Source of the DNA: a virus
IMG/VR virus record: IMGVR_UViG_3300037635_000677
Location: 1 to 47,908 of that record
DNA: 47,908 nt
Strand: one strand, 5' to 3'
Shown here: in pieces, positions 1 through 47,908 of the stretch
How the letters are laid out: every line of letters starts with the position of its first letter
Numbering within the stretch: position 1 is the first letter of the stretch
Position numbers and translations under genes: made by a program
The notes under the pieces: generated by a model
What the model was told of the DNA's origin: nothing
Seen by the model: the letters and a program-made list of their open reading frames with translations, nothing else
Database searches by the model: none

Positions 1-2
1 TC

Positions 3-593
3 ACAGAAATACGTGATTTGATAGACAACAAATTAAACAAATTAACACAAATAGCAATGTTGCGTAGTGAAGACTTGATTAGAGCAAGTAACAGTGGCGA
101 ACAAATTGAAATATTTGACGATAAACTTGCCGCACTTATAAGAAAGAAAGCAACAAACTTAGAAAATGCAGAAAGCAAACTGTTTGATATCTATTTTGAT
201 TGGACTAACCAACAAAAACCAGAAGATTTCCGTGTATCATACAGTAGACAATATAACAAAAGAGCATTAGAAACAGAATTAAAAGAAATAGATGTCTTAA
301 TTAACGTTGTAAACAAATATGATGAAATGTTTGGTAGTGATATAGAAGCACCAAGTTACAACACTGAAGCAGAAGCAATAGCAGAAGCAAATAGATTAGG
401 AGGAACTGGCGCACACGAGCACGTTCAAGCAGATGGCACTAGTATATACATGCCATTTGAAACACACGAAGAATATGAGGCGGCTATCGGACAGACAGCC
501 TCGGAACCAGATTTTAGAAATAATATGCGTGACAAGATACGCATGAGACTTGAAGAGTTGATGGAAAGTACATCAACTAACAAAGGCTTGTAA
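3..593 (+). CDS. Portal protein, C-terminal part (copy A, truncated by window start)
   Basis: This is the C-terminal third of the portal, the dodecameric ring at the capsid vertex through which terminase pumps DNA. The reading frame is open from the window edge (codon phase begins at base 3), so the 5' part is missing. It aligns end to end with the last ~195 residues of the complete portal at 26604-28292 at roughly 93% identity by eye, with one Gly/Asn insertion difference after EMFG. The region is charged and helical and ends in LMESTSTNKGL. The first 32 bases are identical to copy B, and the first difference is at base 33. The scaffold gene follows after 42 nt. Identity as a portal rests on copy B and on gene order. 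Confidence 0.88.
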   Translation, partial: TEIRDLIDNKLNKLTQIAMLRSEDLIRASNSGEQIEIFDDKLAALIRKKATNLENAESKLFDIYFDWTNQQKPEDFRVSYSRQYNKRALETELKEIDVLINVVNKYDEMFGSDIEAPSYNTEAEAIAEANRLGGTGAHEHVQADGTSIYMPFETHEEYEAAIGQTASEPDFRNNMRDKIRMRLEELMESTSTNKGL

Positions 594-705
594 TATCTTG
601 ATAATACCCCAACTCAGGGACAATAGGAGAATAAAATGTCGGAAGGACAAAATATAGATACGCCAGTTGCAGGCGAAACCGTGCAACCAGTTAATACTGA
701 TACTG
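594..705 (+). promoter_or_regulatory. Unusually conserved leader and 5' end of the scaffold gene
   Basis: From the portal stop to about codon 24 of the scaffold gene, copies A and B differ only by a small indel/shift next to the Shine-Dalgarno (GGAGAATAAAATG versus GGAGATAAAATATG) and one substitution. The flanking coding DNA carries frequent synonymous changes. The untranslated part contains a possible short CCC/GGG hairpin and a strong GGAG site. Such conservation suggests an RNA element, for example translational control of scaffold. Recent recombination across this patch is the alternative. Confidence 0.35.
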
Positions 706-1487
706 AGGTACAATCACAAGACCAGAAATCAGATGTAGTAGATACACCTTCATCACCTAAGGTTGAGATGCGTGATTCGAAAATGTATGTAGACGGAGTT
801 AGAGTTTACTCTAGAGACGACACAAACAGAATTGCCGCCAATGCCAAAAAGGATGTTGAAAGTAGAATACTAAATGATCTAGATGTTGATAGCATTGATC
901 AAGTTAAACAAGTAGTCACAGAACTGCGAAATGTTTCTCCAGAGAGTAATTCTCTAGACGTTGAAGCACTGAGAAGTGCTGTTCAAAAGAGGGAAGCAAC
1001 AGTTGAAGAACTGAAAGCAGAACTCAGCAAAGTCAGAACAGACTATGCTGTAAAGGAGCATGTATCCAGTTTAAAGGATAATATGCCTACTAGTTGGAAG
1101 CCAGAGCAAAAAGATGCTGTGGTAGACTTGATGAAAGCCAGAAACATGCTGTTAGTAGAAGGCGAGACGTTCGCAATTAAAAACGGTGATGATTATTTAA
1201 CAGTAGATGGTGAAAAACCTGACTACAAGACTGCTGTAGAAGTAGTTGGTAAAAGTCTAGGCTTACCATTTGCCAAGAAAGGTGTAGATACATTTGACGC
1301 AGATAGAACACCGCAAGATGTTTCTAGTAATTCAGGAGTAAACGAAAGTAGACTCAAGACAGATAGAGAATATAATGCGGCTTATGTTCAAGTGCGAAAT
1401 GCAAATAAAACATTGCCAAGAGACAAAGTCACAGACGCAATGGTTAAAAAACATATGGAGAGAACAAGAAGTTTCCGTTCTCTTTAG
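636..1487 (+). CDS. Scaffold / capsid assembly protein (copy A)
   Basis: This 283-aa acidic, coiled-coil-rich protein lies between portal and major capsid, the standard place for a scaffold that templates procapsid assembly and is then expelled. The N-terminus (about 1-45) is low-complexity and Q/T/E-rich. Residues ~95-135 (EALRSAVQKREATVEELKAE) are a clear coiled coil. The basic C-terminus ending KKHMERTRSFRSL resembles the coat-binding tail of scaffold proteins. The start has a good GGAG site. No separate prohead protease is visible nearby. Copy B is about 92% identical. Function comes from position, composition and architecture, not from a catalytic motif. Confidence 0.8.
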   Translation: MSEGQNIDTPVAGETVQPVNTDTEVQSQDQKSDVVDTPSSPKVEMRDSKMYVDGVRVYSRDDTNRIAANAKKDVESRILNDLDVDSIDQVKQVVTELRNVSPESNSLDVEALRSAVQKREATVEELKAELSKVRTDYAVKEHVSSLKDNMPTSWKPEQKDAVVDLMKARNMLLVEGETFAIKNGDDYLTVDGEKPDYKTAVEVVGKSLGLPFAKKGVDTFDADRTPQDVSSNSGVNESRLKTDREYNAAYVQVRNANKTLPRDKVTDAMVKKHMERTRSFRSL

Positions 1488-1522
1488 TATAACATAAACA
1501 TAATTAAATATAGGAGAAAATT

Positions 1523-2491
1523 ATGGCAATAGGAACAAGTACAGTTGCAGAGTTATATTCTAATGTGGTTGCAGATTTGATTCCATACTTCGATAACGCA
1601 GTATTACTACCAAATCCGGCAATCCTAACTCACAACTATAATTTAGAAGGATCAATTGGTAACACCATGCAGATTCCTTTGGGTAATTACTGGCCAGCAG
1701 GTAATGTTGGTGTAAGTGATAGTGCAGACCTTATCAACGCAGGATTCGATTTCGATCCTAGTTCAGTAAGTTTAGCAGTAACTAAAAAAGGAGCAGGTTC
1801 AACTGTTTCTGAAGAAGCATTAGAAGATGGTGGCCTTGCTACTGTATCTAACGCAATCGTAACAAGACTTTCAGGTGCTATTGCTAAAGCAACAGACACA
1901 GAAGGTTTTAGAGTTGCTTTATCAGGTGCCACAACGGCAATGACAGATATGGCTAACATCAACGTACCTAACGATGGTTTTGCTAACACAGCCTTAACTA
2001 ACGCAGACTTAGGTATTGTTATGTCAGCAGAAGGTCTAGCATACGCAAGTAAAAGAGAACCAACAGTTAAAATGTTTAACGACGTTCAATACGACAACCA
2101 CCAAATGGTTGCTACAGTAAGAAACGGTTTTGCTCAATTAAGAACAGATCCAGTTGTAGCCGCAGGTCAACAAAACTTCATCAGATGTTTTGCTACTGAA
2201 AGTGGTGTAGGTTCTTCAAATGCTAACTTAGACACAATTTCAAAATCAGTTGCTAACCTAAGAGGCGATAATGCGCCTACAACAGGTGGATTCTACTGGG
2301 CATTTATTAACTCAGCACAAGAATTAGCATTAGCAAGTGAACTAAATGGTGTTGGAGCATCAAGTGGATCAATTGGTTCAGTTGCTCAAGACTTAGCAAA
2401 TGATGCCTTGTTACAAGGTTTAATCACACAGGCAATTGGTTGCCAATTTGTTAGAAGTAATAACCTTCCAGAAAGTTTAGCATCTGCGTAA
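1523..2491 (+). CDS. Major capsid protein (copy A)
   Basis: This 322-aa protein is expected to form the icosahedral shell. It directly follows the scaffold, has a strong TAGGAG site 7 nt before ATG, and has balanced composition with many Ala/Gly/Asn/Thr residues. Recognisable stretches include the early AELYSNVVADLIPYF, the GAGSTVSEEALEDGG region around residues 92-106, and a C-terminal SVAQDLANDALLQGL. These look like major capsid proteins of marine tailed phages that lack a cleaved N-terminal delta domain. Copy B (29226-30191) is about 83% identical, with clustered differences at residues ~55-85. That segment may be a surface or insertion loop. Confidence 0.87.
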   Translation: MAIGTSTVAELYSNVVADLIPYFDNAVLLPNPAILTHNYNLEGSIGNTMQIPLGNYWPAGNVGVSDSADLINAGFDFDPSSVSLAVTKKGAGSTVSEEALEDGGLATVSNAIVTRLSGAIAKATDTEGFRVALSGATTAMTDMANINVPNDGFANTALTNADLGIVMSAEGLAYASKREPTVKMFNDVQYDNHQMVATVRNGFAQLRTDPVVAAGQQNFIRCFATESGVGSSNANLDTISKSVANLRGDNAPTTGGFYWAFINSAQELALASELNGVGASSGSIGSVAQDLANDALLQGLITQAIGCQFVRSNNLPESLASA

Positions 2492-2506
2492 GATAGGAGT
2501 TAAACT

Positions 2507-3070
2507 ATGGCATTTATAACAGATGGAGCAGGAAACGTAATTAGTTACGCAGAAGCATTAGATATAAAAGACAAAGATCAACGTATCTTTGAGGCCAATG
2601 AGGTCAACTTTACTGATGTTCCTGACACACCTGGAAGCCTAGACAATTACTTAGAGGATTTGACACAGAAAGCAACTAACAGAATCAATGAAAAGATTCG
2701 TGCTAGTGCTAGATGGAGAGAATACCTCGGATATGCTGGTGGAGGGTATGATTCAATTGATGATATACCCCCTATCAACATGAACTTGATTGTAGGTAGA
2801 AAATCAGATATTACAGATATGTGTGCTTATTACACATTGAAAGAATATTTGCTACCTAAGATTGCAGACTTTGGTAACCCAGAATCAGCAGAAGTACAAA
2901 AGATTGAATACTATTCAGGTAAGTTCGATGATTTATTCAGAGAACTTATGGATATACTTGATTGGTATGATGCTGATAATGATGGTTCTGTACAGACCAA
3001 TGAAAAAATGGTTAGATTCAGACCTAACAGGCGTACTAGAGGCAGAAGCAATATAAGTAGAGTAAGATAA
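2507..3070 (+). CDS. Head-tail connector / head completion protein (copy A)
   Basis: This 187-aa protein sits immediately after the capsid gene, where adaptor proteins that bind beneath the portal are encoded. The centre (residues ~45-125) is helical with an acidic C-terminal half (LMDILDWYDADNDGS), and the last 20 residues are very basic (RFRPNRRTRGRSNISRVR), suggesting contact with DNA or with the portal channel. It starts after a TAGGAG site, and its stop overlaps the next ATG by one base (TAATG). Copy B is about 96% identical. The exact family (gp6-like adaptor) is inferred from position and helical character. Confidence 0.7.
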   Translation: MAFITDGAGNVISYAEALDIKDKDQRIFEANEVNFTDVPDTPGSLDNYLEDLTQKATNRINEKIRASARWREYLGYAGGGYDSIDDIPPINMNLIVGRKSDITDMCAYYTLKEYLLPKIADFGNPESAEVQKIEYYSGKFDDLFRELMDILDWYDADNDGSVQTNEKMVRFRPNRRTRGRSNISRVR

Positions 3071-3462
3071 TGGCTTTCAGAGATACACTGATCGCAGACC
3101 TAACAACTACTCTAAGTGGCAGTAATGTGTCAGTTAGTGCAGAATTACCCTTTGTACAAAGTGGTGATGTTAGATTGGATATAAAGAATAAAAAAACTTT
3201 GTATATTGATCAGGACAACGTTAGCAAAGAGGTGTTGTATAACACACTCGATGCTGATGTGTATCAAACAGTAACTACAGTGAAAGGATATCTAACTGTA
3301 GATGCCAAAAATCAACCTGGTGACATAGATAGTGTTACAAACAGTATCCGTGAAGCAAGGTTGGGAATAACTGGTCCATACTCAAAAGAGTGTGAGACCT
3401 CAACCGAAATCACAACAGATTATATAACATATGAGTTTGATTTCGAGTTTATAACTGTATAA
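3070..3462 (+). CDS. Tail completion / minor tail protein (copy A)
   Basis: This 130-aa protein lies between connector and tail tube, the place of gpU/gp10-type tail-terminator proteins. The sequence starts MAFRDTLIADLTTTLSGS and is followed by predicted beta strands (VSVSAELPF, LYIDQDNVSK, YEFDFEFITV at the C-terminus), consistent with a small alpha/beta terminator fold. Translation is coupled to the upstream gene by TAATG overlap. Copy B is about 90% identical. The name is a positional inference. Confidence 0.6.
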   Translation: MAFRDTLIADLTTTLSGSNVSVSAELPFVQSGDVRLDIKNKKTLYIDQDNVSKEVLYNTLDADVYQTVTTVKGYLTVDAKNQPGDIDSVTNSIREARLGITGPYSKECETSTEITTDYITYEFDFEFITV

Positions 3463-3478
3463 CAAATAGGAGAAACCG

Positions 3479-3964
3479 ATGGCAGTAATTAACGTAACAG
3501 CAGGTTCACAAGCAATTTTAACATTAGGATCAAACGCCGCATTGGCAGTACCAGGTGCTACCGATAGTTTGAGCATTCCTTTTTTACAAGACCTAACTAT
3601 TTCATCAGCACCCGGAACTGTTAGATATTCTACATTGGATTCTAGTAGTTCTAGTGCTTTCACAACTGTGAATGAGAATAGTGTTTCTTGTAACATGTTA
3701 GTGGATGACGTAGTGATGTTTGGAGATTCAGGTCATGCTGTAAATGGTGTAAAAACCAATGGTTTATTTGAAACTTCAAAAGCAAAAACAGAGATATTCT
3801 TCTCAGTTAGTTTTGAAGGAACAGGTACAACCGGCGATACATATTGGACAGGTAAAGGGTTTATCGGTGGATTAGCCCCTAACGCAAGTATCGACCAAGC
3901 AGTATGGATTTCCCCAATGGAAATCATTGTGAATGGTGAACTTACTAAGACAGACGAATCGTAA
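3479..3964 (+). CDS. Major tail (tube) protein (copy A)
   Basis: This 161-aa, beta-rich, Gly/Ser/Thr-rich protein has the size and composition of tail-tube subunits. It sits between the tail completion gene and the assembly chaperones. A strong AATAGGAG site precedes the ATG. The motif GTVRYSTLDSSSSSAFTTV (residues ~44-62) is invariant between copies. The C-terminal strand IDQAVWISPMEIIVNGELTK is typical of tube proteins. Copy B is about 65% identical. A stem-loop follows immediately (3981-4000) and may help keep this gene's expression above that of the downstream genes. Confidence 0.78.
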   Translation: MAVINVTAGSQAILTLGSNAALAVPGATDSLSIPFLQDLTISSAPGTVRYSTLDSSSSSAFTTVNENSVSCNMLVDDVVMFGDSGHAVNGVKTNGLFETSKAKTEIFFSVSFEGTGTTGDTYWTGKGFIGGLAPNASIDQAVWISPMEIIVNGELTKTDES

Positions 3965-3978
3965 ATGATTTAAAATAT

Positions 3979-4002
3979 AGCACCCTCAATATTGGGGGTG
4001 TT
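3979..4002 (+). terminator. Stem-loop after the tail-tube gene (attenuator-like, copy A)
   Basis: CACCCTCAA (3981-3989) pairs with TTGGGGGTG (3992-4000), with one G-U pair. No clean U-run follows (TTATATCAT), so it is more likely a partial terminator or an mRNA processing/stability element than a full terminator. The hairpin is kept in copy B (31680-31703) with changed loop bases, which supports function. It separates an abundant product (tube) from low-copy chaperone and tape-measure genes. Confidence 0.55.
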
Positions 4003-4020
4003 ATATCATAGGAGTAAAAC

Positions 4021-4260
4021 ATGGAACACAAATTTTTAAGATTATTCAAAGATGGAGTGTGGACAGGCCGAGAAGATCGCATGATTCGAATTGACGGCGA
4101 AGAACACGACATGGATGTATATGCTAAAAAACATGGTATAGTATTACCAGATAGCAAGGGCGGAAAAAAGCCTAAAAAAGAAATAAATATAGATGAACAG
4201 GAAGAAAGTTATGGAGATATGGAAGAAAAGATCGACGAAGGAGATTCTTCAGTCGATTGA
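4021..4260 (+). CDS. Small acidic-tailed tail-module protein (copy A)
   Basis: This 79-aa protein of unknown function has an N-terminal EHKFLRLFKDGVWTGREDR segment, a lysine patch (GGKKPKKEINI, residues ~50-60) and a very acidic end. It starts after GGAG. Copy B is about 70% identical, with a strictly kept KHGIVLPDSKG-like core. The last ~50 nt overlap the start of the next gene in another frame. Its position just before the chaperones suggests a tail-assembly role. I recognise no family. Confidence 0.75.
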   Translation: MEHKFLRLFKDGVWTGREDRMIRIDGEEHDMDVYAKKHGIVLPDSKGGKKPKKEINIDEQEESYGDMEEKIDEGDSSVD

Positions 4261-4387
4261 GCCAGAAATAGCAAAGGCTCAAAACGAAATTAAATGTGCT
4301 GAGGGTGATGTACGCAAAGCACAAAGTAGATTAGCATTCATACTAAGTGCTATTCATGATTTAAAAACTAGAGATATAAAGGAGTAA
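4211..4387 (+). CDS. Nested-start coiled-coil small protein (copy A)
   Basis: This 58-aa ORF starts at MEIW inside the 3' end of the preceding gene (50-nt overlap, different frame). An upstream in-frame ATG at 4193 also exists, but copy B supports 4211 because only MEIW is shared. It is helical and charged with AKAQNEI/VRKAQSRL heptads, so a short coiled coil is likely. It ends in KE-stop, where AAGGAGTAA doubles as the Shine-Dalgarno of the chaperone gene. Preservation of frame, length and pattern in copy B (31912-32088, about 60% identity) argues that it is real. Function unknown. Confidence 0.72.
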   Translation: MEIWKKRSTKEILQSIEPEIAKAQNEIKCAEGDVRKAQSRLAFILSAIHDLKTRDIKE

Positions 4388-4391
4388 AGAT

Positions 4392-4688
4392 ATGAAACTA
4401 TCAGAACTAGCAAAAAAACCACAGTTAGTAAAACTAACAATCAGCAAACAAGAAATAGTAGAAAAGTACGGTGACGAACTTGAATTCTACATGTATGACA
4501 GACAGTCATTAGATGTTTTTTCAAAATTAGCAAACGCAACTACAGATAACGTTGGAGAGTACATGAGTGTACTTTCAGATATCATTTTAAAAGAAGATGG
4601 TTCACCTGTAATGGATGGTGAAATGGTGTTGCCTATTGATGTTATGACTGAAGCAATGAGCCTGATTGGCGCAAAACTGGGAAAGTAA
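4392..4688 (+). CDS. Tail assembly chaperone, lambda gpG-like (copy A)
   Basis: This 98-aa protein precedes the tape-measure region. In lambda-like phages gpG and the frameshifted gpG-T bind tape measure and tube subunits and are absent from the mature virion. Evidence: correct position, size and acidic helical character, and the canonical slippery heptamer GGGAAAG at the last two codons. Copy B is only ~40% identical, so the chaperone has diverged together with its tape measure partner. The start has an AAGGAG site embedded in the upstream stop. Confidence 0.85.
   Translation: MKLSELAKKPQLVKLTISKQEIVEKYGDELEFYMYDRQSLDVFSKLANATTDNVGEYMSVLSDIILKEDGSPVMDGEMVLPIDVMTEAMSLIGAKLGK
4679..4685 (+). 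promoter_or_regulatory. Programmed -1 ribosomal frameshift site GGGAAAG (copy A)
   Basis: The heptamer is in the correct phase (G GGA AAG) and directly precedes the zero-frame stop TAA at 4686. It is the same slippery sequence as at lambda G/T. Slipping back one base opens a stop-free frame from 4685 to 4957. Copy B has the identical heptamer in the identical context at 32379-32385. Confidence 0.87.
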
Positions 4689-4957
4689 CCAGCCACGTCA
4701 TAGACGAAAGTGCTGATACTGGTTTGATACTAACACTAGATCAAATCAGTAAAAGATACGGTGTTTTGCCAAGTGAACTATTATGTAAAGGTGATAGTTT
4801 TGATTTAATGGTCTTTGATGTGGCAGTAAATTGGGAAATGATCCAAAATGCTAAAGCAAACAAAAAGCCAGTAGATCCAAAACTTGCTCGACGTCAATTT
4901 GGCGACGACATGTTTAAAAAGGCAGAAGAATATTATGGACATAAAGATAAAAGTTAA
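4685..4957 (+). CDS. Frameshift extension of the tail chaperone (gpT-like part of gpG-T, copy A)
   Basis: This is read only after a -1 shift at 4679-4685, giving a fusion of ~188 aa (98 + 90). The -1 frame begins VTSHVIDESADTGLILTLDQ and has no stop up to 4957. The recognisable C-terminal core is LDQISKRYGVLPSELL...EEYYGHKDKS. A TTG at 4724 could be mistaken for an independent start but lacks a Shine-Dalgarno. In lambda the T domain recruits tube subunits to tape measure and G. Copy B keeps the arrangement (32385-32630). Confidence 0.82.
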   Translation, partial: VTSHVIDESADTGLILTLDQISKRYGVLPSELLCKGDSFDLMVFDVAVNWEMIQNAKANKKPVDPKLARRQFGDDMFKKAEEYYGHKDKS

Positions 4958-5237
4958 TGCTAAAGGTGTAACAGACATGTTTAATGATCTGTTAGACATG
5001 CCTGATGACATGATGGATGATGGCCATAAAGAAATGGTCAAATTAACACCTATCAAAAGTGGTAACGCAAGACGTAGAACAGTTCATAATGTAAGTGACA
5101 GAATAAATTCTAAGTACCCTTATGCCGCAAGATTAGATGAAGGGTGGAGCAAACAAGCACCCGATGGTTTTACAGAACCAACTATAGATCACATGGATGA
5201 TTTTGTAGAAAAATATGTTAGAAGGATACAGAGATAA
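4935..5237 (+). CDS. HK97 gp10-like tail/neck protein (copy A)
   Basis: This 100-aa protein overlaps the end of the chaperone extension by 23 nt and ends one base into the tape-measure ATG. The start at MDIKIKV is chosen because copy B starts MAKIKV at the equivalent place. The motif LTPIKSGNARRRT (residues ~37-49) and the later YAARLDEGWSKQAPDG are characteristic of HK97 gp10/minor-capsid-like neck proteins (pattern: P...G.LR.S... then Y...E.G). Copy B carries a 17-residue insertion. Its place after the chaperones rather than before the tube is unusual. Confidence 0.72.
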   Translation: MDIKIKVNAKGVTDMFNDLLDMPDDMMDDGHKEMVKLTPIKSGNARRRTVHNVSDRINSKYPYAARLDEGWSKQAPDGFTEPTIDHMDDFVEKYVRRIQR

Positions 5238-7507
5238 TGGCAAAAAGAATAGAAGTAGTACTACAACTTAGAGATAGAAACTTTAATCGTGGCATAAGAC
5301 AAGCAGTTGCCAATCTCAACAGATTAAAATCAGCAGTAGCAAGTACAAGTGCTACAGTAGGTGTATTAGGAGGTGCTGGTGCTGGTGGACTAGGTGGACT
5401 AGGCGCAGGATTAGCCGGTATTGGTGCCGGTATAGGTGCGGCATCAACCACAATACAAAGTAGTACAGAAAATATAACACAAAACATCACAACCATGAGT
5501 GATGCAGCCAAAAAGGTATTCGATGATTTAGGCGATGGCGAAAACATGATGAAAAAAGTCTTAAGTGAAGACTTTAGAGAAAATGTAAAGAAAGCCAAAA
5601 ATGAAATGAGCAACCTTGAAACACAAATGGAAGGTAATGCTCGTACTACAAAAGAAACAAGTGGTGGTTTCTTAAAATTTATAAGTATTGCGGCTTTAGT
5701 AGCCGCCGCAGTAACAGCCGTTACAGTAGCATTTAAAACACTTACAAGTGCTATAAGAACAAGTGCTGAATTCGAAAGAGTAGAAATAACATTAGCAAAC
5801 TTAACAGGTAGTGCTGAAAAAGGTGCTCGAGCATTAGAAGTTATAACACAAAAAGCCACAGAATTACCATTTGCTTTCTCTGAATTAGCAAGTGCTTCAC
5901 CTACCCTACTTACTGTAAGTGCTAACTTAGAAGAATTTAGAGATAACATACAGTTAGCCGCAGATATTGCCGCACAGTTTAACATACCATTTGAAACAGC
6001 AGTAAGTGGTTTACAAAGAGCCTTTAGTGCTGGTGCTAGTGCCGCCGATGTATTTAGAGAAAGAGGTGTATTGGCTGCCGCAGGATTCACAGCAGGTGTA
6101 AGTGTAAGTGTTGATGAAACAATAACAAAATTCAGAGAGTTTGGTACAGAAATTGCAGGTGCAAGTAATCAATTAAACAAAAGTTTAGGTGGTGCGGCAT
6201 CACAGGCTGGAGATGCCTTAACATTATTCAATAAAGAACTTGGTGATGCTATAAAGCCAGAACTTACCACATTCTTATTGACAATAACAAATTTATACAG
6301 ACAAAACAAAGCAGATATCGACGCATTAGCAAAAAGCATAGGCGAAGGTATTGTAGAAGCATTTATAAACTTTACTAGAACAGTAGCAGTATTCATTGAT
6401 ATAGTTAAACCATTAGCAAATCTATTTGGCACTATAGCAGGCGGAGCCATTAATTTAGCAGGTGGCTTAGATAAACTAGTCATTGCCGCAGTGGCAGCCG
6501 CCGCCGCAGTTAAGGCTATTGACGCCGCAAACAAATTAGCAATCGCCAGTGGTACAGTATTACAAGGTGTTACTGGTGTAGGTTTAGTTAAAGTTACAGC
6601 AGGTATTACAGCCGCAGGCGTGGCCCTTTTAGCCGCAAATAAATTACTTGAAGACAGTATGGCAGATCAAGGAGACACTGGTTTCTTTGATACATTGGCT
6701 AGTGTAGATGGATTCATTGAAAGTTTAAGAGAAGGTGCCGCAGGCCTGCGTACAGAAGCAGATGCTATAGCACCAGCACTAGAGCCATTAAATGAAATCA
6801 CAGTAGACATTGCCAAAAATGCTACTACAACAACTGATGCTATAGAAGATACAAGAACAGCAATACAGAAGTTTAGAGATGATCTCGATGCTATAAGTCA
6901 AATCAGTGGTGCAGAATTCGAAGCATTCTTGTTAAGACTAGAAGAACTATACAAAACAGGTGCTATTGGTATACAAGAATACATAAGACTAAAACGTGAA
7001 CTGGATGAAATATTTGGTGAGAATGAAGGCTTAAACAATTTCTTAGATACACTAGGTACTGCACAAGTTGCCTTAAGTGAAGACTTAGCAACTGCTTTCT
7101 TAGAAGGTCAAAAGGCTGGAGATGCCTTTAAAAACTTCTTTAAGAAATTAATTACACAAATTATAGCAGACATCATAAGACTGCAAATTATACAACCTAT
7201 ACTAGGAGCATTATTAGGTCCATTTGGTTATACATTTAGCACTGGCGGTAGTATTGTTCCTAAACAAACAGGTGGACCAGTTATGCCAGGTGGCACATAC
7301 TTAGTTGGTGAAAAGGGCCCCGAGTTGCTTCATATGGGAGGTGCCGCAGGCACAATAACGCCAAACAGTCAAATGGGTGGTGGTCAAGTAACATACAACA
7401 TAAACGCCGTTGACGCACCTAGTTTCCAAGCCTTAGTAGCAAGTGATCCAGGATTTATATATGCTGTAACACAGGCAGGTGCTAGAACTGTACCAGGGAG
7501 TAGATAA
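5237..7507 (+). CDS. Tape measure protein (copy A, 756 aa)
   Basis: This large helical Ala/Thr-rich protein should run through the tail lumen and set tail length (about 1.5 A per residue is the usual rule, so roughly 110 nm). The N-terminal ~130 residues hold a Gly/Ala-rich stretch and coiled coil. A hydrophobic segment follows near residues 145-168 (FISIAALVAAAVTAVTVAF). Next is the conserved tape-measure domain with AEFERVEITLANLTGSAEKG and FAFSELASASP. A further Ala-rich hydrophobic region lies around 395-475. The C-terminal ~90 residues (GGPVMPGGTYLVGEKGPEL ... QAGARTVPGSR) are the only part clearly shared with copy B. Confidence 0.92.
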   Translation: MAKRIEVVLQLRDRNFNRGIRQAVANLNRLKSAVASTSATVGVLGGAGAGGLGGLGAGLAGIGAGIGAASTTIQSSTENITQNITTMSDAAKKVFDDLGDGENMMKKVLSEDFRENVKKAKNEMSNLETQMEGNARTTKETSGGFLKFISIAALVAAAVTAVTVAFKTLTSAIRTSAEFERVEITLANLTGSAEKGARALEVITQKATELPFAFSELASASPTLLTVSANLEEFRDNIQLAADIAAQFNIPFETAVSGLQRAFSAGASAADVFRERGVLAAAGFTAGVSVSVDETITKFREFGTEIAGASNQLNKSLGGAASQAGDALTLFNKELGDAIKPELTTFLLTITNLYRQNKADIDALAKSIGEGIVEAFINFTRTVAVFIDIVKPLANLFGTIAGGAINLAGGLDKLVIAAVAAAAAVKAIDAANKLAIASGTVLQGVTGVGLVKVTAGITAAGVALLAANKLLEDSMADQGDTGFFDTLASVDGFIESLREGAAGLRTEADAIAPALEPLNEITVDIAKNATTTTDAIEDTRTAIQKFRDDLDAISQISGAEFEAFLLRLEELYKTGAIGIQEYIRLKRELDEIFGENEGLNNFLDTLGTAQVALSEDLATAFLEGQKAGDAFKNFFKKLITQIIADIIRLQIIQPILGALLGPFGYTFSTGGSIVPKQTGGPVMPGGTYLVGEKGPELLHMGGAAGTITPNSQMGGGQVTYNINAVDAPSFQALVASDPGFIYAVTQAGARTVPGSR

Positions 7508-8151
7508 TGAGTTTTCAAACAATTATAGATAACGCAACATTCATATCAGTAGATAAACGTAAAACCACAGCAATGAGTGTTAGTAGAAGTGGACACATAA
7601 AAACAGCAGAACGCCAACCCAGTGTGTATAAATTCACAGTAGGTAGTGTTCCTGGATTGAAATATTCAGAAAATAGAGGTGTGTTAGAAGATATAGATAC
7701 TGCTGATAGAGTAACAGAAGCAAATATAAGTTTAGCAAATAACACAGGCATGAATTATATCACAGCATATCAAGGTGGTATAGATGGCGGTAGTATCACA
7801 ATGGTAGGAGGAGATGGTAAAGAATTATACATCAATGCCAGTGGTGCTAGTGGTAGTGGCACACTTTTTAAGAAAGGTGATTACTTACAACCACAAGGTA
7901 ACACAGGCACATATAGATATCCATATCAAGTAACCAGTGATGTATCATTTAGTACAGGTGCTAATGTAACTATACCAGTACATAGGCCTGTATTGAGCCA
8001 AGATGGTGTAAGTATAACAAGTGGAGGCGTAAGAAAAGGCACAGAAGTACGTTTTCATGTAAAAGCAATGAGTTGCCCAACATACAGCATTGTGCCACAT
8101 GATAGAATAGAATTTGCTGGTGATTTTGAATTCGTGGAGATTATAACTTAA
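7507..8151 (+). CDS. Distal tail / tail-tip protein (copy A)
   Basis: This 214-aa beta-rich protein follows directly after the tape measure with TAATG overlap, the position of distal tail or minor tail proteins that link tube and tip. N-terminal landmarks are SFQTIIDNATFISVDKRKTT and SVPGLKYSENRGV. The C-terminus ends in IEFAGDFEFVEIIT. Copy B is about 83% identical, with most change in residues ~85-115 (a likely exposed loop, with a 3-residue insertion in B). I recognise the context, not a named family. Confidence 0.68.
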   Translation: MSFQTIIDNATFISVDKRKTTAMSVSRSGHIKTAERQPSVYKFTVGSVPGLKYSENRGVLEDIDTADRVTEANISLANNTGMNYITAYQGGIDGGSITMVGGDGKELYINASGASGSGTLFKKGDYLQPQGNTGTYRYPYQVTSDVSFSTGANVTIPVHRPVLSQDGVSITSGGVRKGTEVRFHVKAMSCPTYSIVPHDRIEFAGDFEFVEIIT

Positions 8152-8819
8152 TGACAACAATTACAGAAGTACAAGGCACAAATATAGCACCAATAACACT
8201 TATTGATTTACAAATAGGTGCTAATGTATACTATATTTCAAGCAATTGGAAACCTGTAACTGTAGGTGGTAATGATTACACAGAATTAGGCAGTTTCTTG
8301 ACTGTGGGTCAAATATCAGATGATTTAAAATATGACAGTAGTGATCTAACACTAACACTAAGTGGTATACCCTCAGAACAAAATTATCTAAGTCAAATAC
8401 TAACAGAGCCTGTAAAAGGTGGTAATGTAACTATACAAAGAGCATTTGTAGATCCCAGTACACTAGCACTCACAGGCAATGAATACACAAGATTTAAAGG
8501 TGTTATAACCAATTTTAAAATAGACGAACAAGTAAATGTATTGAGTAAACAAATGGACTATGCTGTTACAGTCACACTAGCAAGTCAATTAACAGTACTC
8601 AGTAACAAAATAACAGGACAAAGAACAAATCCTGAAGATAGAAAAAGGCTATTCCCCGCAGACAGAAGTTTCAACCGTATACCCATACTGTACAATACCA
8701 GTTTCGACTTTGGTAAAGAATACAGTACATCAGGTGGATATGGTGGCGGAGGAGGCGGTGGCGGTGGCGGTGGTCGTGGCCGTGGAGGCAGTGGTGGCTA
8801 TAATCAACAACAAAGATAG
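8151..8819 (+). CDS. Tail-tip protein with poly-Gly/Arg C-terminus (DUF2163/GTA-gp13-like, copy A)
   Basis: This 222-aa protein is TAATG-coupled to the previous gene. The pattern YTRFKGVITNFKIDEQ plus a beta-rich N-terminal domain resembles DUF2163-type tail-tip proteins, which in gene transfer agents and siphoviruses precede the central tip protein. From residue ~193 the chain becomes almost pure Gly with RGR and RGG units and ends GYNQQQR. Both copies keep this tail. The C-terminal zinc-binding or peptidase domain sometimes found in the family is absent. Copy B is about 80% identical. Confidence 0.65.
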   Translation: MTTITEVQGTNIAPITLIDLQIGANVYYISSNWKPVTVGGNDYTELGSFLTVGQISDDLKYDSSDLTLTLSGIPSEQNYLSQILTEPVKGGNVTIQRAFVDPSTLALTGNEYTRFKGVITNFKIDEQVNVLSKQMDYAVTVTLASQLTVLSNKITGQRTNPEDRKRLFPADRSFNRIPILYNTSFDFGKEYSTSGGYGGGGGGGGGGGRGRGGSGGYNQQQR

Positions 8820-8840
8820 AGATTTAAAGGATGAAAAGAT

Positions 8841-9293
8841 ATGATAAAACAAGCAGAAGTAAAAGACTTTAAGAACATTAAGAAAATGTTTATAAATTTT
8901 GCCAATAGTGCGCCAGTAGGTTATCTACATAAGCCACAATACGATGATGATTATATTGATCAATTATTGTTTGGTATTTCAAAGACAGGAGTTTTACTGT
9001 ACGCAGAACATGAAGGTAAACCAGCAGGTTTCTTCATTGCGGCACCAGCCGCAGATGTTTGGCTACCACAAGTAAAACATGTGTTAAGAGAAATGGCATG
9101 GTGGGTTGAACCAGAACACAGAGATGGTACAATAGGTGGCAAATTATTCTTAAAATTTATAAGCATTGCTAAAGCAATGAAAGATGCTGGTAAGATACAA
9201 GGTTACACAATGACACTTATGGACAAGTCACCAGACATCAAGTTAGACAAGTATGGTTTTAGACCAATAGAAACAGTTTATTACGCAGAGTAG
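8841..9293 (+). CDS. GNAT-family N-acetyltransferase (copy A)
   Basis: This 150-aa protein is a typical single GNAT domain: beta strand GVLLYAEHEGKPAGFFIA (motif C/D region), WWVEPEHRDGTIGGKLF as the acetyl-CoA-binding motif A (R-x-G-x-x-G-G around residues 94-102) and YGFRPIETVYY at the C-terminus (motif B). It transfers an acetyl group from acetyl-CoA to an unknown amine. It lies inside the tail-tip module, between DUF2163-like and tip genes, and both alleles keep it (~75% identity). A tail-assembly accessory or tip-protein-modifying role is inference. Confidence 0.85.
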   Translation: MIKQAEVKDFKNIKKMFINFANSAPVGYLHKPQYDDDYIDQLLFGISKTGVLLYAEHEGKPAGFFIAAPAADVWLPQVKHVLREMAWWVEPEHRDGTIGGKLFLKFISIAKAMKDAGKIQGYTMTLMDKSPDIKLDKYGFRPIETVYYAE

Positions 9294-9309
9294 GAAGTAG
9301 GAGTATAAT

Positions 9310-11655
9310 ATGGCAGTATTTACAGCAATAGCAAGTGCGATAGTTGGAGCAATATCAGGTATTGGTTTTACAGCCGCACTAGCCGCCGCAGGTACATTCA
9401 CACTAACAGGTATGGCAATTGGTGTTATAGCCGCAGGCTTGGCCTTTGGTACTGCTAAATTAATGGGTGTGTTCGATGTTCCCGATATGGGACCAGACCC
9501 CGGGACTAAAATACAGGTGGCCCCGAGTACTGACAACAGGATAGGGGTTGCTTATGGCCGTAATTTCATGAGTGGTCCAATAACAGATGTTGCTATATCA
9601 AATCAAAACGAGACTATGCACTATTGTATCACATTAAGTGAATTTGTAGAAGGCGAAACATATACACTTAATCAGATCTTTTGGGGAGATAGAAAACTTA
9701 ACTTTTCAGGCGCAAATGTAATCAGTTACACAGATCCAAATGCCACAACCACAGAAGATTGGGCGAACAAAATCCGTATCAGAGTATATGCTGGTGATAC
9801 AACCAGTGCTAAACAGATATTTCCAACATCTGGTGCCGTAAATGCCACAACAATGATGCCACACTGGAATACATTTGGTACAAGTCATTACACTATGGAA
9901 GGATTAGTGTTTGTCATGATAGAATTAGACTATGATGCTGAAAATGGATTAGCAGGTCTAGGTTCAATGACGTTTGATCTTACAAACAGTATGCATAATC
10001 CTGGTGAAGTGTTATTTGATTATATGACTAACACTAGGTATGGTGCTGGATTAGCCAATGCTGACATTGATATAACCAGTATATTAGGCACAGCAAATAC
10101 ACAAATGAAAGGTTATTGCGATGAACAAATTACTTATACACCTAATACTGGTGGTAGTAGCACAATAGATCGATATCAAATAAATGGATATTTAAGTACA
10201 TACAACACTTGTATGGATAACATCGATGATATATGTAGAAACGCAGGCACATACTTTACATTTGATGGTAAACAGGGTAAATTCAAAGCAATACCTAACA
10301 GACCTTATAGTACAACTGAATTAAGTAACGCATTTCAATTAAATGATGATAATCTTATTGGTAAAATAGCAATTACAAGCACAGAATTATACAATACACT
10401 GAACAAAGTAACAGTATCGTTTGCTGATCAAAACAGAAAAGATCAAACAAATACAGTAGTAGTAGAAACACCAAGTGGCGATAGAAACACAGGTGAACCA
10501 GACAACAATTTAGAGTATAGATTACCATTAGTGAACAACAATATACACGCACAACAATTAGGTAATTTAGATCTCAATCAAAGTAGAAAAGGCATGGTAG
10601 TAACTACTGTAGGAGATTTCAGTTGTTTACAAATTGATGCTGGTGATGTTGTAAAACTCAGTAACAGTGATTATGGTTTTACTGACAAACTGTTTAGAGT
10701 CATGAAAAACAAAGAACTATTAGGTCAAGATGGTATGATATCTTGTGAATTACTATTGTTAGAGTATGACGCAAGTGTATACACAGAACCAACAGTAACA
10801 GAAAGTGAAGAAGAAGATGATCCTATTGATATACCTGTAATACCACCTATACCTCCAATTATACCTCCAATTGTGTTTAAAAACATAATCGCAAATGTGT
10901 CAAGCAAAAGTGTAACAGGCACCGGTACAAGTTGTGTGTGTACAGTATTTAAATCATTGCCAAATACATATACAACAGTATTTGTATCAAGTAGCACACC
11001 TGATTTTGTCATAGGCGATACAGTAACATTAAGTGGAGCCAACTTAGGAGGCATAGATACTATACATGATTGCACATTCACTGTTGATGCAGTCAGTAGT
11101 GGACTAATTACTAACCCAGTAGGAAACATATCAGGTACAGCACTTGTATATGATCCCGACAAATGGGGCGGACAAATTCCAACAGCACCGTTGGCCAACT
11201 TGGCAGTAGGCACACAGATCGAAGATCAACCAGCAGCCAACTTAGCATTCAGTAACACAGATGTTGTTAAAGATATATTTACACCTAGGGAACTAGACTT
11301 TAAATTAAGCCTAGATGGTTTAGAACCAGGAGACTACAGTTTTGTAGCAACTGGCACGCCAGTAGGAGCAATACCAGCCAGTGGTGTAGCAAACTTTAGT
11401 TTGAGAGCAAATGTTGTGCTTGAAGATGTACAAGGTGGCTTTACAGCAACAGAATTTGGTTCAACACTTAACAATAGTGCCGAAATACCTACTAACATGA
11501 TAGCAGTACAAAAATTAACTATACCTGCAGATTTAAGCACAGGTAATGTGGTATTGCGTGGTAAAAACACAATGGACACAAACAGTGGCGGACAAATAGG
11601 TTTTACTAATTTAAAATATGACTGGATAAGAATCAATAAAGGAGACATATTCTAA
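9310..11655 (+). CDS. Central tail tip protein, gpJ-like (copy A)
   Basis: This 781-aa protein begins with a hydrophobic Ala/Gly-rich segment (residues ~4-55) and then VAPSTDNRIGVAYGRNFMSGPITDV, typical of gpJ/phage-tail_3 tip proteins. The middle (YDAENGLAGLGSMTF, GEVLFDYMTNTRYGAGL, NTCMDNIDDICRNAG) matches the tip hub domains. A proline linker, DIPVIPPIPPIIPPIV (~residue 505-520), introduces a variable beta-rich C-terminal part. Copy B is ~82% identical before the linker, ~98% just after it, and identical from base 11099 on. A TAGGAG site precedes ATG. It probably contacts the receptor or anchors the fibre. Confidence 0.85.
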   Translation: MAVFTAIASAIVGAISGIGFTAALAAAGTFTLTGMAIGVIAAGLAFGTAKLMGVFDVPDMGPDPGTKIQVAPSTDNRIGVAYGRNFMSGPITDVAISNQNETMHYCITLSEFVEGETYTLNQIFWGDRKLNFSGANVISYTDPNATTTEDWANKIRIRVYAGDTTSAKQIFPTSGAVNATTMMPHWNTFGTSHYTMEGLVFVMIELDYDAENGLAGLGSMTFDLTNSMHNPGEVLFDYMTNTRYGAGLANADIDITSILGTANTQMKGYCDEQITYTPNTGGSSTIDRYQINGYLSTYNTCMDNIDDICRNAGTYFTFDGKQGKFKAIPNRPYSTTELSNAFQLNDDNLIGKIAITSTELYNTLNKVTVSFADQNRKDQTNTVVVETPSGDRNTGEPDNNLEYRLPLVNNNIHAQQLGNLDLNQSRKGMVVTTVGDFSCLQIDAGDVVKLSNSDYGFTDKLFRVMKNKELLGQDGMISCELLLLEYDASVYTEPTVTESEEEDDPIDIPVIPPIPPIIPPIVFKNIIANVSSKSVTGTGTSCVCTVFKSLPNTYTTVFVSSSTPDFVIGDTVTLSGANLGGIDTIHDCTFTVDAVSSGLITNPVGNISGTALVYDPDKWGGQIPTAPLANLAVGTQIEDQPAANLAFSNTDVVKDIFTPRELDFKLSLDGLEPGDYSFVATGTPVGAIPASGVANFSLRANVVLEDVQGGFTATEFGSTLNNSAEIPTNMIAVQKLTIPADLSTGNVVLRGKNTMDTNSGGQIGFTNLKYDWIRINKGDIF

Positions 11656-12056
11656 TGCAAAAAGTAATAATTTATAACAATATCACTGGGCATATTGAAC
11701 AAAACATCAAAATAGCAAGTACAAGTCTAGAAAAAATGTTGACTGGAAGAAGTCATTTGAGTAGTATGGAATATGATCTCAAAGGCAAAGTAGACGACTA
11801 TCAAATAAATGTTAGTGTAGATCCACATGTGGTAGAAGCAAAACCAGAGCCTACAATAGATGTATCAAAAGAAATAAGAATACAAAGACGCAACCTGTTA
11901 GCAGTAAGTGACTGGACTCAAGCACAAGATTCACCATTAAGTGACAGCAAAAAAGCAGAGTGGCAAACATATAGACAAGCACTTAGAGACATGCCTGATA
12001 CATACAGTTCAGAAACTGACATTGCAAACGTCATTTGGCCTACTAGACCAAGTTAA
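11655..12056 (+). CDS. Phage tail assembly chaperone-like protein (tail_APC type, copy A)
   Basis: This 133-aa protein overlaps the tip gene stop by one base. Its C-terminal half, IRIQRRNLLAVSDWTQ, DSPLSDSKKAEWQTYRQALR and the final VIWPTRPS, is the signature of small tail-fibre/tail assembly proteins (Phage_tail_APC pattern: RR.LLA..DWTQ...P......W..YRQ.LRD...). It is usually encoded next to the fibre and assists folding or attachment. The copy at 39007-39408 is identical. Confidence 0.82.
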   Translation: MQKVIIYNNITGHIEQNIKIASTSLEKMLTGRSHLSSMEYDLKGKVDDYQINVSVDPHVVEAKPEPTIDVSKEIRIQRRNLLAVSDWTQAQDSPLSDSKKAEWQTYRQALRDMPDTYSSETDIANVIWPTRPS

Positions 12057-12059
12057 TTC

Positions 12060-12067
12060 GATAAATA
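12060..12067 (+). promoter_or_regulatory. GATAAATA late-promoter-like motif before the fibre block (copy A)
   Basis: GATAAATA lies just after the tail_APC stop and 62 nt before the next ATG. It resembles the T4-family late promoter TATAAATA. The same octamer recurs upstream of the candidate sRNA, terS, terL and the portal. No -35 element is apparent. Confidence 0.5.
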
Positions 12068-12084
12068 TACTAGTAATAAAAATG

Positions 12085-12108
12085 GCTATATTGCCTCAGT
12101 GATATAGC
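12085..12108 (+). other. 5'-UTR stem-loop ahead of the fibre operon (copy A)
   Basis: GCTATAT (12085-12091) pairs with ATATAGC (12102-12108) around a 10-nt loop, 18 nt downstream of the GATAAATA motif and before the AGGAG site of the next gene. It may be an mRNA-stabilising leader hairpin. The same element is at 39437-39460. Confidence 0.45.
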
Positions 12109-12128
12109 AATACCCTTCAGGAGTAGTT

Positions 12129-12632
12129 ATGTCAGGTAGAGTTTTATCTTTTAAATCTTATATTGGCGGCGCAGACAACGTACAGATGTTGGAAATGTTT
12201 CCGTCAAGTCAAAGTCAATTCACATACGATTACGGTTTTGATGTATCAACGTATACATTCGATGCCGATTATCAAACCATAGTGGTTGACACATTAACAT
12301 ATGATCGTGTTTCAGGCGATCCTAATTTTACAGAGTCTAATGTAGTAGGCAGTTTTGGTAGTAACACCACTATAGATAGTGGTTTTATTGATACCACTAC
12401 AGCCGCAAGTGGAACTGTTAAATTCACAATACCAAGTCAACGGTACGCAGGTAATATCATACCTGATGCTAGAGCAAATGTACCTATTACAGTAGTAAGT
12501 TTTAAATGGACAGATCCTGCCGCAAATACAACAACATCGCATAGATGGGCAGTAATTGAAAGGTATGAACCTGACGTAACAATAGGCAATCCACAACTTA
12601 GCACAGGATTTACACCTATTCCAACATCCTAG
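12129..12632 (+). CDS. Fibre-associated structural protein, unknown (copy A)
   Basis: This 167-aa beta-rich protein (Thr/Ser/Val/Asp-rich, regular DYQTIVVDTLTYD and TVKFTIPSQRYAG strands) is the first gene after the GATAAATA promoter and hairpin, and it ends 8 nt before the giant fibre gene. It starts after an AGGAG site. I recognise no family. Position and composition suggest a fibre adaptor or tip-attachment protein. The copy at 39481-39984 is identical. Confidence 0.72.
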   Translation: MSGRVLSFKSYIGGADNVQMLEMFPSSQSQFTYDYGFDVSTYTFDADYQTIVVDTLTYDRVSGDPNFTESNVVGSFGSNTTIDSGFIDTTTAASGTVKFTIPSQRYAGNIIPDARANVPITVVSFKWTDPAANTTTSHRWAVIERYEPDVTIGNPQLSTGFTPIPTS

Positions 12633-12640
12633 GAGACTAA

Positions 12641-15600
12641 ATGGCTAACATAATAGTATCAGTATCAGAACCAACTATAAACGTTGATTCTACCAATAAT
12701 ACAGTAAACGTATCAACAACTACTTCAAATGTATCAGTAAGTAACATATCAGTTGTTTCTAACTCACAGATACGACAAGGTATAAGTGTAAGTAATCTTG
12801 GTGGCTTTGGTAATTTAGCATATGATAATAGTGCATCAAGTAATGGTGTAATTCAATATACAGGTGTTAGTAACTCTGATATATACAGCACAATTACTAC
12901 AACTAATGTTAGTGGTTATGGTAATATTGCTTTTGATCAAACAAATGGCGATATAGAATACACTGGTGTTGCTCAATCAGACATTAGAGGCAGTATTTCT
13001 AATGTAGGTGCTATAAATTATGATACAGGCACCGGTGAAATTGGTGTCGATGGAGCCGCAATATTTACAGCAAGAAGCACAGACGATTTAAGTGAAGGTG
13101 TAACAAATTTATACTTTTCAAATACCAGAGTTAGAAGTAACATAAGTGTTACTGATGCAGGAGGAGATGGAAGTTTAGCATATGACAACACTACAGGTGT
13201 ATTTACATACACAGGACCAAGTCAAGCAGAAGTATTAGCACATTTTTCAAATGTATCACCGATAAATTTAGAAGCAAATGGCCAAATTAGTGTTGACGAA
13301 AGTGCTATATTTTCAGGCAAGACTACTGATGATTTAACAGAAGGAACAACAAATTTATATTTCACACCAGCAAGAGTAAGAAGCAATATAAGTCTTACTA
13401 CAAATTCACCAAGTGGTAACGGTTCATTAACATATGATAATTCAACAGGTGTATTTGACTTTACACCTGCCGCAACAAACAGTTTAACAAATGCTGATGT
13501 AAAAACGTTTATAGAAGCAAATGGCCTAGACGCAAGTGCTAATTTAACTACAACAGCAAATACCAGTGCCGCACATGGTACATTCACAGGCGCAACCAGT
13601 TTAACAGCAACAGGTAATGTCAGTATAGGCGGTAACCTAGATGTAACAGGTAATATAAATTCAGAAACAGTAGTAGACTTATTTGTAGAAGACCGTAACA
13701 TAACACTACAATATGGTACAGTAGGTTCACCAAGTGCTAATTCACAGGTATTTGTAGACAGAGGATCAAGTGCTAACACATATATCAAATGGGATGAAGG
13801 TTCAGATAGTTGGAAATTCTCTAATGATGGTAGCACAGAATACAAAATACCAACAAGCACTAGTGACCTAGCAGAAGGTACTAACTTATACTTCACAGCC
13901 GCAAGAGCAAGAGGTAACATTAGTGTAACAGACTCAGGTGGCGACGGCAGTTTAGCATATGATTCAGGTACAGGTGTAATTACTTACACAGGCCCAAGTG
14001 CCGCCGAAACAAGAGCCCATATTAGTGTTACTGACGCAGGTGGGTTAGGTAGTGCCGCATATGACTCAGGTACAGGTGTAATAACATACACAGGACCAGC
14101 AGACAGTGATGTAAGAGGCTTAGTTAGCACAACAACAACAAGTGCCAGTGGAGGTGGATCATTAGCATATGATTCAGGTACAGGTGTATTTACATTTGCT
14201 CCAGCAGACTTGTCAAGTACAGTAAGTTTAACAGATTTTAGTGTCACAACAGGCACAACTACAAGTGGAAACAGTTCATTGGCATATGACAATACCTCAG
14301 GTGTTTTCACATTCAAACCAGTAGATATAGAAGTATTAACAGGTGTAGACTATGGTAGTACACCAACTGGTAATCCCACTGGAACAATCGATTACAAAAC
14401 AAGATCAATTAGTAATGTATCCGCAATACAAGGTAGTAATACTGGTAGTTTTCTAGAACTAGCAGGTAACATTACTTCATATGCCGCCGGCGCCCCACAC
14501 TATATCCATTATGATTATGTTCGTAGCAAACTGAGTATGTTAACCAACAGTATAGCATTTGATGCCGGTACAGCAGGAACAGATGACGGTATTATTAATT
14601 TAGCAAATGGTGTTCTATCCAGTTCAGTATTTACAGCATTACAATCAGATAATGCTCAAGCAAACATCGATAATTTTGGTAACATAAATGCTACTTACTT
14701 CCATGGTGATGGATCAAATATCACAAATGTTACCAGTGATGTAACATCAGAAAACATAGTAAGAGTGTGTATAGCCGGTGAAGACATAGCAAAAGGCGAT
14801 GCTGTATACATAAGTGGTGGCACAGGAGATAATCCAGAAGTATCTAAAGCAGATGCCGATGATGCCGCAAAGATGCCGGCATTTGGTATTGCCAAAGAAG
14901 CAATTAGCAGTAGTTCAACAGGTAACGTTGTAATATATGGTGAAATAACCAGTTATGATACCACATCATTTACAACAGGAGACAGTTTATTTGTCAGCAC
15001 AACACCAGGTAGTTTAACAAACTCAGCACCAACAGGCGAAAGCAGTCTGTTACAAAAGATTGGTAAAGTCATCAAAGGTGGTAGTCCTGGTGGTAAGATT
15101 ACTGTTACAGGTGCTGGTAGAACAAACGCAACACCTAACTTAAATGATGGTAATATCTTTATTGGTAATGCCTCAAATCAAGCCACAACGGCAGTTTTTG
15201 CAGACGAATTATTAGCATATGATGGTAATTCATCAATAAGTAATTTAACTGCTTTAAGTAATGTGTTTATGCCTAGTACTGTAGGTTCCCAAAATAGTGG
15301 AAGAAGTGCTAGAGTACAACCAGTATTTTTTAATGGTTCTAATGTAGAACCGCAAAGTTCAATACCTTTAACACGATATGGATTGAATAAACAAAGTTTA
15401 AGTGGTTATCAAGTTTATGGTCCAGCCATGGATGCCAGTCATGATGTTGAAATGCAAGACAAACTTGTACCAATCTGGACATTTAAAACAAGTGATAATA
15501 TTACTACTGATACCACAGATGCATGGGGTATGTATTTTGAATGGCCTGATGGAAATTCTTCGGGTACAGGTAATCTACTGCTAGCCAAACCAAGTACTTA

Positions 15601-17821
15601 TTCCGGCGGCTTTCTGAATAACACTCAATTTGTTGTAGATTACCACCAAACAGTTGAGGGACGACTTACAGCAAATTCAGATCTTTATGCAGAAAGTAAT
15701 GTTAATTTAAAAGGCAATGTATATGTTTCAGCCACAGGTGGCTCATTAGATGCTAATTTATTTGTTACTGAATCTACTGATGGTAATGGCGCAAACGTTA
15801 GGAATGTAAAATCATTGGAGGTAGATGCAATAAGTGGGCGTAGTGCTTTTGGAAACACAATTGCAATATCTACCAGTAATTTAACAATCAATAGTAACAT
15901 AATTAATAACACAACAACCATGGCTGATACTGATTATACATCAATAATCACTGAACAAAGAGGACATTATAACCAAACTGTATATGGTACACCTTTTTCA
16001 GATTTAGGTATAACTCAGAGTGCAAGTGCTAACACTGAATTAAGTGCTACTTATGTAGGTGGTGTGTTAGCAGGACCAAGTGGCGATAACTTCCCAGCAG
16101 ATGGTACAATAACAACAACAGCAGGCAGTAATGTAGTACAATTAACAGGGTTAAGTACGGTAGATACTGATGGTACACCATTTACGTTTGGATTCTTCTA
16201 TACACCAAATGGCAAGACTGCGGCTGATGTAGCAACGCATTTTACCTCTAACATGATGTTGATAGGATGTATTGGTGATGATGCAATGTGCGGATTCCCA
16301 GAAAACACAGTTATATCAAGCATAGCAAACAGTGATGTAGGCGGTAATGCAAACATTGTTATGAGTAATAATGCTGTTGAAAGTATATCTAGGACACTAA
16401 GTGATAATAGTGTAGGTGGTCAAGAGTATGTTGGTATATTCCATAGTGCTGTTGACAGTGATGGCAATAGATTTGCATTAACAGGTTATAATTGGAGTGC
16501 AGATAGTTTATCTAGATATGCTATAAATGGTGCTATATTCCCAGGTAGAATAGGTTACAATTTACCACCTGACTATGCAAACTTATTCTCAACCTTTAAC
16601 AGTATAACTATAACAGATATAGATGCACAAGTCACAGCATCTGATTATTCAATAAATGCCAGCACGGCATATGGTTCATCTGGTAAGGCTGTTAGAGCAA
16701 GTCAGTTACAAACACCAGATGGTTTCTTGAATCTTAAAAATGGTTTAACCATAGGTGCAAACACTGGTATGGGTGCTAGGATGAATTATAGAGAAGGTAT
16801 TCCAAACTTTGGTATTAATATCAAATATCCAGGTACTACAGAGTTCCGCAATGAATTTAACCAAGGCTCCTCAAGTATTCAAGCAGGCATGAACTTCTTC
16901 TCACACGTTGATAATAGTGTTCAAGCCGGCGGCGGTACCTTAACCAGCAGAGGTGGTCCACGTATAATGCTAGGATCACTGTATGGTAATGAAAATGACC
17001 CAATTAGTCATCATTATCCACGTGAAAATTATGAGATAGGAAAATATGCATGGTTTGGACCAACCAAAGATGATGGTTACCAACAAAGTACTACACTTCC
17101 ACCAGCATTTATAACTGGTACAGCAGGCAGTGATTGGACAAGTGCCCAAGACATGGATATAAGGCATATTGCACGAGGCAGTGATGGCACACTGAGAAGT
17201 TTCTTAGGATATGTAGATGCAAACACATATATAGGTTCTAATGAAATAATCAGTTTAGGTGAAGGCCCAGGAATCACATCAAACATTGTATCACAAGCAT
17301 CAAGTTTAACTAGTGAATGGGCGAACGTAAGCAGTACTGGTATACAAACTAGTGGTATAGTAACAGCAACAGGTAATGTAAGTGGTGGTAATGTCACTAC
17401 AACAGGTATAACATCAACTGGTTCATTAACTGCTACAGGTAATGTAAGTGGTGGTAATGTTACAACTACAGGTGCTGTACAGGGTGACAATACAGTACTC
17501 AAGAAGTTTAATGAAACAGTTGTAGCACTAGGCGACCAAAGTGGTGATATTAGTAGCAGTTTAAATGCTAACACAGGTACTATTTTTACAGTTACAGCAA
17601 CAGGTGGTATAACTATCAATAGTATAGCAAATGCTGTAGCAGGCACAAGTGCCACAATAAAAATTACACAAGACGGTACAGGTTCACACGCATTAACCAG
17701 TTCATTCAAATTTGCTGGAGGCAACAGCACACTATCAACAGGCGCAAGTAACATTGATGTTATAAGTGTTGTTTATGATGGCACAGATTACCTAGCAAGT
17801 TTAACAAATGATTACAAATAG
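12641..17821 (+). CDS. Giant tail fibre / receptor-binding protein (1726 aa, copy A)
   Basis: This is a long modular fibre. Residues ~45-560 carry about nine degenerate repeats of G-x-G-S-L-A-Y-D-x-x-T-G-V-F-x-Y-T-G plus TDDLxEGTNLYFT units, typical of marine phage fibres. Residues ~695-830 form a domain beginning VRVCIAGEDIAKGDAVYISG and ending NATPNLNDGNIFIG that is common in phage surface proteins. A unique beta-rich region follows. Then come two ATGNVSGGNVTTTG repeats (~1570-1615) and a C-terminal domain of ~100 residues (KKFNETVVALG ... DGTDYLASLTNDYK) widespread at phage fibre ends. A GGAG site precedes ATG. The copy at 39993-45173 is identical. Confidence 0.88.
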   Translation: MANIIVSVSEPTINVDSTNNTVNVSTTTSNVSVSNISVVSNSQIRQGISVSNLGGFGNLAYDNSASSNGVIQYTGVSNSDIYSTITTTNVSGYGNIAFDQTNGDIEYTGVAQSDIRGSISNVGAINYDTGTGEIGVDGAAIFTARSTDDLSEGVTNLYFSNTRVRSNISVTDAGGDGSLAYDNTTGVFTYTGPSQAEVLAHFSNVSPINLEANGQISVDESAIFSGKTTDDLTEGTTNLYFTPARVRSNISLTTNSPSGNGSLTYDNSTGVFDFTPAATNSLTNADVKTFIEANGLDASANLTTTANTSAAHGTFTGATSLTATGNVSIGGNLDVTGNINSETVVDLFVEDRNITLQYGTVGSPSANSQVFVDRGSSANTYIKWDEGSDSWKFSNDGSTEYKIPTSTSDLAEGTNLYFTAARARGNISVTDSGGDGSLAYDSGTGVITYTGPSAAETRAHISVTDAGGLGSAAYDSGTGVITYTGPADSDVRGLVSTTTTSASGGGSLAYDSGTGVFTFAPADLSSTVSLTDFSVTTGTTTSGNSSLAYDNTSGVFTFKPVDIEVLTGVDYGSTPTGNPTGTIDYKTRSISNVSAIQGSNTGSFLELAGNITSYAAGAPHYIHYDYVRSKLSMLTNSIAFDAGTAGTDDGIINLANGVLSSSVFTALQSDNAQANIDNFGNINATYFHGDGSNITNVTSDVTSENIVRVCIAGEDIAKGDAVYISGGTGDNPEVSKADADDAAKMPAFGIAKEAISSSSTGNVVIYGEITSYDTTSFTTGDSLFVSTTPGSLTNSAPTGESSLLQKIGKVIKGGSPGGKITVTGAGRTNATPNLNDGNIFIGNASNQATTAVFADELLAYDGNSSISNLTALSNVFMPSTVGSQNSGRSARVQPVFFNGSNVEPQSSIPLTRYGLNKQSLSGYQVYGPAMDASHDVEMQDKLVPIWTFKTSDNITTDTTDAWGMYFEWPDGNSSGTGNLLLAKPSTYSGGFLNNTQFVVDYHQTVEGRLTANSDLYAESNVNLKGNVYVSATGGSLDANLFVTESTDGNGANVRNVKSLEVDAISGRSAFGNTIAISTSNLTINSNIINNTTTMADTDYTSIITEQRGHYNQTVYGTPFSDLGITQSASANTELSATYVGGVLAGPSGDNFPADGTITTTAGSNVVQLTGLSTVDTDGTPFTFGFFYTPNGKTAADVATHFTSNMMLIGCIGDDAMCGFPENTVISSIANSDVGGNANIVMSNNAVESISRTLSDNSVGGQEYVGIFHSAVDSDGNRFALTGYNWSADSLSRYAINGAIFPGRIGYNLPPDYANLFSTFNSITITDIDAQVTASDYSINASTAYGSSGKAVRASQLQTPDGFLNLKNGLTIGANTGMGARMNYREGIPNFGINIKYPGTTEFRNEFNQGSSSIQAGMNFFSHVDNSVQAGGGTLTSRGGPRIMLGSLYGNENDPISHHYPRENYEIGKYAWFGPTKDDGYQQSTTLPPAFITGTAGSDWTSAQDMDIRHIARGSDGTLRSFLGYVDANTYIGSNEIISLGEGPGITSNIVSQASSLTSEWANVSSTGIQTSGIVTATGNVSGGNVTTTGITSTGSLTATGNVSGGNVTTTGAVQGDNTVLKKFNETVVALGDQSGDISSSLNANTGTIFTVTATGGITINSIANAVAGTSATIKITQDGTGSHALTSSFKFAGGNSTLSTGASNIDVISVVYDGTDYLASLTNDYK
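12770..14340 (+). repeat. Degenerate internal repeats in the fibre gene (copy A)
   Basis: The encoded unit GSLAYDxxTGVFTYTG recurs about nine times at uneven spacing, interleaved with TDDLxEGTxNLYFxxxR units. At DNA level the shared block GGTACAGGTGTA with nearby GCATATGA recurs, which could promote recombination or repeat-number change. The same block is at 40122-41692. Confidence 0.75.
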
Positions 17822-17830
17822 GAGTAGATG

Positions 17831-17974
17831 ATGAGTGAAATAACGCAAGAGCAGATAATTGAAGGTTTAATTGCAGAGGGTATTGACGAATTAACAGCAC
17901 AACAAGTAGTCAATGATGGATTGATAACAAATCCCACAGAAGCCAGAATTCTTATACATGAATTAAAAGGTTAA
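17831..17974 (+). CDS. 47-aa small protein after the fibre (copy A)
   Basis: This short ORF encodes 47 aa beginning MSEITQEQIIEGL. The ATG at 17831 is placed 6 nt after TAGGAG; an ATG at 17828 is too close. The sequence is a helical acidic mini-domain with repeated E-x-I-x-E-L-T-A and I-x-E-L-K patterns. It ends two bases before the next ATG. It may be a fibre chaperone or a small adaptor. I recognise no family. It is identical at 45183-45326. Confidence 0.7.
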   Translation: MSEITQEQIIEGLIAEGIDELTAQQVVNDGLITNPTEARILIHELKG

Positions 17975-17975
17975 C

Positions 17976-19121
17976 ATGCCATTTAGTGCAAGACAAGGAT
18001 TATTCGGGGTAGCCACAACACCAGGTGGTGGTGGCGGTGGTGCTAGTTACGATTGGCCTGGCTATATGACTGATTCTGAATTTACAGCAGAAGTCACAGG
18101 TGATTTTACAGGCAGTGGAGCACATACAGCCAGTTTAGTAACTGCTAGTAGTATGGGATATAGAGGTGGTGTTACAGCAGATAACGGCAATATTTACATG
18201 TGTCCAAGAGAACAAAACAACATGTTAGAACTTGATCCAAGTGATGACAGTTTTACAAAAATATCTTTAAGTGGTGTGAGTTCTAATGAATATACTGGTG
18301 GTGTTTTAGCAAGTAATGGTAACATATACTGTCCAGCATTTCAAGGTGCTAGTACAATACTAGAATTCAATCCAGCAGATGGTAGTAGCACAGAAATTAC
18401 ACCAACAGGCAGTTATAACACTCAAAACATTGGTGGAGCAACACTACCAAGTGGTAAAGTTATGTTTCAACCTAGAAACAGTGGCGGTGCTTTCACCATA
18501 TATGATCCAGCAACAAATACAGCAAGTAGTTCAGGAAAAACACTCAGTGAAAACTTTGAACACATGGGTTGTGTACCGCATATGAATGGCAATATTTATG
18601 TTATGCCGTTCAATGGACAAGAAGTTGCTTACTATAATGAAGACAGTAACAGTTGGACTGATGTAGATGTCAGTAGTGTAATAGGTAACAATATAGGAGC
18701 ATGCCAAGGTGGCGCAATGATGGCAGATGGTAGAATATGCGGTGTTACATATGGTGTAAATGGTATATTTGTGTTTGATCCCAGTGATGATAGTTTTTAT
18801 GTAGATACTTATGGTGTCAGTTGGAGTACTACTACTCAAGCATACATTGGCGGTGCCTTAGGAGCAGATGGTAATGTGTATTTTGCAAACTTTAACATGA
18901 CAAGTTCAGAAGAACATATATTTGATACTCAAGCAAATACTGTGACTAGAAACACTGGTATAAGCAATAACAGAGGTAACAATGTAGGTGCTGTAGCAAG
19001 TAGTAATGGTAATGTGTATTTTGTGCCTAATGGTAGCAGTAATATTGCTAAAAAAGATACCACAGGCTCAGCAACAAATGGTGAAGTATTGAAATCGCCA
19101 CAACTAAACAAAGGATTCTAA
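17976..19121 (+). CDS. Seven-bladed beta-propeller protein, probable adhesin (copy A)
   Basis: This 381-aa protein has a Gly-rich linker near the N-terminus (TTPGGGGGGASYDWPGY) followed by seven repeats of G-G-x(4)-N/D-G-N-I-Y-x(2)-P (starting YRGGVTADNGNIYMCP and ending NVGAVASSNGNVYFVP), each followed by an L/F-x-P-x-D/T-x-x-x motif. That gives one clean seven-bladed propeller. No signal peptide. It directly follows the fibre and fibre-associated genes, so a receptor-binding or tip-decorating role is likely but inferred. It is identical at 45328-46473. Confidence 0.8.
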   Translation: MPFSARQGLFGVATTPGGGGGGASYDWPGYMTDSEFTAEVTGDFTGSGAHTASLVTASSMGYRGGVTADNGNIYMCPREQNNMLELDPSDDSFTKISLSGVSSNEYTGGVLASNGNIYCPAFQGASTILEFNPADGSSTEITPTGSYNTQNIGGATLPSGKVMFQPRNSGGAFTIYDPATNTASSSGKTLSENFEHMGCVPHMNGNIYVMPFNGQEVAYYNEDSNSWTDVDVSSVIGNNIGACQGGAMMADGRICGVTYGVNGIFVFDPSDDSFYVDTYGVSWSTTTQAYIGGALGADGNVYFANFNMTSSEEHIFDTQANTVTRNTGISNNRGNNVGAVASSNGNVYFVPNGSSNIAKKDTTGSATNGEVLKSPQLNKGF

Positions 19122-19303
19122 TGTACTACTGGTATAGAACAGAAACAGGAGAATATATAGGCGCAGGACCTGAAGCACCTACTGAAAGTGGTATATCAAG
19201 CACAGATCAAAGTCCACAAATAGGTCAATACTATGACTATGATACAGGATTTACAAAACAAGCATTCTGGACAGGCACAGAATGGAGATATGAGGACGTA
19301 TAA
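19121..19303 (+). CDS. 60-aa tail-region protein, unknown (copy A)
   Basis: A small Tyr/Trp/Gly-rich protein (starts MYYWYRTETGEYIG, ends WTGTEWRYEDV), coupled to both neighbours by TAATG one-base overlaps. The aromatic, Trp-ended pattern resembles small fibre-attachment or tail-module proteins. I do not recognise a family. It is identical at 46473-46655. Confidence 0.7.
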   Translation: MYYWYRTETGEYIGAGPEAPTESGISSTDQSPQIGQYYDYDTGFTKQAFWTGTEWRYEDV

Positions 19304-19626
19304 TGCCAGTAGCACCAAGTTCAGCAAAACAAACAGCCAGAAAAGCACTGGAAACACGCAAAACATTACCAATGAGTAAAAGAGCAGGCACAGCCGTAGG
19401 CTTAGCAAGAGCAAATCAAATTGCCAAAGGCGATAACATGACTCTTAGCACACTGAAAAGAATAAGCAGTTTCATAGCAAGACATGAACCTAATTATAAA
19501 AGGGCAAGACGTCAAGGTAAAACAATGGAAGACGGTGGTGTTATACTAGCAATGGCACTATGGGGTTATCCAGGAATAAAAAGTTGGGTAGATCAACAAA
19601 TAACTAAATTAGAAAAAGGAGAATAA
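19303..19626 (+). CDS. Conserved basic phage domain protein (copy A)
   Basis: This 107-aa basic protein has the pattern SAKQTARKALETRKTL ... GTAVGLARANQIAKGD ... LSTLKRISSFIARHE ... ALWGYPGIKSWVDQQ. The combination 'ARKALExR / GTxVGLxRAxxLA / TxKRxxSxxxRHE / WLxWG' recurs in many phage virion-associated proteins and polyproteins, and I know no assigned biochemistry for it. Translation is coupled by TAATG overlap. It is identical at 46655-46978. Its position after the adsorption genes suggests a virion or morphogenesis role. Confidence 0.75.
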   Translation: MPVAPSSAKQTARKALETRKTLPMSKRAGTAVGLARANQIAKGDNMTLSTLKRISSFIARHEPNYKRARRQGKTMEDGGVILAMALWGYPGIKSWVDQQITKLEKGE

Positions 19627-19627
19627 T

Positions 19628-19714
19628 ATGCCAGGACAAAGAGGCGGAATGAAAAAGAAAAAGAAAGGACAACGTGGTGGACCTAAGAAAGGCAAAGGTA
19701 GCAAAAGAGGATAG
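19628..19714 (+). CDS. 28-aa Lys/Arg/Gly-rich peptide (copy A)
   Basis: This tiny ORF encodes 28 aa starting MPGQRGGMKKKKKGQ, with about 12 basic residues and no acidic ones. A GGAG site lies at the end of the previous gene, with the ATG 6-7 nt later. The 3' 41 nt overlap the next ORF in another frame. It could be a real nucleic-acid-binding peptide or simply the leader that couples translation to the next gene. It is identical at 46980-47066. Confidence 0.5.
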   Translation: MPGQRGGMKKKKKGQRGGPKKGKGSKRG

Positions 19715-20060
19715 TACTTGGGTAAAGTACTTCTCTCGTATACGAAATGTATGTCCTTGGAGTTATAAATTAATGGATTCAATACTTGTTTGGGAAAATG
19801 ATGAGAAGTGTTTAAGCACAATAGCATGTTTATTCCCTGCAACCAAGTTTGAAGCATTTGTATTCGTATACAAAAACAAAACAGCAAAACAATTAGAACA
19901 ATTAGCAGACAAAATGAACAACAAGTACACACACAGTGAATTCTTATGGAGTCATCCTGCAGAAGGCGGTGATTCTACACATGTGCCTTGCATAATACAA
20001 CAAGACAAGGACAAATTAGCAATACTAAGGGAGAACATTGGATATGTGGACGAAGATTAA
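19674..20060 (+). CDS. 128-aa protein of unknown function (copy A)
   Basis: The start is uncertain: GTG codons at 19674/19677 lie inside the 28-aa ORF, and no later ATG precedes the conserved-looking part STWVKYFSRIRNVCPWSY. The protein is aromatic and Cys-containing (three Cys) with an alpha/beta look, including FEAFVFVYKNKTAKQLEQLADKMN. No lysozyme, amidase or peptidase motif is visible. It precedes the XhlA-like gene, so a lysis or late role is possible. It is identical at 47026-47412. Confidence 0.65.
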   Translation: MVDLRKAKVAKEDSTWVKYFSRIRNVCPWSYKLMDSILVWENDEKCLSTIACLFPATKFEAFVFVYKNKTAKQLEQLADKMNNKYTHSEFLWSHPAEGGDSTHVPCIIQQDKDKLAILRENIGYVDED

Positions 20061-20112
20061 AAAAGGCTGTAAATCAATATGGCAAAAACTAAAAGATATG
20101 TTAGGAATATAA
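20044..20112 (+). CDS. 22-aa cationic amphipathic peptide (copy A)
   Basis: The ORF encodes 22 aa beginning MWTKIKKGCKSIWQK and ending DMLGI, net charge about +5 with hydrophobic residues spaced 3-4 apart, so it should form an amphipathic membrane-active helix. GGGAG occurs 11-15 nt upstream. It overlaps the previous gene by 17 nt and stops one base before the XhlA-like ATG. It may be a lysis accessory or a translational-coupling leader. The size leaves doubt. It is identical at 47396-47464. Confidence 0.45.
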   Translation: MWTKIKKGCKSIWQKLKDMLGI

Positions 20113-20113
20113 C

Positions 20114-20368
20114 ATGACTAAAAGAATTACCAACCAAGAACTAAGAGAGGATGTAATCAGATTACATGTCGAAACTGAGCAGATCAAGTCACAGCATCTA
20201 ACACATATACACGACTGTATACACAGGTTAGAAGACAACGTAAAAGACAATAGAAAGTTCTTCCAAGATCGCCTAGACAGATTAGACAATAGAATCTTTT
20301 GGATTCTTGGTATGGTATTGACCACATTAGTCACAATCATAGGAAGTGTTATTTCCAACAATATGTAG
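20114..20368 (+). CDS. XhlA/holin-like membrane protein (copy A)
   Basis: This 84-aa protein has an N-terminal coiled coil (residues ~9-60, e.g. HDCIHRLEDNVKDNRKFFQD) and one C-terminal transmembrane helix (61-80, IFWILGMVLTTLVTIIGSVI). That is the layout of the haemolysin XhlA family and similar phage membrane proteins of the lysis cassette, which sit on the inner membrane and assist holin-mediated lysis. Length matches the family (~80-90 aa). No endolysin gene lies beside it. It is identical at 47466-47720. Confidence 0.65.
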   Translation: MTKRITNQELREDVIRLHVETEQIKSQHLTHIHDCIHRLEDNVKDNRKFFQDRLDRLDNRIFWILGMVLTTLVTIIGSVISNNM

Positions 20369-20398
20369 CCACAAATACTGGTCTGCGTAAATATTTAC

Positions 20399-20746
20399 AT
20401 GGACCAAAAAACCAAAGACCTTGTCAAAGAGGCAAACAAATTTATATCACAATTAACAATCAAGAACCACATTGTATACCAGGTTAGGACGCACATAGAC
20501 CGTGTGTGTGCAACGGGAGAAGGTGTAGAGGTACTTGAACACTTCGTAAACTTTTATAGCACTAACAAAGAGAAGTATTCTAGAGATAGGCACAACAAGA
20601 AACTATTGAGATTATACTATTTCAATAACATGATAATAGATGCTAATCAAATACAGTATGAATACTATCACAAAGCAAATAGGCACAATGAGTGGACTAA
20701 AGTAAAGAAAATTACTCACAACAACAGACCAAATTACAAGAATTAG
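20399..20746 (+). CDS. 115-aa basic protein, unknown
   Basis: This is a Lys/Asn/Tyr-rich helical protein (MDQKTKDLVKEANKFI ... HNNRPNYKN) with no recognised motif. The start has no clear Shine-Dalgarno. The upstream sequence reads GCGTAAATATTTACATG, containing a short inverted repeat GTAAATATTTAC that could mask or mark the start. It is the last gene of the late block. The GATAAATA motif begins on its final stop base. In copy B only the first 158 bases (47751-47908) lie in the window. Confidence 0.65.
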   Translation: MDQKTKDLVKEANKFISQLTIKNHIVYQVRTHIDRVCATGEGVEVLEHFVNFYSTNKEKYSRDRHNKKLLRLYYFNNMIIDANQIQYEYYHKANRHNEWTKVKKITHNNRPNYKN

Positions 20747-20753
20747 ATAAATA
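20746..20753 (+). promoter_or_regulatory. GATAAATA late-promoter-like motif before the candidate sRNA
   Basis: The octamer directly abuts the stop of the preceding gene. With T4-like late promoter geometry, transcription would begin near 20759-20761, exactly where the first stem of the candidate RNA starts. Confidence 0.5.
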
Positions 20754-20969
20754 ATATTGCATTAAGATAATTCTTTGAATAATGTTAATGCCATTTTATT
20801 ATAGATAATATATGTTTAGTAACATATACGGTGTAAACACTCGTTTGCACTTCATATGCCTTAATGTTGCCAAACACTGACACTAAACACTTATATTTGA
20901 CGTAGTAAATTTCCTAAAATATCGTAAAACTAAACCCCCTATTTACTCATCTTTATAGGGGGTTTTTTT
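20754..20969 (+). ncRNA. Candidate structured small RNA (~210 nt) with intrinsic terminator
   Basis: There is no ORF with a Shine-Dalgarno here. Stems that I can draw are: H1 GCATTAA (20759-20765) with TTAATGC (20785-20791), enclosing ATTC/GAAT (20770-20773/20777-20780); H2 TATATGTT (20809-20816) with AACATATA (20821-20828), loop TAGT; H3 GTGTAAAC (20831-20838) with GTTTGCAC (20843-20850), loop ACTC, one G-U pair; then a single-stranded stretch of ~85 nt; then the terminator hairpin 20935-20962 with seven Ts. The promoter-like motif, three consecutive perfect or near-perfect hairpins and the terminator together suggest a discrete transcript. No known RNA family was recognised. Only one copy is in the window. 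Confidence 0.5.
20935..20969 (+). terminator. Strong intrinsic terminator at the end of the late block
   Basis: CCCCCTAT (20935-20942) pairs with ATAGGGGG (20955-20962), followed by TTTTTTT (20963-20969). Upstream AAA can extend the stem. It ends the late structural transcript and the candidate small RNA before the terminase region. Confidence 0.93.
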
Positions 20970-21478
20970 ACCTCGAGTGATAAGTATATGTGTAAGGCAA
21001 ATACATTATGGCAAAACTCAGAACCCTAAAAACAAACAGAACATAAGACTGACCATCAGATATACAGGTTGAGAAAAAGGCGGCGATTTTGGTACCCGCA
21101 CTCTATGAGGATTATTCTGTTATCCGCAAACACAATAGTTCATAAACAATATATGTACAGAGAACGAAGCATATACTAGGCCTTGGCAGGTGTGGAGTGA
21201 GCAAGAGATCCATTGAACTGTGAGTAAATACCTGCTTCCAATACATGGCTGTACACAATGAATACAGAATGAGGAGGGAACCGTTAGTGGTTCCTTCTGA
21301 CTGAAACTTCTAAAACAGAATGTAAGAAAGAAAACTTTTCACGAAACAACTCCACGAAGTGGTTGTGAAGTGAATAGGTCTTTAGACCTTTTATAATATA
21401 CATATTCTTTATAATGGTTCAAACGAACTCTCTTAACAGTTTACATATGGATTATTATGGGTAAAATATGTAAGAGAT
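20970..21478 (+). other. Non-coding block upstream of terS (candidate cos/pac, origin or structured RNA)
   Basis: About 509 nt with no convincing ORF on either strand. Structure seen: TATATG/CATATA (21150-21155/21170-21175); GGCAGGT (21185-21191) with ACCTGCT (21230-21236); a ~10-bp hairpin centred on GGAACC...GGTTCC (21273-21298); a bulged hairpin CCAC-GAA-GTGG (21353-21363) inside a TTTCAC/GTGAA stem; and AGGTC-TTTA-GACCT followed by TTT (21376-21392), which is weakly terminator-like. Its place immediately upstream of the terminase small subunit is where cos sites lie in lambda-like phages. I cannot tell which of these roles applies. Confidence 0.4.
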
Positions 21479-21486
21479 GATAAATA
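21479..21486 (+). promoter_or_regulatory. GATAAATA late-promoter-like motif before terS
   Basis: This octamer lies 50 nt upstream of the terS ATG. The implied leader contains the hairpin CAGTG (21502-21506) / CACTG (21516-21520) and an AGGAG site at 21526-21530. Confidence 0.5.
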
Positions 21487-21536
21487 TTAGCACAACGCAT
21501 ACAGTGGCGATAAAACACTGATTACAGGAGAACGCA

Positions 21537-22007
21537 ATGTCAACTGAACATGAAGACTTTTCAGATAGTAAACCATTAACGCCAGAGAACCAAAGTGAAG
21601 GTTCAAAAGTACACCAAGAAGCCACCAAACATGATAACCATTATCGTGTAAAACAAGTCAAGTACGGCGAAAAAACTGTCACAGGCAGAGTTATAGGTCG
21701 TAACAAAGTGGTTATACCAGAAGAAGAAGTAGCACAACTCAGTCAATATCACTGCACAAACAAAGAAATGGCAGACTTTTATGGGGTGCCCTTACAAACC
21801 TTTATGGACAACTTCCGTGATATCATAGACAAAAACAGAATCATAACAAAACAGAGATTGCGTAAAGCACAATTAGACCTAGCACTCAAAGGCGATAGAG
21901 TGATGTTGATATGGCTAGGCAAAAACATACTAGGACAAGCAGAGTCACCTGTAAACGCCGATAACAGTCAAGTGTTGCCATGGCTAGACGAAGACGCCGA
22001 TAAATAA
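21537..22007 (+). CDS. Terminase small subunit
   Basis: This 156-aa protein recognises the packaging site and recruits the large subunit. The N-terminal ~60 residues are charged and probably flexible. Residues ~66-95 (EEEVAQLSQYHCTNKEMADFYGVPLQTFMDNF) are a helix-turn-helix of the terminase-small type. The following KQRLRKAQLDLALKGDRVMLIWLGKNILGQ is the oligomerisation segment often seen in TerS proteins. A strong AGGAG site precedes the ATG. terL follows after 113 nt of structured sequence. Only one copy exists in the window, unlike the head-tail genes. Confidence 0.88.
   Translation: MSTEHEDFSDSKPLTPENQSEGSKVHQEATKHDNHYRVKQVKYGEKTVTGRVIGRNKVVIPEEEVAQLSQYHCTNKEMADFYGVPLQTFMDNFRDIIDKNRIITKQRLRKAQLDLALKGDRVMLIWLGKNILGQAESPVNADNSQVLPWLDEDADK
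21999..22006 (+). promoter_or_regulatory. GATAAATA motif overlapping the terS stop, before terL
   Basis: The motif covers the last codons and stop of terS (GCC GAT AAA TAA), so its bases are partly fixed by coding. It lies 4 nt before the 12-bp inverted repeat and ~115 nt before terL. It may be a promoter for terL and the structured leader. Confidence 0.42.
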
Positions 22008-22010
22008 CTA

Positions 22011-22095
22011 TGTTGGTAGCACAACACAACATAACTCTCCACGAGTTAACCGGAATAATGTGTATTACTAATGTGTAGTCCTCGTGCTACCAACA
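22011..22095 (+). ncRNA. Three-way-junction-like structured element between terS and terL
   Basis: A perfect 12-bp inverted repeat, TGTTGGTAGCAC (22011-22022) and GTGCTACCAACA (22084-22095), closes a ~61-nt interior. Inside, TAACTC (22032-22037) pairs with GAGTTA (22043-22048) around loop TCCAC. A weaker arm runs from GGA (22052-22054) to TCC (22079-22081) with AATA/TATT inside. The fold is not a tRNA (12-bp closing stem, no anticodon or T-arm pattern). It could be a terL leader RNA, a small RNA, or, as DNA, a terminase binding site. A packaging-RNA role is speculation. Confidence 0.55.
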
Positions 22096-22120
22096 CTTAA
22101 ATAGATTTACAGTATACGAT

Positions 22121-23359
22121 ATGAAGTTAACCGAACCACAAAACACTATCTCAAACGATTCTGCACGTTTCCGTGTGATTGTAGCAGGTAGACGTTTTGG
22201 CAAAACATTCTTGGCAATCAACGAATTAGCCAAATTTGCTCGTTATCCTAATCAAAAATGCTTGTACATTGCAACCACATACCGCCAAGCAAAAGGTGTG
22301 ATATGGGATGATTTGTTACAGTTACTATACGAAAAGAATTGGGTAAAGAAAGTAAACCTATCAGACTTAACAGTAACACTGGTTAATGATAGTATTATAA
22401 CCTTGCGTAGTAGTGATAACAATACAGCACTAAGAGGTACTAAGTGGAATTTTATTTCACTCGATGAGTATGCCAGTATGGATCCTAGCACATGGGACAG
22501 TATACTGAGACCCACACTCAGTGATACACAAGGACATGCTATGTTTATTGGTACACCATATGGTAGAAATCACTTTTGGGATCTATACAATAATGCTAAC
22601 ACTCTAGATGATTGGAGCAGTTATCAGTTTACAACAGCAGAAGGTGGCAATGTAGCACCAGAAGAAATAGAGGCGGCAAAAAGAGATATGGCAGAAAGAG
22701 AATTTAACCAAGAATACAACGCAACATTCGAAGATGCGGCAGGCATAATTGCGTATGCATTCTCACAAGACAATGTAAAAACAGCACCACAGTTATCGGC
22801 TAGCAACGCACTACACATAGGAATGGACTTTAACACAGATAACTTTGCCGCCTGTGTAATGTTACAAGACCGTGATACATTACACATAATAGATGAAATC
22901 ATGCTAATGGGCGCCAGCACCGGCGATATGTGTAAAGAAATACAGCAAAGATATGGCAGGAGAATCATATTTGTATATCCAGATGCTTCAGGTTCACAAC
23001 GTAAGACCAGTGCTAATGGTATGACCGACCACCTTATACTACATAACGCAGGATTCAAAGTGCGTACACCTAAAACCAATCCACCAGTTAAAGATGCTAT
23101 TGCGGCAGTAAATAGTAGGTTGCGTAGTACAAATGGAGACATAAAGTTATTCATAGACCCACAATGCAAGAACACACTGGCCAGTATGAACAAGTTTACA
23201 TACAAAGAAGGCAGTCGTGTGCCAGATAAGAGTTCAGGATATGATCACATGTTTGACGCACTTAAATATTGTGTATGGCAGTTATTCCCATTACAACAAA
23301 TGCGTTTTGACACATTGCCAGGAAATAGATTTAGAAGTACAGGAGTAAGACCAAGATGA
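22121..23359 (+). CDS. Terminase large subunit (ATPase-nuclease)
   Basis: This 412-aa protein is the packaging motor that translocates DNA into the procapsid and cuts it. The ATPase half has Walker A GRRFGKT (residues 23-29), Walker B FISLDE (111-116, catalytic E116) and the coupling motif FIGTP (142-146). The nuclease half has an RNase H-like core starting GMDFN (D236), then IFVYPDASG and a C-terminal GYDHMFDALKY with the last acidic residue. The start lacks a clear Shine-Dalgarno, so translation may depend on the structured leader. The stop overlaps the next gene by 4 nt (ATGA). Single copy. Confidence 0.95.
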   Translation: MKLTEPQNTISNDSARFRVIVAGRRFGKTFLAINELAKFARYPNQKCLYIATTYRQAKGVIWDDLLQLLYEKNWVKKVNLSDLTVTLVNDSIITLRSSDNNTALRGTKWNFISLDEYASMDPSTWDSILRPTLSDTQGHAMFIGTPYGRNHFWDLYNNANTLDDWSSYQFTTAEGGNVAPEEIEAAKRDMAEREFNQEYNATFEDAAGIIAYAFSQDNVKTAPQLSASNALHIGMDFNTDNFAACVMLQDRDTLHIIDEIMLMGASTGDMCKEIQQRYGRRIIFVYPDASGSQRKTSANGMTDHLILHNAGFKVRTPKTNPPVKDAIAAVNSRLRSTNGDIKLFIDPQCKNTLASMNKFTYKEGSRVPDKSSGYDHMFDALKYCVWQLFPLQQMRFDTLPGNRFRSTGVRPR

Positions 23360-23625
23360 TAAAAGGTGATAAAAGTTGGGCAAATGCCCCAGATAAAAAA
23401 ACATCGCAATGGAAGAAGAATGAAAGCACAATTGCCAAGAATCCATTCTTAAGAGCACAACGTGATAAGACACAAGGATTTGCACCTAGTAGTGCTATCA
23501 ATTCAGGTGTGCCAGATGAACAGTACAAAGAGAATTACGACAAGATCAAGTGGAGCAAAGATAAAAAAGATAAGCCAAAGTTCCGCACAAAGATTAATGG
23601 AAAATACGTAGATGAAGAAGAGTAA
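23356..23625 (+). CDS. Small basic protein after terL, unknown
   Basis: An 89-aa, Lys-rich, mostly disordered-looking protein (DKSWANAPDKKTSQWKK ... RTKINGKYVDEEE) coupled to terL by ATGA overlap. I recognise no family. Small charged proteins immediately after terL are common and may be packaging accessories. Its last 14 nt overlap the next gene. Confidence 0.72.
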   Translation: MIKGDKSWANAPDKKTSQWKKNESTIAKNPFLRAQRDKTQGFAPSSAINSGVPDEQYKENYDKIKWSKDKKDKPKFRTKINGKYVDEEE

Positions 23626-23821
23626 TTGGCACGGTGGCAAAGGCAGTACACCACGCACTAACACAAACAGTAAACAATATCAAGATAACTGGGATGCCAT
23701 ATTCGGTAAGAAAGTAAAAGAAGTAAATGAAAAGTTTTCAAAGTCACTTGAAAGTTTAGATGATACAGAATATCCGCAAAGAACAAACATCAACAATAGA
23801 AACAATGACACCATTAAGTAA
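23612..23821 (+). CDS. Small conserved-type phage protein (WHGGKGSxPR motif)
   Basis: This 69-aa protein starts MKKSNWHGGKGSTPR and contains KQYQDNWDAIFGKK. The combination of an N-terminal W-x-G-G-K-G-S-x-P-R and Y-x-D-N-W-D-x-I-F is one I associate with small hypothetical proteins of many tailed phages. Function is unknown. It overlaps the previous gene by 14 nt and the next by 17 nt. Confidence 0.7.
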   Translation: MKKSNWHGGKGSTPRTNTNSKQYQDNWDAIFGKKVKEVNEKFSKSLESLDDTEYPQRTNINNRNNDTIK

Positions 23822-24287
23822 AGACTTAGAGCATTTATATAATGCTACATGGGTAGTCATTGATCCATGGAGTACTCAATTTGAGCCACGTGAAGATATC
23901 AATAAAGATATTTTAACACATGTCAACAATGTAAACAATTACTATGCTCATATGATACATGAATACATACAAACGCATAACATAAACAATGTTTATATTG
24001 TAAACAATCATGGCATACCTACGCATCCATTGTTTGAAAATTACCCTAAATGGCCTGGCAATCTGCCAGAAGGTGATTATGTGTTTGTAGGCTATCACAG
24101 TGGTATTTGTATCAAGCAGAAAGGCACTGAAAAACTTAAAGCAACAAAAGATTACATACCATGGGTAAAAGCAGACTTAACGTGTACCTTACCAACCAAT
24201 TGGCTTACAGCAGAAACAGTAGAACAACTACAATACACGTTCAAAGATCATATGGATATGTATGGGGATAGAGTAAATATAATATAG
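23805..24287 (+). CDS. Isochorismatase/cysteine-hydrolase-like protein (tentative)
   Basis: This is ~160 aa from ATG 23805. An upstream in-frame ATG at 23760 would give 175 aa; neither has a clear Shine-Dalgarno. WVVIDPWSTQF near the N-terminus recalls the first strand and catalytic-Asp region of isochorismatase-fold hydrolases. NVYIVNNHG and the later YVFVGYHSGICI resemble the strand followed by the nucleophile-Cys loop. The lysine of the catalytic triad is not obvious, so activity is uncertain. It belongs to the terL operon of small genes. Confidence 0.5.
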   Translation: MTPLSKDLEHLYNATWVVIDPWSTQFEPREDINKDILTHVNNVNNYYAHMIHEYIQTHNINNVYIVNNHGIPTHPLFENYPKWPGNLPEGDYVFVGYHSGICIKQKGTEKLKATKDYIPWVKADLTCTLPTNWLTAETVEQLQYTFKDHMDMYGDRVNII

Positions 24288-24295
24288 GAGACGAT

Positions 24296-24508
24296 ATGAA
24301 AGCACATCAATTAGGTCAAAAAAGACATAAAAAAGCATTAGCCAGAAAGAACAAGAAGTATACAGGACCAAAGTATTCACGACTTGAACAAATGTTAGTG
24401 TGGGCACCAATACTACAAAGAGCAGGCATTGATATGTTTGCAGAACAAATGCCAGAAGGAGAAATGCACAATGTCCAAGCAAATGGCTCGGCTACCAGTT
24501 TCGTTTAA
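24296..24508 (+). CDS. Small basic protein, unknown
   Basis: A 70-aa protein with a strongly basic N-terminus (QKRHKKALARKNKKYTG) and a helical LEQMLVWAPILQRAG segment. It starts after TAGGAG with 6-nt spacing. Its 3' end overlaps the next gene by 38 nt. I recognise no family. The basic N-terminus suggests nucleic-acid or membrane-surface contact. Confidence 0.68.
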   Translation: MKAHQLGQKRHKKALARKNKKYTGPKYSRLEQMLVWAPILQRAGIDMFAEQMPEGEMHNVQANGSATSFV

Positions 24509-24737
24509 ACAAAGAGTCAGTGGATATAGGCAATTACCAGAAACCACAGAGCCTATAGACTTAACCTATAGAATAACATATAGAGATTGTTTTAACATGG
24601 ATTATACATTTACCAAAGACTTTGAGTACCATGGACCTATAGAATTGATATTACTACAAGTCAAATATGAAATGGGTCATTACGGTGGACTCAAAGCAGA
24701 AGCAATAGCAGGAGATTTACATGAAATTACCAACTGA
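24471..24737 (+). CDS. 88-aa protein of unknown function
   Basis: The start at 24471 (MSKQMARLPVSF) is chosen because AAGGAG lies 9 nt upstream. A longer in-frame start at 24429 lies deeper inside the previous gene without such a site. The protein is mixed alpha/beta (EPIDLTYRITYRD, ELILLQVKYEMG). It overlaps both neighbours (38 and 17 nt). I recognise no family. Confidence 0.65.
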   Translation: MSKQMARLPVSFKQRVSGYRQLPETTEPIDLTYRITYRDCFNMDYTFTKDFEYHGPIELILLQVKYEMGHYGGLKAEAIAGDLHEITN

Positions 24738-24894
24738 AAAAATAAGTACAGCATTTAACACAATGACACTCACAGGCCTTAGTCTGCTATGGGGTCAAAT
24801 GTTAGGTATGCTGAATCCATACTTCACCATACTCACAGTATTGTGTATTATAGTAGGATATGGTTCAGAAGTGCGTATTAAGAAGGAATATTAG
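24721..24894 (+). CDS. 57-aa small membrane protein (holin-like candidate)
   Basis: The ORF starts MKLPTEKISTAFNTMTL after a GGAG site 7-10 nt upstream. It has two closely spaced hydrophobic segments (~14-30 and ~33-48) separated by LNPY, and a charged C-terminus VRIKKEY. Two short transmembrane helices in a tiny protein is the class II holin layout. It is the last gene of the terL operon and overlaps the convergent leftward gene by 17 nt. Confidence 0.62.
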   Translation: MKLPTEKISTAFNTMTLTGLSLLWGQMLGMLNPYFTILTVLCIIVGYGSEVRIKKEY

Positions 24895-25117
24895 GTTTAT
24901 TCTTAAAATCCACAGTTAGGCCTTTAGCAGTATTGCGCCACTTAAACATAGCATTAAACCAAAATAACAGATCTTGATCAAGATGTATGCTCTTTTGCAC
25001 TATGTCTTTGAGTTTTGCCTGTTTCTTATCTGTGGGATCTTTTAAATAATTATTTACACATTGCACAAAGTATCTCTTAAACTCTATGTGCGGATCAGGT
25101 ATATCATTACTCTTCAT
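24878..25117 (-). CDS. 79-aa protein at the end of the leftward operon, unknown
   Basis: A helical, charged protein (MKSNDIPDPHIEFKRYF ... LDQDLLFWFNAMFKWRNTAKG) with no recognised motif. It is the most distal gene of the leftward operon. Its ATG overlaps the stop of the 50-aa gene in another frame, and its 3' end converges with the small membrane protein gene. Confidence 0.65.
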   Translation of the reverse strand: MKSNDIPDPHIEFKRYFVQCVNNYLKDPTDKKQAKLKDIVQKSIHLDQDLLFWFNAMFKWRNTAKGLTVDFKNKPNIPS

Positions 25118-25259
25118 TACGTGGCTTTATGGTATTGTATGTTGGTTTAGGCACTACAGGTAGTGTGAGTTGCAAATACCTTCTATATGCTTGAGTTTTA
25201 GGCTTAGGCAACAAATGACCATTAATCCATTCTTTGGTTCTAGGCTTTCTTGTTCTCAT
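25107..25259 (-). CDS. 50-aa basic small protein of the leftward operon
   Basis: The reverse-strand ORF encodes 50 aa beginning MRTRKPRTKEWINGH, proline/arginine-rich (LPKPKTQAYRRYLQ). It fills the space between its neighbours and overlaps both (20 nt upstream, 11 nt downstream), which supports it as real in a tightly packed operon. The Shine-Dalgarno is weak. Function unknown. Confidence 0.5.
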   Translation of the reverse strand: MRTRKPRTKEWINGHLLPKPKTQAYRRYLQLTLPVVPKPTYNTIKPRNEE

Positions 25260-25626
25260 CGTATTGATCCATATATGTGCTAGCCATTTTGATGTAAAAC
25301 ATTTTTGGGTTCACTGTCCAGTGTTCGCCACGTTCGTTAAGTATTTTACCTTGTAATTCTGGTTTTTCGAAGTTGCTGTAATATATGTCACCATATAAGT
25401 ATTCACGTCTTGCAACTGTGATAGGATGTATGCCTAAGTCTATTGCAAGTTGCCCCAGTGTTTTGCCATACTTGGTTTCAAATTTAGTCGGTTTATTTCT
25501 TCTTTGAAACGGTGTGCCAAAGTTACGCACACGCATACGGATTGCTTCTGGTGTGACATTCTCCATTTCTGCTAAGTCATTGCAGGCTATTCCCCATTTT
25601 TCTTTAAAATCTACTCTTTGTTTCAT
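25240..25626 (-). CDS. Tandem helix-turn-helix DNA-binding protein (putative regulator)
   Basis: This 128-aa protein has its start at MKQRVDFKEKWG, 6 nt after AAGGAG. An in-frame ATG further upstream (25674) has no such site. It has two similar units: KWGIACNDLAEMENVTPEAI followed by RMRVRNFGTPFQRR, and KYGKTLGQLAIDLGIHPITVARREY. Each looks like a recognition-helix HTH. The C-terminal ~45 residues are unassigned. Its location in the only leftward operon, which has a sigma70-like promoter, fits an early regulator. Other possibilities are a packaging-site or origin-binding protein. Confidence 0.7.
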   Translation of the reverse strand: MKQRVDFKEKWGIACNDLAEMENVTPEAIRMRVRNFGTPFQRRNKPTKFETKYGKTLGQLAIDLGIHPITVARREYLYGDIYYSNFEKPELQGKILNERGEHWTVNPKMFYIKMASTYMDQYDENKKA

Positions 25627-26039
25627 TATATCTCCTTGAAAATTAAATCTGGCGCAAAGATAGTCTCTGGCCATTTGTTAGCAATCAATAACTTGTTTAT
25701 GTTATCGAAAGCACCTAAAAGTTCTTCTATGTTTTTGATTTGGTATACTGTAAAGTCTTTGTCTTTGGTTTTCTTATGTTGTTTCAGCATGCCGCCTAAT
25801 GCGGCAGTTATACCTATATACTTGCTTCTTTTATAGTATTTGCCTTTGCCTAAACACTTGAACTCTGTGGTAACAAAAGTGTTTAACTCTGGGTATTCGT
25901 GTTGTGCTTCTGCTATGATGTATAGTGCGTCTTGCAATATGTTTAGGAGTAATTGCTTGTCGTCTTTGGACATTTTACAAAATACAGTATTGATCTCTGA
26001 CTTTGTAAATGCTTTACTCCAGTTTATTGTGTAACTCAT
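25626..26039 (-). CDS. 137-aa protein of the leftward operon, unknown
   Basis: A helical Lys-rich protein (SYTINWSKAFTKSEINTVF ... ETIFAPDLIFKEI). The central part TTEFKCLGKGKYYKRSKYIGITAALGG is basic and could bind nucleic acid. No motif was recognised. It has an AAGGAG site, the stop overlaps the next ATG by one base (TAATG), and a GATAAATA motif lies 25 nt upstream. Confidence 0.72.
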   Translation of the reverse strand: MSYTINWSKAFTKSEINTVFCKMSKDDKQLLLNILQDALYIIAEAQHEYPELNTFVTTEFKCLGKGKYYKRSKYIGITAALGGMLKQHKKTKDKDFTVYQIKNIEELLGAFDNINKLLIANKWPETIFAPDLIFKEI

Positions 26040-26063
26040 CTTATTCTCCTTATCGTATACATT

Positions 26064-26071
26064 TATTTATC
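26064..26071 (-). promoter_or_regulatory. GATAAATA motif on the reverse strand within the leftward operon
   Basis: The octamer reads leftward in the 44-nt gap between the 57-aa and 137-aa genes, 25 nt before the ATG. It is the only reverse-strand occurrence I noticed and could give the distal leftward genes a late start site. Confidence 0.4.
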
Positions 26072-26083
26072 ACTATGTGTGTA

Positions 26084-26257
26084 TTATACAGCATTTATCG
26101 GTTCAATATCAACCTTTTCTACATGCTTTACACCAAAGAACGTGTTAGGCAAACGTCTGTTCAACTGTTCGCAGTATGCAATAGCACACTGATAGTCTTT
26201 CCAATATGGCCTATCGATTAGCCACTCTTTTGTTGGTTCTGTGATAATTTTGTACAT
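26084..26257 (-). CDS. 57-aa first gene of the leftward operon
   Basis: This reverse-strand ORF starts MYKIITEPTKEWLIDRP after a strong AAGGAG site and ends DIEPINAV. Aromatic and charged, with two Cys (DYQCAIAYCEQ). It lies 47 nt downstream of a sigma70-like promoter, so it would be the first early product. No family recognised. Small host-takeover proteins often occupy such positions, but that is only context. Confidence 0.65.
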   Translation of the reverse strand: MYKIITEPTKEWLIDRPYWKDYQCAIAYCEQLNRRLPNTFFGVKHVEKVDIEPINAV

Positions 26258-26303
26258 TTGAATCTCCTTTGTAGTTGTATATATAAATTTATCTATATAT
26301 TAT

Positions 26304-26332
26304 ACTATACAAGATTTATAATGGAATGTCAA
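26304..26332 (-). promoter_or_regulatory. Sigma70-like promoter for the leftward operon
   Basis: On the reverse strand, TTGACA (26332-26327) is followed by a 17-nt spacer and TATAGT (26309-26304). The -35 is a perfect consensus match and the -10 has five of six bases right. Transcription would start near 26297 and run into the 57-aa gene. It is unlike the GATAAATA motifs, suggesting early transcription by unmodified host RNA polymerase. Confidence 0.78.
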
Positions 26333-26334
26333 CC

Positions 26335-26369
26335 ATAAAAAAACCCCAATCATCATTGAGGTTCTTTTT
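26335..26369. terminator. Bidirectional terminator-like hairpin
   Basis: AACCCCAAT (26342-26350) pairs with ATTGAGGTT (26355-26363), with one mismatch. T-rich runs follow on both strands (TCTTTTT rightward, TTTTTTT leftward). It sits just upstream of the leftward promoter and may insulate it from transcription entering from either side. Confidence 0.72.
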
Positions 26370-26522
26370 ACTCTGTTTTACATCTAGAGTAGGTTTGTTA
26401 GGACAAGCCACATTTACTTAGTCACAGGGGTATGCAACTGTAAATAATATTGAAGTAAACGCATAAGGCGTTCACTCATATAACTAAGTGTGTTTGCTTT
26501 TATTCATTGAATAAAAGTATTG
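26370..26522. promoter_or_regulatory. Intergenic control region upstream of the portal with inverted repeats
   Basis: There is no ORF. It contains ACTTAGT (26416-26422) with ACTAAGT (26483-26489), a small AACGC/GCGTT hairpin around 26459-26473, and a near-perfect 21-bp palindrome at 26497-26517 (CTTTTATTCA-T-TGAATAAAAG). The palindrome has the size and symmetry of an operator for a dimeric repressor. The HTH protein of the neighbouring leftward operon is a candidate ligand (inference). Confidence 0.45.
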
Positions 26523-26546
26523 AAAGGCCCCCAACTGGGGGTTTTT
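26523..26546 (+). terminator. Intrinsic terminator just upstream of the portal promoter
   Basis: CCCCC (26528-26532), loop AACT, GGGGG (26537-26541), then TTTTT (26542-26546). An upstream AAAGG extends pairing. It stops rightward transcription before the portal transcript begins at the following GATAAATA motif. Confidence 0.88.
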
Positions 26547-26558
26547 CATATATATTTT

Positions 26559-26566
26559 GATAAATA
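26559..26566 (+). promoter_or_regulatory. GATAAATA late-promoter-like motif before the portal
   Basis: The motif sits 13 nt after a terminator and 38 nt before the portal start. The implied leader begins with the palindrome CTTGTTATAACAAG (26569-26582), a potential 5' hairpin. This is the clearest promoter context of the set because transcription must restart here. Confidence 0.55.
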
Positions 26567-26603
26567 CTCTTGTTATAACAAGCAATATAAACCGGAGATA
26601 TCT

Positions 26604-28292
26604 TTGAGTGATTATCTAAACTATATCACAGGTACCCACGCATTGTACGACAAGTACTATGCCGATTGGAGACTGTGTATCAATTCATACCATGGTGGGC
26701 CAGAATATAAAGATGCCCATTATCTAAGAGCATATCAAGTAGACTTTAACACCCCGAGTGAAATGGTTAACACATATGAAACAGCAGATGACGGTTCATA
26801 TGTGGCAAAATTCAAAGCCAAAGTAGTACAGGGTTCCACGTACAACGAAACTGTGAGAGGCCAAAACAAATTGTCGGGCAGTTTCTATGAAGAAAAGTTA
26901 GACTCAGTGCCATGGTATAACTATGTTAAGTTAATCACTAACGAATACAACTCGATCTTATTCCGTAATCCACCACAAAGAATGCTAGGTGAAAACGCAG
27001 ATATGTCAGAGTTTATAGAAAATGTAGACGGTGAAGGCAATTCATTAAGTGAATTCATGAGTCAGGTAGATGTGCTCACTACTGTATATGGAGTTTTACA
27101 TATTGGATGCTACAAGCCAGTTGGATCAGATATACCTAAATTCAAAATACATACACCTGAAGATGTAACAAATTGGAGTTATCAATATAATCCAGATGGC
27201 AGTTTAACATTAGACAGCATGGTAATTAGGGTTGAATATTCAGACTATCATAGTGTGTACAGAGTATTAACCAGAGATTATATCGATACCATATTTGTTA
27301 AAAATGATAGTTCAGATGATGATTATCTACCACCTGTACAATCAGATGATTTAGAAATGATAGAAGAAGGCACATATCGTATAAGGCAAGAAAATGAATT
27401 AGGTTACATACCAGTAACAACAGTATACCAAAATGTAAAAGTGTATAACAACGTTGGTTCAACAATTATTATGGATGTTGCACAAATACAACGTAGTGTA
27501 TACGGCGACAATGCTGAAATATATAGTGCTATCACATATGGTGCTCATCCTACACTCATAGTAGATGAAAACACCGACGCACTTAATGACGGTCAAGTAA
27601 ACGCAGAGCCAGGTGGCATAGTGCGAGTGCAAGGTGGCCTAACAGGTGATCAACAAAATTATGTATATCAGTTTGCTTCACCTAGTCTAGATGCTATCAC
27701 AGAAATACGTGATTTGATAGACAACAAAATAAACAAATTAACACAAATTGCTATGTTAAGATCAGAAGACTTAATCAAAGCAAGTAACAGTGGCGAACAA
27801 ATAGAAATATTCGACGATAAACTTGCCGCACTGATCCGTAAGAAAGCCACAAACTTAGAAAATACAGAAAGCAAACTGTTTGATATCTATTTTGATTGGA
27901 CAAACCAACAAAAGCCAGATGATTTCCGTGTAAGTTACAGCAGACAATACAACAAAAGAGCATTAGAGGCAGAATTAAAAGAAATAGATGTTTTAATCAA
28001 TGTTGTAAACAAATATGAAGAAATGTTTGGTAATGGTGACATAGAAGCACCAAGTTACAACACAGAAGCAGAAGCAATAGCAGAAGCAAATAGATTAGGA
28101 GGAACTGGCGCACACGAGCACGTTCAAGAAGATGGTAGTAGTATATACATGCCATTTGAAACACATGAATTATATGAGGCGGCTATCGGACAGACAGCCT
28201 CGGAACCAGATTTTAAAAACAATATGCGAGACAAGATACGCATGAGACTTGAAGAGTTAATGTCTAGTACATCAACTAACAAAGGTCTCTAA
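26604..28292 (+). CDS. Portal protein (copy B, complete)
   Basis: 562 aa from a TTG start (MSDYLNYITG...), chosen because GGAG lies 6 nt upstream. The in-frame ATG at 26520 would run through the terminator hairpin. The long alpha/beta protein has the layout of DUF4055/SPP1-type portals: N-terminal wing (LNYITGTHALYDKYY, KLSGSFYEEKLDSVPWYNY), ITNEYNSILFRNPP, the stem region ASPSLDAITEIRDLIDNKIN, and a charged helical C-terminal crown with EAEAIAEANRLGG. The last ~195 residues correspond to the fragment at 3-593. Upstream sequence (terminator, promoter) is unique, so only one full portal start is visible. Confidence 0.87.
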   Translation: MSDYLNYITGTHALYDKYYADWRLCINSYHGGPEYKDAHYLRAYQVDFNTPSEMVNTYETADDGSYVAKFKAKVVQGSTYNETVRGQNKLSGSFYEEKLDSVPWYNYVKLITNEYNSILFRNPPQRMLGENADMSEFIENVDGEGNSLSEFMSQVDVLTTVYGVLHIGCYKPVGSDIPKFKIHTPEDVTNWSYQYNPDGSLTLDSMVIRVEYSDYHSVYRVLTRDYIDTIFVKNDSSDDDYLPPVQSDDLEMIEEGTYRIRQENELGYIPVTTVYQNVKVYNNVGSTIIMDVAQIQRSVYGDNAEIYSAITYGAHPTLIVDENTDALNDGQVNAEPGGIVRVQGGLTGDQQNYVYQFASPSLDAITEIRDLIDNKINKLTQIAMLRSEDLIKASNSGEQIEIFDDKLAALIRKKATNLENTESKLFDIYFDWTNQQKPDDFRVSYSRQYNKRALEAELKEIDVLINVVNKYEEMFGNGDIEAPSYNTEAEAIAEANRLGGTGAHEHVQEDGSSIYMPFETHELYEAAIGQTASEPDFKNNMRDKIRMRLEELMSSTSTNKGL

Positions 28293-28335
28293 TATCTTGA
28301 TAATACCCCAACTCAGGGACAATAGGAGATAAAAT

Positions 28336-29187
28336 ATGTCGGAAGGACAAAATATAGATACGCCAGTTGCAGGCGAAACCGTGCAACCAGTTAGTACTGA
28401 TACTGAGGTAGTAAATGACCAAAAATCAGATGTAGTAGATACACCTAAAGCACCTAGTGTAGAGCACAAGGAAGGTAAAATGTTTGTTGACGGAGTAAGA
28501 GTTTATTCTAGAGACGACACTAACCGAATTGCCGCAAATGCCAAAAAGGATGTGGAAAGTAGAATACTAAGTGATCTAGATGTTGATAGCATTGATCAAG
28601 TTAAGCAAGTAGTAACAGAACTGCGAAACGCATCTCCAGAGAATAATTCTCTAGACGTTGAAGCACTGAGAAGTGCTGTTCAAAAGAGGGAGGCAACAGT
28701 TGAAGAACTGAAAGCAGAACTCAGCAAAGTCAGAACAGACTATGCTGTAAAGGAGCATGTATCCTCCTTAAAGGATAATATGCCTACTAGTTGGAAGCCA
28801 GAGCAAAAAGATGCTGTGGTAGACTTGATGAAAGCCAGAAACATGCTGTTAGTAGAAGGCGAGACGTTCGCAATCAAAAACGGTAATGATTATTTAACAG
28901 TAGATGGTGAAAAACCAGACTACAAGACTGCTGTAGAAGTAGTTGGTAAAAGTCTAGGCTTACCATTTGCCAAGAAAGGTGTAGATACATTTGACGCAGA
29001 TAGAACACCGCAAAATGTTTCTAGCAATGCAGGAGTAAACGAAAGTAGACTAAGAACTGATAGAGAATATAATGCGGCTTATGTTCAAGTGCGAAACGCA
29101 AATAAGACTTTACCACGTGATCAAGTCACGGATGGTATGGTTAAAAAACACATGGAGAGAACAAGATCTTTTAGATCAACTCTCTAG
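28336..29187 (+). CDS. Scaffold / capsid assembly protein (copy B)
   Basis: 283 aa, about 92% identical to copy A (636-1487). Differences cluster in residues ~25-50 (VVNDQKSDVVDTPKAPSVEH against the Q/S/P-rich A version) and at the extreme C-terminus (RSFRSTL versus RSFRSL). The coiled coil in the middle is invariant. A GGAG site precedes ATG, with the spacing shifted by one base from copy A. Confidence 0.8.
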   Translation: MSEGQNIDTPVAGETVQPVSTDTEVVNDQKSDVVDTPKAPSVEHKEGKMFVDGVRVYSRDDTNRIAANAKKDVESRILSDLDVDSIDQVKQVVTELRNASPENNSLDVEALRSAVQKREATVEELKAELSKVRTDYAVKEHVSSLKDNMPTSWKPEQKDAVVDLMKARNMLLVEGETFAIKNGNDYLTVDGEKPDYKTAVEVVGKSLGLPFAKKGVDTFDADRTPQNVSSNAGVNESRLRTDREYNAAYVQVRNANKTLPRDQVTDGMVKKHMERTRSFRSTL

Positions 29188-29225
29188 ATATAATAATACA
29201 TAATTAATTTAACAGGAGAAAAATT

Positions 29226-30191
29226 ATGGCAACAACAACAGGAACAGTTGCAGAGTTATATAGTAATGTGGTTGCAGATTTAATACCTTATTTTCAAAAT
29301 GCAGTATTACTTCCAAACCCGGCTATTTTAGTTCACAACTATAACTTAGAAGGTGCAATCGGTAACCAAATGCAAATACCGGTAACAAACAGTTGGCCAG
29401 CATCAAACAGTGAAATCTCAGACAATGAAGATATCATTAGTGGGTCAACAGCAGGTACGGATTTCGATCCTACATCAGTTACTTTATCAGTAACAAAGAA
29501 AGGAGCAGGTACAACTGTTTCAGAAGAAGCATTAGAAGATGGTGGCATGGCTACTGTGTCTAACGCAGTCGTAACAAGACTTTCAAGTTCAATTGCTCAA
29601 TCAACTGACATCGAAGGTTTCAGAGTTGCACTATCAGGAGCAACTGCGGCATTAACAGACATCTCAGGCATCAACGTACCAAACGATGGTTTTGCTAACA
29701 CAGCCTTAACCACAGGTGATTTAGGTGTTGTAATGAGTGCTGAAGGACTAGCATACGCAAGTAAGAGAGAACCAGTTGTTAAAATGTTTAACGACGTTAA
29801 GAATGACGACCATCAAATGGTTGCCACAGTAAGAAACGGTTTTGCTCAGTTACGTAGAAGTGCTACTAACCCTAACTTCATTAGATGTTTTGCTACTGAA
29901 AGTGGTGTTGGTTCATCAAATGCTAACTTAAACACAATTTCAAAATCAGTTGCTAACTTAAGAAGTGACAATGCGCCTACAACAGGTGGATTCTACTGGG
30001 CATTTATTAACCCAGCACAAGAACTTGCTTTAGCACAAGAACTTAATGGTGTTGGAGCATCAAGTGGATCAATCGGTTCAGTTGCTCAAGACTTAGCAAA
30101 TGATGCCTTGTTACAAGGTTTAATCACGCAGGCAATTGGTTGCCAATTTGTTAGAAGTAATAACCTTCCAGAAGGCCTATTAACGGCGTAA
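29226..30191 (+). CDS. Major capsid protein (copy B)
   Basis: 321 aa, about 83% identical to copy A (1523-2491). The first ~50 and last ~90 residues are nearly the same. Residues ~55-85 (SWPASNSEISDNEDIISGST) and ~200-225 (RRSATNPNFIRC) differ in sequence and length, marking exposed loops. AGGAG precedes ATG. It should form the shell with its own scaffold and portal. Confidence 0.87.
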   Translation: MATTTGTVAELYSNVVADLIPYFQNAVLLPNPAILVHNYNLEGAIGNQMQIPVTNSWPASNSEISDNEDIISGSTAGTDFDPTSVTLSVTKKGAGTTVSEEALEDGGMATVSNAVVTRLSSSIAQSTDIEGFRVALSGATAALTDISGINVPNDGFANTALTTGDLGVVMSAEGLAYASKREPVVKMFNDVKNDDHQMVATVRNGFAQLRRSATNPNFIRCFATESGVGSSNANLNTISKSVANLRSDNAPTTGGFYWAFINPAQELALAQELNGVGASSGSIGSVAQDLANDALLQGLITQAIGCQFVRSNNLPEGLLTA

Positions 30192-30203
30192 GGGAGTAAG
30201 ATT

Positions 30204-30767
30204 ATGGCATTTATAACAGATGGAGCAGGAAACGTAATTAGTTACGCAGAAGCATTAGACATAAAGGACAAAGATCAACGTATCTTTGAGGCCAATGAGG
30301 TCAACTTTACTGATGTTCCTGACACACCTGGAAGCCTAGATAATTACTTAGAGGATTTGGCACAGAAGGCAACTAACAGGATCAATGAAAAGATCCGTGC
30401 TAGTGCTAGATGGAGAGAATACCTCGGATATGCTGGTGGGGGATATGATTCTATAGATGATATACCCCCTATCAACATGAACTTGATTGTAGGTAGAAAA
30501 TCAGATATAACTGATATGTGTAGTTACTATACTTTAAAGGAATATTTGCTACCTAAGATTGCAGACTTTGGTAACCCTGAATCAGCAGAAGTACAAAAGA
30601 TTGAGTACTATGCCGGTAAGTTCGATGATTTATTCAGAGAACTAATGGACATACTTGATTGGTATGATGCTGATAATGATGGTTCTGTTCAAGCCAATGA
30701 AAAAATGGTTAAATTCAGGCCTAACAGGCGTACTAGAGGCAGAAGCAATATAAGTAGAGTAAGATAA
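30204..30767 (+). CDS. Head-tail connector / head completion protein (copy B)
   Basis: 187 aa and about 96% identical to copy A (2507-3070), the best-conserved protein in the diverged part, as expected for a protein that must fit both portal and tail. It has the same basic C-terminus. It starts after GGGAGT and is TAATG-coupled to the next gene. Confidence 0.7.
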   Translation: MAFITDGAGNVISYAEALDIKDKDQRIFEANEVNFTDVPDTPGSLDNYLEDLAQKATNRINEKIRASARWREYLGYAGGGYDSIDDIPPINMNLIVGRKSDITDMCSYYTLKEYLLPKIADFGNPESAEVQKIEYYAGKFDDLFRELMDILDWYDADNDGSVQANEKMVKFRPNRRTRGRSNISRVR

Positions 30768-31159
30768 TGGCATTCAGAGATACACTGATCGCAGACTTAA
30801 CAACTACACTTAATGGCAGTAATGTGTCAGTTAGTGCAGAATTACCGTTTGAACAAAGTGGTGATGTTAGGTTGGATATAAAGAATAAAAAAACTTTGTA
30901 TATTGATCAGGACAACGTCAGCAAAGAAGTATTGTATAATACACTTGATGGTGATGTGTATCAAACACTGACTAGTGTAACTGGATATCTCACAGTAGAT
31001 GCTAAAAATCAGCCAGGCGACATTGATACTATTACAAATAGTATACGTGAAGCAAGGTTACAAATAACTGGTCCATATTCAAAAGAATGTGCGACCGAAA
31101 CCGAAATCACTACAGACTACATAACGTACACGTTTGATTTCGAGTTTATAACTGTATAA
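30767..31159 (+). CDS. Tail completion / minor tail protein (copy B)
   Basis: 130 aa, about 90% identical to copy A (3070-3462), with changes mainly at residues ~78-90 and ~100-120. It has the same beta-rich C-terminus DFEFITV and the same one-base coupling to the connector gene. The name is positional. Confidence 0.6.
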   Translation: MAFRDTLIADLTTTLNGSNVSVSAELPFEQSGDVRLDIKNKKTLYIDQDNVSKEVLYNTLDGDVYQTLTSVTGYLTVDAKNQPGDIDTITNSIREARLQITGPYSKECATETEITTDYITYTFDFEFITV

Positions 31160-31175
31160 CAAATAGGAGAAACTA

Positions 31176-31658
31176 ATGGGCGTAATAAACGTAACAGCAG
31201 GTTCGCAGGCAATTTTGACATTAGGTAACACTGAAGCATTGAGTCTACCAGGGGCAACTAATGCCATGGTAGTACCTTTAATGCAAGACGTTTCTGTTAA
31301 CGCATCACCTGGAACAGTTAGATATTCAACTTTGGATTCTAGTAGTTCTAGTGCGTTTACAACAGTAAATGAAAACAGCATTTCAGGAAACATGCTTATA
31401 GACGAAGCAACTTTCTTTGGTCTGGCAGTAGCAGGAGGTCTTAACCTCACAGCAGATTCAGGTCTATTCGATACTAGTAAGAATAAAACAGAAACATTCT
31501 TTACTATCGCATTTGAAGGTGCAGACTCAGGTGATTATTATATTAAAGGTAAAGGCTTTATCGGTGGAATAGCCGCATCGGCATCCATTGATCAAGCAGT
31601 ATGGATTTCACCATTAGAAATTACCGTTAATGGCGAATTGAGCAAAGCAACCGTATAA
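31176..31658 (+). CDS. Major tail (tube) protein (copy B)
   Basis: 160 aa, about 65% identical to copy A (3479-3964). The block GTVRYSTLDSSSSSAFTTVN is invariant and the C-terminal ASIDQAVWISPLEITVNGEL is nearly so. The region 75-115 is diverged. The hairpin at 31680-31703 follows. The lower conservation than the head genes marks the start of the strongly diverged tail segment. Confidence 0.78.
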   Translation: MGVINVTAGSQAILTLGNTEALSLPGATNAMVVPLMQDVSVNASPGTVRYSTLDSSSSSAFTTVNENSISGNMLIDEATFFGLAVAGGLNLTADSGLFDTSKNKTETFFTIAFEGADSGDYYIKGKGFIGGIAASASIDQAVWISPLEITVNGELSKATV

Positions 31659-31679
31659 GTTAAAATAACTTACATATAT

Positions 31680-31703
31680 AACACCCTCAATAGTGGGGGT
31701 GTT
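31680..31703 (+). terminator. Stem-loop after the tail-tube gene (copy B)
   Basis: AACACCC (31680-31686) pairs with GGGTGTT (31697-31703), with extra T-G, C-G and A-T pairs inside. The loop and flanking bases differ from the copy A hairpin at 3981-4000, but pairing is kept. No strong U-run follows. Confidence 0.55.
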
Positions 31704-31721
31704 GTATTATAGGAGAAAGAT

Positions 31722-31961
31722 ATGGAACATAAATTTATGAGAAACTTTCATGATGGCGTATGGCAAGGTCGTGAAGATCGTGTTATCGTTGTACATGGTG
31801 TAGAACATGATATGGACGAATATGCTAAAGAACATGGTATAGTATTACCAGATAGCAAGGGCAGTAAAAAGCCTAAAAAAGAAATAAATATAGATGTAGA
31901 GGACAAAGGATATGGAGATATGGAACGACAAGAGTCCACAGGAGATACTGACGTCGATTGA
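31722..31961 (+). CDS. Small acidic-tailed tail-module protein (copy B)
   Basis: 79 aa, about 70% identical to copy A (4021-4260). The conserved core includes DGVWQGREDR and HGIVLPDSKG, followed by KKPKKEINI and a variable acidic tail. Starts after AGGAG. Its 3' end overlaps the next ORF by 50 nt, exactly as in copy A. Unknown function. Confidence 0.75.
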   Translation: MEHKFMRNFHDGVWQGREDRVIVVHGVEHDMDEYAKEHGIVLPDSKGSKKPKKEINIDVEDKGYGDMERQESTGDTDVD

Positions 31962-32088
31962 GGCAGAAGTAGCCAAGGCTCAACACGAAATTAGATGTGC
32001 AACTAGAGATATACAAAAAGCACAAAACAGAATAGCATTTACAATAAGTGCTATACATAATTTAAAAGATAGAGATTTAAAGGAGTAA
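31912..32088 (+). CDS. Nested-start coiled-coil small protein (copy B)
   Basis: 58 aa starting MEIWNDKSPQEIL. Same length, start context and stop (DLKE-stop with embedded AAGGAG) as 4211-4387 in copy A. About 60% identical despite the out-of-frame overlap with the preceding gene, which is the main evidence that the ORF is translated. Confidence 0.7.
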   Translation: MEIWNDKSPQEILTSIEAEVAKAQHEIRCATRDIQKAQNRIAFTISAIHNLKDRDLKE

Positions 32089-32091
32089 GAT

Positions 32092-32388
32092 ATGAAATTA
32101 AAAGAACTCGCAACACAACCAAAACTAATCAAAGTATCTATAGACGACGAAACCTTACTAGAAAAGTACGGTGAAGCAGTAGACTTTTGGATGTATGATC
32201 GCATGCCATTAGATAGATACACAAAGTTAGCAGGCATAAAAACAGATGACTTCACAAGCATGATTGACTTAGTAAAAGAAATAGTACTTGATGAAGACGG
32301 CGTGCCAGTAATGGATGAAAAACATGTGTTGCCAACAGATTTATTAAATGCGGCTATGGTAAAAGTAGTCGACATTGTGGGAAAGTAG
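32092..32388 (+). CDS. Tail assembly chaperone, lambda gpG-like (copy B)
   Basis: 98 aa, same length as copy A (4392-4688) but only ~40% identical. Conserved anchors are MKL-ELA, EKYGE, MYDR-LD and DEDGVPVMDE. It ends VGK with the slippery GGGAAAG directly before the stop. Its divergence parallels that of the tape measure, its expected partner. Confidence 0.85.
   Translation: MKLKELATQPKLIKVSIDDETLLEKYGEAVDFWMYDRMPLDRYTKLAGIKTDDFTSMIDLVKEIVLDEDGVPVMDEKHVLPTDLLNAAMVKVVDIVGK
32379..32385 (+). promoter_or_regulatory. Programmed -1 frameshift site GGGAAAG (copy B)
   Basis: Identical heptamer and phase to copy A (G GGA AAG followed by TAG instead of TAA). The -1 frame is open from 32385 to 32630. 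Its preservation while the surrounding proteins drop to ~40% identity is strong evidence for function. Confidence 0.87.
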
Positions 32389-32630
32389 TAACCCAGAGAT
32401 ACACTGATAGAGACCCCATTTTTTCTATGATGTTAGTTATAGATACCATGGCACAAAAATATGGAATGCTACCTTACCAAGTGATAGAACAAGCCAATAC
32501 AGGAGATCTACAAATACATATAGCAGTAGAAAAGTATAGGCAAATAAAGAATAATCCTGATAGAGATTTAAATCAAGAATATTCACAAGAAGAGTTACAA
32601 GATATATGGCAAAAATCAAAGTCACAGTAG
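32385..32630 (+). CDS. Frameshift extension of the tail chaperone (gpT-like, copy B)
   Basis: The -1 frame reads VVTQRYTDRDPIFSMMLVID, then an LxIDTMAQKYGMLPYQVIE core similar to copy A's LTLDQISKRYGVLPSELL. The fusion would be ~179 aa (98 + 81). An ATG at 32427 exists but has no Shine-Dalgarno, so frameshift expression is preferred. The 3' end overlaps the gp10-like gene by 25 nt. Confidence 0.8.
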   Translation, partial: VVTQRYTDRDPIFSMMLVIDTMAQKYGMLPYQVIEQANTGDLQIHIAVEKYRQIKNNPDRDLNQEYSQEELQDIWQKSKSQ

Positions 32631-32959
32631 ATGATGATGCTTTTAACAAGCAATTAAGAGACATAAAAACTTATGTCGATGAAACCTTGGTTAAAGAAAT
32701 GGTCAAAGAATATCGAAAGCAAACACCTATAGATGGTGGTAATGCAAGGCGTAAAACAATTCGCAAACGTAATTCAGTAATTGGTGATTATGCATACGCA
32801 GGAGTACTAGATCAAGGATTATATCCTAATCCTCCTGCAAACGGCACTGGTAAAACTAGAAGTGGTTACAGCACACAGGCACCTAAAGGCATGGCTGAAC
32901 CAACAATAAAACATATAGAAGATGAACTAGATAAGTTCATTAAACGGAGTAACAAATAA
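32606..32959 (+). CDS. HK97 gp10-like tail/neck protein (copy B)
   Basis: 117 aa starting MAKIKVTVDDDAF. The motif QTPIDGGNARRKT parallels LTPIKSGNARRRT of copy A, followed by YAGVLDQGL and a B-specific insertion rich in N/G/P (YPNPPANGTGKTRSGY) before TQAPKGMAEPTI. Overall identity to copy A is ~40%. One-base overlap with the tape-measure ATG. Confidence 0.72.
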   Translation: MAKIKVTVDDDAFNKQLRDIKTYVDETLVKEMVKEYRKQTPIDGGNARRKTIRKRNSVIGDYAYAGVLDQGLYPNPPANGTGKTRSGYSTQAPKGMAEPTIKHIEDELDKFIKRSNK

Positions 32960-34848
32960 TGGCAGAAATCAAAACTAAACTGACCCTAGACAATAGTCAG
33001 TTTAACAGAAATGCTAAAGAAAGTACTAGATTAACATCTGGTCTAAAAGCAGGCCTTAATGGATTAGGCAATGCGGCTAAGTTTGCGGCAGTAACAGTAA
33101 CAGCCGCCACAACTGCATTAACATTCCTTGTTGCTAGAAGTGTCCAAACAATTGATCGTCTGGGTAAAGTAAGTAAAACAACAGGTTTTGCCGCAGAAAC
33201 ATTACAAAAATTCCAATTTGCCGCAGAACAAAGTGGTGTTAGTGCGGATCAAGCCGCAGTAGCATTAAGACGTTTCAGTAGAAGATTTGGTGAAGCCGCA
33301 AAAGGCACAGGTGAGTTATTACCTGCACTAAAAAGGTTAGGTATAGAAACAAGAAACGTCGATGGTCAAGTTAAAAGTGCTGAAGAAATACTATTTGAAT
33401 TTGCAGATGGTATTAAGAATGCCAAGAATGAATCAGACGCACTTAGTTTAGCCTTTAAGGCGTTTGACAGTGAAGGTGCAGAATTAGTAGAAACATTAAG
33501 AGATGGTAGTGATGGATTAAGAGCATTCTTCGATGAAGCAGAAGCATTAGGCTTTATATTATCAACAAACAGCATATCAGGTGTAGAAGCATTTGCTGAT
33601 GAATTTAATCGATTACAAGCAATTGTAGGTGGTTTAATTAACCAATTTACAGCCGCACTTGCACCTACATTAGAAGCAGTAACAAGAAAATTTAGAGGCT
33701 TTATTCAACAACAAATTAAAGCCGCAGGTGGTTTAGAAGAGTTTGGTGCATTTTTAAAAGACAAATTTATTGACATATTATCAACAGTTATATTAGCATT
33801 AGAGGGTGTATTCAACACTTTAGTTGATATTGGTAATGCTATTGTTAATGTTATTCGATTATTTGGATCATTATTTGGTGTTGAGTTGTTTCCTTCATTA
33901 GCCAAAGAAGGCGAAGAATTAGTTAGTATATTTGATTTATTTGACAAATTAAAAGGTATGGGGGGAATAATAGATACAGTAATGCTTCCTCCGGCATTAG
34001 TTGCACTTATAAATTTTGCAAAAGAGGCAGGCCCAGAGTTATTATCTTTACAAGGCAGTCTAGAGTCTATAGGAGAAGGAAAGTTATTTAAGAAATCAAC
34101 TAGTGGCCAAAGTCTAGTTGATCTATTATTAGGTACCAAAGAAGATGCCAAGAACAAAGTTGAAGACATAATAGAAGAAATAGTTGTTGTAGGTGAAAAA
34201 ATACCTAAATCACTAGGTGATCGAGTACTCGACGCATTATTTGGCGTTAATAGAGTTGATGAATTCTTTATAGCATATGAAAATACTGGTGCTAAAACAT
34301 TAGAAAAACTAGGTGCTATAGCACAATTAGTATTTGGCGATGAATTGATGAATAAGATCAAAGATGCATTTGCTAACAGTGATGTGGGTGACTTTACTAA
34401 GACACTGGCAGATGGCATGGTCAAATCAGCACAGATGTTTGAAGATGCCTTAGCAGAAGCATTTGTTAATGGTAAAGCAGACTTCAGTGACCTAGCAGAC
34501 TTTATAAAGATAACACTAGCAAAAGCATTTATACAAAAAACAATAACAGGACCATTGATGATGTTATTTGGCTTAGCAGGTGGTGGACCAGCAAAAGCAG
34601 GACAACCATACATAGTTGGTGAAGAAGGACCAGAACTGTTTATACCTAAAAACTCAGGTACAGTTATACCTAATGATATCACAGAGTCATTAGCAGGTGG
34701 GCCAGGTATTGGGGGTGGTGGTACAAGTGTCACATATAACATACAAGCCGTAGACGCACCAAGTTTCCAACAGTTAGTAGCAAGTGATCCACAGTTTATA
34801 TATGCTGTAACCCAAGCAGGTGCTAGAACAATACCAGGGAGTAGATAA
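32959..34848 (+). CDS. Tape measure protein (copy B, 629 aa)
   Basis: Shorter than copy A by 127 residues, with a largely unrelated N-terminal and middle part. It begins KTKLTLDNSQFNRNAKEST, then an Ala-rich hydrophobic segment (~38-62), then a tape-measure domain FAAETLQKFQFAAEQSG with RRFSRRFGEAAKG. The C-terminal ~85 residues (GPAKAGQPYIVGEEGPELF ... QAGARTIPGSR) align well with copy A. By the usual ratio this predicts a tail of roughly 94 nm against 113 nm for copy A. Confidence 0.92.
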   Translation: MAEIKTKLTLDNSQFNRNAKESTRLTSGLKAGLNGLGNAAKFAAVTVTAATTALTFLVARSVQTIDRLGKVSKTTGFAAETLQKFQFAAEQSGVSADQAAVALRRFSRRFGEAAKGTGELLPALKRLGIETRNVDGQVKSAEEILFEFADGIKNAKNESDALSLAFKAFDSEGAELVETLRDGSDGLRAFFDEAEALGFILSTNSISGVEAFADEFNRLQAIVGGLINQFTAALAPTLEAVTRKFRGFIQQQIKAAGGLEEFGAFLKDKFIDILSTVILALEGVFNTLVDIGNAIVNVIRLFGSLFGVELFPSLAKEGEELVSIFDLFDKLKGMGGIIDTVMLPPALVALINFAKEAGPELLSLQGSLESIGEGKLFKKSTSGQSLVDLLLGTKEDAKNKVEDIIEEIVVVGEKIPKSLGDRVLDALFGVNRVDEFFIAYENTGAKTLEKLGAIAQLVFGDELMNKIKDAFANSDVGDFTKTLADGMVKSAQMFEDALAEAFVNGKADFSDLADFIKITLAKAFIQKTITGPLMMLFGLAGGGPAKAGQPYIVGEEGPELFIPKNSGTVIPNDITESLAGGPGIGGGGTSVTYNIQAVDAPSFQQLVASDPQFIYAVTQAGARTIPGSR

Positions 34849-35501
34849 TGAGTTTTCAAACAATTATAGATAACGCAACATTCATATCAGTAGATAAACG
34901 CAAGACCACAGCAATGAGTGTTAGTAGAAGTGGACATGTAAAAACAGCAGAACGCCAACCCAGTGTGTATAAATTTACAGTAGGTAGTGTACCTGGCTTA
35001 AAATATTCAGAAAATAGAGGTGTACTTGAAGACATTGACTCTGCTGATAGAACAGTAGAAGCAAATATCAGTTTATCAAACAATACTGGCATGAACTATG
35101 TTACAGCATATCAAGGTGACGTAATAGATTCAGAACTAAACAATATTGTTATGGTAGGTGGAGATGGCAAAGAGTTATACATCAATACCAGTACTGTAAC
35201 AGGATCAGGAACACTATTTAAGAAAGGTGATTATGTACAACCTGCAGGTAACAGTAGCATATACAGATATCCATATCAAGTAACATCAGATGTTTCATTT
35301 AGTGCGTCAGCCAATGTAACAATACCTGTACACAGACCTGTATTAGAACAGTCAGGACAAGTTATAACCAGTGGCGGACTTAGAACCGGCACAGAATGTA
35401 GGTTTCATGTAAAAGCAATGGTTTGTCCAACATACAGCATTGTGCCACATGATAGAATTGAATTTGCTGGTGATTTTGAATTTGTAGAGATTATAACTTA
35501 A
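34848..35501 (+). CDS. Distal tail / tail-tip protein (copy B)
   Basis: 217 aa, about 83% identical to copy A (7507-8151), identical at the N-terminus (SFQTIIDNATFISVDKRKTT). The main difference is a longer loop (GDVIDSELNNIVMVGG). TAATG coupling to both neighbours. Confidence 0.68.
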   Translation: MSFQTIIDNATFISVDKRKTTAMSVSRSGHVKTAERQPSVYKFTVGSVPGLKYSENRGVLEDIDSADRTVEANISLSNNTGMNYVTAYQGDVIDSELNNIVMVGGDGKELYINTSTVTGSGTLFKKGDYVQPAGNSSIYRYPYQVTSDVSFSASANVTIPVHRPVLEQSGQVITSGGLRTGTECRFHVKAMVCPTYSIVPHDRIEFAGDFEFVEIIT

Positions 35502-36172
35502 TGAGCACAACAATTACAGAAGTACAAGGTACTAACATATCACCTATAACACTTATTGATTTACAATTAGGTGCTAATGTTTATTATCTCAGTAGTAATT
35601 GGAAACCTGTAACAGTAGACAGCAATAATTACACAGAACTAGGTGCTTTCTTAAGTGTAAGCAATATAGATGACAATCTAAAATACAATGCTAATGATCT
35701 AAGTTTAACATTAAGTGGTATTCCAAGTGGACAAAACTATCTACAAGAAATATTAGATAATCCAGTAAAAGGTGGTAATGTTGTGTTGAAAAGAGCATTT
35801 GTAGATACAAGTACATATGAACTAACAGGCAATGTGTACACAAGATTCAAAGGTGTTATAACCAATTACAAAATAGATGAACAAGTAAATGTATTAAGTA
35901 AACAAATGGACTATGCTGTCACAGTGACACTTGCAAGTCAATTAACAGTACTCAGTAACAAGATATCAGGACAAAGAACAAATCCTGAAGACCGAAAAAG
36001 ACTATTCCCCGCAGACAGAAGTTTCAACCGTATACCCATACTGTACAATACCAGTTTCGACTTTGGTAAAGAATACAGCACATATGGTGGATATGGTGGC
36101 GGAGGAGGCGGTGGCGGTGGCGGTGGTCGTGGCCGTGGAGGCGGTGGTGGCTATAATCAACAACAAAGATAA
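35501..36172 (+). CDS. Tail-tip protein with poly-Gly/Arg C-terminus (copy B)
   Basis: 223 aa, about 80% identical to copy A (8151-8819). The C-terminal Gly tract with RGRGG units and the terminal GYNQQQR are kept almost base for base, with a single Ser to Gly change, while upstream sequence varies. DUF2163-like by pattern and position. Confidence 0.65.
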   Translation: MSTTITEVQGTNISPITLIDLQLGANVYYLSSNWKPVTVDSNNYTELGAFLSVSNIDDNLKYNANDLSLTLSGIPSGQNYLQEILDNPVKGGNVVLKRAFVDTSTYELTGNVYTRFKGVITNYKIDEQVNVLSKQMDYAVTVTLASQLTVLSNKISGQRTNPEDRKRLFPADRSFNRIPILYNTSFDFGKEYSTYGGYGGGGGGGGGGGRGRGGGGGYNQQQR

Positions 36173-36193
36173 AGATATAAAGGATGAAAAGAT

Positions 36194-36646
36194 ATGATAA
36201 AACAAGCAGAAGTAAAAGATTTTAAGAACATAAAAAAGATGTTTGTCAACTTTGCCAATAGTGCGCCAGTTGATTACTTACATAATCCACATTATGATGA
36301 GGATTATATAGATCAAGTATTCTATACAGTAATGAAACAAGGTGTGTTATTGTATGCTGAACAAAAAGGCAAACCTGCAGGATTCTTTATAGCCATGCCG
36401 GCTGGAGATATATGGTTGCCTCAATTGCCTCCTGTACTTAGAGAAGCCGCATGGTGGGTTGAACCAGAGTTTAGAGATGGTGCTATAGGTGGTAAATTAT
36501 TCTTAAAGTATTTGAATATAGCAAAAGCAATGAAAGAAGTAGGTAAAATACAAGGATACACAATGACATTAATGGAGCAATCACCAGACATCAAAATAGA
36601 AAAATATGGCTTTAGGCCAATAGAAACAATTTATTATTCAGGGTAG
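36194..36646 (+). CDS. GNAT-family N-acetyltransferase (copy B)
   Basis: 150 aa, ~75% identical to copy A (8841-9293). The acetyl-CoA motif WWVEPEFRDGAIGGKLF and the terminal YGFRPIETIYY are kept. Substitutions cluster at residues ~43-50 and ~76-84. Retention of the catalytic scaffold in both alleles indicates selection for enzyme function. Confidence 0.85.
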   Translation: MIKQAEVKDFKNIKKMFVNFANSAPVDYLHNPHYDEDYIDQVFYTVMKQGVLLYAEQKGKPAGFFIAMPAGDIWLPQLPPVLREAAWWVEPEFRDGAIGGKLFLKYLNIAKAMKEVGKIQGYTMTLMEQSPDIKIEKYGFRPIETIYYSG

Positions 36647-36655
36647 GAGTAACAG

Positions 36656-39007
36656 GTGGCAGTATTTACAGCAATAGGAACAGCAATAGCAACAGCAATA
36701 GGTGGCGCATTGGTCACAGCAACAGGACTTACACTATTAGGTAGTGTTGTAGCAGGTGTTATTGCGGCAGGCTTGGCATTCGGTACAGCAAAACTTTTAG
36801 GAGTATTTGATGTTCCGGACGTAGGCGCCATGGGCAGAGCCAATGGCAGTAAAGTACAGGTGGCCCCGAGTACTGACAACAGGATCGGTGTGGCTTATGG
36901 CCGTAATTTCATGAGTGGTCCAATAACAGATGTTGCTATATCAAATCAAAACAACACTATGCACTATTGTATCACACTCAGTGAATTAAGTGACGGCCAT
37001 GATGTAGGTTCATACACACTTAATCAGATCTTTTGGGGTGATAGAAAACTAAACTTCTCAGGAGCAAATGTAGTCAGTTATACAGATCCAAATGCCACAA
37101 CCACAGAAGATTGGTCAAACAAAATCCGTATAAGAGTATATGCTGGTGATACTACCAGTGCTAAACAGATATTCCCAACATCAGGTGCCGTAAATGCCAC
37201 AACAATGATGCCACACTGGAATGTGTTTGGTACAAGTCATTACACTATGGAAGGATTAGTATTTGCAATGATTGAAGTAGATTATGATGCTGAAAATGGT
37301 CTTACAGGACTAGGTAGTATGACATTTGATATTACTAATAGCAAAGACAATCCAGGTGAAGTATTGTTCGATTATTTGAAATCAAGTCGATACGGTGCTG
37401 GATTAGCCAATAGTGATATAGACATAACAAGTATACTAGGCACAGCAAATACACAGATGAAAGGTTATTGTGATGAACAAATTACTTATACACCTAACAC
37501 TGGTGGTAGTAGCACTATAGACAGATATCAAATCAATGGTTATTTGAGTACTTTTGATAGTTGTATGGATAACATAGACAAAATATGTAGAAATGCCGCA
37601 ACATACTTTACATTTGATGGAAAGCAAGGCAAATTTGCGGCTATTCCAAACAGACCATATAGTAGCAGTGAATTAAGTTCAGCATTTGTTCTCAATGATG
37701 ACAATATAGTTAGTAAGATATCTGTTAGTAGTACAGAATTATATCAACAACTTAATAGTATAACAGTAGAGTTTGCTGATCAAAACAGAAAAGATCAAAC
37801 AAATACCATATTAGTAGAAACACCAAGTGGAGATAGAAACACAGGCGAACCAGATAATAATTTAGATTACAGAGCAGAGTTGGTTAACAATAATATACAT
37901 GCAGAACAACTAGGAAACATTGATCTAAATCAAAGTAGAAAAGGTATGGTTGTAGAATGCACCAGTGATTTCTCAGGACTACAAATAGACGCCGGTGATG
38001 TTGTAAAACTAACTAATAGTGATTATGGATTTAGTGACAAGTTATTTCGTGTAATGAAAAACACAGAAGCATTAGGTCAAGATGGTATGATATTGTGTAA
38101 TTTATTGCTGTTAGAGTATGACTCAAGTGTATACACAGAACCAACTATTACAGAAAGTGAAGAAGAAGATGATCCTATTGATATACCTGTAATACCACCT
38201 ATACCTCCAATTATACCTCCAATTGTGTTTAAAAACATAATCCCAAATGTGCCAAGCAAAAGTGTAACAGGCACTGGTACAAGTTGTGTGTGTACAGTAT
38301 TTAAATCATTGCCAGATACATATACAACAGTATTTGTATCAAGTAGTACACCTGATTTTGTCATAGGCGATACAGTAACATTAAGTGGAGCCAACTTAGG
38401 AGGCATAGATACTATACATGATTGCACATTCACTGTTGATGCAGTCAGTGGTGGACTAATTACTAACCCAGTAGGAAACATATCAGGTACAGCACTTGTA
38501 TATGATCCCGACAAATGGGGCGGACAAATTCCAACAGCACCGTTGGCCAACTTGGCAGTAGGCACACAGATCGAAGATCAACCAGCAGCCAACTTAGCAT
38601 TCAGTAACACAGATGTTGTTAAAGATATATTTACACCTAGGGAACTAGACTTTAAATTAAGCCTAGATGGTTTAGAACCAGGAGACTACAGTTTTGTAGC
38701 AACTGGCACGCCAGTAGGAGCAATACCAGCCAGTGGTGTAGCAAACTTTAGTTTGAGAGCAAATGTTGTGCTTGAAGATGTACAAGGTGGCTTTACAGCA
38801 ACAGAATTTGGTTCAACACTTAACAATAGTGCCGAAATACCTACTAACATGATAGCAGTACAAAAATTAACTATACCTGCAGATTTAAGCACAGGTAATG
38901 TGGTATTGCGTGGTAAAAACACAATGGACACAAACAGTGGCGGACAAATAGGTTTTACTAATTTAAAATATGACTGGATAAGAATCAATAAAGGAGACAT
39001 ATTCTAA
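36656..39007 (+). CDS. Central tail tip protein, gpJ-like (copy B)
   Basis: 783 aa from a GTG start (TAGGAG 8 nt upstream), where copy A uses ATG. The hydrophobic N-terminus differs (TAIATAIGGALVTATGLTLL). The hub domains are ~82% identical. After the proline linker DIPVIPPIPPIIPPIV only about six base differences remain, the last at 38450, and beyond that the gene equals copy A (9310-11655). The join between alleles therefore lies inside this gene. Confidence 0.85.
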   Translation: MAVFTAIGTAIATAIGGALVTATGLTLLGSVVAGVIAAGLAFGTAKLLGVFDVPDVGAMGRANGSKVQVAPSTDNRIGVAYGRNFMSGPITDVAISNQNNTMHYCITLSELSDGHDVGSYTLNQIFWGDRKLNFSGANVVSYTDPNATTTEDWSNKIRIRVYAGDTTSAKQIFPTSGAVNATTMMPHWNVFGTSHYTMEGLVFAMIEVDYDAENGLTGLGSMTFDITNSKDNPGEVLFDYLKSSRYGAGLANSDIDITSILGTANTQMKGYCDEQITYTPNTGGSSTIDRYQINGYLSTFDSCMDNIDKICRNAATYFTFDGKQGKFAAIPNRPYSSSELSSAFVLNDDNIVSKISVSSTELYQQLNSITVEFADQNRKDQTNTILVETPSGDRNTGEPDNNLDYRAELVNNNIHAEQLGNIDLNQSRKGMVVECTSDFSGLQIDAGDVVKLTNSDYGFSDKLFRVMKNTEALGQDGMILCNLLLLEYDSSVYTEPTITESEEEDDPIDIPVIPPIPPIIPPIVFKNIIPNVPSKSVTGTGTSCVCTVFKSLPDTYTTVFVSSSTPDFVIGDTVTLSGANLGGIDTIHDCTFTVDAVSGGLITNPVGNISGTALVYDPDKWGGQIPTAPLANLAVGTQIEDQPAANLAFSNTDVVKDIFTPRELDFKLSLDGLEPGDYSFVATGTPVGAIPASGVANFSLRANVVLEDVQGGFTATEFGSTLNNSAEIPTNMIAVQKLTIPADLSTGNVVLRGKNTMDTNSGGQIGFTNLKYDWIRINKGDIF

Positions 39008-39408
39008 TGCAAAAAGTAATAATTTATAACAATATCACTGGGCATATTGAACAAAACATCAAAATAGCAAGTACAAGTCTAGAAAAAATGTTGACTGGAA
39101 GAAGTCATTTGAGTAGTATGGAATATGATCTCAAAGGCAAAGTAGACGACTATCAAATAAATGTTAGTGTAGATCCACATGTGGTAGAAGCAAAACCAGA
39201 GCCTACAATAGATGTATCAAAAGAAATAAGAATACAAAGACGCAACCTGTTAGCAGTAAGTGACTGGACTCAAGCACAAGATTCACCATTAAGTGACAGC
39301 AAAAAAGCAGAGTGGCAAACATATAGACAAGCACTTAGAGACATGCCTGATACATACAGTTCAGAAACTGACATTGCAAACGTCATTTGGCCTACTAGAC
39401 CAAGTTAA
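39007..39408 (+). CDS. Phage tail assembly chaperone-like protein (copy B)
   Basis: 133 aa, identical to 11655-12056: tail_APC-type C-terminus with RRNLLAVSDWTQ and the final IWPTRPS. It lies inside the 9458-bp identical block. Confidence 0.82.
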   Translation: MQKVIIYNNITGHIEQNIKIASTSLEKMLTGRSHLSSMEYDLKGKVDDYQINVSVDPHVVEAKPEPTIDVSKEIRIQRRNLLAVSDWTQAQDSPLSDSKKAEWQTYRQALRDMPDTYSSETDIANVIWPTRPS

Positions 39409-39411
39409 TTC

Positions 39412-39419
39412 GATAAATA
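39412..39419 (+). promoter_or_regulatory. GATAAATA late-promoter-like motif before the fibre block (copy B)
   Basis: Exact duplicate of 12060-12067, followed by the same 7-bp leader hairpin at 39437-39460. Confidence 0.5.
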
Positions 39420-39436
39420 TACTAGTAATAAAAATG

Positions 39437-39460
39437 GCTATATTGCCTCAGTGATATAGC
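39437..39460 (+). other. 5'-UTR stem-loop ahead of the fibre operon (copy B)
   Basis: Exact duplicate of 12085-12108 (GCTATAT/ATATAGC), downstream of the GATAAATA motif at 39412. Confidence 0.45.
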
Positions 39461-39480
39461 AATACCCTTCAGGAGTAGTT

Positions 39481-39984
39481 ATGTCAGGTAGAGTTTTATC
39501 TTTTAAATCTTATATTGGCGGCGCAGACAACGTACAGATGTTGGAAATGTTTCCGTCAAGTCAAAGTCAATTCACATACGATTACGGTTTTGATGTATCA
39601 ACGTATACATTCGATGCCGATTATCAAACCATAGTGGTTGACACATTAACATATGATCGTGTTTCAGGCGATCCTAATTTTACAGAGTCTAATGTAGTAG
39701 GCAGTTTTGGTAGTAACACCACTATAGATAGTGGTTTTATTGATACCACTACAGCCGCAAGTGGAACTGTTAAATTCACAATACCAAGTCAACGGTACGC
39801 AGGTAATATCATACCTGATGCTAGAGCAAATGTACCTATTACAGTAGTAAGTTTTAAATGGACAGATCCTGCCGCAAATACAACAACATCGCATAGATGG
39901 GCAGTAATTGAAAGGTATGAACCTGACGTAACAATAGGCAATCCACAACTTAGCACAGGATTTACACCTATTCCAACATCCTAG
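39481..39984 (+). CDS. Fibre-associated structural protein, unknown (copy B)
   Basis: 167 aa, identical to 12129-12632. Beta-rich, first gene after the promoter-like motif and hairpin, directly ahead of the giant fibre gene. No family recognised. Confidence 0.72.
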   Translation: MSGRVLSFKSYIGGADNVQMLEMFPSSQSQFTYDYGFDVSTYTFDADYQTIVVDTLTYDRVSGDPNFTESNVVGSFGSNTTIDSGFIDTTTAASGTVKFTIPSQRYAGNIIPDARANVPITVVSFKWTDPAANTTTSHRWAVIERYEPDVTIGNPQLSTGFTPIPTS

Positions 39985-39992
39985 GAGACTAA

Positions 39993-42900
39993 ATGGCTAA
40001 CATAATAGTATCAGTATCAGAACCAACTATAAACGTTGATTCTACCAATAATACAGTAAACGTATCAACAACTACTTCAAATGTATCAGTAAGTAACATA
40101 TCAGTTGTTTCTAACTCACAGATACGACAAGGTATAAGTGTAAGTAATCTTGGTGGCTTTGGTAATTTAGCATATGATAATAGTGCATCAAGTAATGGTG
40201 TAATTCAATATACAGGTGTTAGTAACTCTGATATATACAGCACAATTACTACAACTAATGTTAGTGGTTATGGTAATATTGCTTTTGATCAAACAAATGG
40301 CGATATAGAATACACTGGTGTTGCTCAATCAGACATTAGAGGCAGTATTTCTAATGTAGGTGCTATAAATTATGATACAGGCACCGGTGAAATTGGTGTC
40401 GATGGAGCCGCAATATTTACAGCAAGAAGCACAGACGATTTAAGTGAAGGTGTAACAAATTTATACTTTTCAAATACCAGAGTTAGAAGTAACATAAGTG
40501 TTACTGATGCAGGAGGAGATGGAAGTTTAGCATATGACAACACTACAGGTGTATTTACATACACAGGACCAAGTCAAGCAGAAGTATTAGCACATTTTTC
40601 AAATGTATCACCGATAAATTTAGAAGCAAATGGCCAAATTAGTGTTGACGAAAGTGCTATATTTTCAGGCAAGACTACTGATGATTTAACAGAAGGAACA
40701 ACAAATTTATATTTCACACCAGCAAGAGTAAGAAGCAATATAAGTCTTACTACAAATTCACCAAGTGGTAACGGTTCATTAACATATGATAATTCAACAG
40801 GTGTATTTGACTTTACACCTGCCGCAACAAACAGTTTAACAAATGCTGATGTAAAAACGTTTATAGAAGCAAATGGCCTAGACGCAAGTGCTAATTTAAC
40901 TACAACAGCAAATACCAGTGCCGCACATGGTACATTCACAGGCGCAACCAGTTTAACAGCAACAGGTAATGTCAGTATAGGCGGTAACCTAGATGTAACA
41001 GGTAATATAAATTCAGAAACAGTAGTAGACTTATTTGTAGAAGACCGTAACATAACACTACAATATGGTACAGTAGGTTCACCAAGTGCTAATTCACAGG
41101 TATTTGTAGACAGAGGATCAAGTGCTAACACATATATCAAATGGGATGAAGGTTCAGATAGTTGGAAATTCTCTAATGATGGTAGCACAGAATACAAAAT
41201 ACCAACAAGCACTAGTGACCTAGCAGAAGGTACTAACTTATACTTCACAGCCGCAAGAGCAAGAGGTAACATTAGTGTAACAGACTCAGGTGGCGACGGC
41301 AGTTTAGCATATGATTCAGGTACAGGTGTAATTACTTACACAGGCCCAAGTGCCGCCGAAACAAGAGCCCATATTAGTGTTACTGACGCAGGTGGGTTAG
41401 GTAGTGCCGCATATGACTCAGGTACAGGTGTAATAACATACACAGGACCAGCAGACAGTGATGTAAGAGGCTTAGTTAGCACAACAACAACAAGTGCCAG
41501 TGGAGGTGGATCATTAGCATATGATTCAGGTACAGGTGTATTTACATTTGCTCCAGCAGACTTGTCAAGTACAGTAAGTTTAACAGATTTTAGTGTCACA
41601 ACAGGCACAACTACAAGTGGAAACAGTTCATTGGCATATGACAATACCTCAGGTGTTTTCACATTCAAACCAGTAGATATAGAAGTATTAACAGGTGTAG
41701 ACTATGGTAGTACACCAACTGGTAATCCCACTGGAACAATCGATTACAAAACAAGATCAATTAGTAATGTATCCGCAATACAAGGTAGTAATACTGGTAG
41801 TTTTCTAGAACTAGCAGGTAACATTACTTCATATGCCGCCGGCGCCCCACACTATATCCATTATGATTATGTTCGTAGCAAACTGAGTATGTTAACCAAC
41901 AGTATAGCATTTGATGCCGGTACAGCAGGAACAGATGACGGTATTATTAATTTAGCAAATGGTGTTCTATCCAGTTCAGTATTTACAGCATTACAATCAG
42001 ATAATGCTCAAGCAAACATCGATAATTTTGGTAACATAAATGCTACTTACTTCCATGGTGATGGATCAAATATCACAAATGTTACCAGTGATGTAACATC
42101 AGAAAACATAGTAAGAGTGTGTATAGCCGGTGAAGACATAGCAAAAGGCGATGCTGTATACATAAGTGGTGGCACAGGAGATAATCCAGAAGTATCTAAA
42201 GCAGATGCCGATGATGCCGCAAAGATGCCGGCATTTGGTATTGCCAAAGAAGCAATTAGCAGTAGTTCAACAGGTAACGTTGTAATATATGGTGAAATAA
42301 CCAGTTATGATACCACATCATTTACAACAGGAGACAGTTTATTTGTCAGCACAACACCAGGTAGTTTAACAAACTCAGCACCAACAGGCGAAAGCAGTCT
42401 GTTACAAAAGATTGGTAAAGTCATCAAAGGTGGTAGTCCTGGTGGTAAGATTACTGTTACAGGTGCTGGTAGAACAAACGCAACACCTAACTTAAATGAT
42501 GGTAATATCTTTATTGGTAATGCCTCAAATCAAGCCACAACGGCAGTTTTTGCAGACGAATTATTAGCATATGATGGTAATTCATCAATAAGTAATTTAA
42601 CTGCTTTAAGTAATGTGTTTATGCCTAGTACTGTAGGTTCCCAAAATAGTGGAAGAAGTGCTAGAGTACAACCAGTATTTTTTAATGGTTCTAATGTAGA
42701 ACCGCAAAGTTCAATACCTTTAACACGATATGGATTGAATAAACAAAGTTTAAGTGGTTATCAAGTTTATGGTCCAGCCATGGATGCCAGTCATGATGTT
42801 GAAATGCAAGACAAACTTGTACCAATCTGGACATTTAAAACAAGTGATAATATTACTACTGATACCACAGATGCATGGGGTATGTATTTTGAATGGCCTG

Positions 42901-45173
42901 ATGGAAATTCTTCGGGTACAGGTAATCTACTGCTAGCCAAACCAAGTACTTATTCCGGCGGCTTTCTGAATAACACTCAATTTGTTGTAGATTACCACCA
43001 AACAGTTGAGGGACGACTTACAGCAAATTCAGATCTTTATGCAGAAAGTAATGTTAATTTAAAAGGCAATGTATATGTTTCAGCCACAGGTGGCTCATTA
43101 GATGCTAATTTATTTGTTACTGAATCTACTGATGGTAATGGCGCAAACGTTAGGAATGTAAAATCATTGGAGGTAGATGCAATAAGTGGGCGTAGTGCTT
43201 TTGGAAACACAATTGCAATATCTACCAGTAATTTAACAATCAATAGTAACATAATTAATAACACAACAACCATGGCTGATACTGATTATACATCAATAAT
43301 CACTGAACAAAGAGGACATTATAACCAAACTGTATATGGTACACCTTTTTCAGATTTAGGTATAACTCAGAGTGCAAGTGCTAACACTGAATTAAGTGCT
43401 ACTTATGTAGGTGGTGTGTTAGCAGGACCAAGTGGCGATAACTTCCCAGCAGATGGTACAATAACAACAACAGCAGGCAGTAATGTAGTACAATTAACAG
43501 GGTTAAGTACGGTAGATACTGATGGTACACCATTTACGTTTGGATTCTTCTATACACCAAATGGCAAGACTGCGGCTGATGTAGCAACGCATTTTACCTC
43601 TAACATGATGTTGATAGGATGTATTGGTGATGATGCAATGTGCGGATTCCCAGAAAACACAGTTATATCAAGCATAGCAAACAGTGATGTAGGCGGTAAT
43701 GCAAACATTGTTATGAGTAATAATGCTGTTGAAAGTATATCTAGGACACTAAGTGATAATAGTGTAGGTGGTCAAGAGTATGTTGGTATATTCCATAGTG
43801 CTGTTGACAGTGATGGCAATAGATTTGCATTAACAGGTTATAATTGGAGTGCAGATAGTTTATCTAGATATGCTATAAATGGTGCTATATTCCCAGGTAG
43901 AATAGGTTACAATTTACCACCTGACTATGCAAACTTATTCTCAACCTTTAACAGTATAACTATAACAGATATAGATGCACAAGTCACAGCATCTGATTAT
44001 TCAATAAATGCCAGCACGGCATATGGTTCATCTGGTAAGGCTGTTAGAGCAAGTCAGTTACAAACACCAGATGGTTTCTTGAATCTTAAAAATGGTTTAA
44101 CCATAGGTGCAAACACTGGTATGGGTGCTAGGATGAATTATAGAGAAGGTATTCCAAACTTTGGTATTAATATCAAATATCCAGGTACTACAGAGTTCCG
44201 CAATGAATTTAACCAAGGCTCCTCAAGTATTCAAGCAGGCATGAACTTCTTCTCACACGTTGATAATAGTGTTCAAGCCGGCGGCGGTACCTTAACCAGC
44301 AGAGGTGGTCCACGTATAATGCTAGGATCACTGTATGGTAATGAAAATGACCCAATTAGTCATCATTATCCACGTGAAAATTATGAGATAGGAAAATATG
44401 CATGGTTTGGACCAACCAAAGATGATGGTTACCAACAAAGTACTACACTTCCACCAGCATTTATAACTGGTACAGCAGGCAGTGATTGGACAAGTGCCCA
44501 AGACATGGATATAAGGCATATTGCACGAGGCAGTGATGGCACACTGAGAAGTTTCTTAGGATATGTAGATGCAAACACATATATAGGTTCTAATGAAATA
44601 ATCAGTTTAGGTGAAGGCCCAGGAATCACATCAAACATTGTATCACAAGCATCAAGTTTAACTAGTGAATGGGCGAACGTAAGCAGTACTGGTATACAAA
44701 CTAGTGGTATAGTAACAGCAACAGGTAATGTAAGTGGTGGTAATGTCACTACAACAGGTATAACATCAACTGGTTCATTAACTGCTACAGGTAATGTAAG
44801 TGGTGGTAATGTTACAACTACAGGTGCTGTACAGGGTGACAATACAGTACTCAAGAAGTTTAATGAAACAGTTGTAGCACTAGGCGACCAAAGTGGTGAT
44901 ATTAGTAGCAGTTTAAATGCTAACACAGGTACTATTTTTACAGTTACAGCAACAGGTGGTATAACTATCAATAGTATAGCAAATGCTGTAGCAGGCACAA
45001 GTGCCACAATAAAAATTACACAAGACGGTACAGGTTCACACGCATTAACCAGTTCATTCAAATTTGCTGGAGGCAACAGCACACTATCAACAGGCGCAAG
45101 TAACATTGATGTTATAAGTGTTGTTTATGATGGCACAGATTACCTAGCAAGTTTAACAAATGATTACAAATAG
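39993..45173 (+). CDS. Giant tail fibre / receptor-binding protein (1726 aa, copy B)
   Basis: Identical to 12641-17821: N-terminal GSLAYD/NLYFT repeats, the IAGEDIAKGDAVYISG domain, a unique beta-rich middle and the KKFNETVVALG ... DYLASLTNDYK C-terminal domain. A receptor-binding gene with no difference next to head-tail genes that differ by 10-60% is notable, because fibres normally evolve fastest. Confidence 0.88.
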   Translation: MANIIVSVSEPTINVDSTNNTVNVSTTTSNVSVSNISVVSNSQIRQGISVSNLGGFGNLAYDNSASSNGVIQYTGVSNSDIYSTITTTNVSGYGNIAFDQTNGDIEYTGVAQSDIRGSISNVGAINYDTGTGEIGVDGAAIFTARSTDDLSEGVTNLYFSNTRVRSNISVTDAGGDGSLAYDNTTGVFTYTGPSQAEVLAHFSNVSPINLEANGQISVDESAIFSGKTTDDLTEGTTNLYFTPARVRSNISLTTNSPSGNGSLTYDNSTGVFDFTPAATNSLTNADVKTFIEANGLDASANLTTTANTSAAHGTFTGATSLTATGNVSIGGNLDVTGNINSETVVDLFVEDRNITLQYGTVGSPSANSQVFVDRGSSANTYIKWDEGSDSWKFSNDGSTEYKIPTSTSDLAEGTNLYFTAARARGNISVTDSGGDGSLAYDSGTGVITYTGPSAAETRAHISVTDAGGLGSAAYDSGTGVITYTGPADSDVRGLVSTTTTSASGGGSLAYDSGTGVFTFAPADLSSTVSLTDFSVTTGTTTSGNSSLAYDNTSGVFTFKPVDIEVLTGVDYGSTPTGNPTGTIDYKTRSISNVSAIQGSNTGSFLELAGNITSYAAGAPHYIHYDYVRSKLSMLTNSIAFDAGTAGTDDGIINLANGVLSSSVFTALQSDNAQANIDNFGNINATYFHGDGSNITNVTSDVTSENIVRVCIAGEDIAKGDAVYISGGTGDNPEVSKADADDAAKMPAFGIAKEAISSSSTGNVVIYGEITSYDTTSFTTGDSLFVSTTPGSLTNSAPTGESSLLQKIGKVIKGGSPGGKITVTGAGRTNATPNLNDGNIFIGNASNQATTAVFADELLAYDGNSSISNLTALSNVFMPSTVGSQNSGRSARVQPVFFNGSNVEPQSSIPLTRYGLNKQSLSGYQVYGPAMDASHDVEMQDKLVPIWTFKTSDNITTDTTDAWGMYFEWPDGNSSGTGNLLLAKPSTYSGGFLNNTQFVVDYHQTVEGRLTANSDLYAESNVNLKGNVYVSATGGSLDANLFVTESTDGNGANVRNVKSLEVDAISGRSAFGNTIAISTSNLTINSNIINNTTTMADTDYTSIITEQRGHYNQTVYGTPFSDLGITQSASANTELSATYVGGVLAGPSGDNFPADGTITTTAGSNVVQLTGLSTVDTDGTPFTFGFFYTPNGKTAADVATHFTSNMMLIGCIGDDAMCGFPENTVISSIANSDVGGNANIVMSNNAVESISRTLSDNSVGGQEYVGIFHSAVDSDGNRFALTGYNWSADSLSRYAINGAIFPGRIGYNLPPDYANLFSTFNSITITDIDAQVTASDYSINASTAYGSSGKAVRASQLQTPDGFLNLKNGLTIGANTGMGARMNYREGIPNFGINIKYPGTTEFRNEFNQGSSSIQAGMNFFSHVDNSVQAGGGTLTSRGGPRIMLGSLYGNENDPISHHYPRENYEIGKYAWFGPTKDDGYQQSTTLPPAFITGTAGSDWTSAQDMDIRHIARGSDGTLRSFLGYVDANTYIGSNEIISLGEGPGITSNIVSQASSLTSEWANVSSTGIQTSGIVTATGNVSGGNVTTTGITSTGSLTATGNVSGGNVTTTGAVQGDNTVLKKFNETVVALGDQSGDISSSLNANTGTIFTVTATGGITINSIANAVAGTSATIKITQDGTGSHALTSSFKFAGGNSTLSTGASNIDVISVVYDGTDYLASLTNDYK
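40122..41692 (+). repeat. Degenerate internal repeats in the fibre gene (copy B)
   Basis: Same block as 12770-14340: about nine GSLAYDxxTGVFTYTG units interleaved with TDDLxEGTNLYF units. Confidence 0.75.
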
Positions 45174-45182
45174 GAGTAGATG

Positions 45183-45326
45183 ATGAGTGAAATAACGCAA
45201 GAGCAGATAATTGAAGGTTTAATTGCAGAGGGTATTGACGAATTAACAGCACAACAAGTAGTCAATGATGGATTGATAACAAATCCCACAGAAGCCAGAA
45301 TTCTTATACATGAATTAAAAGGTTAA
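45183..45326 (+). CDS. 47-aa small protein after the fibre (copy B)
   Basis: Identical to 17831-17974 (MSEITQEQIIEGL ... ILIHELKG), with the same GGAG spacing. Unknown helical mini-protein between fibre and propeller genes. Confidence 0.7.
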   Translation: MSEITQEQIIEGLIAEGIDELTAQQVVNDGLITNPTEARILIHELKG

Positions 45327-45327
45327 C

Positions 45328-46473
45328 ATGCCATTTAGTGCAAGACAAGGATTATTCGGGGTAGCCACAACACCAGGTGGTGGTGGCGGTGGTGCTAGTT
45401 ACGATTGGCCTGGCTATATGACTGATTCTGAATTTACAGCAGAAGTCACAGGTGATTTTACAGGCAGTGGAGCACATACAGCCAGTTTAGTAACTGCTAG
45501 TAGTATGGGATATAGAGGTGGTGTTACAGCAGATAACGGCAATATTTACATGTGTCCAAGAGAACAAAACAACATGTTAGAACTTGATCCAAGTGATGAC
45601 AGTTTTACAAAAATATCTTTAAGTGGTGTGAGTTCTAATGAATATACTGGTGGTGTTTTAGCAAGTAATGGTAACATATACTGTCCAGCATTTCAAGGTG
45701 CTAGTACAATACTAGAATTCAATCCAGCAGATGGTAGTAGCACAGAAATTACACCAACAGGCAGTTATAACACTCAAAACATTGGTGGAGCAACACTACC
45801 AAGTGGTAAAGTTATGTTTCAACCTAGAAACAGTGGCGGTGCTTTCACCATATATGATCCAGCAACAAATACAGCAAGTAGTTCAGGAAAAACACTCAGT
45901 GAAAACTTTGAACACATGGGTTGTGTACCGCATATGAATGGCAATATTTATGTTATGCCGTTCAATGGACAAGAAGTTGCTTACTATAATGAAGACAGTA
46001 ACAGTTGGACTGATGTAGATGTCAGTAGTGTAATAGGTAACAATATAGGAGCATGCCAAGGTGGCGCAATGATGGCAGATGGTAGAATATGCGGTGTTAC
46101 ATATGGTGTAAATGGTATATTTGTGTTTGATCCCAGTGATGATAGTTTTTATGTAGATACTTATGGTGTCAGTTGGAGTACTACTACTCAAGCATACATT
46201 GGCGGTGCCTTAGGAGCAGATGGTAATGTGTATTTTGCAAACTTTAACATGACAAGTTCAGAAGAACATATATTTGATACTCAAGCAAATACTGTGACTA
46301 GAAACACTGGTATAAGCAATAACAGAGGTAACAATGTAGGTGCTGTAGCAAGTAGTAATGGTAATGTGTATTTTGTGCCTAATGGTAGCAGTAATATTGC
46401 TAAAAAAGATACCACAGGCTCAGCAACAAATGGTGAAGTATTGAAATCGCCACAACTAAACAAAGGATTCTAA
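45328..46473 (+). CDS. Seven-bladed beta-propeller protein, probable adhesin (copy B)
   Basis: 381 aa, identical to 17976-19121, with seven GGxxxxNGNIYxxP repeats after a Gly-rich N-terminal linker. Probably a tip or adhesion protein by context. Confidence 0.8.
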   Translation: MPFSARQGLFGVATTPGGGGGGASYDWPGYMTDSEFTAEVTGDFTGSGAHTASLVTASSMGYRGGVTADNGNIYMCPREQNNMLELDPSDDSFTKISLSGVSSNEYTGGVLASNGNIYCPAFQGASTILEFNPADGSSTEITPTGSYNTQNIGGATLPSGKVMFQPRNSGGAFTIYDPATNTASSSGKTLSENFEHMGCVPHMNGNIYVMPFNGQEVAYYNEDSNSWTDVDVSSVIGNNIGACQGGAMMADGRICGVTYGVNGIFVFDPSDDSFYVDTYGVSWSTTTQAYIGGALGADGNVYFANFNMTSSEEHIFDTQANTVTRNTGISNNRGNNVGAVASSNGNVYFVPNGSSNIAKKDTTGSATNGEVLKSPQLNKGF

Positions 46474-46655
46474 TGTACTACTGGTATAGAACAGAAACAG
46501 GAGAATATATAGGCGCAGGACCTGAAGCACCTACTGAAAGTGGTATATCAAGCACAGATCAAAGTCCACAAATAGGTCAATACTATGACTATGATACAGG
46601 ATTTACAAAACAAGCATTCTGGACAGGCACAGAATGGAGATATGAGGACGTATAA
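46473..46655 (+). CDS. 60-aa tail-region protein, unknown (copy B)
   Basis: Identical to 19121-19303. Tyr/Trp-rich, coupled by TAATG overlaps on both sides. No family recognised. Confidence 0.7.
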   Translation: MYYWYRTETGEYIGAGPEAPTESGISSTDQSPQIGQYYDYDTGFTKQAFWTGTEWRYEDV

Positions 46656-46978
46656 TGCCAGTAGCACCAAGTTCAGCAAAACAAACAGCCAGAAAAGCAC
46701 TGGAAACACGCAAAACATTACCAATGAGTAAAAGAGCAGGCACAGCCGTAGGCTTAGCAAGAGCAAATCAAATTGCCAAAGGCGATAACATGACTCTTAG
46801 CACACTGAAAAGAATAAGCAGTTTCATAGCAAGACATGAACCTAATTATAAAAGGGCAAGACGTCAAGGTAAAACAATGGAAGACGGTGGTGTTATACTA
46901 GCAATGGCACTATGGGGTTATCCAGGAATAAAAAGTTGGGTAGATCAACAAATAACTAAATTAGAAAAAGGAGAATAA
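46655..46978 (+). CDS. Conserved basic phage domain protein (copy B)
   Basis: 107 aa, identical to 19303-19626 (ARKALETRKTL, GTAVGLARANQIA, FIARHE, ALWGYPG motifs). Likely virion- or morphogenesis-associated, biochemistry unknown. Confidence 0.75.
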   Translation: MPVAPSSAKQTARKALETRKTLPMSKRAGTAVGLARANQIAKGDNMTLSTLKRISSFIARHEPNYKRARRQGKTMEDGGVILAMALWGYPGIKSWVDQQITKLEKGE

Positions 46979-46979
46979 T

Positions 46980-47066
46980 ATGCCAGGACAAAGAGGCGGA
47001 ATGAAAAAGAAAAAGAAAGGACAACGTGGTGGACCTAAGAAAGGCAAAGGTAGCAAAAGAGGATAG
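46980..47066 (+). CDS. 28-aa Lys/Arg/Gly-rich peptide (copy B)
   Basis: Identical to 19628-19714 (MPGQRGGMKKKKKGQ...). Strong Shine-Dalgarno in the preceding gene. Overlaps the next ORF. Real peptide or coupling leader. Confidence 0.5.
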   Translation: MPGQRGGMKKKKKGQRGGPKKGKGSKRG

Positions 47067-47412
47067 TACTTGGGTAAAGTACTTCTCTCGTATACGAAAT
47101 GTATGTCCTTGGAGTTATAAATTAATGGATTCAATACTTGTTTGGGAAAATGATGAGAAGTGTTTAAGCACAATAGCATGTTTATTCCCTGCAACCAAGT
47201 TTGAAGCATTTGTATTCGTATACAAAAACAAAACAGCAAAACAATTAGAACAATTAGCAGACAAAATGAACAACAAGTACACACACAGTGAATTCTTATG
47301 GAGTCATCCTGCAGAAGGCGGTGATTCTACACATGTGCCTTGCATAATACAACAAGACAAGGACAAATTAGCAATACTAAGGGAGAACATTGGATATGTG
47401 GACGAAGATTAA
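47026..47412 (+). CDS. 128-aa protein of unknown function (copy B)
   Basis: Identical to 19674-20060. Start uncertain (GTG inside the 28-aa ORF). Aromatic, Cys-containing, no enzyme motif recognised, upstream of the XhlA-like gene. Confidence 0.65.
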   Translation: MVDLRKAKVAKEDSTWVKYFSRIRNVCPWSYKLMDSILVWENDEKCLSTIACLFPATKFEAFVFVYKNKTAKQLEQLADKMNNKYTHSEFLWSHPAEGGDSTHVPCIIQQDKDKLAILRENIGYVDED

Positions 47413-47464
47413 AAAAGGCTGTAAATCAATATGGCAAAAACTAAAAGATATGTTAGGAATATAA
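47396..47464 (+). CDS. 22-aa cationic amphipathic peptide (copy B)
   Basis: Identical to 20044-20112 (MWTKIKKGCKSIWQK...). Possible membrane-active lysis accessory, or a leader for the XhlA-like gene one base downstream. Confidence 0.45.
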   Translation: MWTKIKKGCKSIWQKLKDMLGI

Positions 47465-47465
47465 C

Positions 47466-47720
47466 ATGACTAAAAGAATTACCAACCAAGAACTAAGAGA
47501 GGATGTAATCAGATTACATGTCGAAACTGAGCAGATCAAGTCACAGCATCTAACACATATACACGACTGTATACACAGGTTAGAAGACAACGTAAAAGAC
47601 AATAGAAAGTTCTTCCAAGATCGCCTAGACAGATTAGACAATAGAATCTTTTGGATTCTTGGTATGGTATTGACCACATTAGTCACAATCATAGGAAGTG
47701 TTATTTCCAACAATATGTAG
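47466..47720 (+). CDS. XhlA/holin-like membrane protein (copy B)
   Basis: 84 aa, identical to 20114-20368: N-terminal coiled coil and a single C-terminal transmembrane helix. Confidence 0.65.
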   Translation: MTKRITNQELREDVIRLHVETEQIKSQHLTHIHDCIHRLEDNVKDNRKFFQDRLDRLDNRIFWILGMVLTTLVTIIGSVISNNM

Positions 47721-47750
47721 CCACAAATACTGGTCTGCGTAAATATTTAC

Positions 47751-47908
47751 ATGGACCAAAAAACCAAAGACCTTGTCAAAGAGGCAAACAAATTTATATC
47801 ACAATTAACAATCAAGAACCACATTGTATACCAGGTTAGGACGCACATAGACCGTGTGTGTGCAACGGGAGAAGGTGTAGAGGTACTTGAACACTTCGTA
47901 AACTTTTA
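47751..47908 (+). CDS. 115-aa basic protein, N-terminal part (copy B, truncated by window end)
   Basis: The first 52 codons are identical to the gene at 20399-20746 (MDQKTKDLVKEANKFI...). The window stops inside it, so it is unknown whether a second candidate sRNA and terminase region follow. Confidence 0.65.
   Translation, partial: MDQKTKDLVKEANKFISQLTIKNHIVYQVRTHIDRVCATGEGVEVLEHFVNF

Follow-up and report, generated by a model that had tools for sequence, protein, structure and literature searches.

A stretch of viral DNA that carries two related genes, each ending on a candidate slippery heptamer directly followed by a stop codon, raises the question of what is encoded beyond that stop and how ribosomes would reach it. 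The window (i.e., the whole stretch analysed, 47,908 nt of an IMG/VR virus record) contains a siphophage-like gene set. The two genes, TAC-G or simply G, are continued in the -1 frame by an open extension, TAC-T or T (Table 1). Very probably, the pair encodes a tail assembly chaperone and uses programmed -1 ribosomal frameshifting as lambda G/GT does. The signal, the synonymous constraint on it, the coding character of the -1 frame before its first start, the absence of an early ribosome site for T, and the synteny are all computed here; that slippage occurs, how efficient it is, and what G and G-T do in tail assembly is what we infer.

In the proposed mechanism, most ribosomes would read CTG (or GTG)-GGA-AAG and then stop at TAA or TAG, releasing the short G protein. 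A minority would slip back one base on G_GGA_AAG, with the Gly- and Lys-tRNAs re-pairing on GGG and AAA, so that these ribosomes would bypass the stop and add a T domain of 90 or 81 amino acids to give G-T. By analogy with lambda, the tape measure protein would be coated by G, with the tail tube subunit brought in through the T part.

Table 1. Positions, in window coordinates, of the genes and signals discussed.
Feature	Position	Strand	Remarks
Major head protein gene	1523-2491		E 1.2e-5
Probable major tail protein gene	3479..3964	+	Named by position alone
TAC-G, allele 1	4392..4688	+	98-aa ORF, 0 frame; conserved family A1
Slippery heptamer G_GGA_AAG, allele 1	4679..4685	+	TAA (4686-4688) directly 3′
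TAC-T extension, allele 1	4685..4957	+	-1 frame, 90 codons (4685-4954) plus stop
Neck1/tail-completion-like gene	4935..5237	+	Separates T from the tape measure gene
Tape measure protein gene	5237..7507	+	PHROG 973, E 1.4e-8
Distal tail protein gene	7507-8151		E 3e-4
Acetyltransferase-like gene, two copies	8841-9293 and 36194-36646		PHROG 1249, E 9.7e-12 (first copy)
Tail fibre J-like protein gene	9310-11655		
Terminase gene	22121-23359		
Portal gene	26520-28292		
TAC-G, allele 2	32092..32388	+	98 aa
Slippery heptamer G_GGA_AAG, allele 2	32379..32385	+	TAG (32386-32388) directly 3′
TAC-T extension, allele 2	32385..32630	+	-1 frame, 81 codons (32385-32627) plus stop

The two alleles and their gene neighborhood

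With both strands of the window counted, GGGAAAG occurs exactly twice, each time on the + strand, where it closes a 98-aa ORF in phase as G_GGA_AAG. Shuffled sequences give an expectation of 2.92, and the count alone is thus not above chance; consequently, the evidence rests on the placement and the conservation of the heptamer. The in-phase placement at the stops of diverged homologous genes, together with its retention in relatives, is not a product of chance. The initial annotation had described both heptamers as abutting the stop and opening a -1 frame, in proteins about 40% identical, with extensions that could otherwise start only from poor TTG or ATG codons lacking a Shine-Dalgarno sequence, and these details hold: the 0-frame proteins are 44% identical, and the first -1-frame start is a TTG at extension codon 13 in allele 1 and an ATG at codon 14 in allele 2, neither of them with a Shine-Dalgarno sequence. 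Upstream, the -1 frame closes 36 nt (allele 1) and 69 nt (allele 2) before the last base of the heptamer.

The window itself is partly duplicated. An exact direct repeat of 9,458 bases (11099-20556 = 38451-47908) has its second copy reaching the window end, and a blastn comparison of the first copy with the second aligns 7375-20556 at 95.1% (the exact part counted in) and 1-4550 at 84.5%, and leaves 4551-7374 unaligned. The contig probably represents about 1.75 turns of a circular or permuted genome of ~27 kb, assembled through two strains, and the duplicated stretch could alternatively be read as a true tandem. Since the contig seems to be wrapped around a ~27-kb genome, the two chaperone alleles probably come from two strains. 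The earlier description of two diverged chaperones that both keep the heptamer is therefore retained as regards the heptamer, and revised as regards its bearers, which are probably not two genes of one phage.

Between the copies, amino acid identity falls to 19% (global) for T, which reaches 24% over 55 aa, to 38% for the Neck1-like protein, and to 32% for the tape measure protein; for the 13 remaining proteins in the comparison it is 64-100%. G, T, the Neck1-like gene and the tape measure gene (4392-7507 vs 32092-34848) thus appear as one diverged block with 19-44% amino acid identity and flanks of at least 64%, which suggests that the block may have been exchanged as a unit. The heptamer is kept in both copies despite the divergence of G and T.

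The neighborhood of the pair is that of a tail module: the chaperone genes lie upstream of the tape measure gene, with a single Neck1-like gene intervening. Synteny was followed by tblastn with the proteins of the first copy among 64 related loci, which are fragments in which some inner genes go undetected. G and the Neck1-like gene were found in all 64, T and the gene at 4193 in 62 each, the gene at 3479 in 58, the tape measure gene in 56, and the gene at 4021 in 50; for the genes detected, the order is identical in every one of the 64 loci, and no rearrangement was seen. The gene at 3479..3964 has neither a PHROGs nor a Pfam match. The Neck1-like ORF (4884-5237) matches PHROG 5 (E 1.7e-7) and PHROG 169 (E 4.1e-7), and its probable ATG at 4935 makes the gene overlap the end of T. 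For the tape measure gene, the Pfam match to TMP_3 falls under the curated cut-off. Two further features of the window may be mentioned: the acetyltransferase-like gene sits within the tail-tip module, at a place similar to that of an annotated N-acetyltransferase in phage DSL-LC06, and an ORF of 1726 aa (12641-17821) contains internal imperfect repeats (13094-14098 and 17336-17473) that are 74-81% identical.

Constraint on the heptamer and its surroundings

Scans of viral contigs supplied 105 related loci which, with the two window copies, make 107; the profile scan kept the best 80 of 390 relatives, so that conservation was measured on the closer ones. The gene is full length in 104 of the 107, and these were reduced to 66 representatives with no pair more than 95% identical. 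G_GGA_AAG is found in 94 of the 107 loci (56 representatives), G_GGA_AAA in 5 (3), G_GGA_AAC in 3 (2) and G_GGG_AAG in 5 (5). Base by base, positions 1-3 are invariably G and positions 5 and 6 invariably A; position 4 is a purine, and position 7 varies slightly. The tolerated changes are those that would keep re-pairing of the tRNAs possible.

Synonymous-site conservation around the heptamer, which the initial annotation had put forward as a check, was evaluated on the 66 representatives, and wobble choice is skewed at all three codons. The codon 5′ of the glycine ends in G in every representative (60 Leu, 4 Met, 2 Val); elsewhere in the G genes, 141 of 799 leucine codons do so. The site glycine is encoded by GGA in 61 cases, by GGG in 5, and by GGT or GGC in none, and the 268 glycine codons elsewhere comprise 209 GGT or GGC, 54 GGA and 5 GGG. 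The codon that follows is AAG (61), AAA (3) or AAC (2), which means that AAG serves for 61 of the 64 site lysines, vs 105 of 565 lysine codons elsewhere. The pattern also holds when only the 34 representatives with differences above 25% are counted.

This skew bears on the possibility that the heptamer merely reflects conservation of a Leu-Gly-Lys C-terminus in G, the -1 ORF being a chance occurrence or a relic. The glycine at the heptamer is indeed invariant and the lysine nearly so, and one locus has its -1 frame cut short; against this stands the choice among synonymous codons, which is skewed at each of the three positions. Moreover, the -1 frame from the heptamer spans 81-98 codons in 106 of the 107 loci and is conserved as protein, which makes the C-terminus explanation extremely improbable. 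The exceptional locus (L056) has a -1 frame of only 32 codons vs 84 in its close relative L055, as a result of a sequencing error or of a broken T.

A pairwise codon-identity profile along G was also tried as a marker of the site and was discarded, the heptamer not being singled out. The leucine column (14 of 29 identical) lies under the background of 0.686 and is inconspicuous because TTG and CTG interchange; the glycine (27/32) and lysine (29/32) columns lie above background, and several other columns are equally conserved. The skew at the site is thus visible in wobble choice and absent from the codon-identity profile.

A third reading, in which the frame would be changed by a stuttering RNA polymerase instead of by the ribosome, draws on the fact that some bacterial frame transitions do use transcriptional slippage. 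For a polymerase to slip, longer runs of A or T are required. At this site the runs are of just three or four bases and the G_GGR phase is kept, so that transcriptional slippage is hardly credible here.

The five G_GGG_AAG loci (L017, L047, L060, L086 and L091), all of them among the 66 representatives, break the strict X_XXY_YYZ rule. For four of them (L047, L060, L091 and L086), the nearest relatives of equal length have G_GGA_AAG or the AAA form, and for L017 the nearest two relatives also carry GGGGAAG, at 35-37% difference. Literature support for G_GGG as a shifty tetramer was considered and withdrawn, the signal being probably due to Shine-Dalgarno-driven initiation according to an excerpt of the source (PMC4066793). 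Among the matches listed in a search of CC-licensed PMC texts (titles and abstract starts), none reports the frameshift of this phage family or a GGGGAAG slippery site in phages.

The heptamer abuts the stop codon in 60 of the 66 representatives and lies 5 codons from it in 4 and 8 codons in 2. A tentative proposal, which we regard as rather unlikely in its full form, is that slippage at such a stop-abutting site would compete directly with termination, and that the recurrent G_GGG_AAG would be tolerated through re-pairing of the Lys-tRNA from AAG to GAA by means of a first-position U-G pair. If this were true, natural variation at the site would map the tRNA re-pairings that are tolerated, and the activity of release factors could set the ratio of G to G-T.

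Other candidate signals around the site were considered and set aside. A C follows the abutting stop in 57 of 60 cases, which resembles recoding of the RF2 type. This C is also the middle base of a threonine codon in the -1 frame, and a weak-termination context was rejected, the base being explicable by protein sequence. The threonine is kept at the corresponding place in four of the six representatives whose heptamer does not abut the stop (L086, L095, L097 and L105; not L019 or L021), and since this retention can explain the C, it is not claimed as a signal. A conserved downstream RNA stimulator fared no better. Single segments appeared promising, with a mean z of -1.10 at +4..+63 compared with -0.38 for a control further 3′ and -0.79 immediately 5′ of the site; in the sliding fold profile, however, the mean z is -0.89 at the site and -0.87, -1.14 and -0.97 at three other places, so that the site is undistinguished. 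A strong hairpin is present in allele 1 at 4717-4751, ~31 nt 3′ of the heptamer (z -4.8 for the segment that contains it), in a region that is unremarkable across relatives. An excerpt of a paper on P2-like phages describes such RNA structures as rare at phage frameshift sites (PMC3091744). As for a 5′ stimulator, a Shine-Dalgarno-like sequence lies within 20 nt in only 3 of the 66 representatives.

Coding and translation starts in the -1 frame

If T were reached by frameshifting, the stretch that runs from the heptamer to the first start of the -1 frame (ATG, GTG and TTG being scanned) would be expected to evolve as protein. Codons differing by one base were counted over this interval in 25 nearest-neighbour pairs, and the synonymous to nonsynonymous changes number 70:46 in the -1 frame, vs 18:77 (Fisher p 9e-10) and 12:91 (Fisher p 3e-14) in the remaining frames; a bootstrap over pairs places the difference in synonymous fraction at 0.27-0.54. 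The outcome is similar after removal of L106 (24 pairs; 63:46, with 17:70 and 11:85 in the other frames) and with 36 partly redundant pairs (78:56, with 35:79 and 13:118). The pre-start stretch thus evolves as coding sequence of the -1 frame, which argues that it is translated in that frame, although no ATG, GTG or TTG precedes it (L106 apart). Together, the wobble-base statistics and this substitution test offer a clean sequence-only argument for frameshifting.

The same result weighs on the alternative that T is a protein in its own right, arising by re-initiation or from an internal start after G, with the heptamer kept for some other reason, for example as a Shine-Dalgarno-like element. 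Such an origin would fit with the purine-rich character of the heptamer and with the first -1-frame starts lying at similar places: among 71 unique extensions, the first start is at codon 4 in one, at codon 11 in another, and at codons 13-42 in 68 (often at codon 15-17), and the 32-codon extension has none. The distances, however, are too large in 69 of the 71 for the heptamer to act as a Shine-Dalgarno sequence, and a separate T leaves unexplained the -1-frame protein constraint on the codons before the start. Besides, G starts are preceded by a Shine-Dalgarno-like site in 65 of 65 cases, vs 3 of 66 for extension starts within the first 30 codons, and these three (L005, L100 and L104) are all TTG codons at positions 27-28. 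One locus of the 107, L106, does carry an ATG 11 codons upstream of the heptamer and within the open -1 frame, again without a Shine-Dalgarno sequence. Homologues combining an altered heptamer with a ribosome site of their own for T, which the initial annotation had named as contrary evidence, were sought among the representatives: ten of the 66 have an altered heptamer, none of these has a Shine-Dalgarno-led start within the first 26 extension codons, and L005, with its TTG at codon 27, is the only one of the ten in which a Shine-Dalgarno-like sequence precedes a start in the first 30 codons; L106 also belongs to these ten. On this balance, a separately initiated T is very improbable.

Relation to known tail assembly chaperones

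Sequence comparison gives G and T no chaperone family, since neither protein has a meaningful Pfam or PHROG match. The best PHROG hit among 22 G members (E 0.02) is to a family without description, and the best Pfam matches (E 0.0016 and 0.005) are to unrelated families. Only chance-level matches were obtained in the search for solved relatives of G by a profile against PDB sequences, as well as by tblastn against named phages (best E 0.6 among the matches listed). AlphaFold models G with confidence (pLDDT 88.5) and T poorly (67.6). With Foldseek, the G model has no PDB match at E 0.001 or better, and its top match is 2OB9, the tail assembly chaperone of HK97, a weak one (E 0.029, TM 0.30-0.40 over its two chains). 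In VIA, 2OB9 is tied at the top with 3FGX, an uncharacterised Bacillus protein, at a weak Z of 4.8, followed by YqbN (3KLU) at 4.2. Against BFVD, the top match (E 5.2e-10) is to an uncharacterized phage protein and the second (E 2.2e-9) to an entry named tail assembly chaperone. The lambda-type frameshift of the initial annotation is accordingly carried by the wobble constraint, the -1 coding before the start, the missing early ribosome site and the gene order, and the match to a chaperone fold is weak.

The closest parallel is lambda G/GT, which has the same heptamer in the same phase, a short chaperone with a T extension in the -1 frame, and a location upstream of the tape measure gene. The label of lambda-type site applies to the heptamer and not to the geometry: in lambda the heptamer lies 5 codons before the stop and 144 codons follow the slip, whereas here it usually abuts the stop, the extension is shorter, and a Neck1-like gene separates T from the tape measure gene. 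In P2, TTTTTTG lies 6 codons before the stop. HK97, whose gp13 is extended by a -1 fusion and whose record annotates the -1 frameshift, provides the top structural match named above; nonetheless, 2OB9 is absent from the profile search of PDB sequences to E 10, and a scan for X_XXY_YYZ did not detect an in-phase heptamer at the HK97 site. Published work gives a context for these likenesses, as far as the excerpts of each source go: G_GG.A_AA.G is among the three most efficient motifs in E. coli when stimulators are present (PMC4066793), low-level G-T frameshifting is conserved widely among the long-tailed phages, with T4 as the exception (PMC5009743), and frameshifting of 6-7% was measured for two HK97-related tail chaperone genes of phages (PMC3711429).

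The mechanism is a well-known phage device and the present case is otherwise confirmatory; the placement of the heptamer against the stop and the repeated occurrence of GGGGAAG are modest variations on it. What is gained is a functional name for a gene pair to which neither Pfam nor PHROGs gives one here, and the recognition of the same arrangement, with its -1 half unannotated, in published records of Pelagibacter and freshwater phages. The Pelagibacter phages HTVC111P, HTVC112P and HTVC026P and the freshwater phage DSL-LC06 are relatives by tape measure similarity, and in all four the gene preceding that for the tape measure protein, annotated as tail assembly chaperone in DSL-LC06, has a slippery heptamer directly against its stop. 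They differ from the window in that the heptamer is A_AAA_AAG or A_AAA_AAC, and their -1 extensions have 56-61 aa, with no + strand gene annotated over them. None of the four appears in the best 30 of the 60 records returned by tblastn with the window G, records that belong to Bacteroides, Klebsiella, Acinetobacter and Vibrio phages. MED4-184 has a -1 extension of 61 aa without such a heptamer. Kolga gp7 ends in CTG GGG AAG AAG AAT TAG, with gp8 in the -1 frame having its own ATG, and an excerpt of the Kolga paper speculates about frameshifting in its tail genes (PMC8163748). Finally, in HTVC111P (L108, 3669-3851) and HTVC112P (L111, 2163-2342), a minus-strand hypothetical gene (gp45 and gp41, respectively) is annotated over the -1 extension after A_AAA_AAG, and these two gene calls are probably annotation errors.

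Follow-up and report, generated by a model that had tools for sequence, protein, structure and literature searches.

A putative stand-alone small-RNA gene and a second structured noncoding RNA upstream of the terminase genes of a 27-kb marine tailed phage

The packaging RNA of phage phi29 is a structured phage RNA. This packaging RNA is mentioned in PMC5823994. Several other described phage RNAs are antisense RNAs. According to PMC12197685, sar of P22 is a 68/69-nt antisense RNA directed against the ant mRNA, and OOP of lambda is a 77-nt RNA that is antisense to cII; the P1/P7-type c4 antisense RNA corresponds to the family RF01695 (listed in PMC2864571). In cyanophage S-PM2, CfrI is an antisense RNA of ~225 nt, and the late promoters of T4 and of S-PM2 are represented as TATAAATA and NATAAATA, respectively (PMC2984593). 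For uncultured marine phages, most small RNAs are still unknown. In this work, we describe a segment (A) that offers a promoter motif, a structure, a terminator, relatives and a concrete candidate target, together with a second RNA (B) that lies beside the terminase genes.

The window, that is, the whole stretch of DNA analysed here (47,908 bases), is a virus record in which a phage unit of ~27.35 kb is wound about 1.75 times in two genotypes. The copies at 1-20556 and 27697-47908 differ from each other, with 84.5% and 95% identity in two blocks and a divergent block between them, and the record has the appearance of two strains of a single phage joined in assembly. The genes recognised are those of a tailed phage: portal, major head protein, tape measure, J-like tail fibre and large terminase (terL). 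The 156-aa ORF at 21537 is taken as terS, because it is located upstream of terL and has a weak match to the terminase small subunit.

Segment A (20746-20970, plus strand) is flanked by the last late gene, a 115-aa ORF, and by the 156-aa ORF at 21537. It begins with the promoter-like sequence GATAAATA at 20746-20753, which overlaps the stop codon of the 115-aa ORF, and RNA A itself would extend from 20757 to 20970, the 5' end being approximate. Five bases after GATAAATA begins a 5' hairpin (20759-20791), whose arms GCATTAA and TTAATGC occupy 20759-20765 and 20785-20791; among the relatives described below, L001 retains this hairpin with a G-U change, and L025 and L035 have a comparable one. 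At the 3' end is an intrinsic terminator (20932-20969) with an 11-bp stem at 20932-20965, the loop ACTCATCTTT at 20945-20954 and a T run. These are the promoter motif, the adjoining stem and the textbook terminator that an initial annotation of this DNA had pointed out, and all were found at the positions given there. Its statement that A contains no ORF with a ribosome-binding site also holds in the window, and none is conserved among the nine copies of A.

The internal structure differs in part from that annotation, which had placed two 8-bp hairpins with 4-nt loops in A, followed by about 85 unpaired nucleotides. The hairpin sequences, TATATGTT/AACATATA and GTGTAAAC/GTTTGCAC, the latter with one U-G pair, are indeed present and have 4-nt loops. 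However, the first of them competes with a long-range helix, P1, which is energetically favoured and is also present in relatives. The arms of P1 (20814-20820 with 20882-20888) close a domain at 20814-20888, and in the minimum-energy fold this domain contains an inner hairpin (20823-20858) and the motif TTAATGTTGCC (also written UUAAUGUUGCC; 20861-20871). Within the supposedly unpaired stretch, bases of the 3' arm of P1 and some others are in fact paired, and in the same fold only about 22 nt before the terminator remain unpaired. This part includes the conserved tail TTTCCTAAAATATCGTA (20910-20926), which alignment, folds and complementarity suggest as an antisense seed.

When compared with shuffled sequences, the whole segment has a folding z score of -6.15, and of -4.4 without the promoter and the terminator; all nine copies of A without the terminator have z scores between -3.5 and -6.2. 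When the phage unit is scanned in 317 windows of 173 nt, structure is strongest at 20813-20985, in a window that takes in the terminator, and the window at 20727-20899, from which the terminator is excluded, ranks within the first seven. Other regions also fold strongly as single strands (z about -4.4 to -5.6), one at 3097-3699 within genes and another at 26403-26661 upstream of the portal gene.

A single MAFFT alignment of all copies of A fails, the lengths of the domains being different, and therefore P1 was tested in a simply alignable trio (L003, L010 and L038) and by swapping arms. In the trio, 27 of 27 cells are paired and three double changes are found; the sample consists of only these three sequences, and 22 of 500 shuffles reach the observed pairing. 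In the other copies, the arms of the same sequence pair fully and swapped arms pair to 54%, where the full pairing arises partly by construction, since the arms were picked for each sequence. Covariation in homologues had been named at the outset as a test that could refute the small RNA, and the compensatory changes in P1, in a small sample, are in its favour.

Related contigs, designated by L numbers, were gathered by protein-based and pattern scans. The cassette consisting of GATAAATA, a structured RNA and a terminator was found in eight related phage contigs besides the window. In six of them (L001, L003, L010, L013, L014 and L038) the terminator has the loop ACTCATCTTT or a variant of it, and in the other two, L025 (whose motif reads TATAAATA) and L035, it has a different stem. 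A terminator with the loop ACTCATCTTT also occurs in reverse orientation relative to B in L026 (5976) and L030 (3919). In seven relatives (L003, L010, L013, L014, L025, L035 and L038), a minus-strand gene separates the late operon from the cassette, so that the cassette needs its own promoter and is not merely a 3' untranslated region. We conclude that A is very probably a stand-alone small-RNA gene of ~210 nt, where conservation and structure are observed and transcription is inferred; the independent transcript of this length proposed in the initial annotation is thus supported.

In principle, A could be no more than the late transcript's structured 3' end with its terminator, preceded by a promoter-like motif that arose by chance, since in the window the motif shares bases with the stop codon of the 115-aa ORF and the last late gene is followed by the terminator. 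We consider this unlikely, because the seven relatives with the intervening gene still have the promoter motif at the 5' end of their cassette, and because the motif is enriched between genes (see below). The possibility that A codes for a short peptide is more remote and very improbable: there is a 22-codon ORF in the window and an ORF of 29-31 codons at the same place in L001, but these ORFs have no ribosome-binding site and no counterpart in L003, L010, L013, L014 and L038. The stand-alone RNA gene matches no known family, as previously noted: in a search of the window and its relatives against Rfam, neither c4 antisense RNA (RF01695) nor any other family reached its gathering score, and a relaxed search gave only sub-threshold matches. 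A search for DNA similarity among isolated phages gave no match.

The promoter-like motif can be generalised as GATAA[AG]TA, which resembles the late promoters of T4 and cyanophage S-PM2 (PMC2984593). There are seven sites per phage unit (window positions 12060, 20746, 20979, 21479, 21999 and 26559 on the plus strand and 26071 on the minus strand), and the midpoints of six of them are intergenic, whereas intergenic DNA makes up 8% of the unit (binomial p = 1.7e-6); the seventh coincides with the last codons of terS, ahead of terL. The motif precedes A, B, terS, terL, the portal gene and others, in the manner of a T4-type late-promoter element. The proteins scanned, which represent part of the ORFs and include several without a family, yielded no recognisable gp55-like sigma factor, nor were replication, RNA polymerase or sigma genes recognised in the 27-kb phage within this set. 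A late promoter motif similar to that of T4 is thus a notable feature of this phage.

For the function of A, the mechanism that we regard as most likely, with a confidence somewhat short of even, is the antisense regulation of a minus-strand gene of 137 aa (25626-26039); it is unproven and is deduced from complementarity. Through its unpaired tail, UUUCCUAAAAUAUCGUA, and the loop of its terminator, ACUCAUCUUU, A would base-pair with this gene at the ribosome-binding site and the start codon, AUAUCGUA and UUUCCU being the pairing elements on A. The proposed target, TACGATAAGGAG...AAGATGAGT at 26034-26057 on the minus strand, forms a predicted duplex of -12.3 kcal/mol, and pairing at UACGAUAAGGAG...AAGAUGAGU in the leader would block translation. 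By a pattern search, the start codon of terL (TACGATATG, or UACGAUAUG; 22115-22123, plus strand) is a possible second target.

Moderate support for this leader comes from several observations. The tail, UUUCCU(A)AAAUAUCGUA, is nearly invariant across six copies and unpaired in the folds, and a minus-strand gene of ~138 aa homologous to the target is shared by these phages. When the gene leaders of each phage are ranked by pairing with the tail, the leader of the target ranks 1 of 23 in L010, 1 of 10 in L038, 1 of 25 in L013 and 3 of 19 in L003, with shuffle p values of 0.001-0.11 per phage, where neither the ranks nor the p values are independent, because the phages, as well as their tails and leaders, are related. 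The 137-aa gene of the window was removed from this ranking by the ORF filter; with -12.3 kcal/mol, its leader would rank second. The leaders of terL score high in several phages. In addition, AAGATGAGT, which spans the start codon of the 137-aa gene, is complementary to the terminator loop and is the sole such site in the window besides A itself.

Other results speak against this model. In an unrestricted scan of the whole window, the leader of the 137-aa gene is not at the top, and in L035 (p = 0.19) and L025 (p = 0.18) the whole RNA does not pair significantly with the leader. Tails and leaders swapped between phages pair equally well in about half of the cases, so that co-evolution is not clear, and UUUCCU is a generic anti-Shine-Dalgarno sequence. 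Pairing of the motif AAUGUUGCC with phage messages was also considered and rejected: a 10-base match was seen by eye in L035, but the whole RNA is not significant there and the match is not general.

It is possible, with a lower probability, that A is a stand-alone small RNA which acts on host messages or on a protein, and that its match to the leader merely reflects an A/U-rich RNA with an anti-Shine-Dalgarno-like UUUCCU. The weak phage-by-phage specificity fits this alternative, as do other leaders of the window that score equally (e.g., -13.8 for the gene at 9310) and the action of some reviewed phage small RNAs on host RNAs (PMC12197685). It does not readily account for the same orthologous leader ranking 1-3 in several phages, or for a second element of A, the terminator loop, matching the same start site in the window. 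Taken jointly, a stand-alone small-RNA gene acting as an antisense regulator of a phage gene has, in our estimation, about an even chance.

The second structured noncoding RNA, B, is located between A and terS (~20979-21392). The promoter-like GATAAGTA, found by motif search at 20979-20986, precedes the RNA proper (20990-21392, plus strand; core 21035-21307), which ends in a hairpin AGGTCTTTAGACCT and a T run (21376-21392). B is defined by profile and covariance-model matches and by strong covariation. Its core was detected in 20 viral contigs by pattern and in more terminase relatives by profile or covariance model, giving ~25 distinct contigs in total, and [GT]ATAA[AG]TA occurs upstream in most loci. 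A terminase gene lies downstream of B wherever it is in reach (the available parts of L024 and L033 gave no terminase homologue), and the terminase proteins of the B-bearing phages share down to about 42% identity.

In an alignment based on sequence only, changes on both sides were found in 16 of 25 pairs of B, and the covariation score is 0.356, as compared with 0.167 for shuffles and at most 0.207 for slid structures, a control that somewhat favours the B structure, which was drawn from the same sequences. An alignment fitted to the model, which leans towards that model, gives 18 pairs and a score of 0.456. A separate 5' helix is retained with many G-U pairs (UG in 15 of 18 at one pair), which favours an RNA over a DNA structure. 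Folding of single sequences is no better than that of shuffles, so that the support for B is comparative only.

Other identities of B were rejected. Stops are present in nearly all frames, which argues against a coding function, and a group I intron, which the presence of an HNH gene and an overlapping small ORF had suggested, is not supported by any match to the Rfam group I family; B has no match in Rfam at all. The small ORF overlapping B has no match among isolated phages. In bacterial genomes, four stretches of metagenome-assembled genomes fit the pattern and none fits the model at E values up to 1. In L008, B and terS are separated by an HNH endonuclease gene (2249-2710), with similar ORFs in L025, L030, L032 and L035, and a methylase-like gene lies between terS and terL in L001 (2697-3524). 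In L003 (7040-7460) and L010 (4560-5060), another conserved noncoding core, possibly a third RNA type, takes the place of B and ends in the hairpin AGGTCTTTAGACCT. Since A thus stands beside a different core with the same terminal hairpin, A and B are separate modules.

The conserved noncoding stretch at 20746-21400 might instead be mainly a DNA element, such as a packaging or cos/pac site, upstream of terS. Its position directly ahead of terS, the adjacent HNH endonuclease gene in relatives and several contig ends within B are in line with such an element. On the other hand, the helices are maintained via G-U pairs, which a DNA hairpin does not favour, and promoter-like motifs and terminators flank both A and B. 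The contig ends are scattered over several hundred bases, too widely to prove that a cos site is present, and assemblies tend to break at conserved stretches in any case. We therefore regard a DNA element in place of RNA genes as quite improbable; a packaging site could nevertheless overlap the stretch of A and B. As an RNA, B may represent a new class, and a role in packaging, suggested by its position beside the terminase genes, is a guess. The wider proposal of two adjacent, undescribed phage RNA genes, in which B (270-400 nt) is a new class that accompanies the terminase genes throughout a divergent lineage of phages and acts in packaging or terminase control, is a speculative one to which we assign a low probability.

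A and B are not described in the available text of the metagenome structured-RNA paper (PMC2864571) or of the phage small-RNA paper (PMC12197685); their novelty is provisional, subscription literature and preprints being outside the search. A would belong to the phage regulatory small RNAs, an already known kind. By its proposed mode of action, it appears closest to P22 sar (PMC12197685): both are phage small RNAs, and in the model A pairs with a phage message where its translation is initiated. However, A is ~3 times longer than sar, strongly folded, encoded away from its proposed target and only partially complementary to it. Lambda OOP (PMC12197685) is likewise a short phage transcript with its own promoter and lowers the expression of a phage gene, as is proposed for A, but the gene for OOP lies opposite its target, to which OOP is perfectly complementary, and neither is true of A. 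The c4 antisense RNA (PMC2864571) is, like the proposed A, a structured phage antisense RNA, although RF01695 has no match in the window or its relatives. CfrI resembles A in its marine phage origin and its length, whereas it is antisense to a homing endonuclease gene and psbA and A is intergenic (PMC2984593). B can be compared with the phi29 packaging RNA in that both are structured phage RNAs and B adjoins packaging genes, a position that suggests its candidate role; unlike the phi29 RNA, it is found in phages with TerS and TerL. If confirmed, B would raise the question of RNA in packaging beyond the phi29 group.
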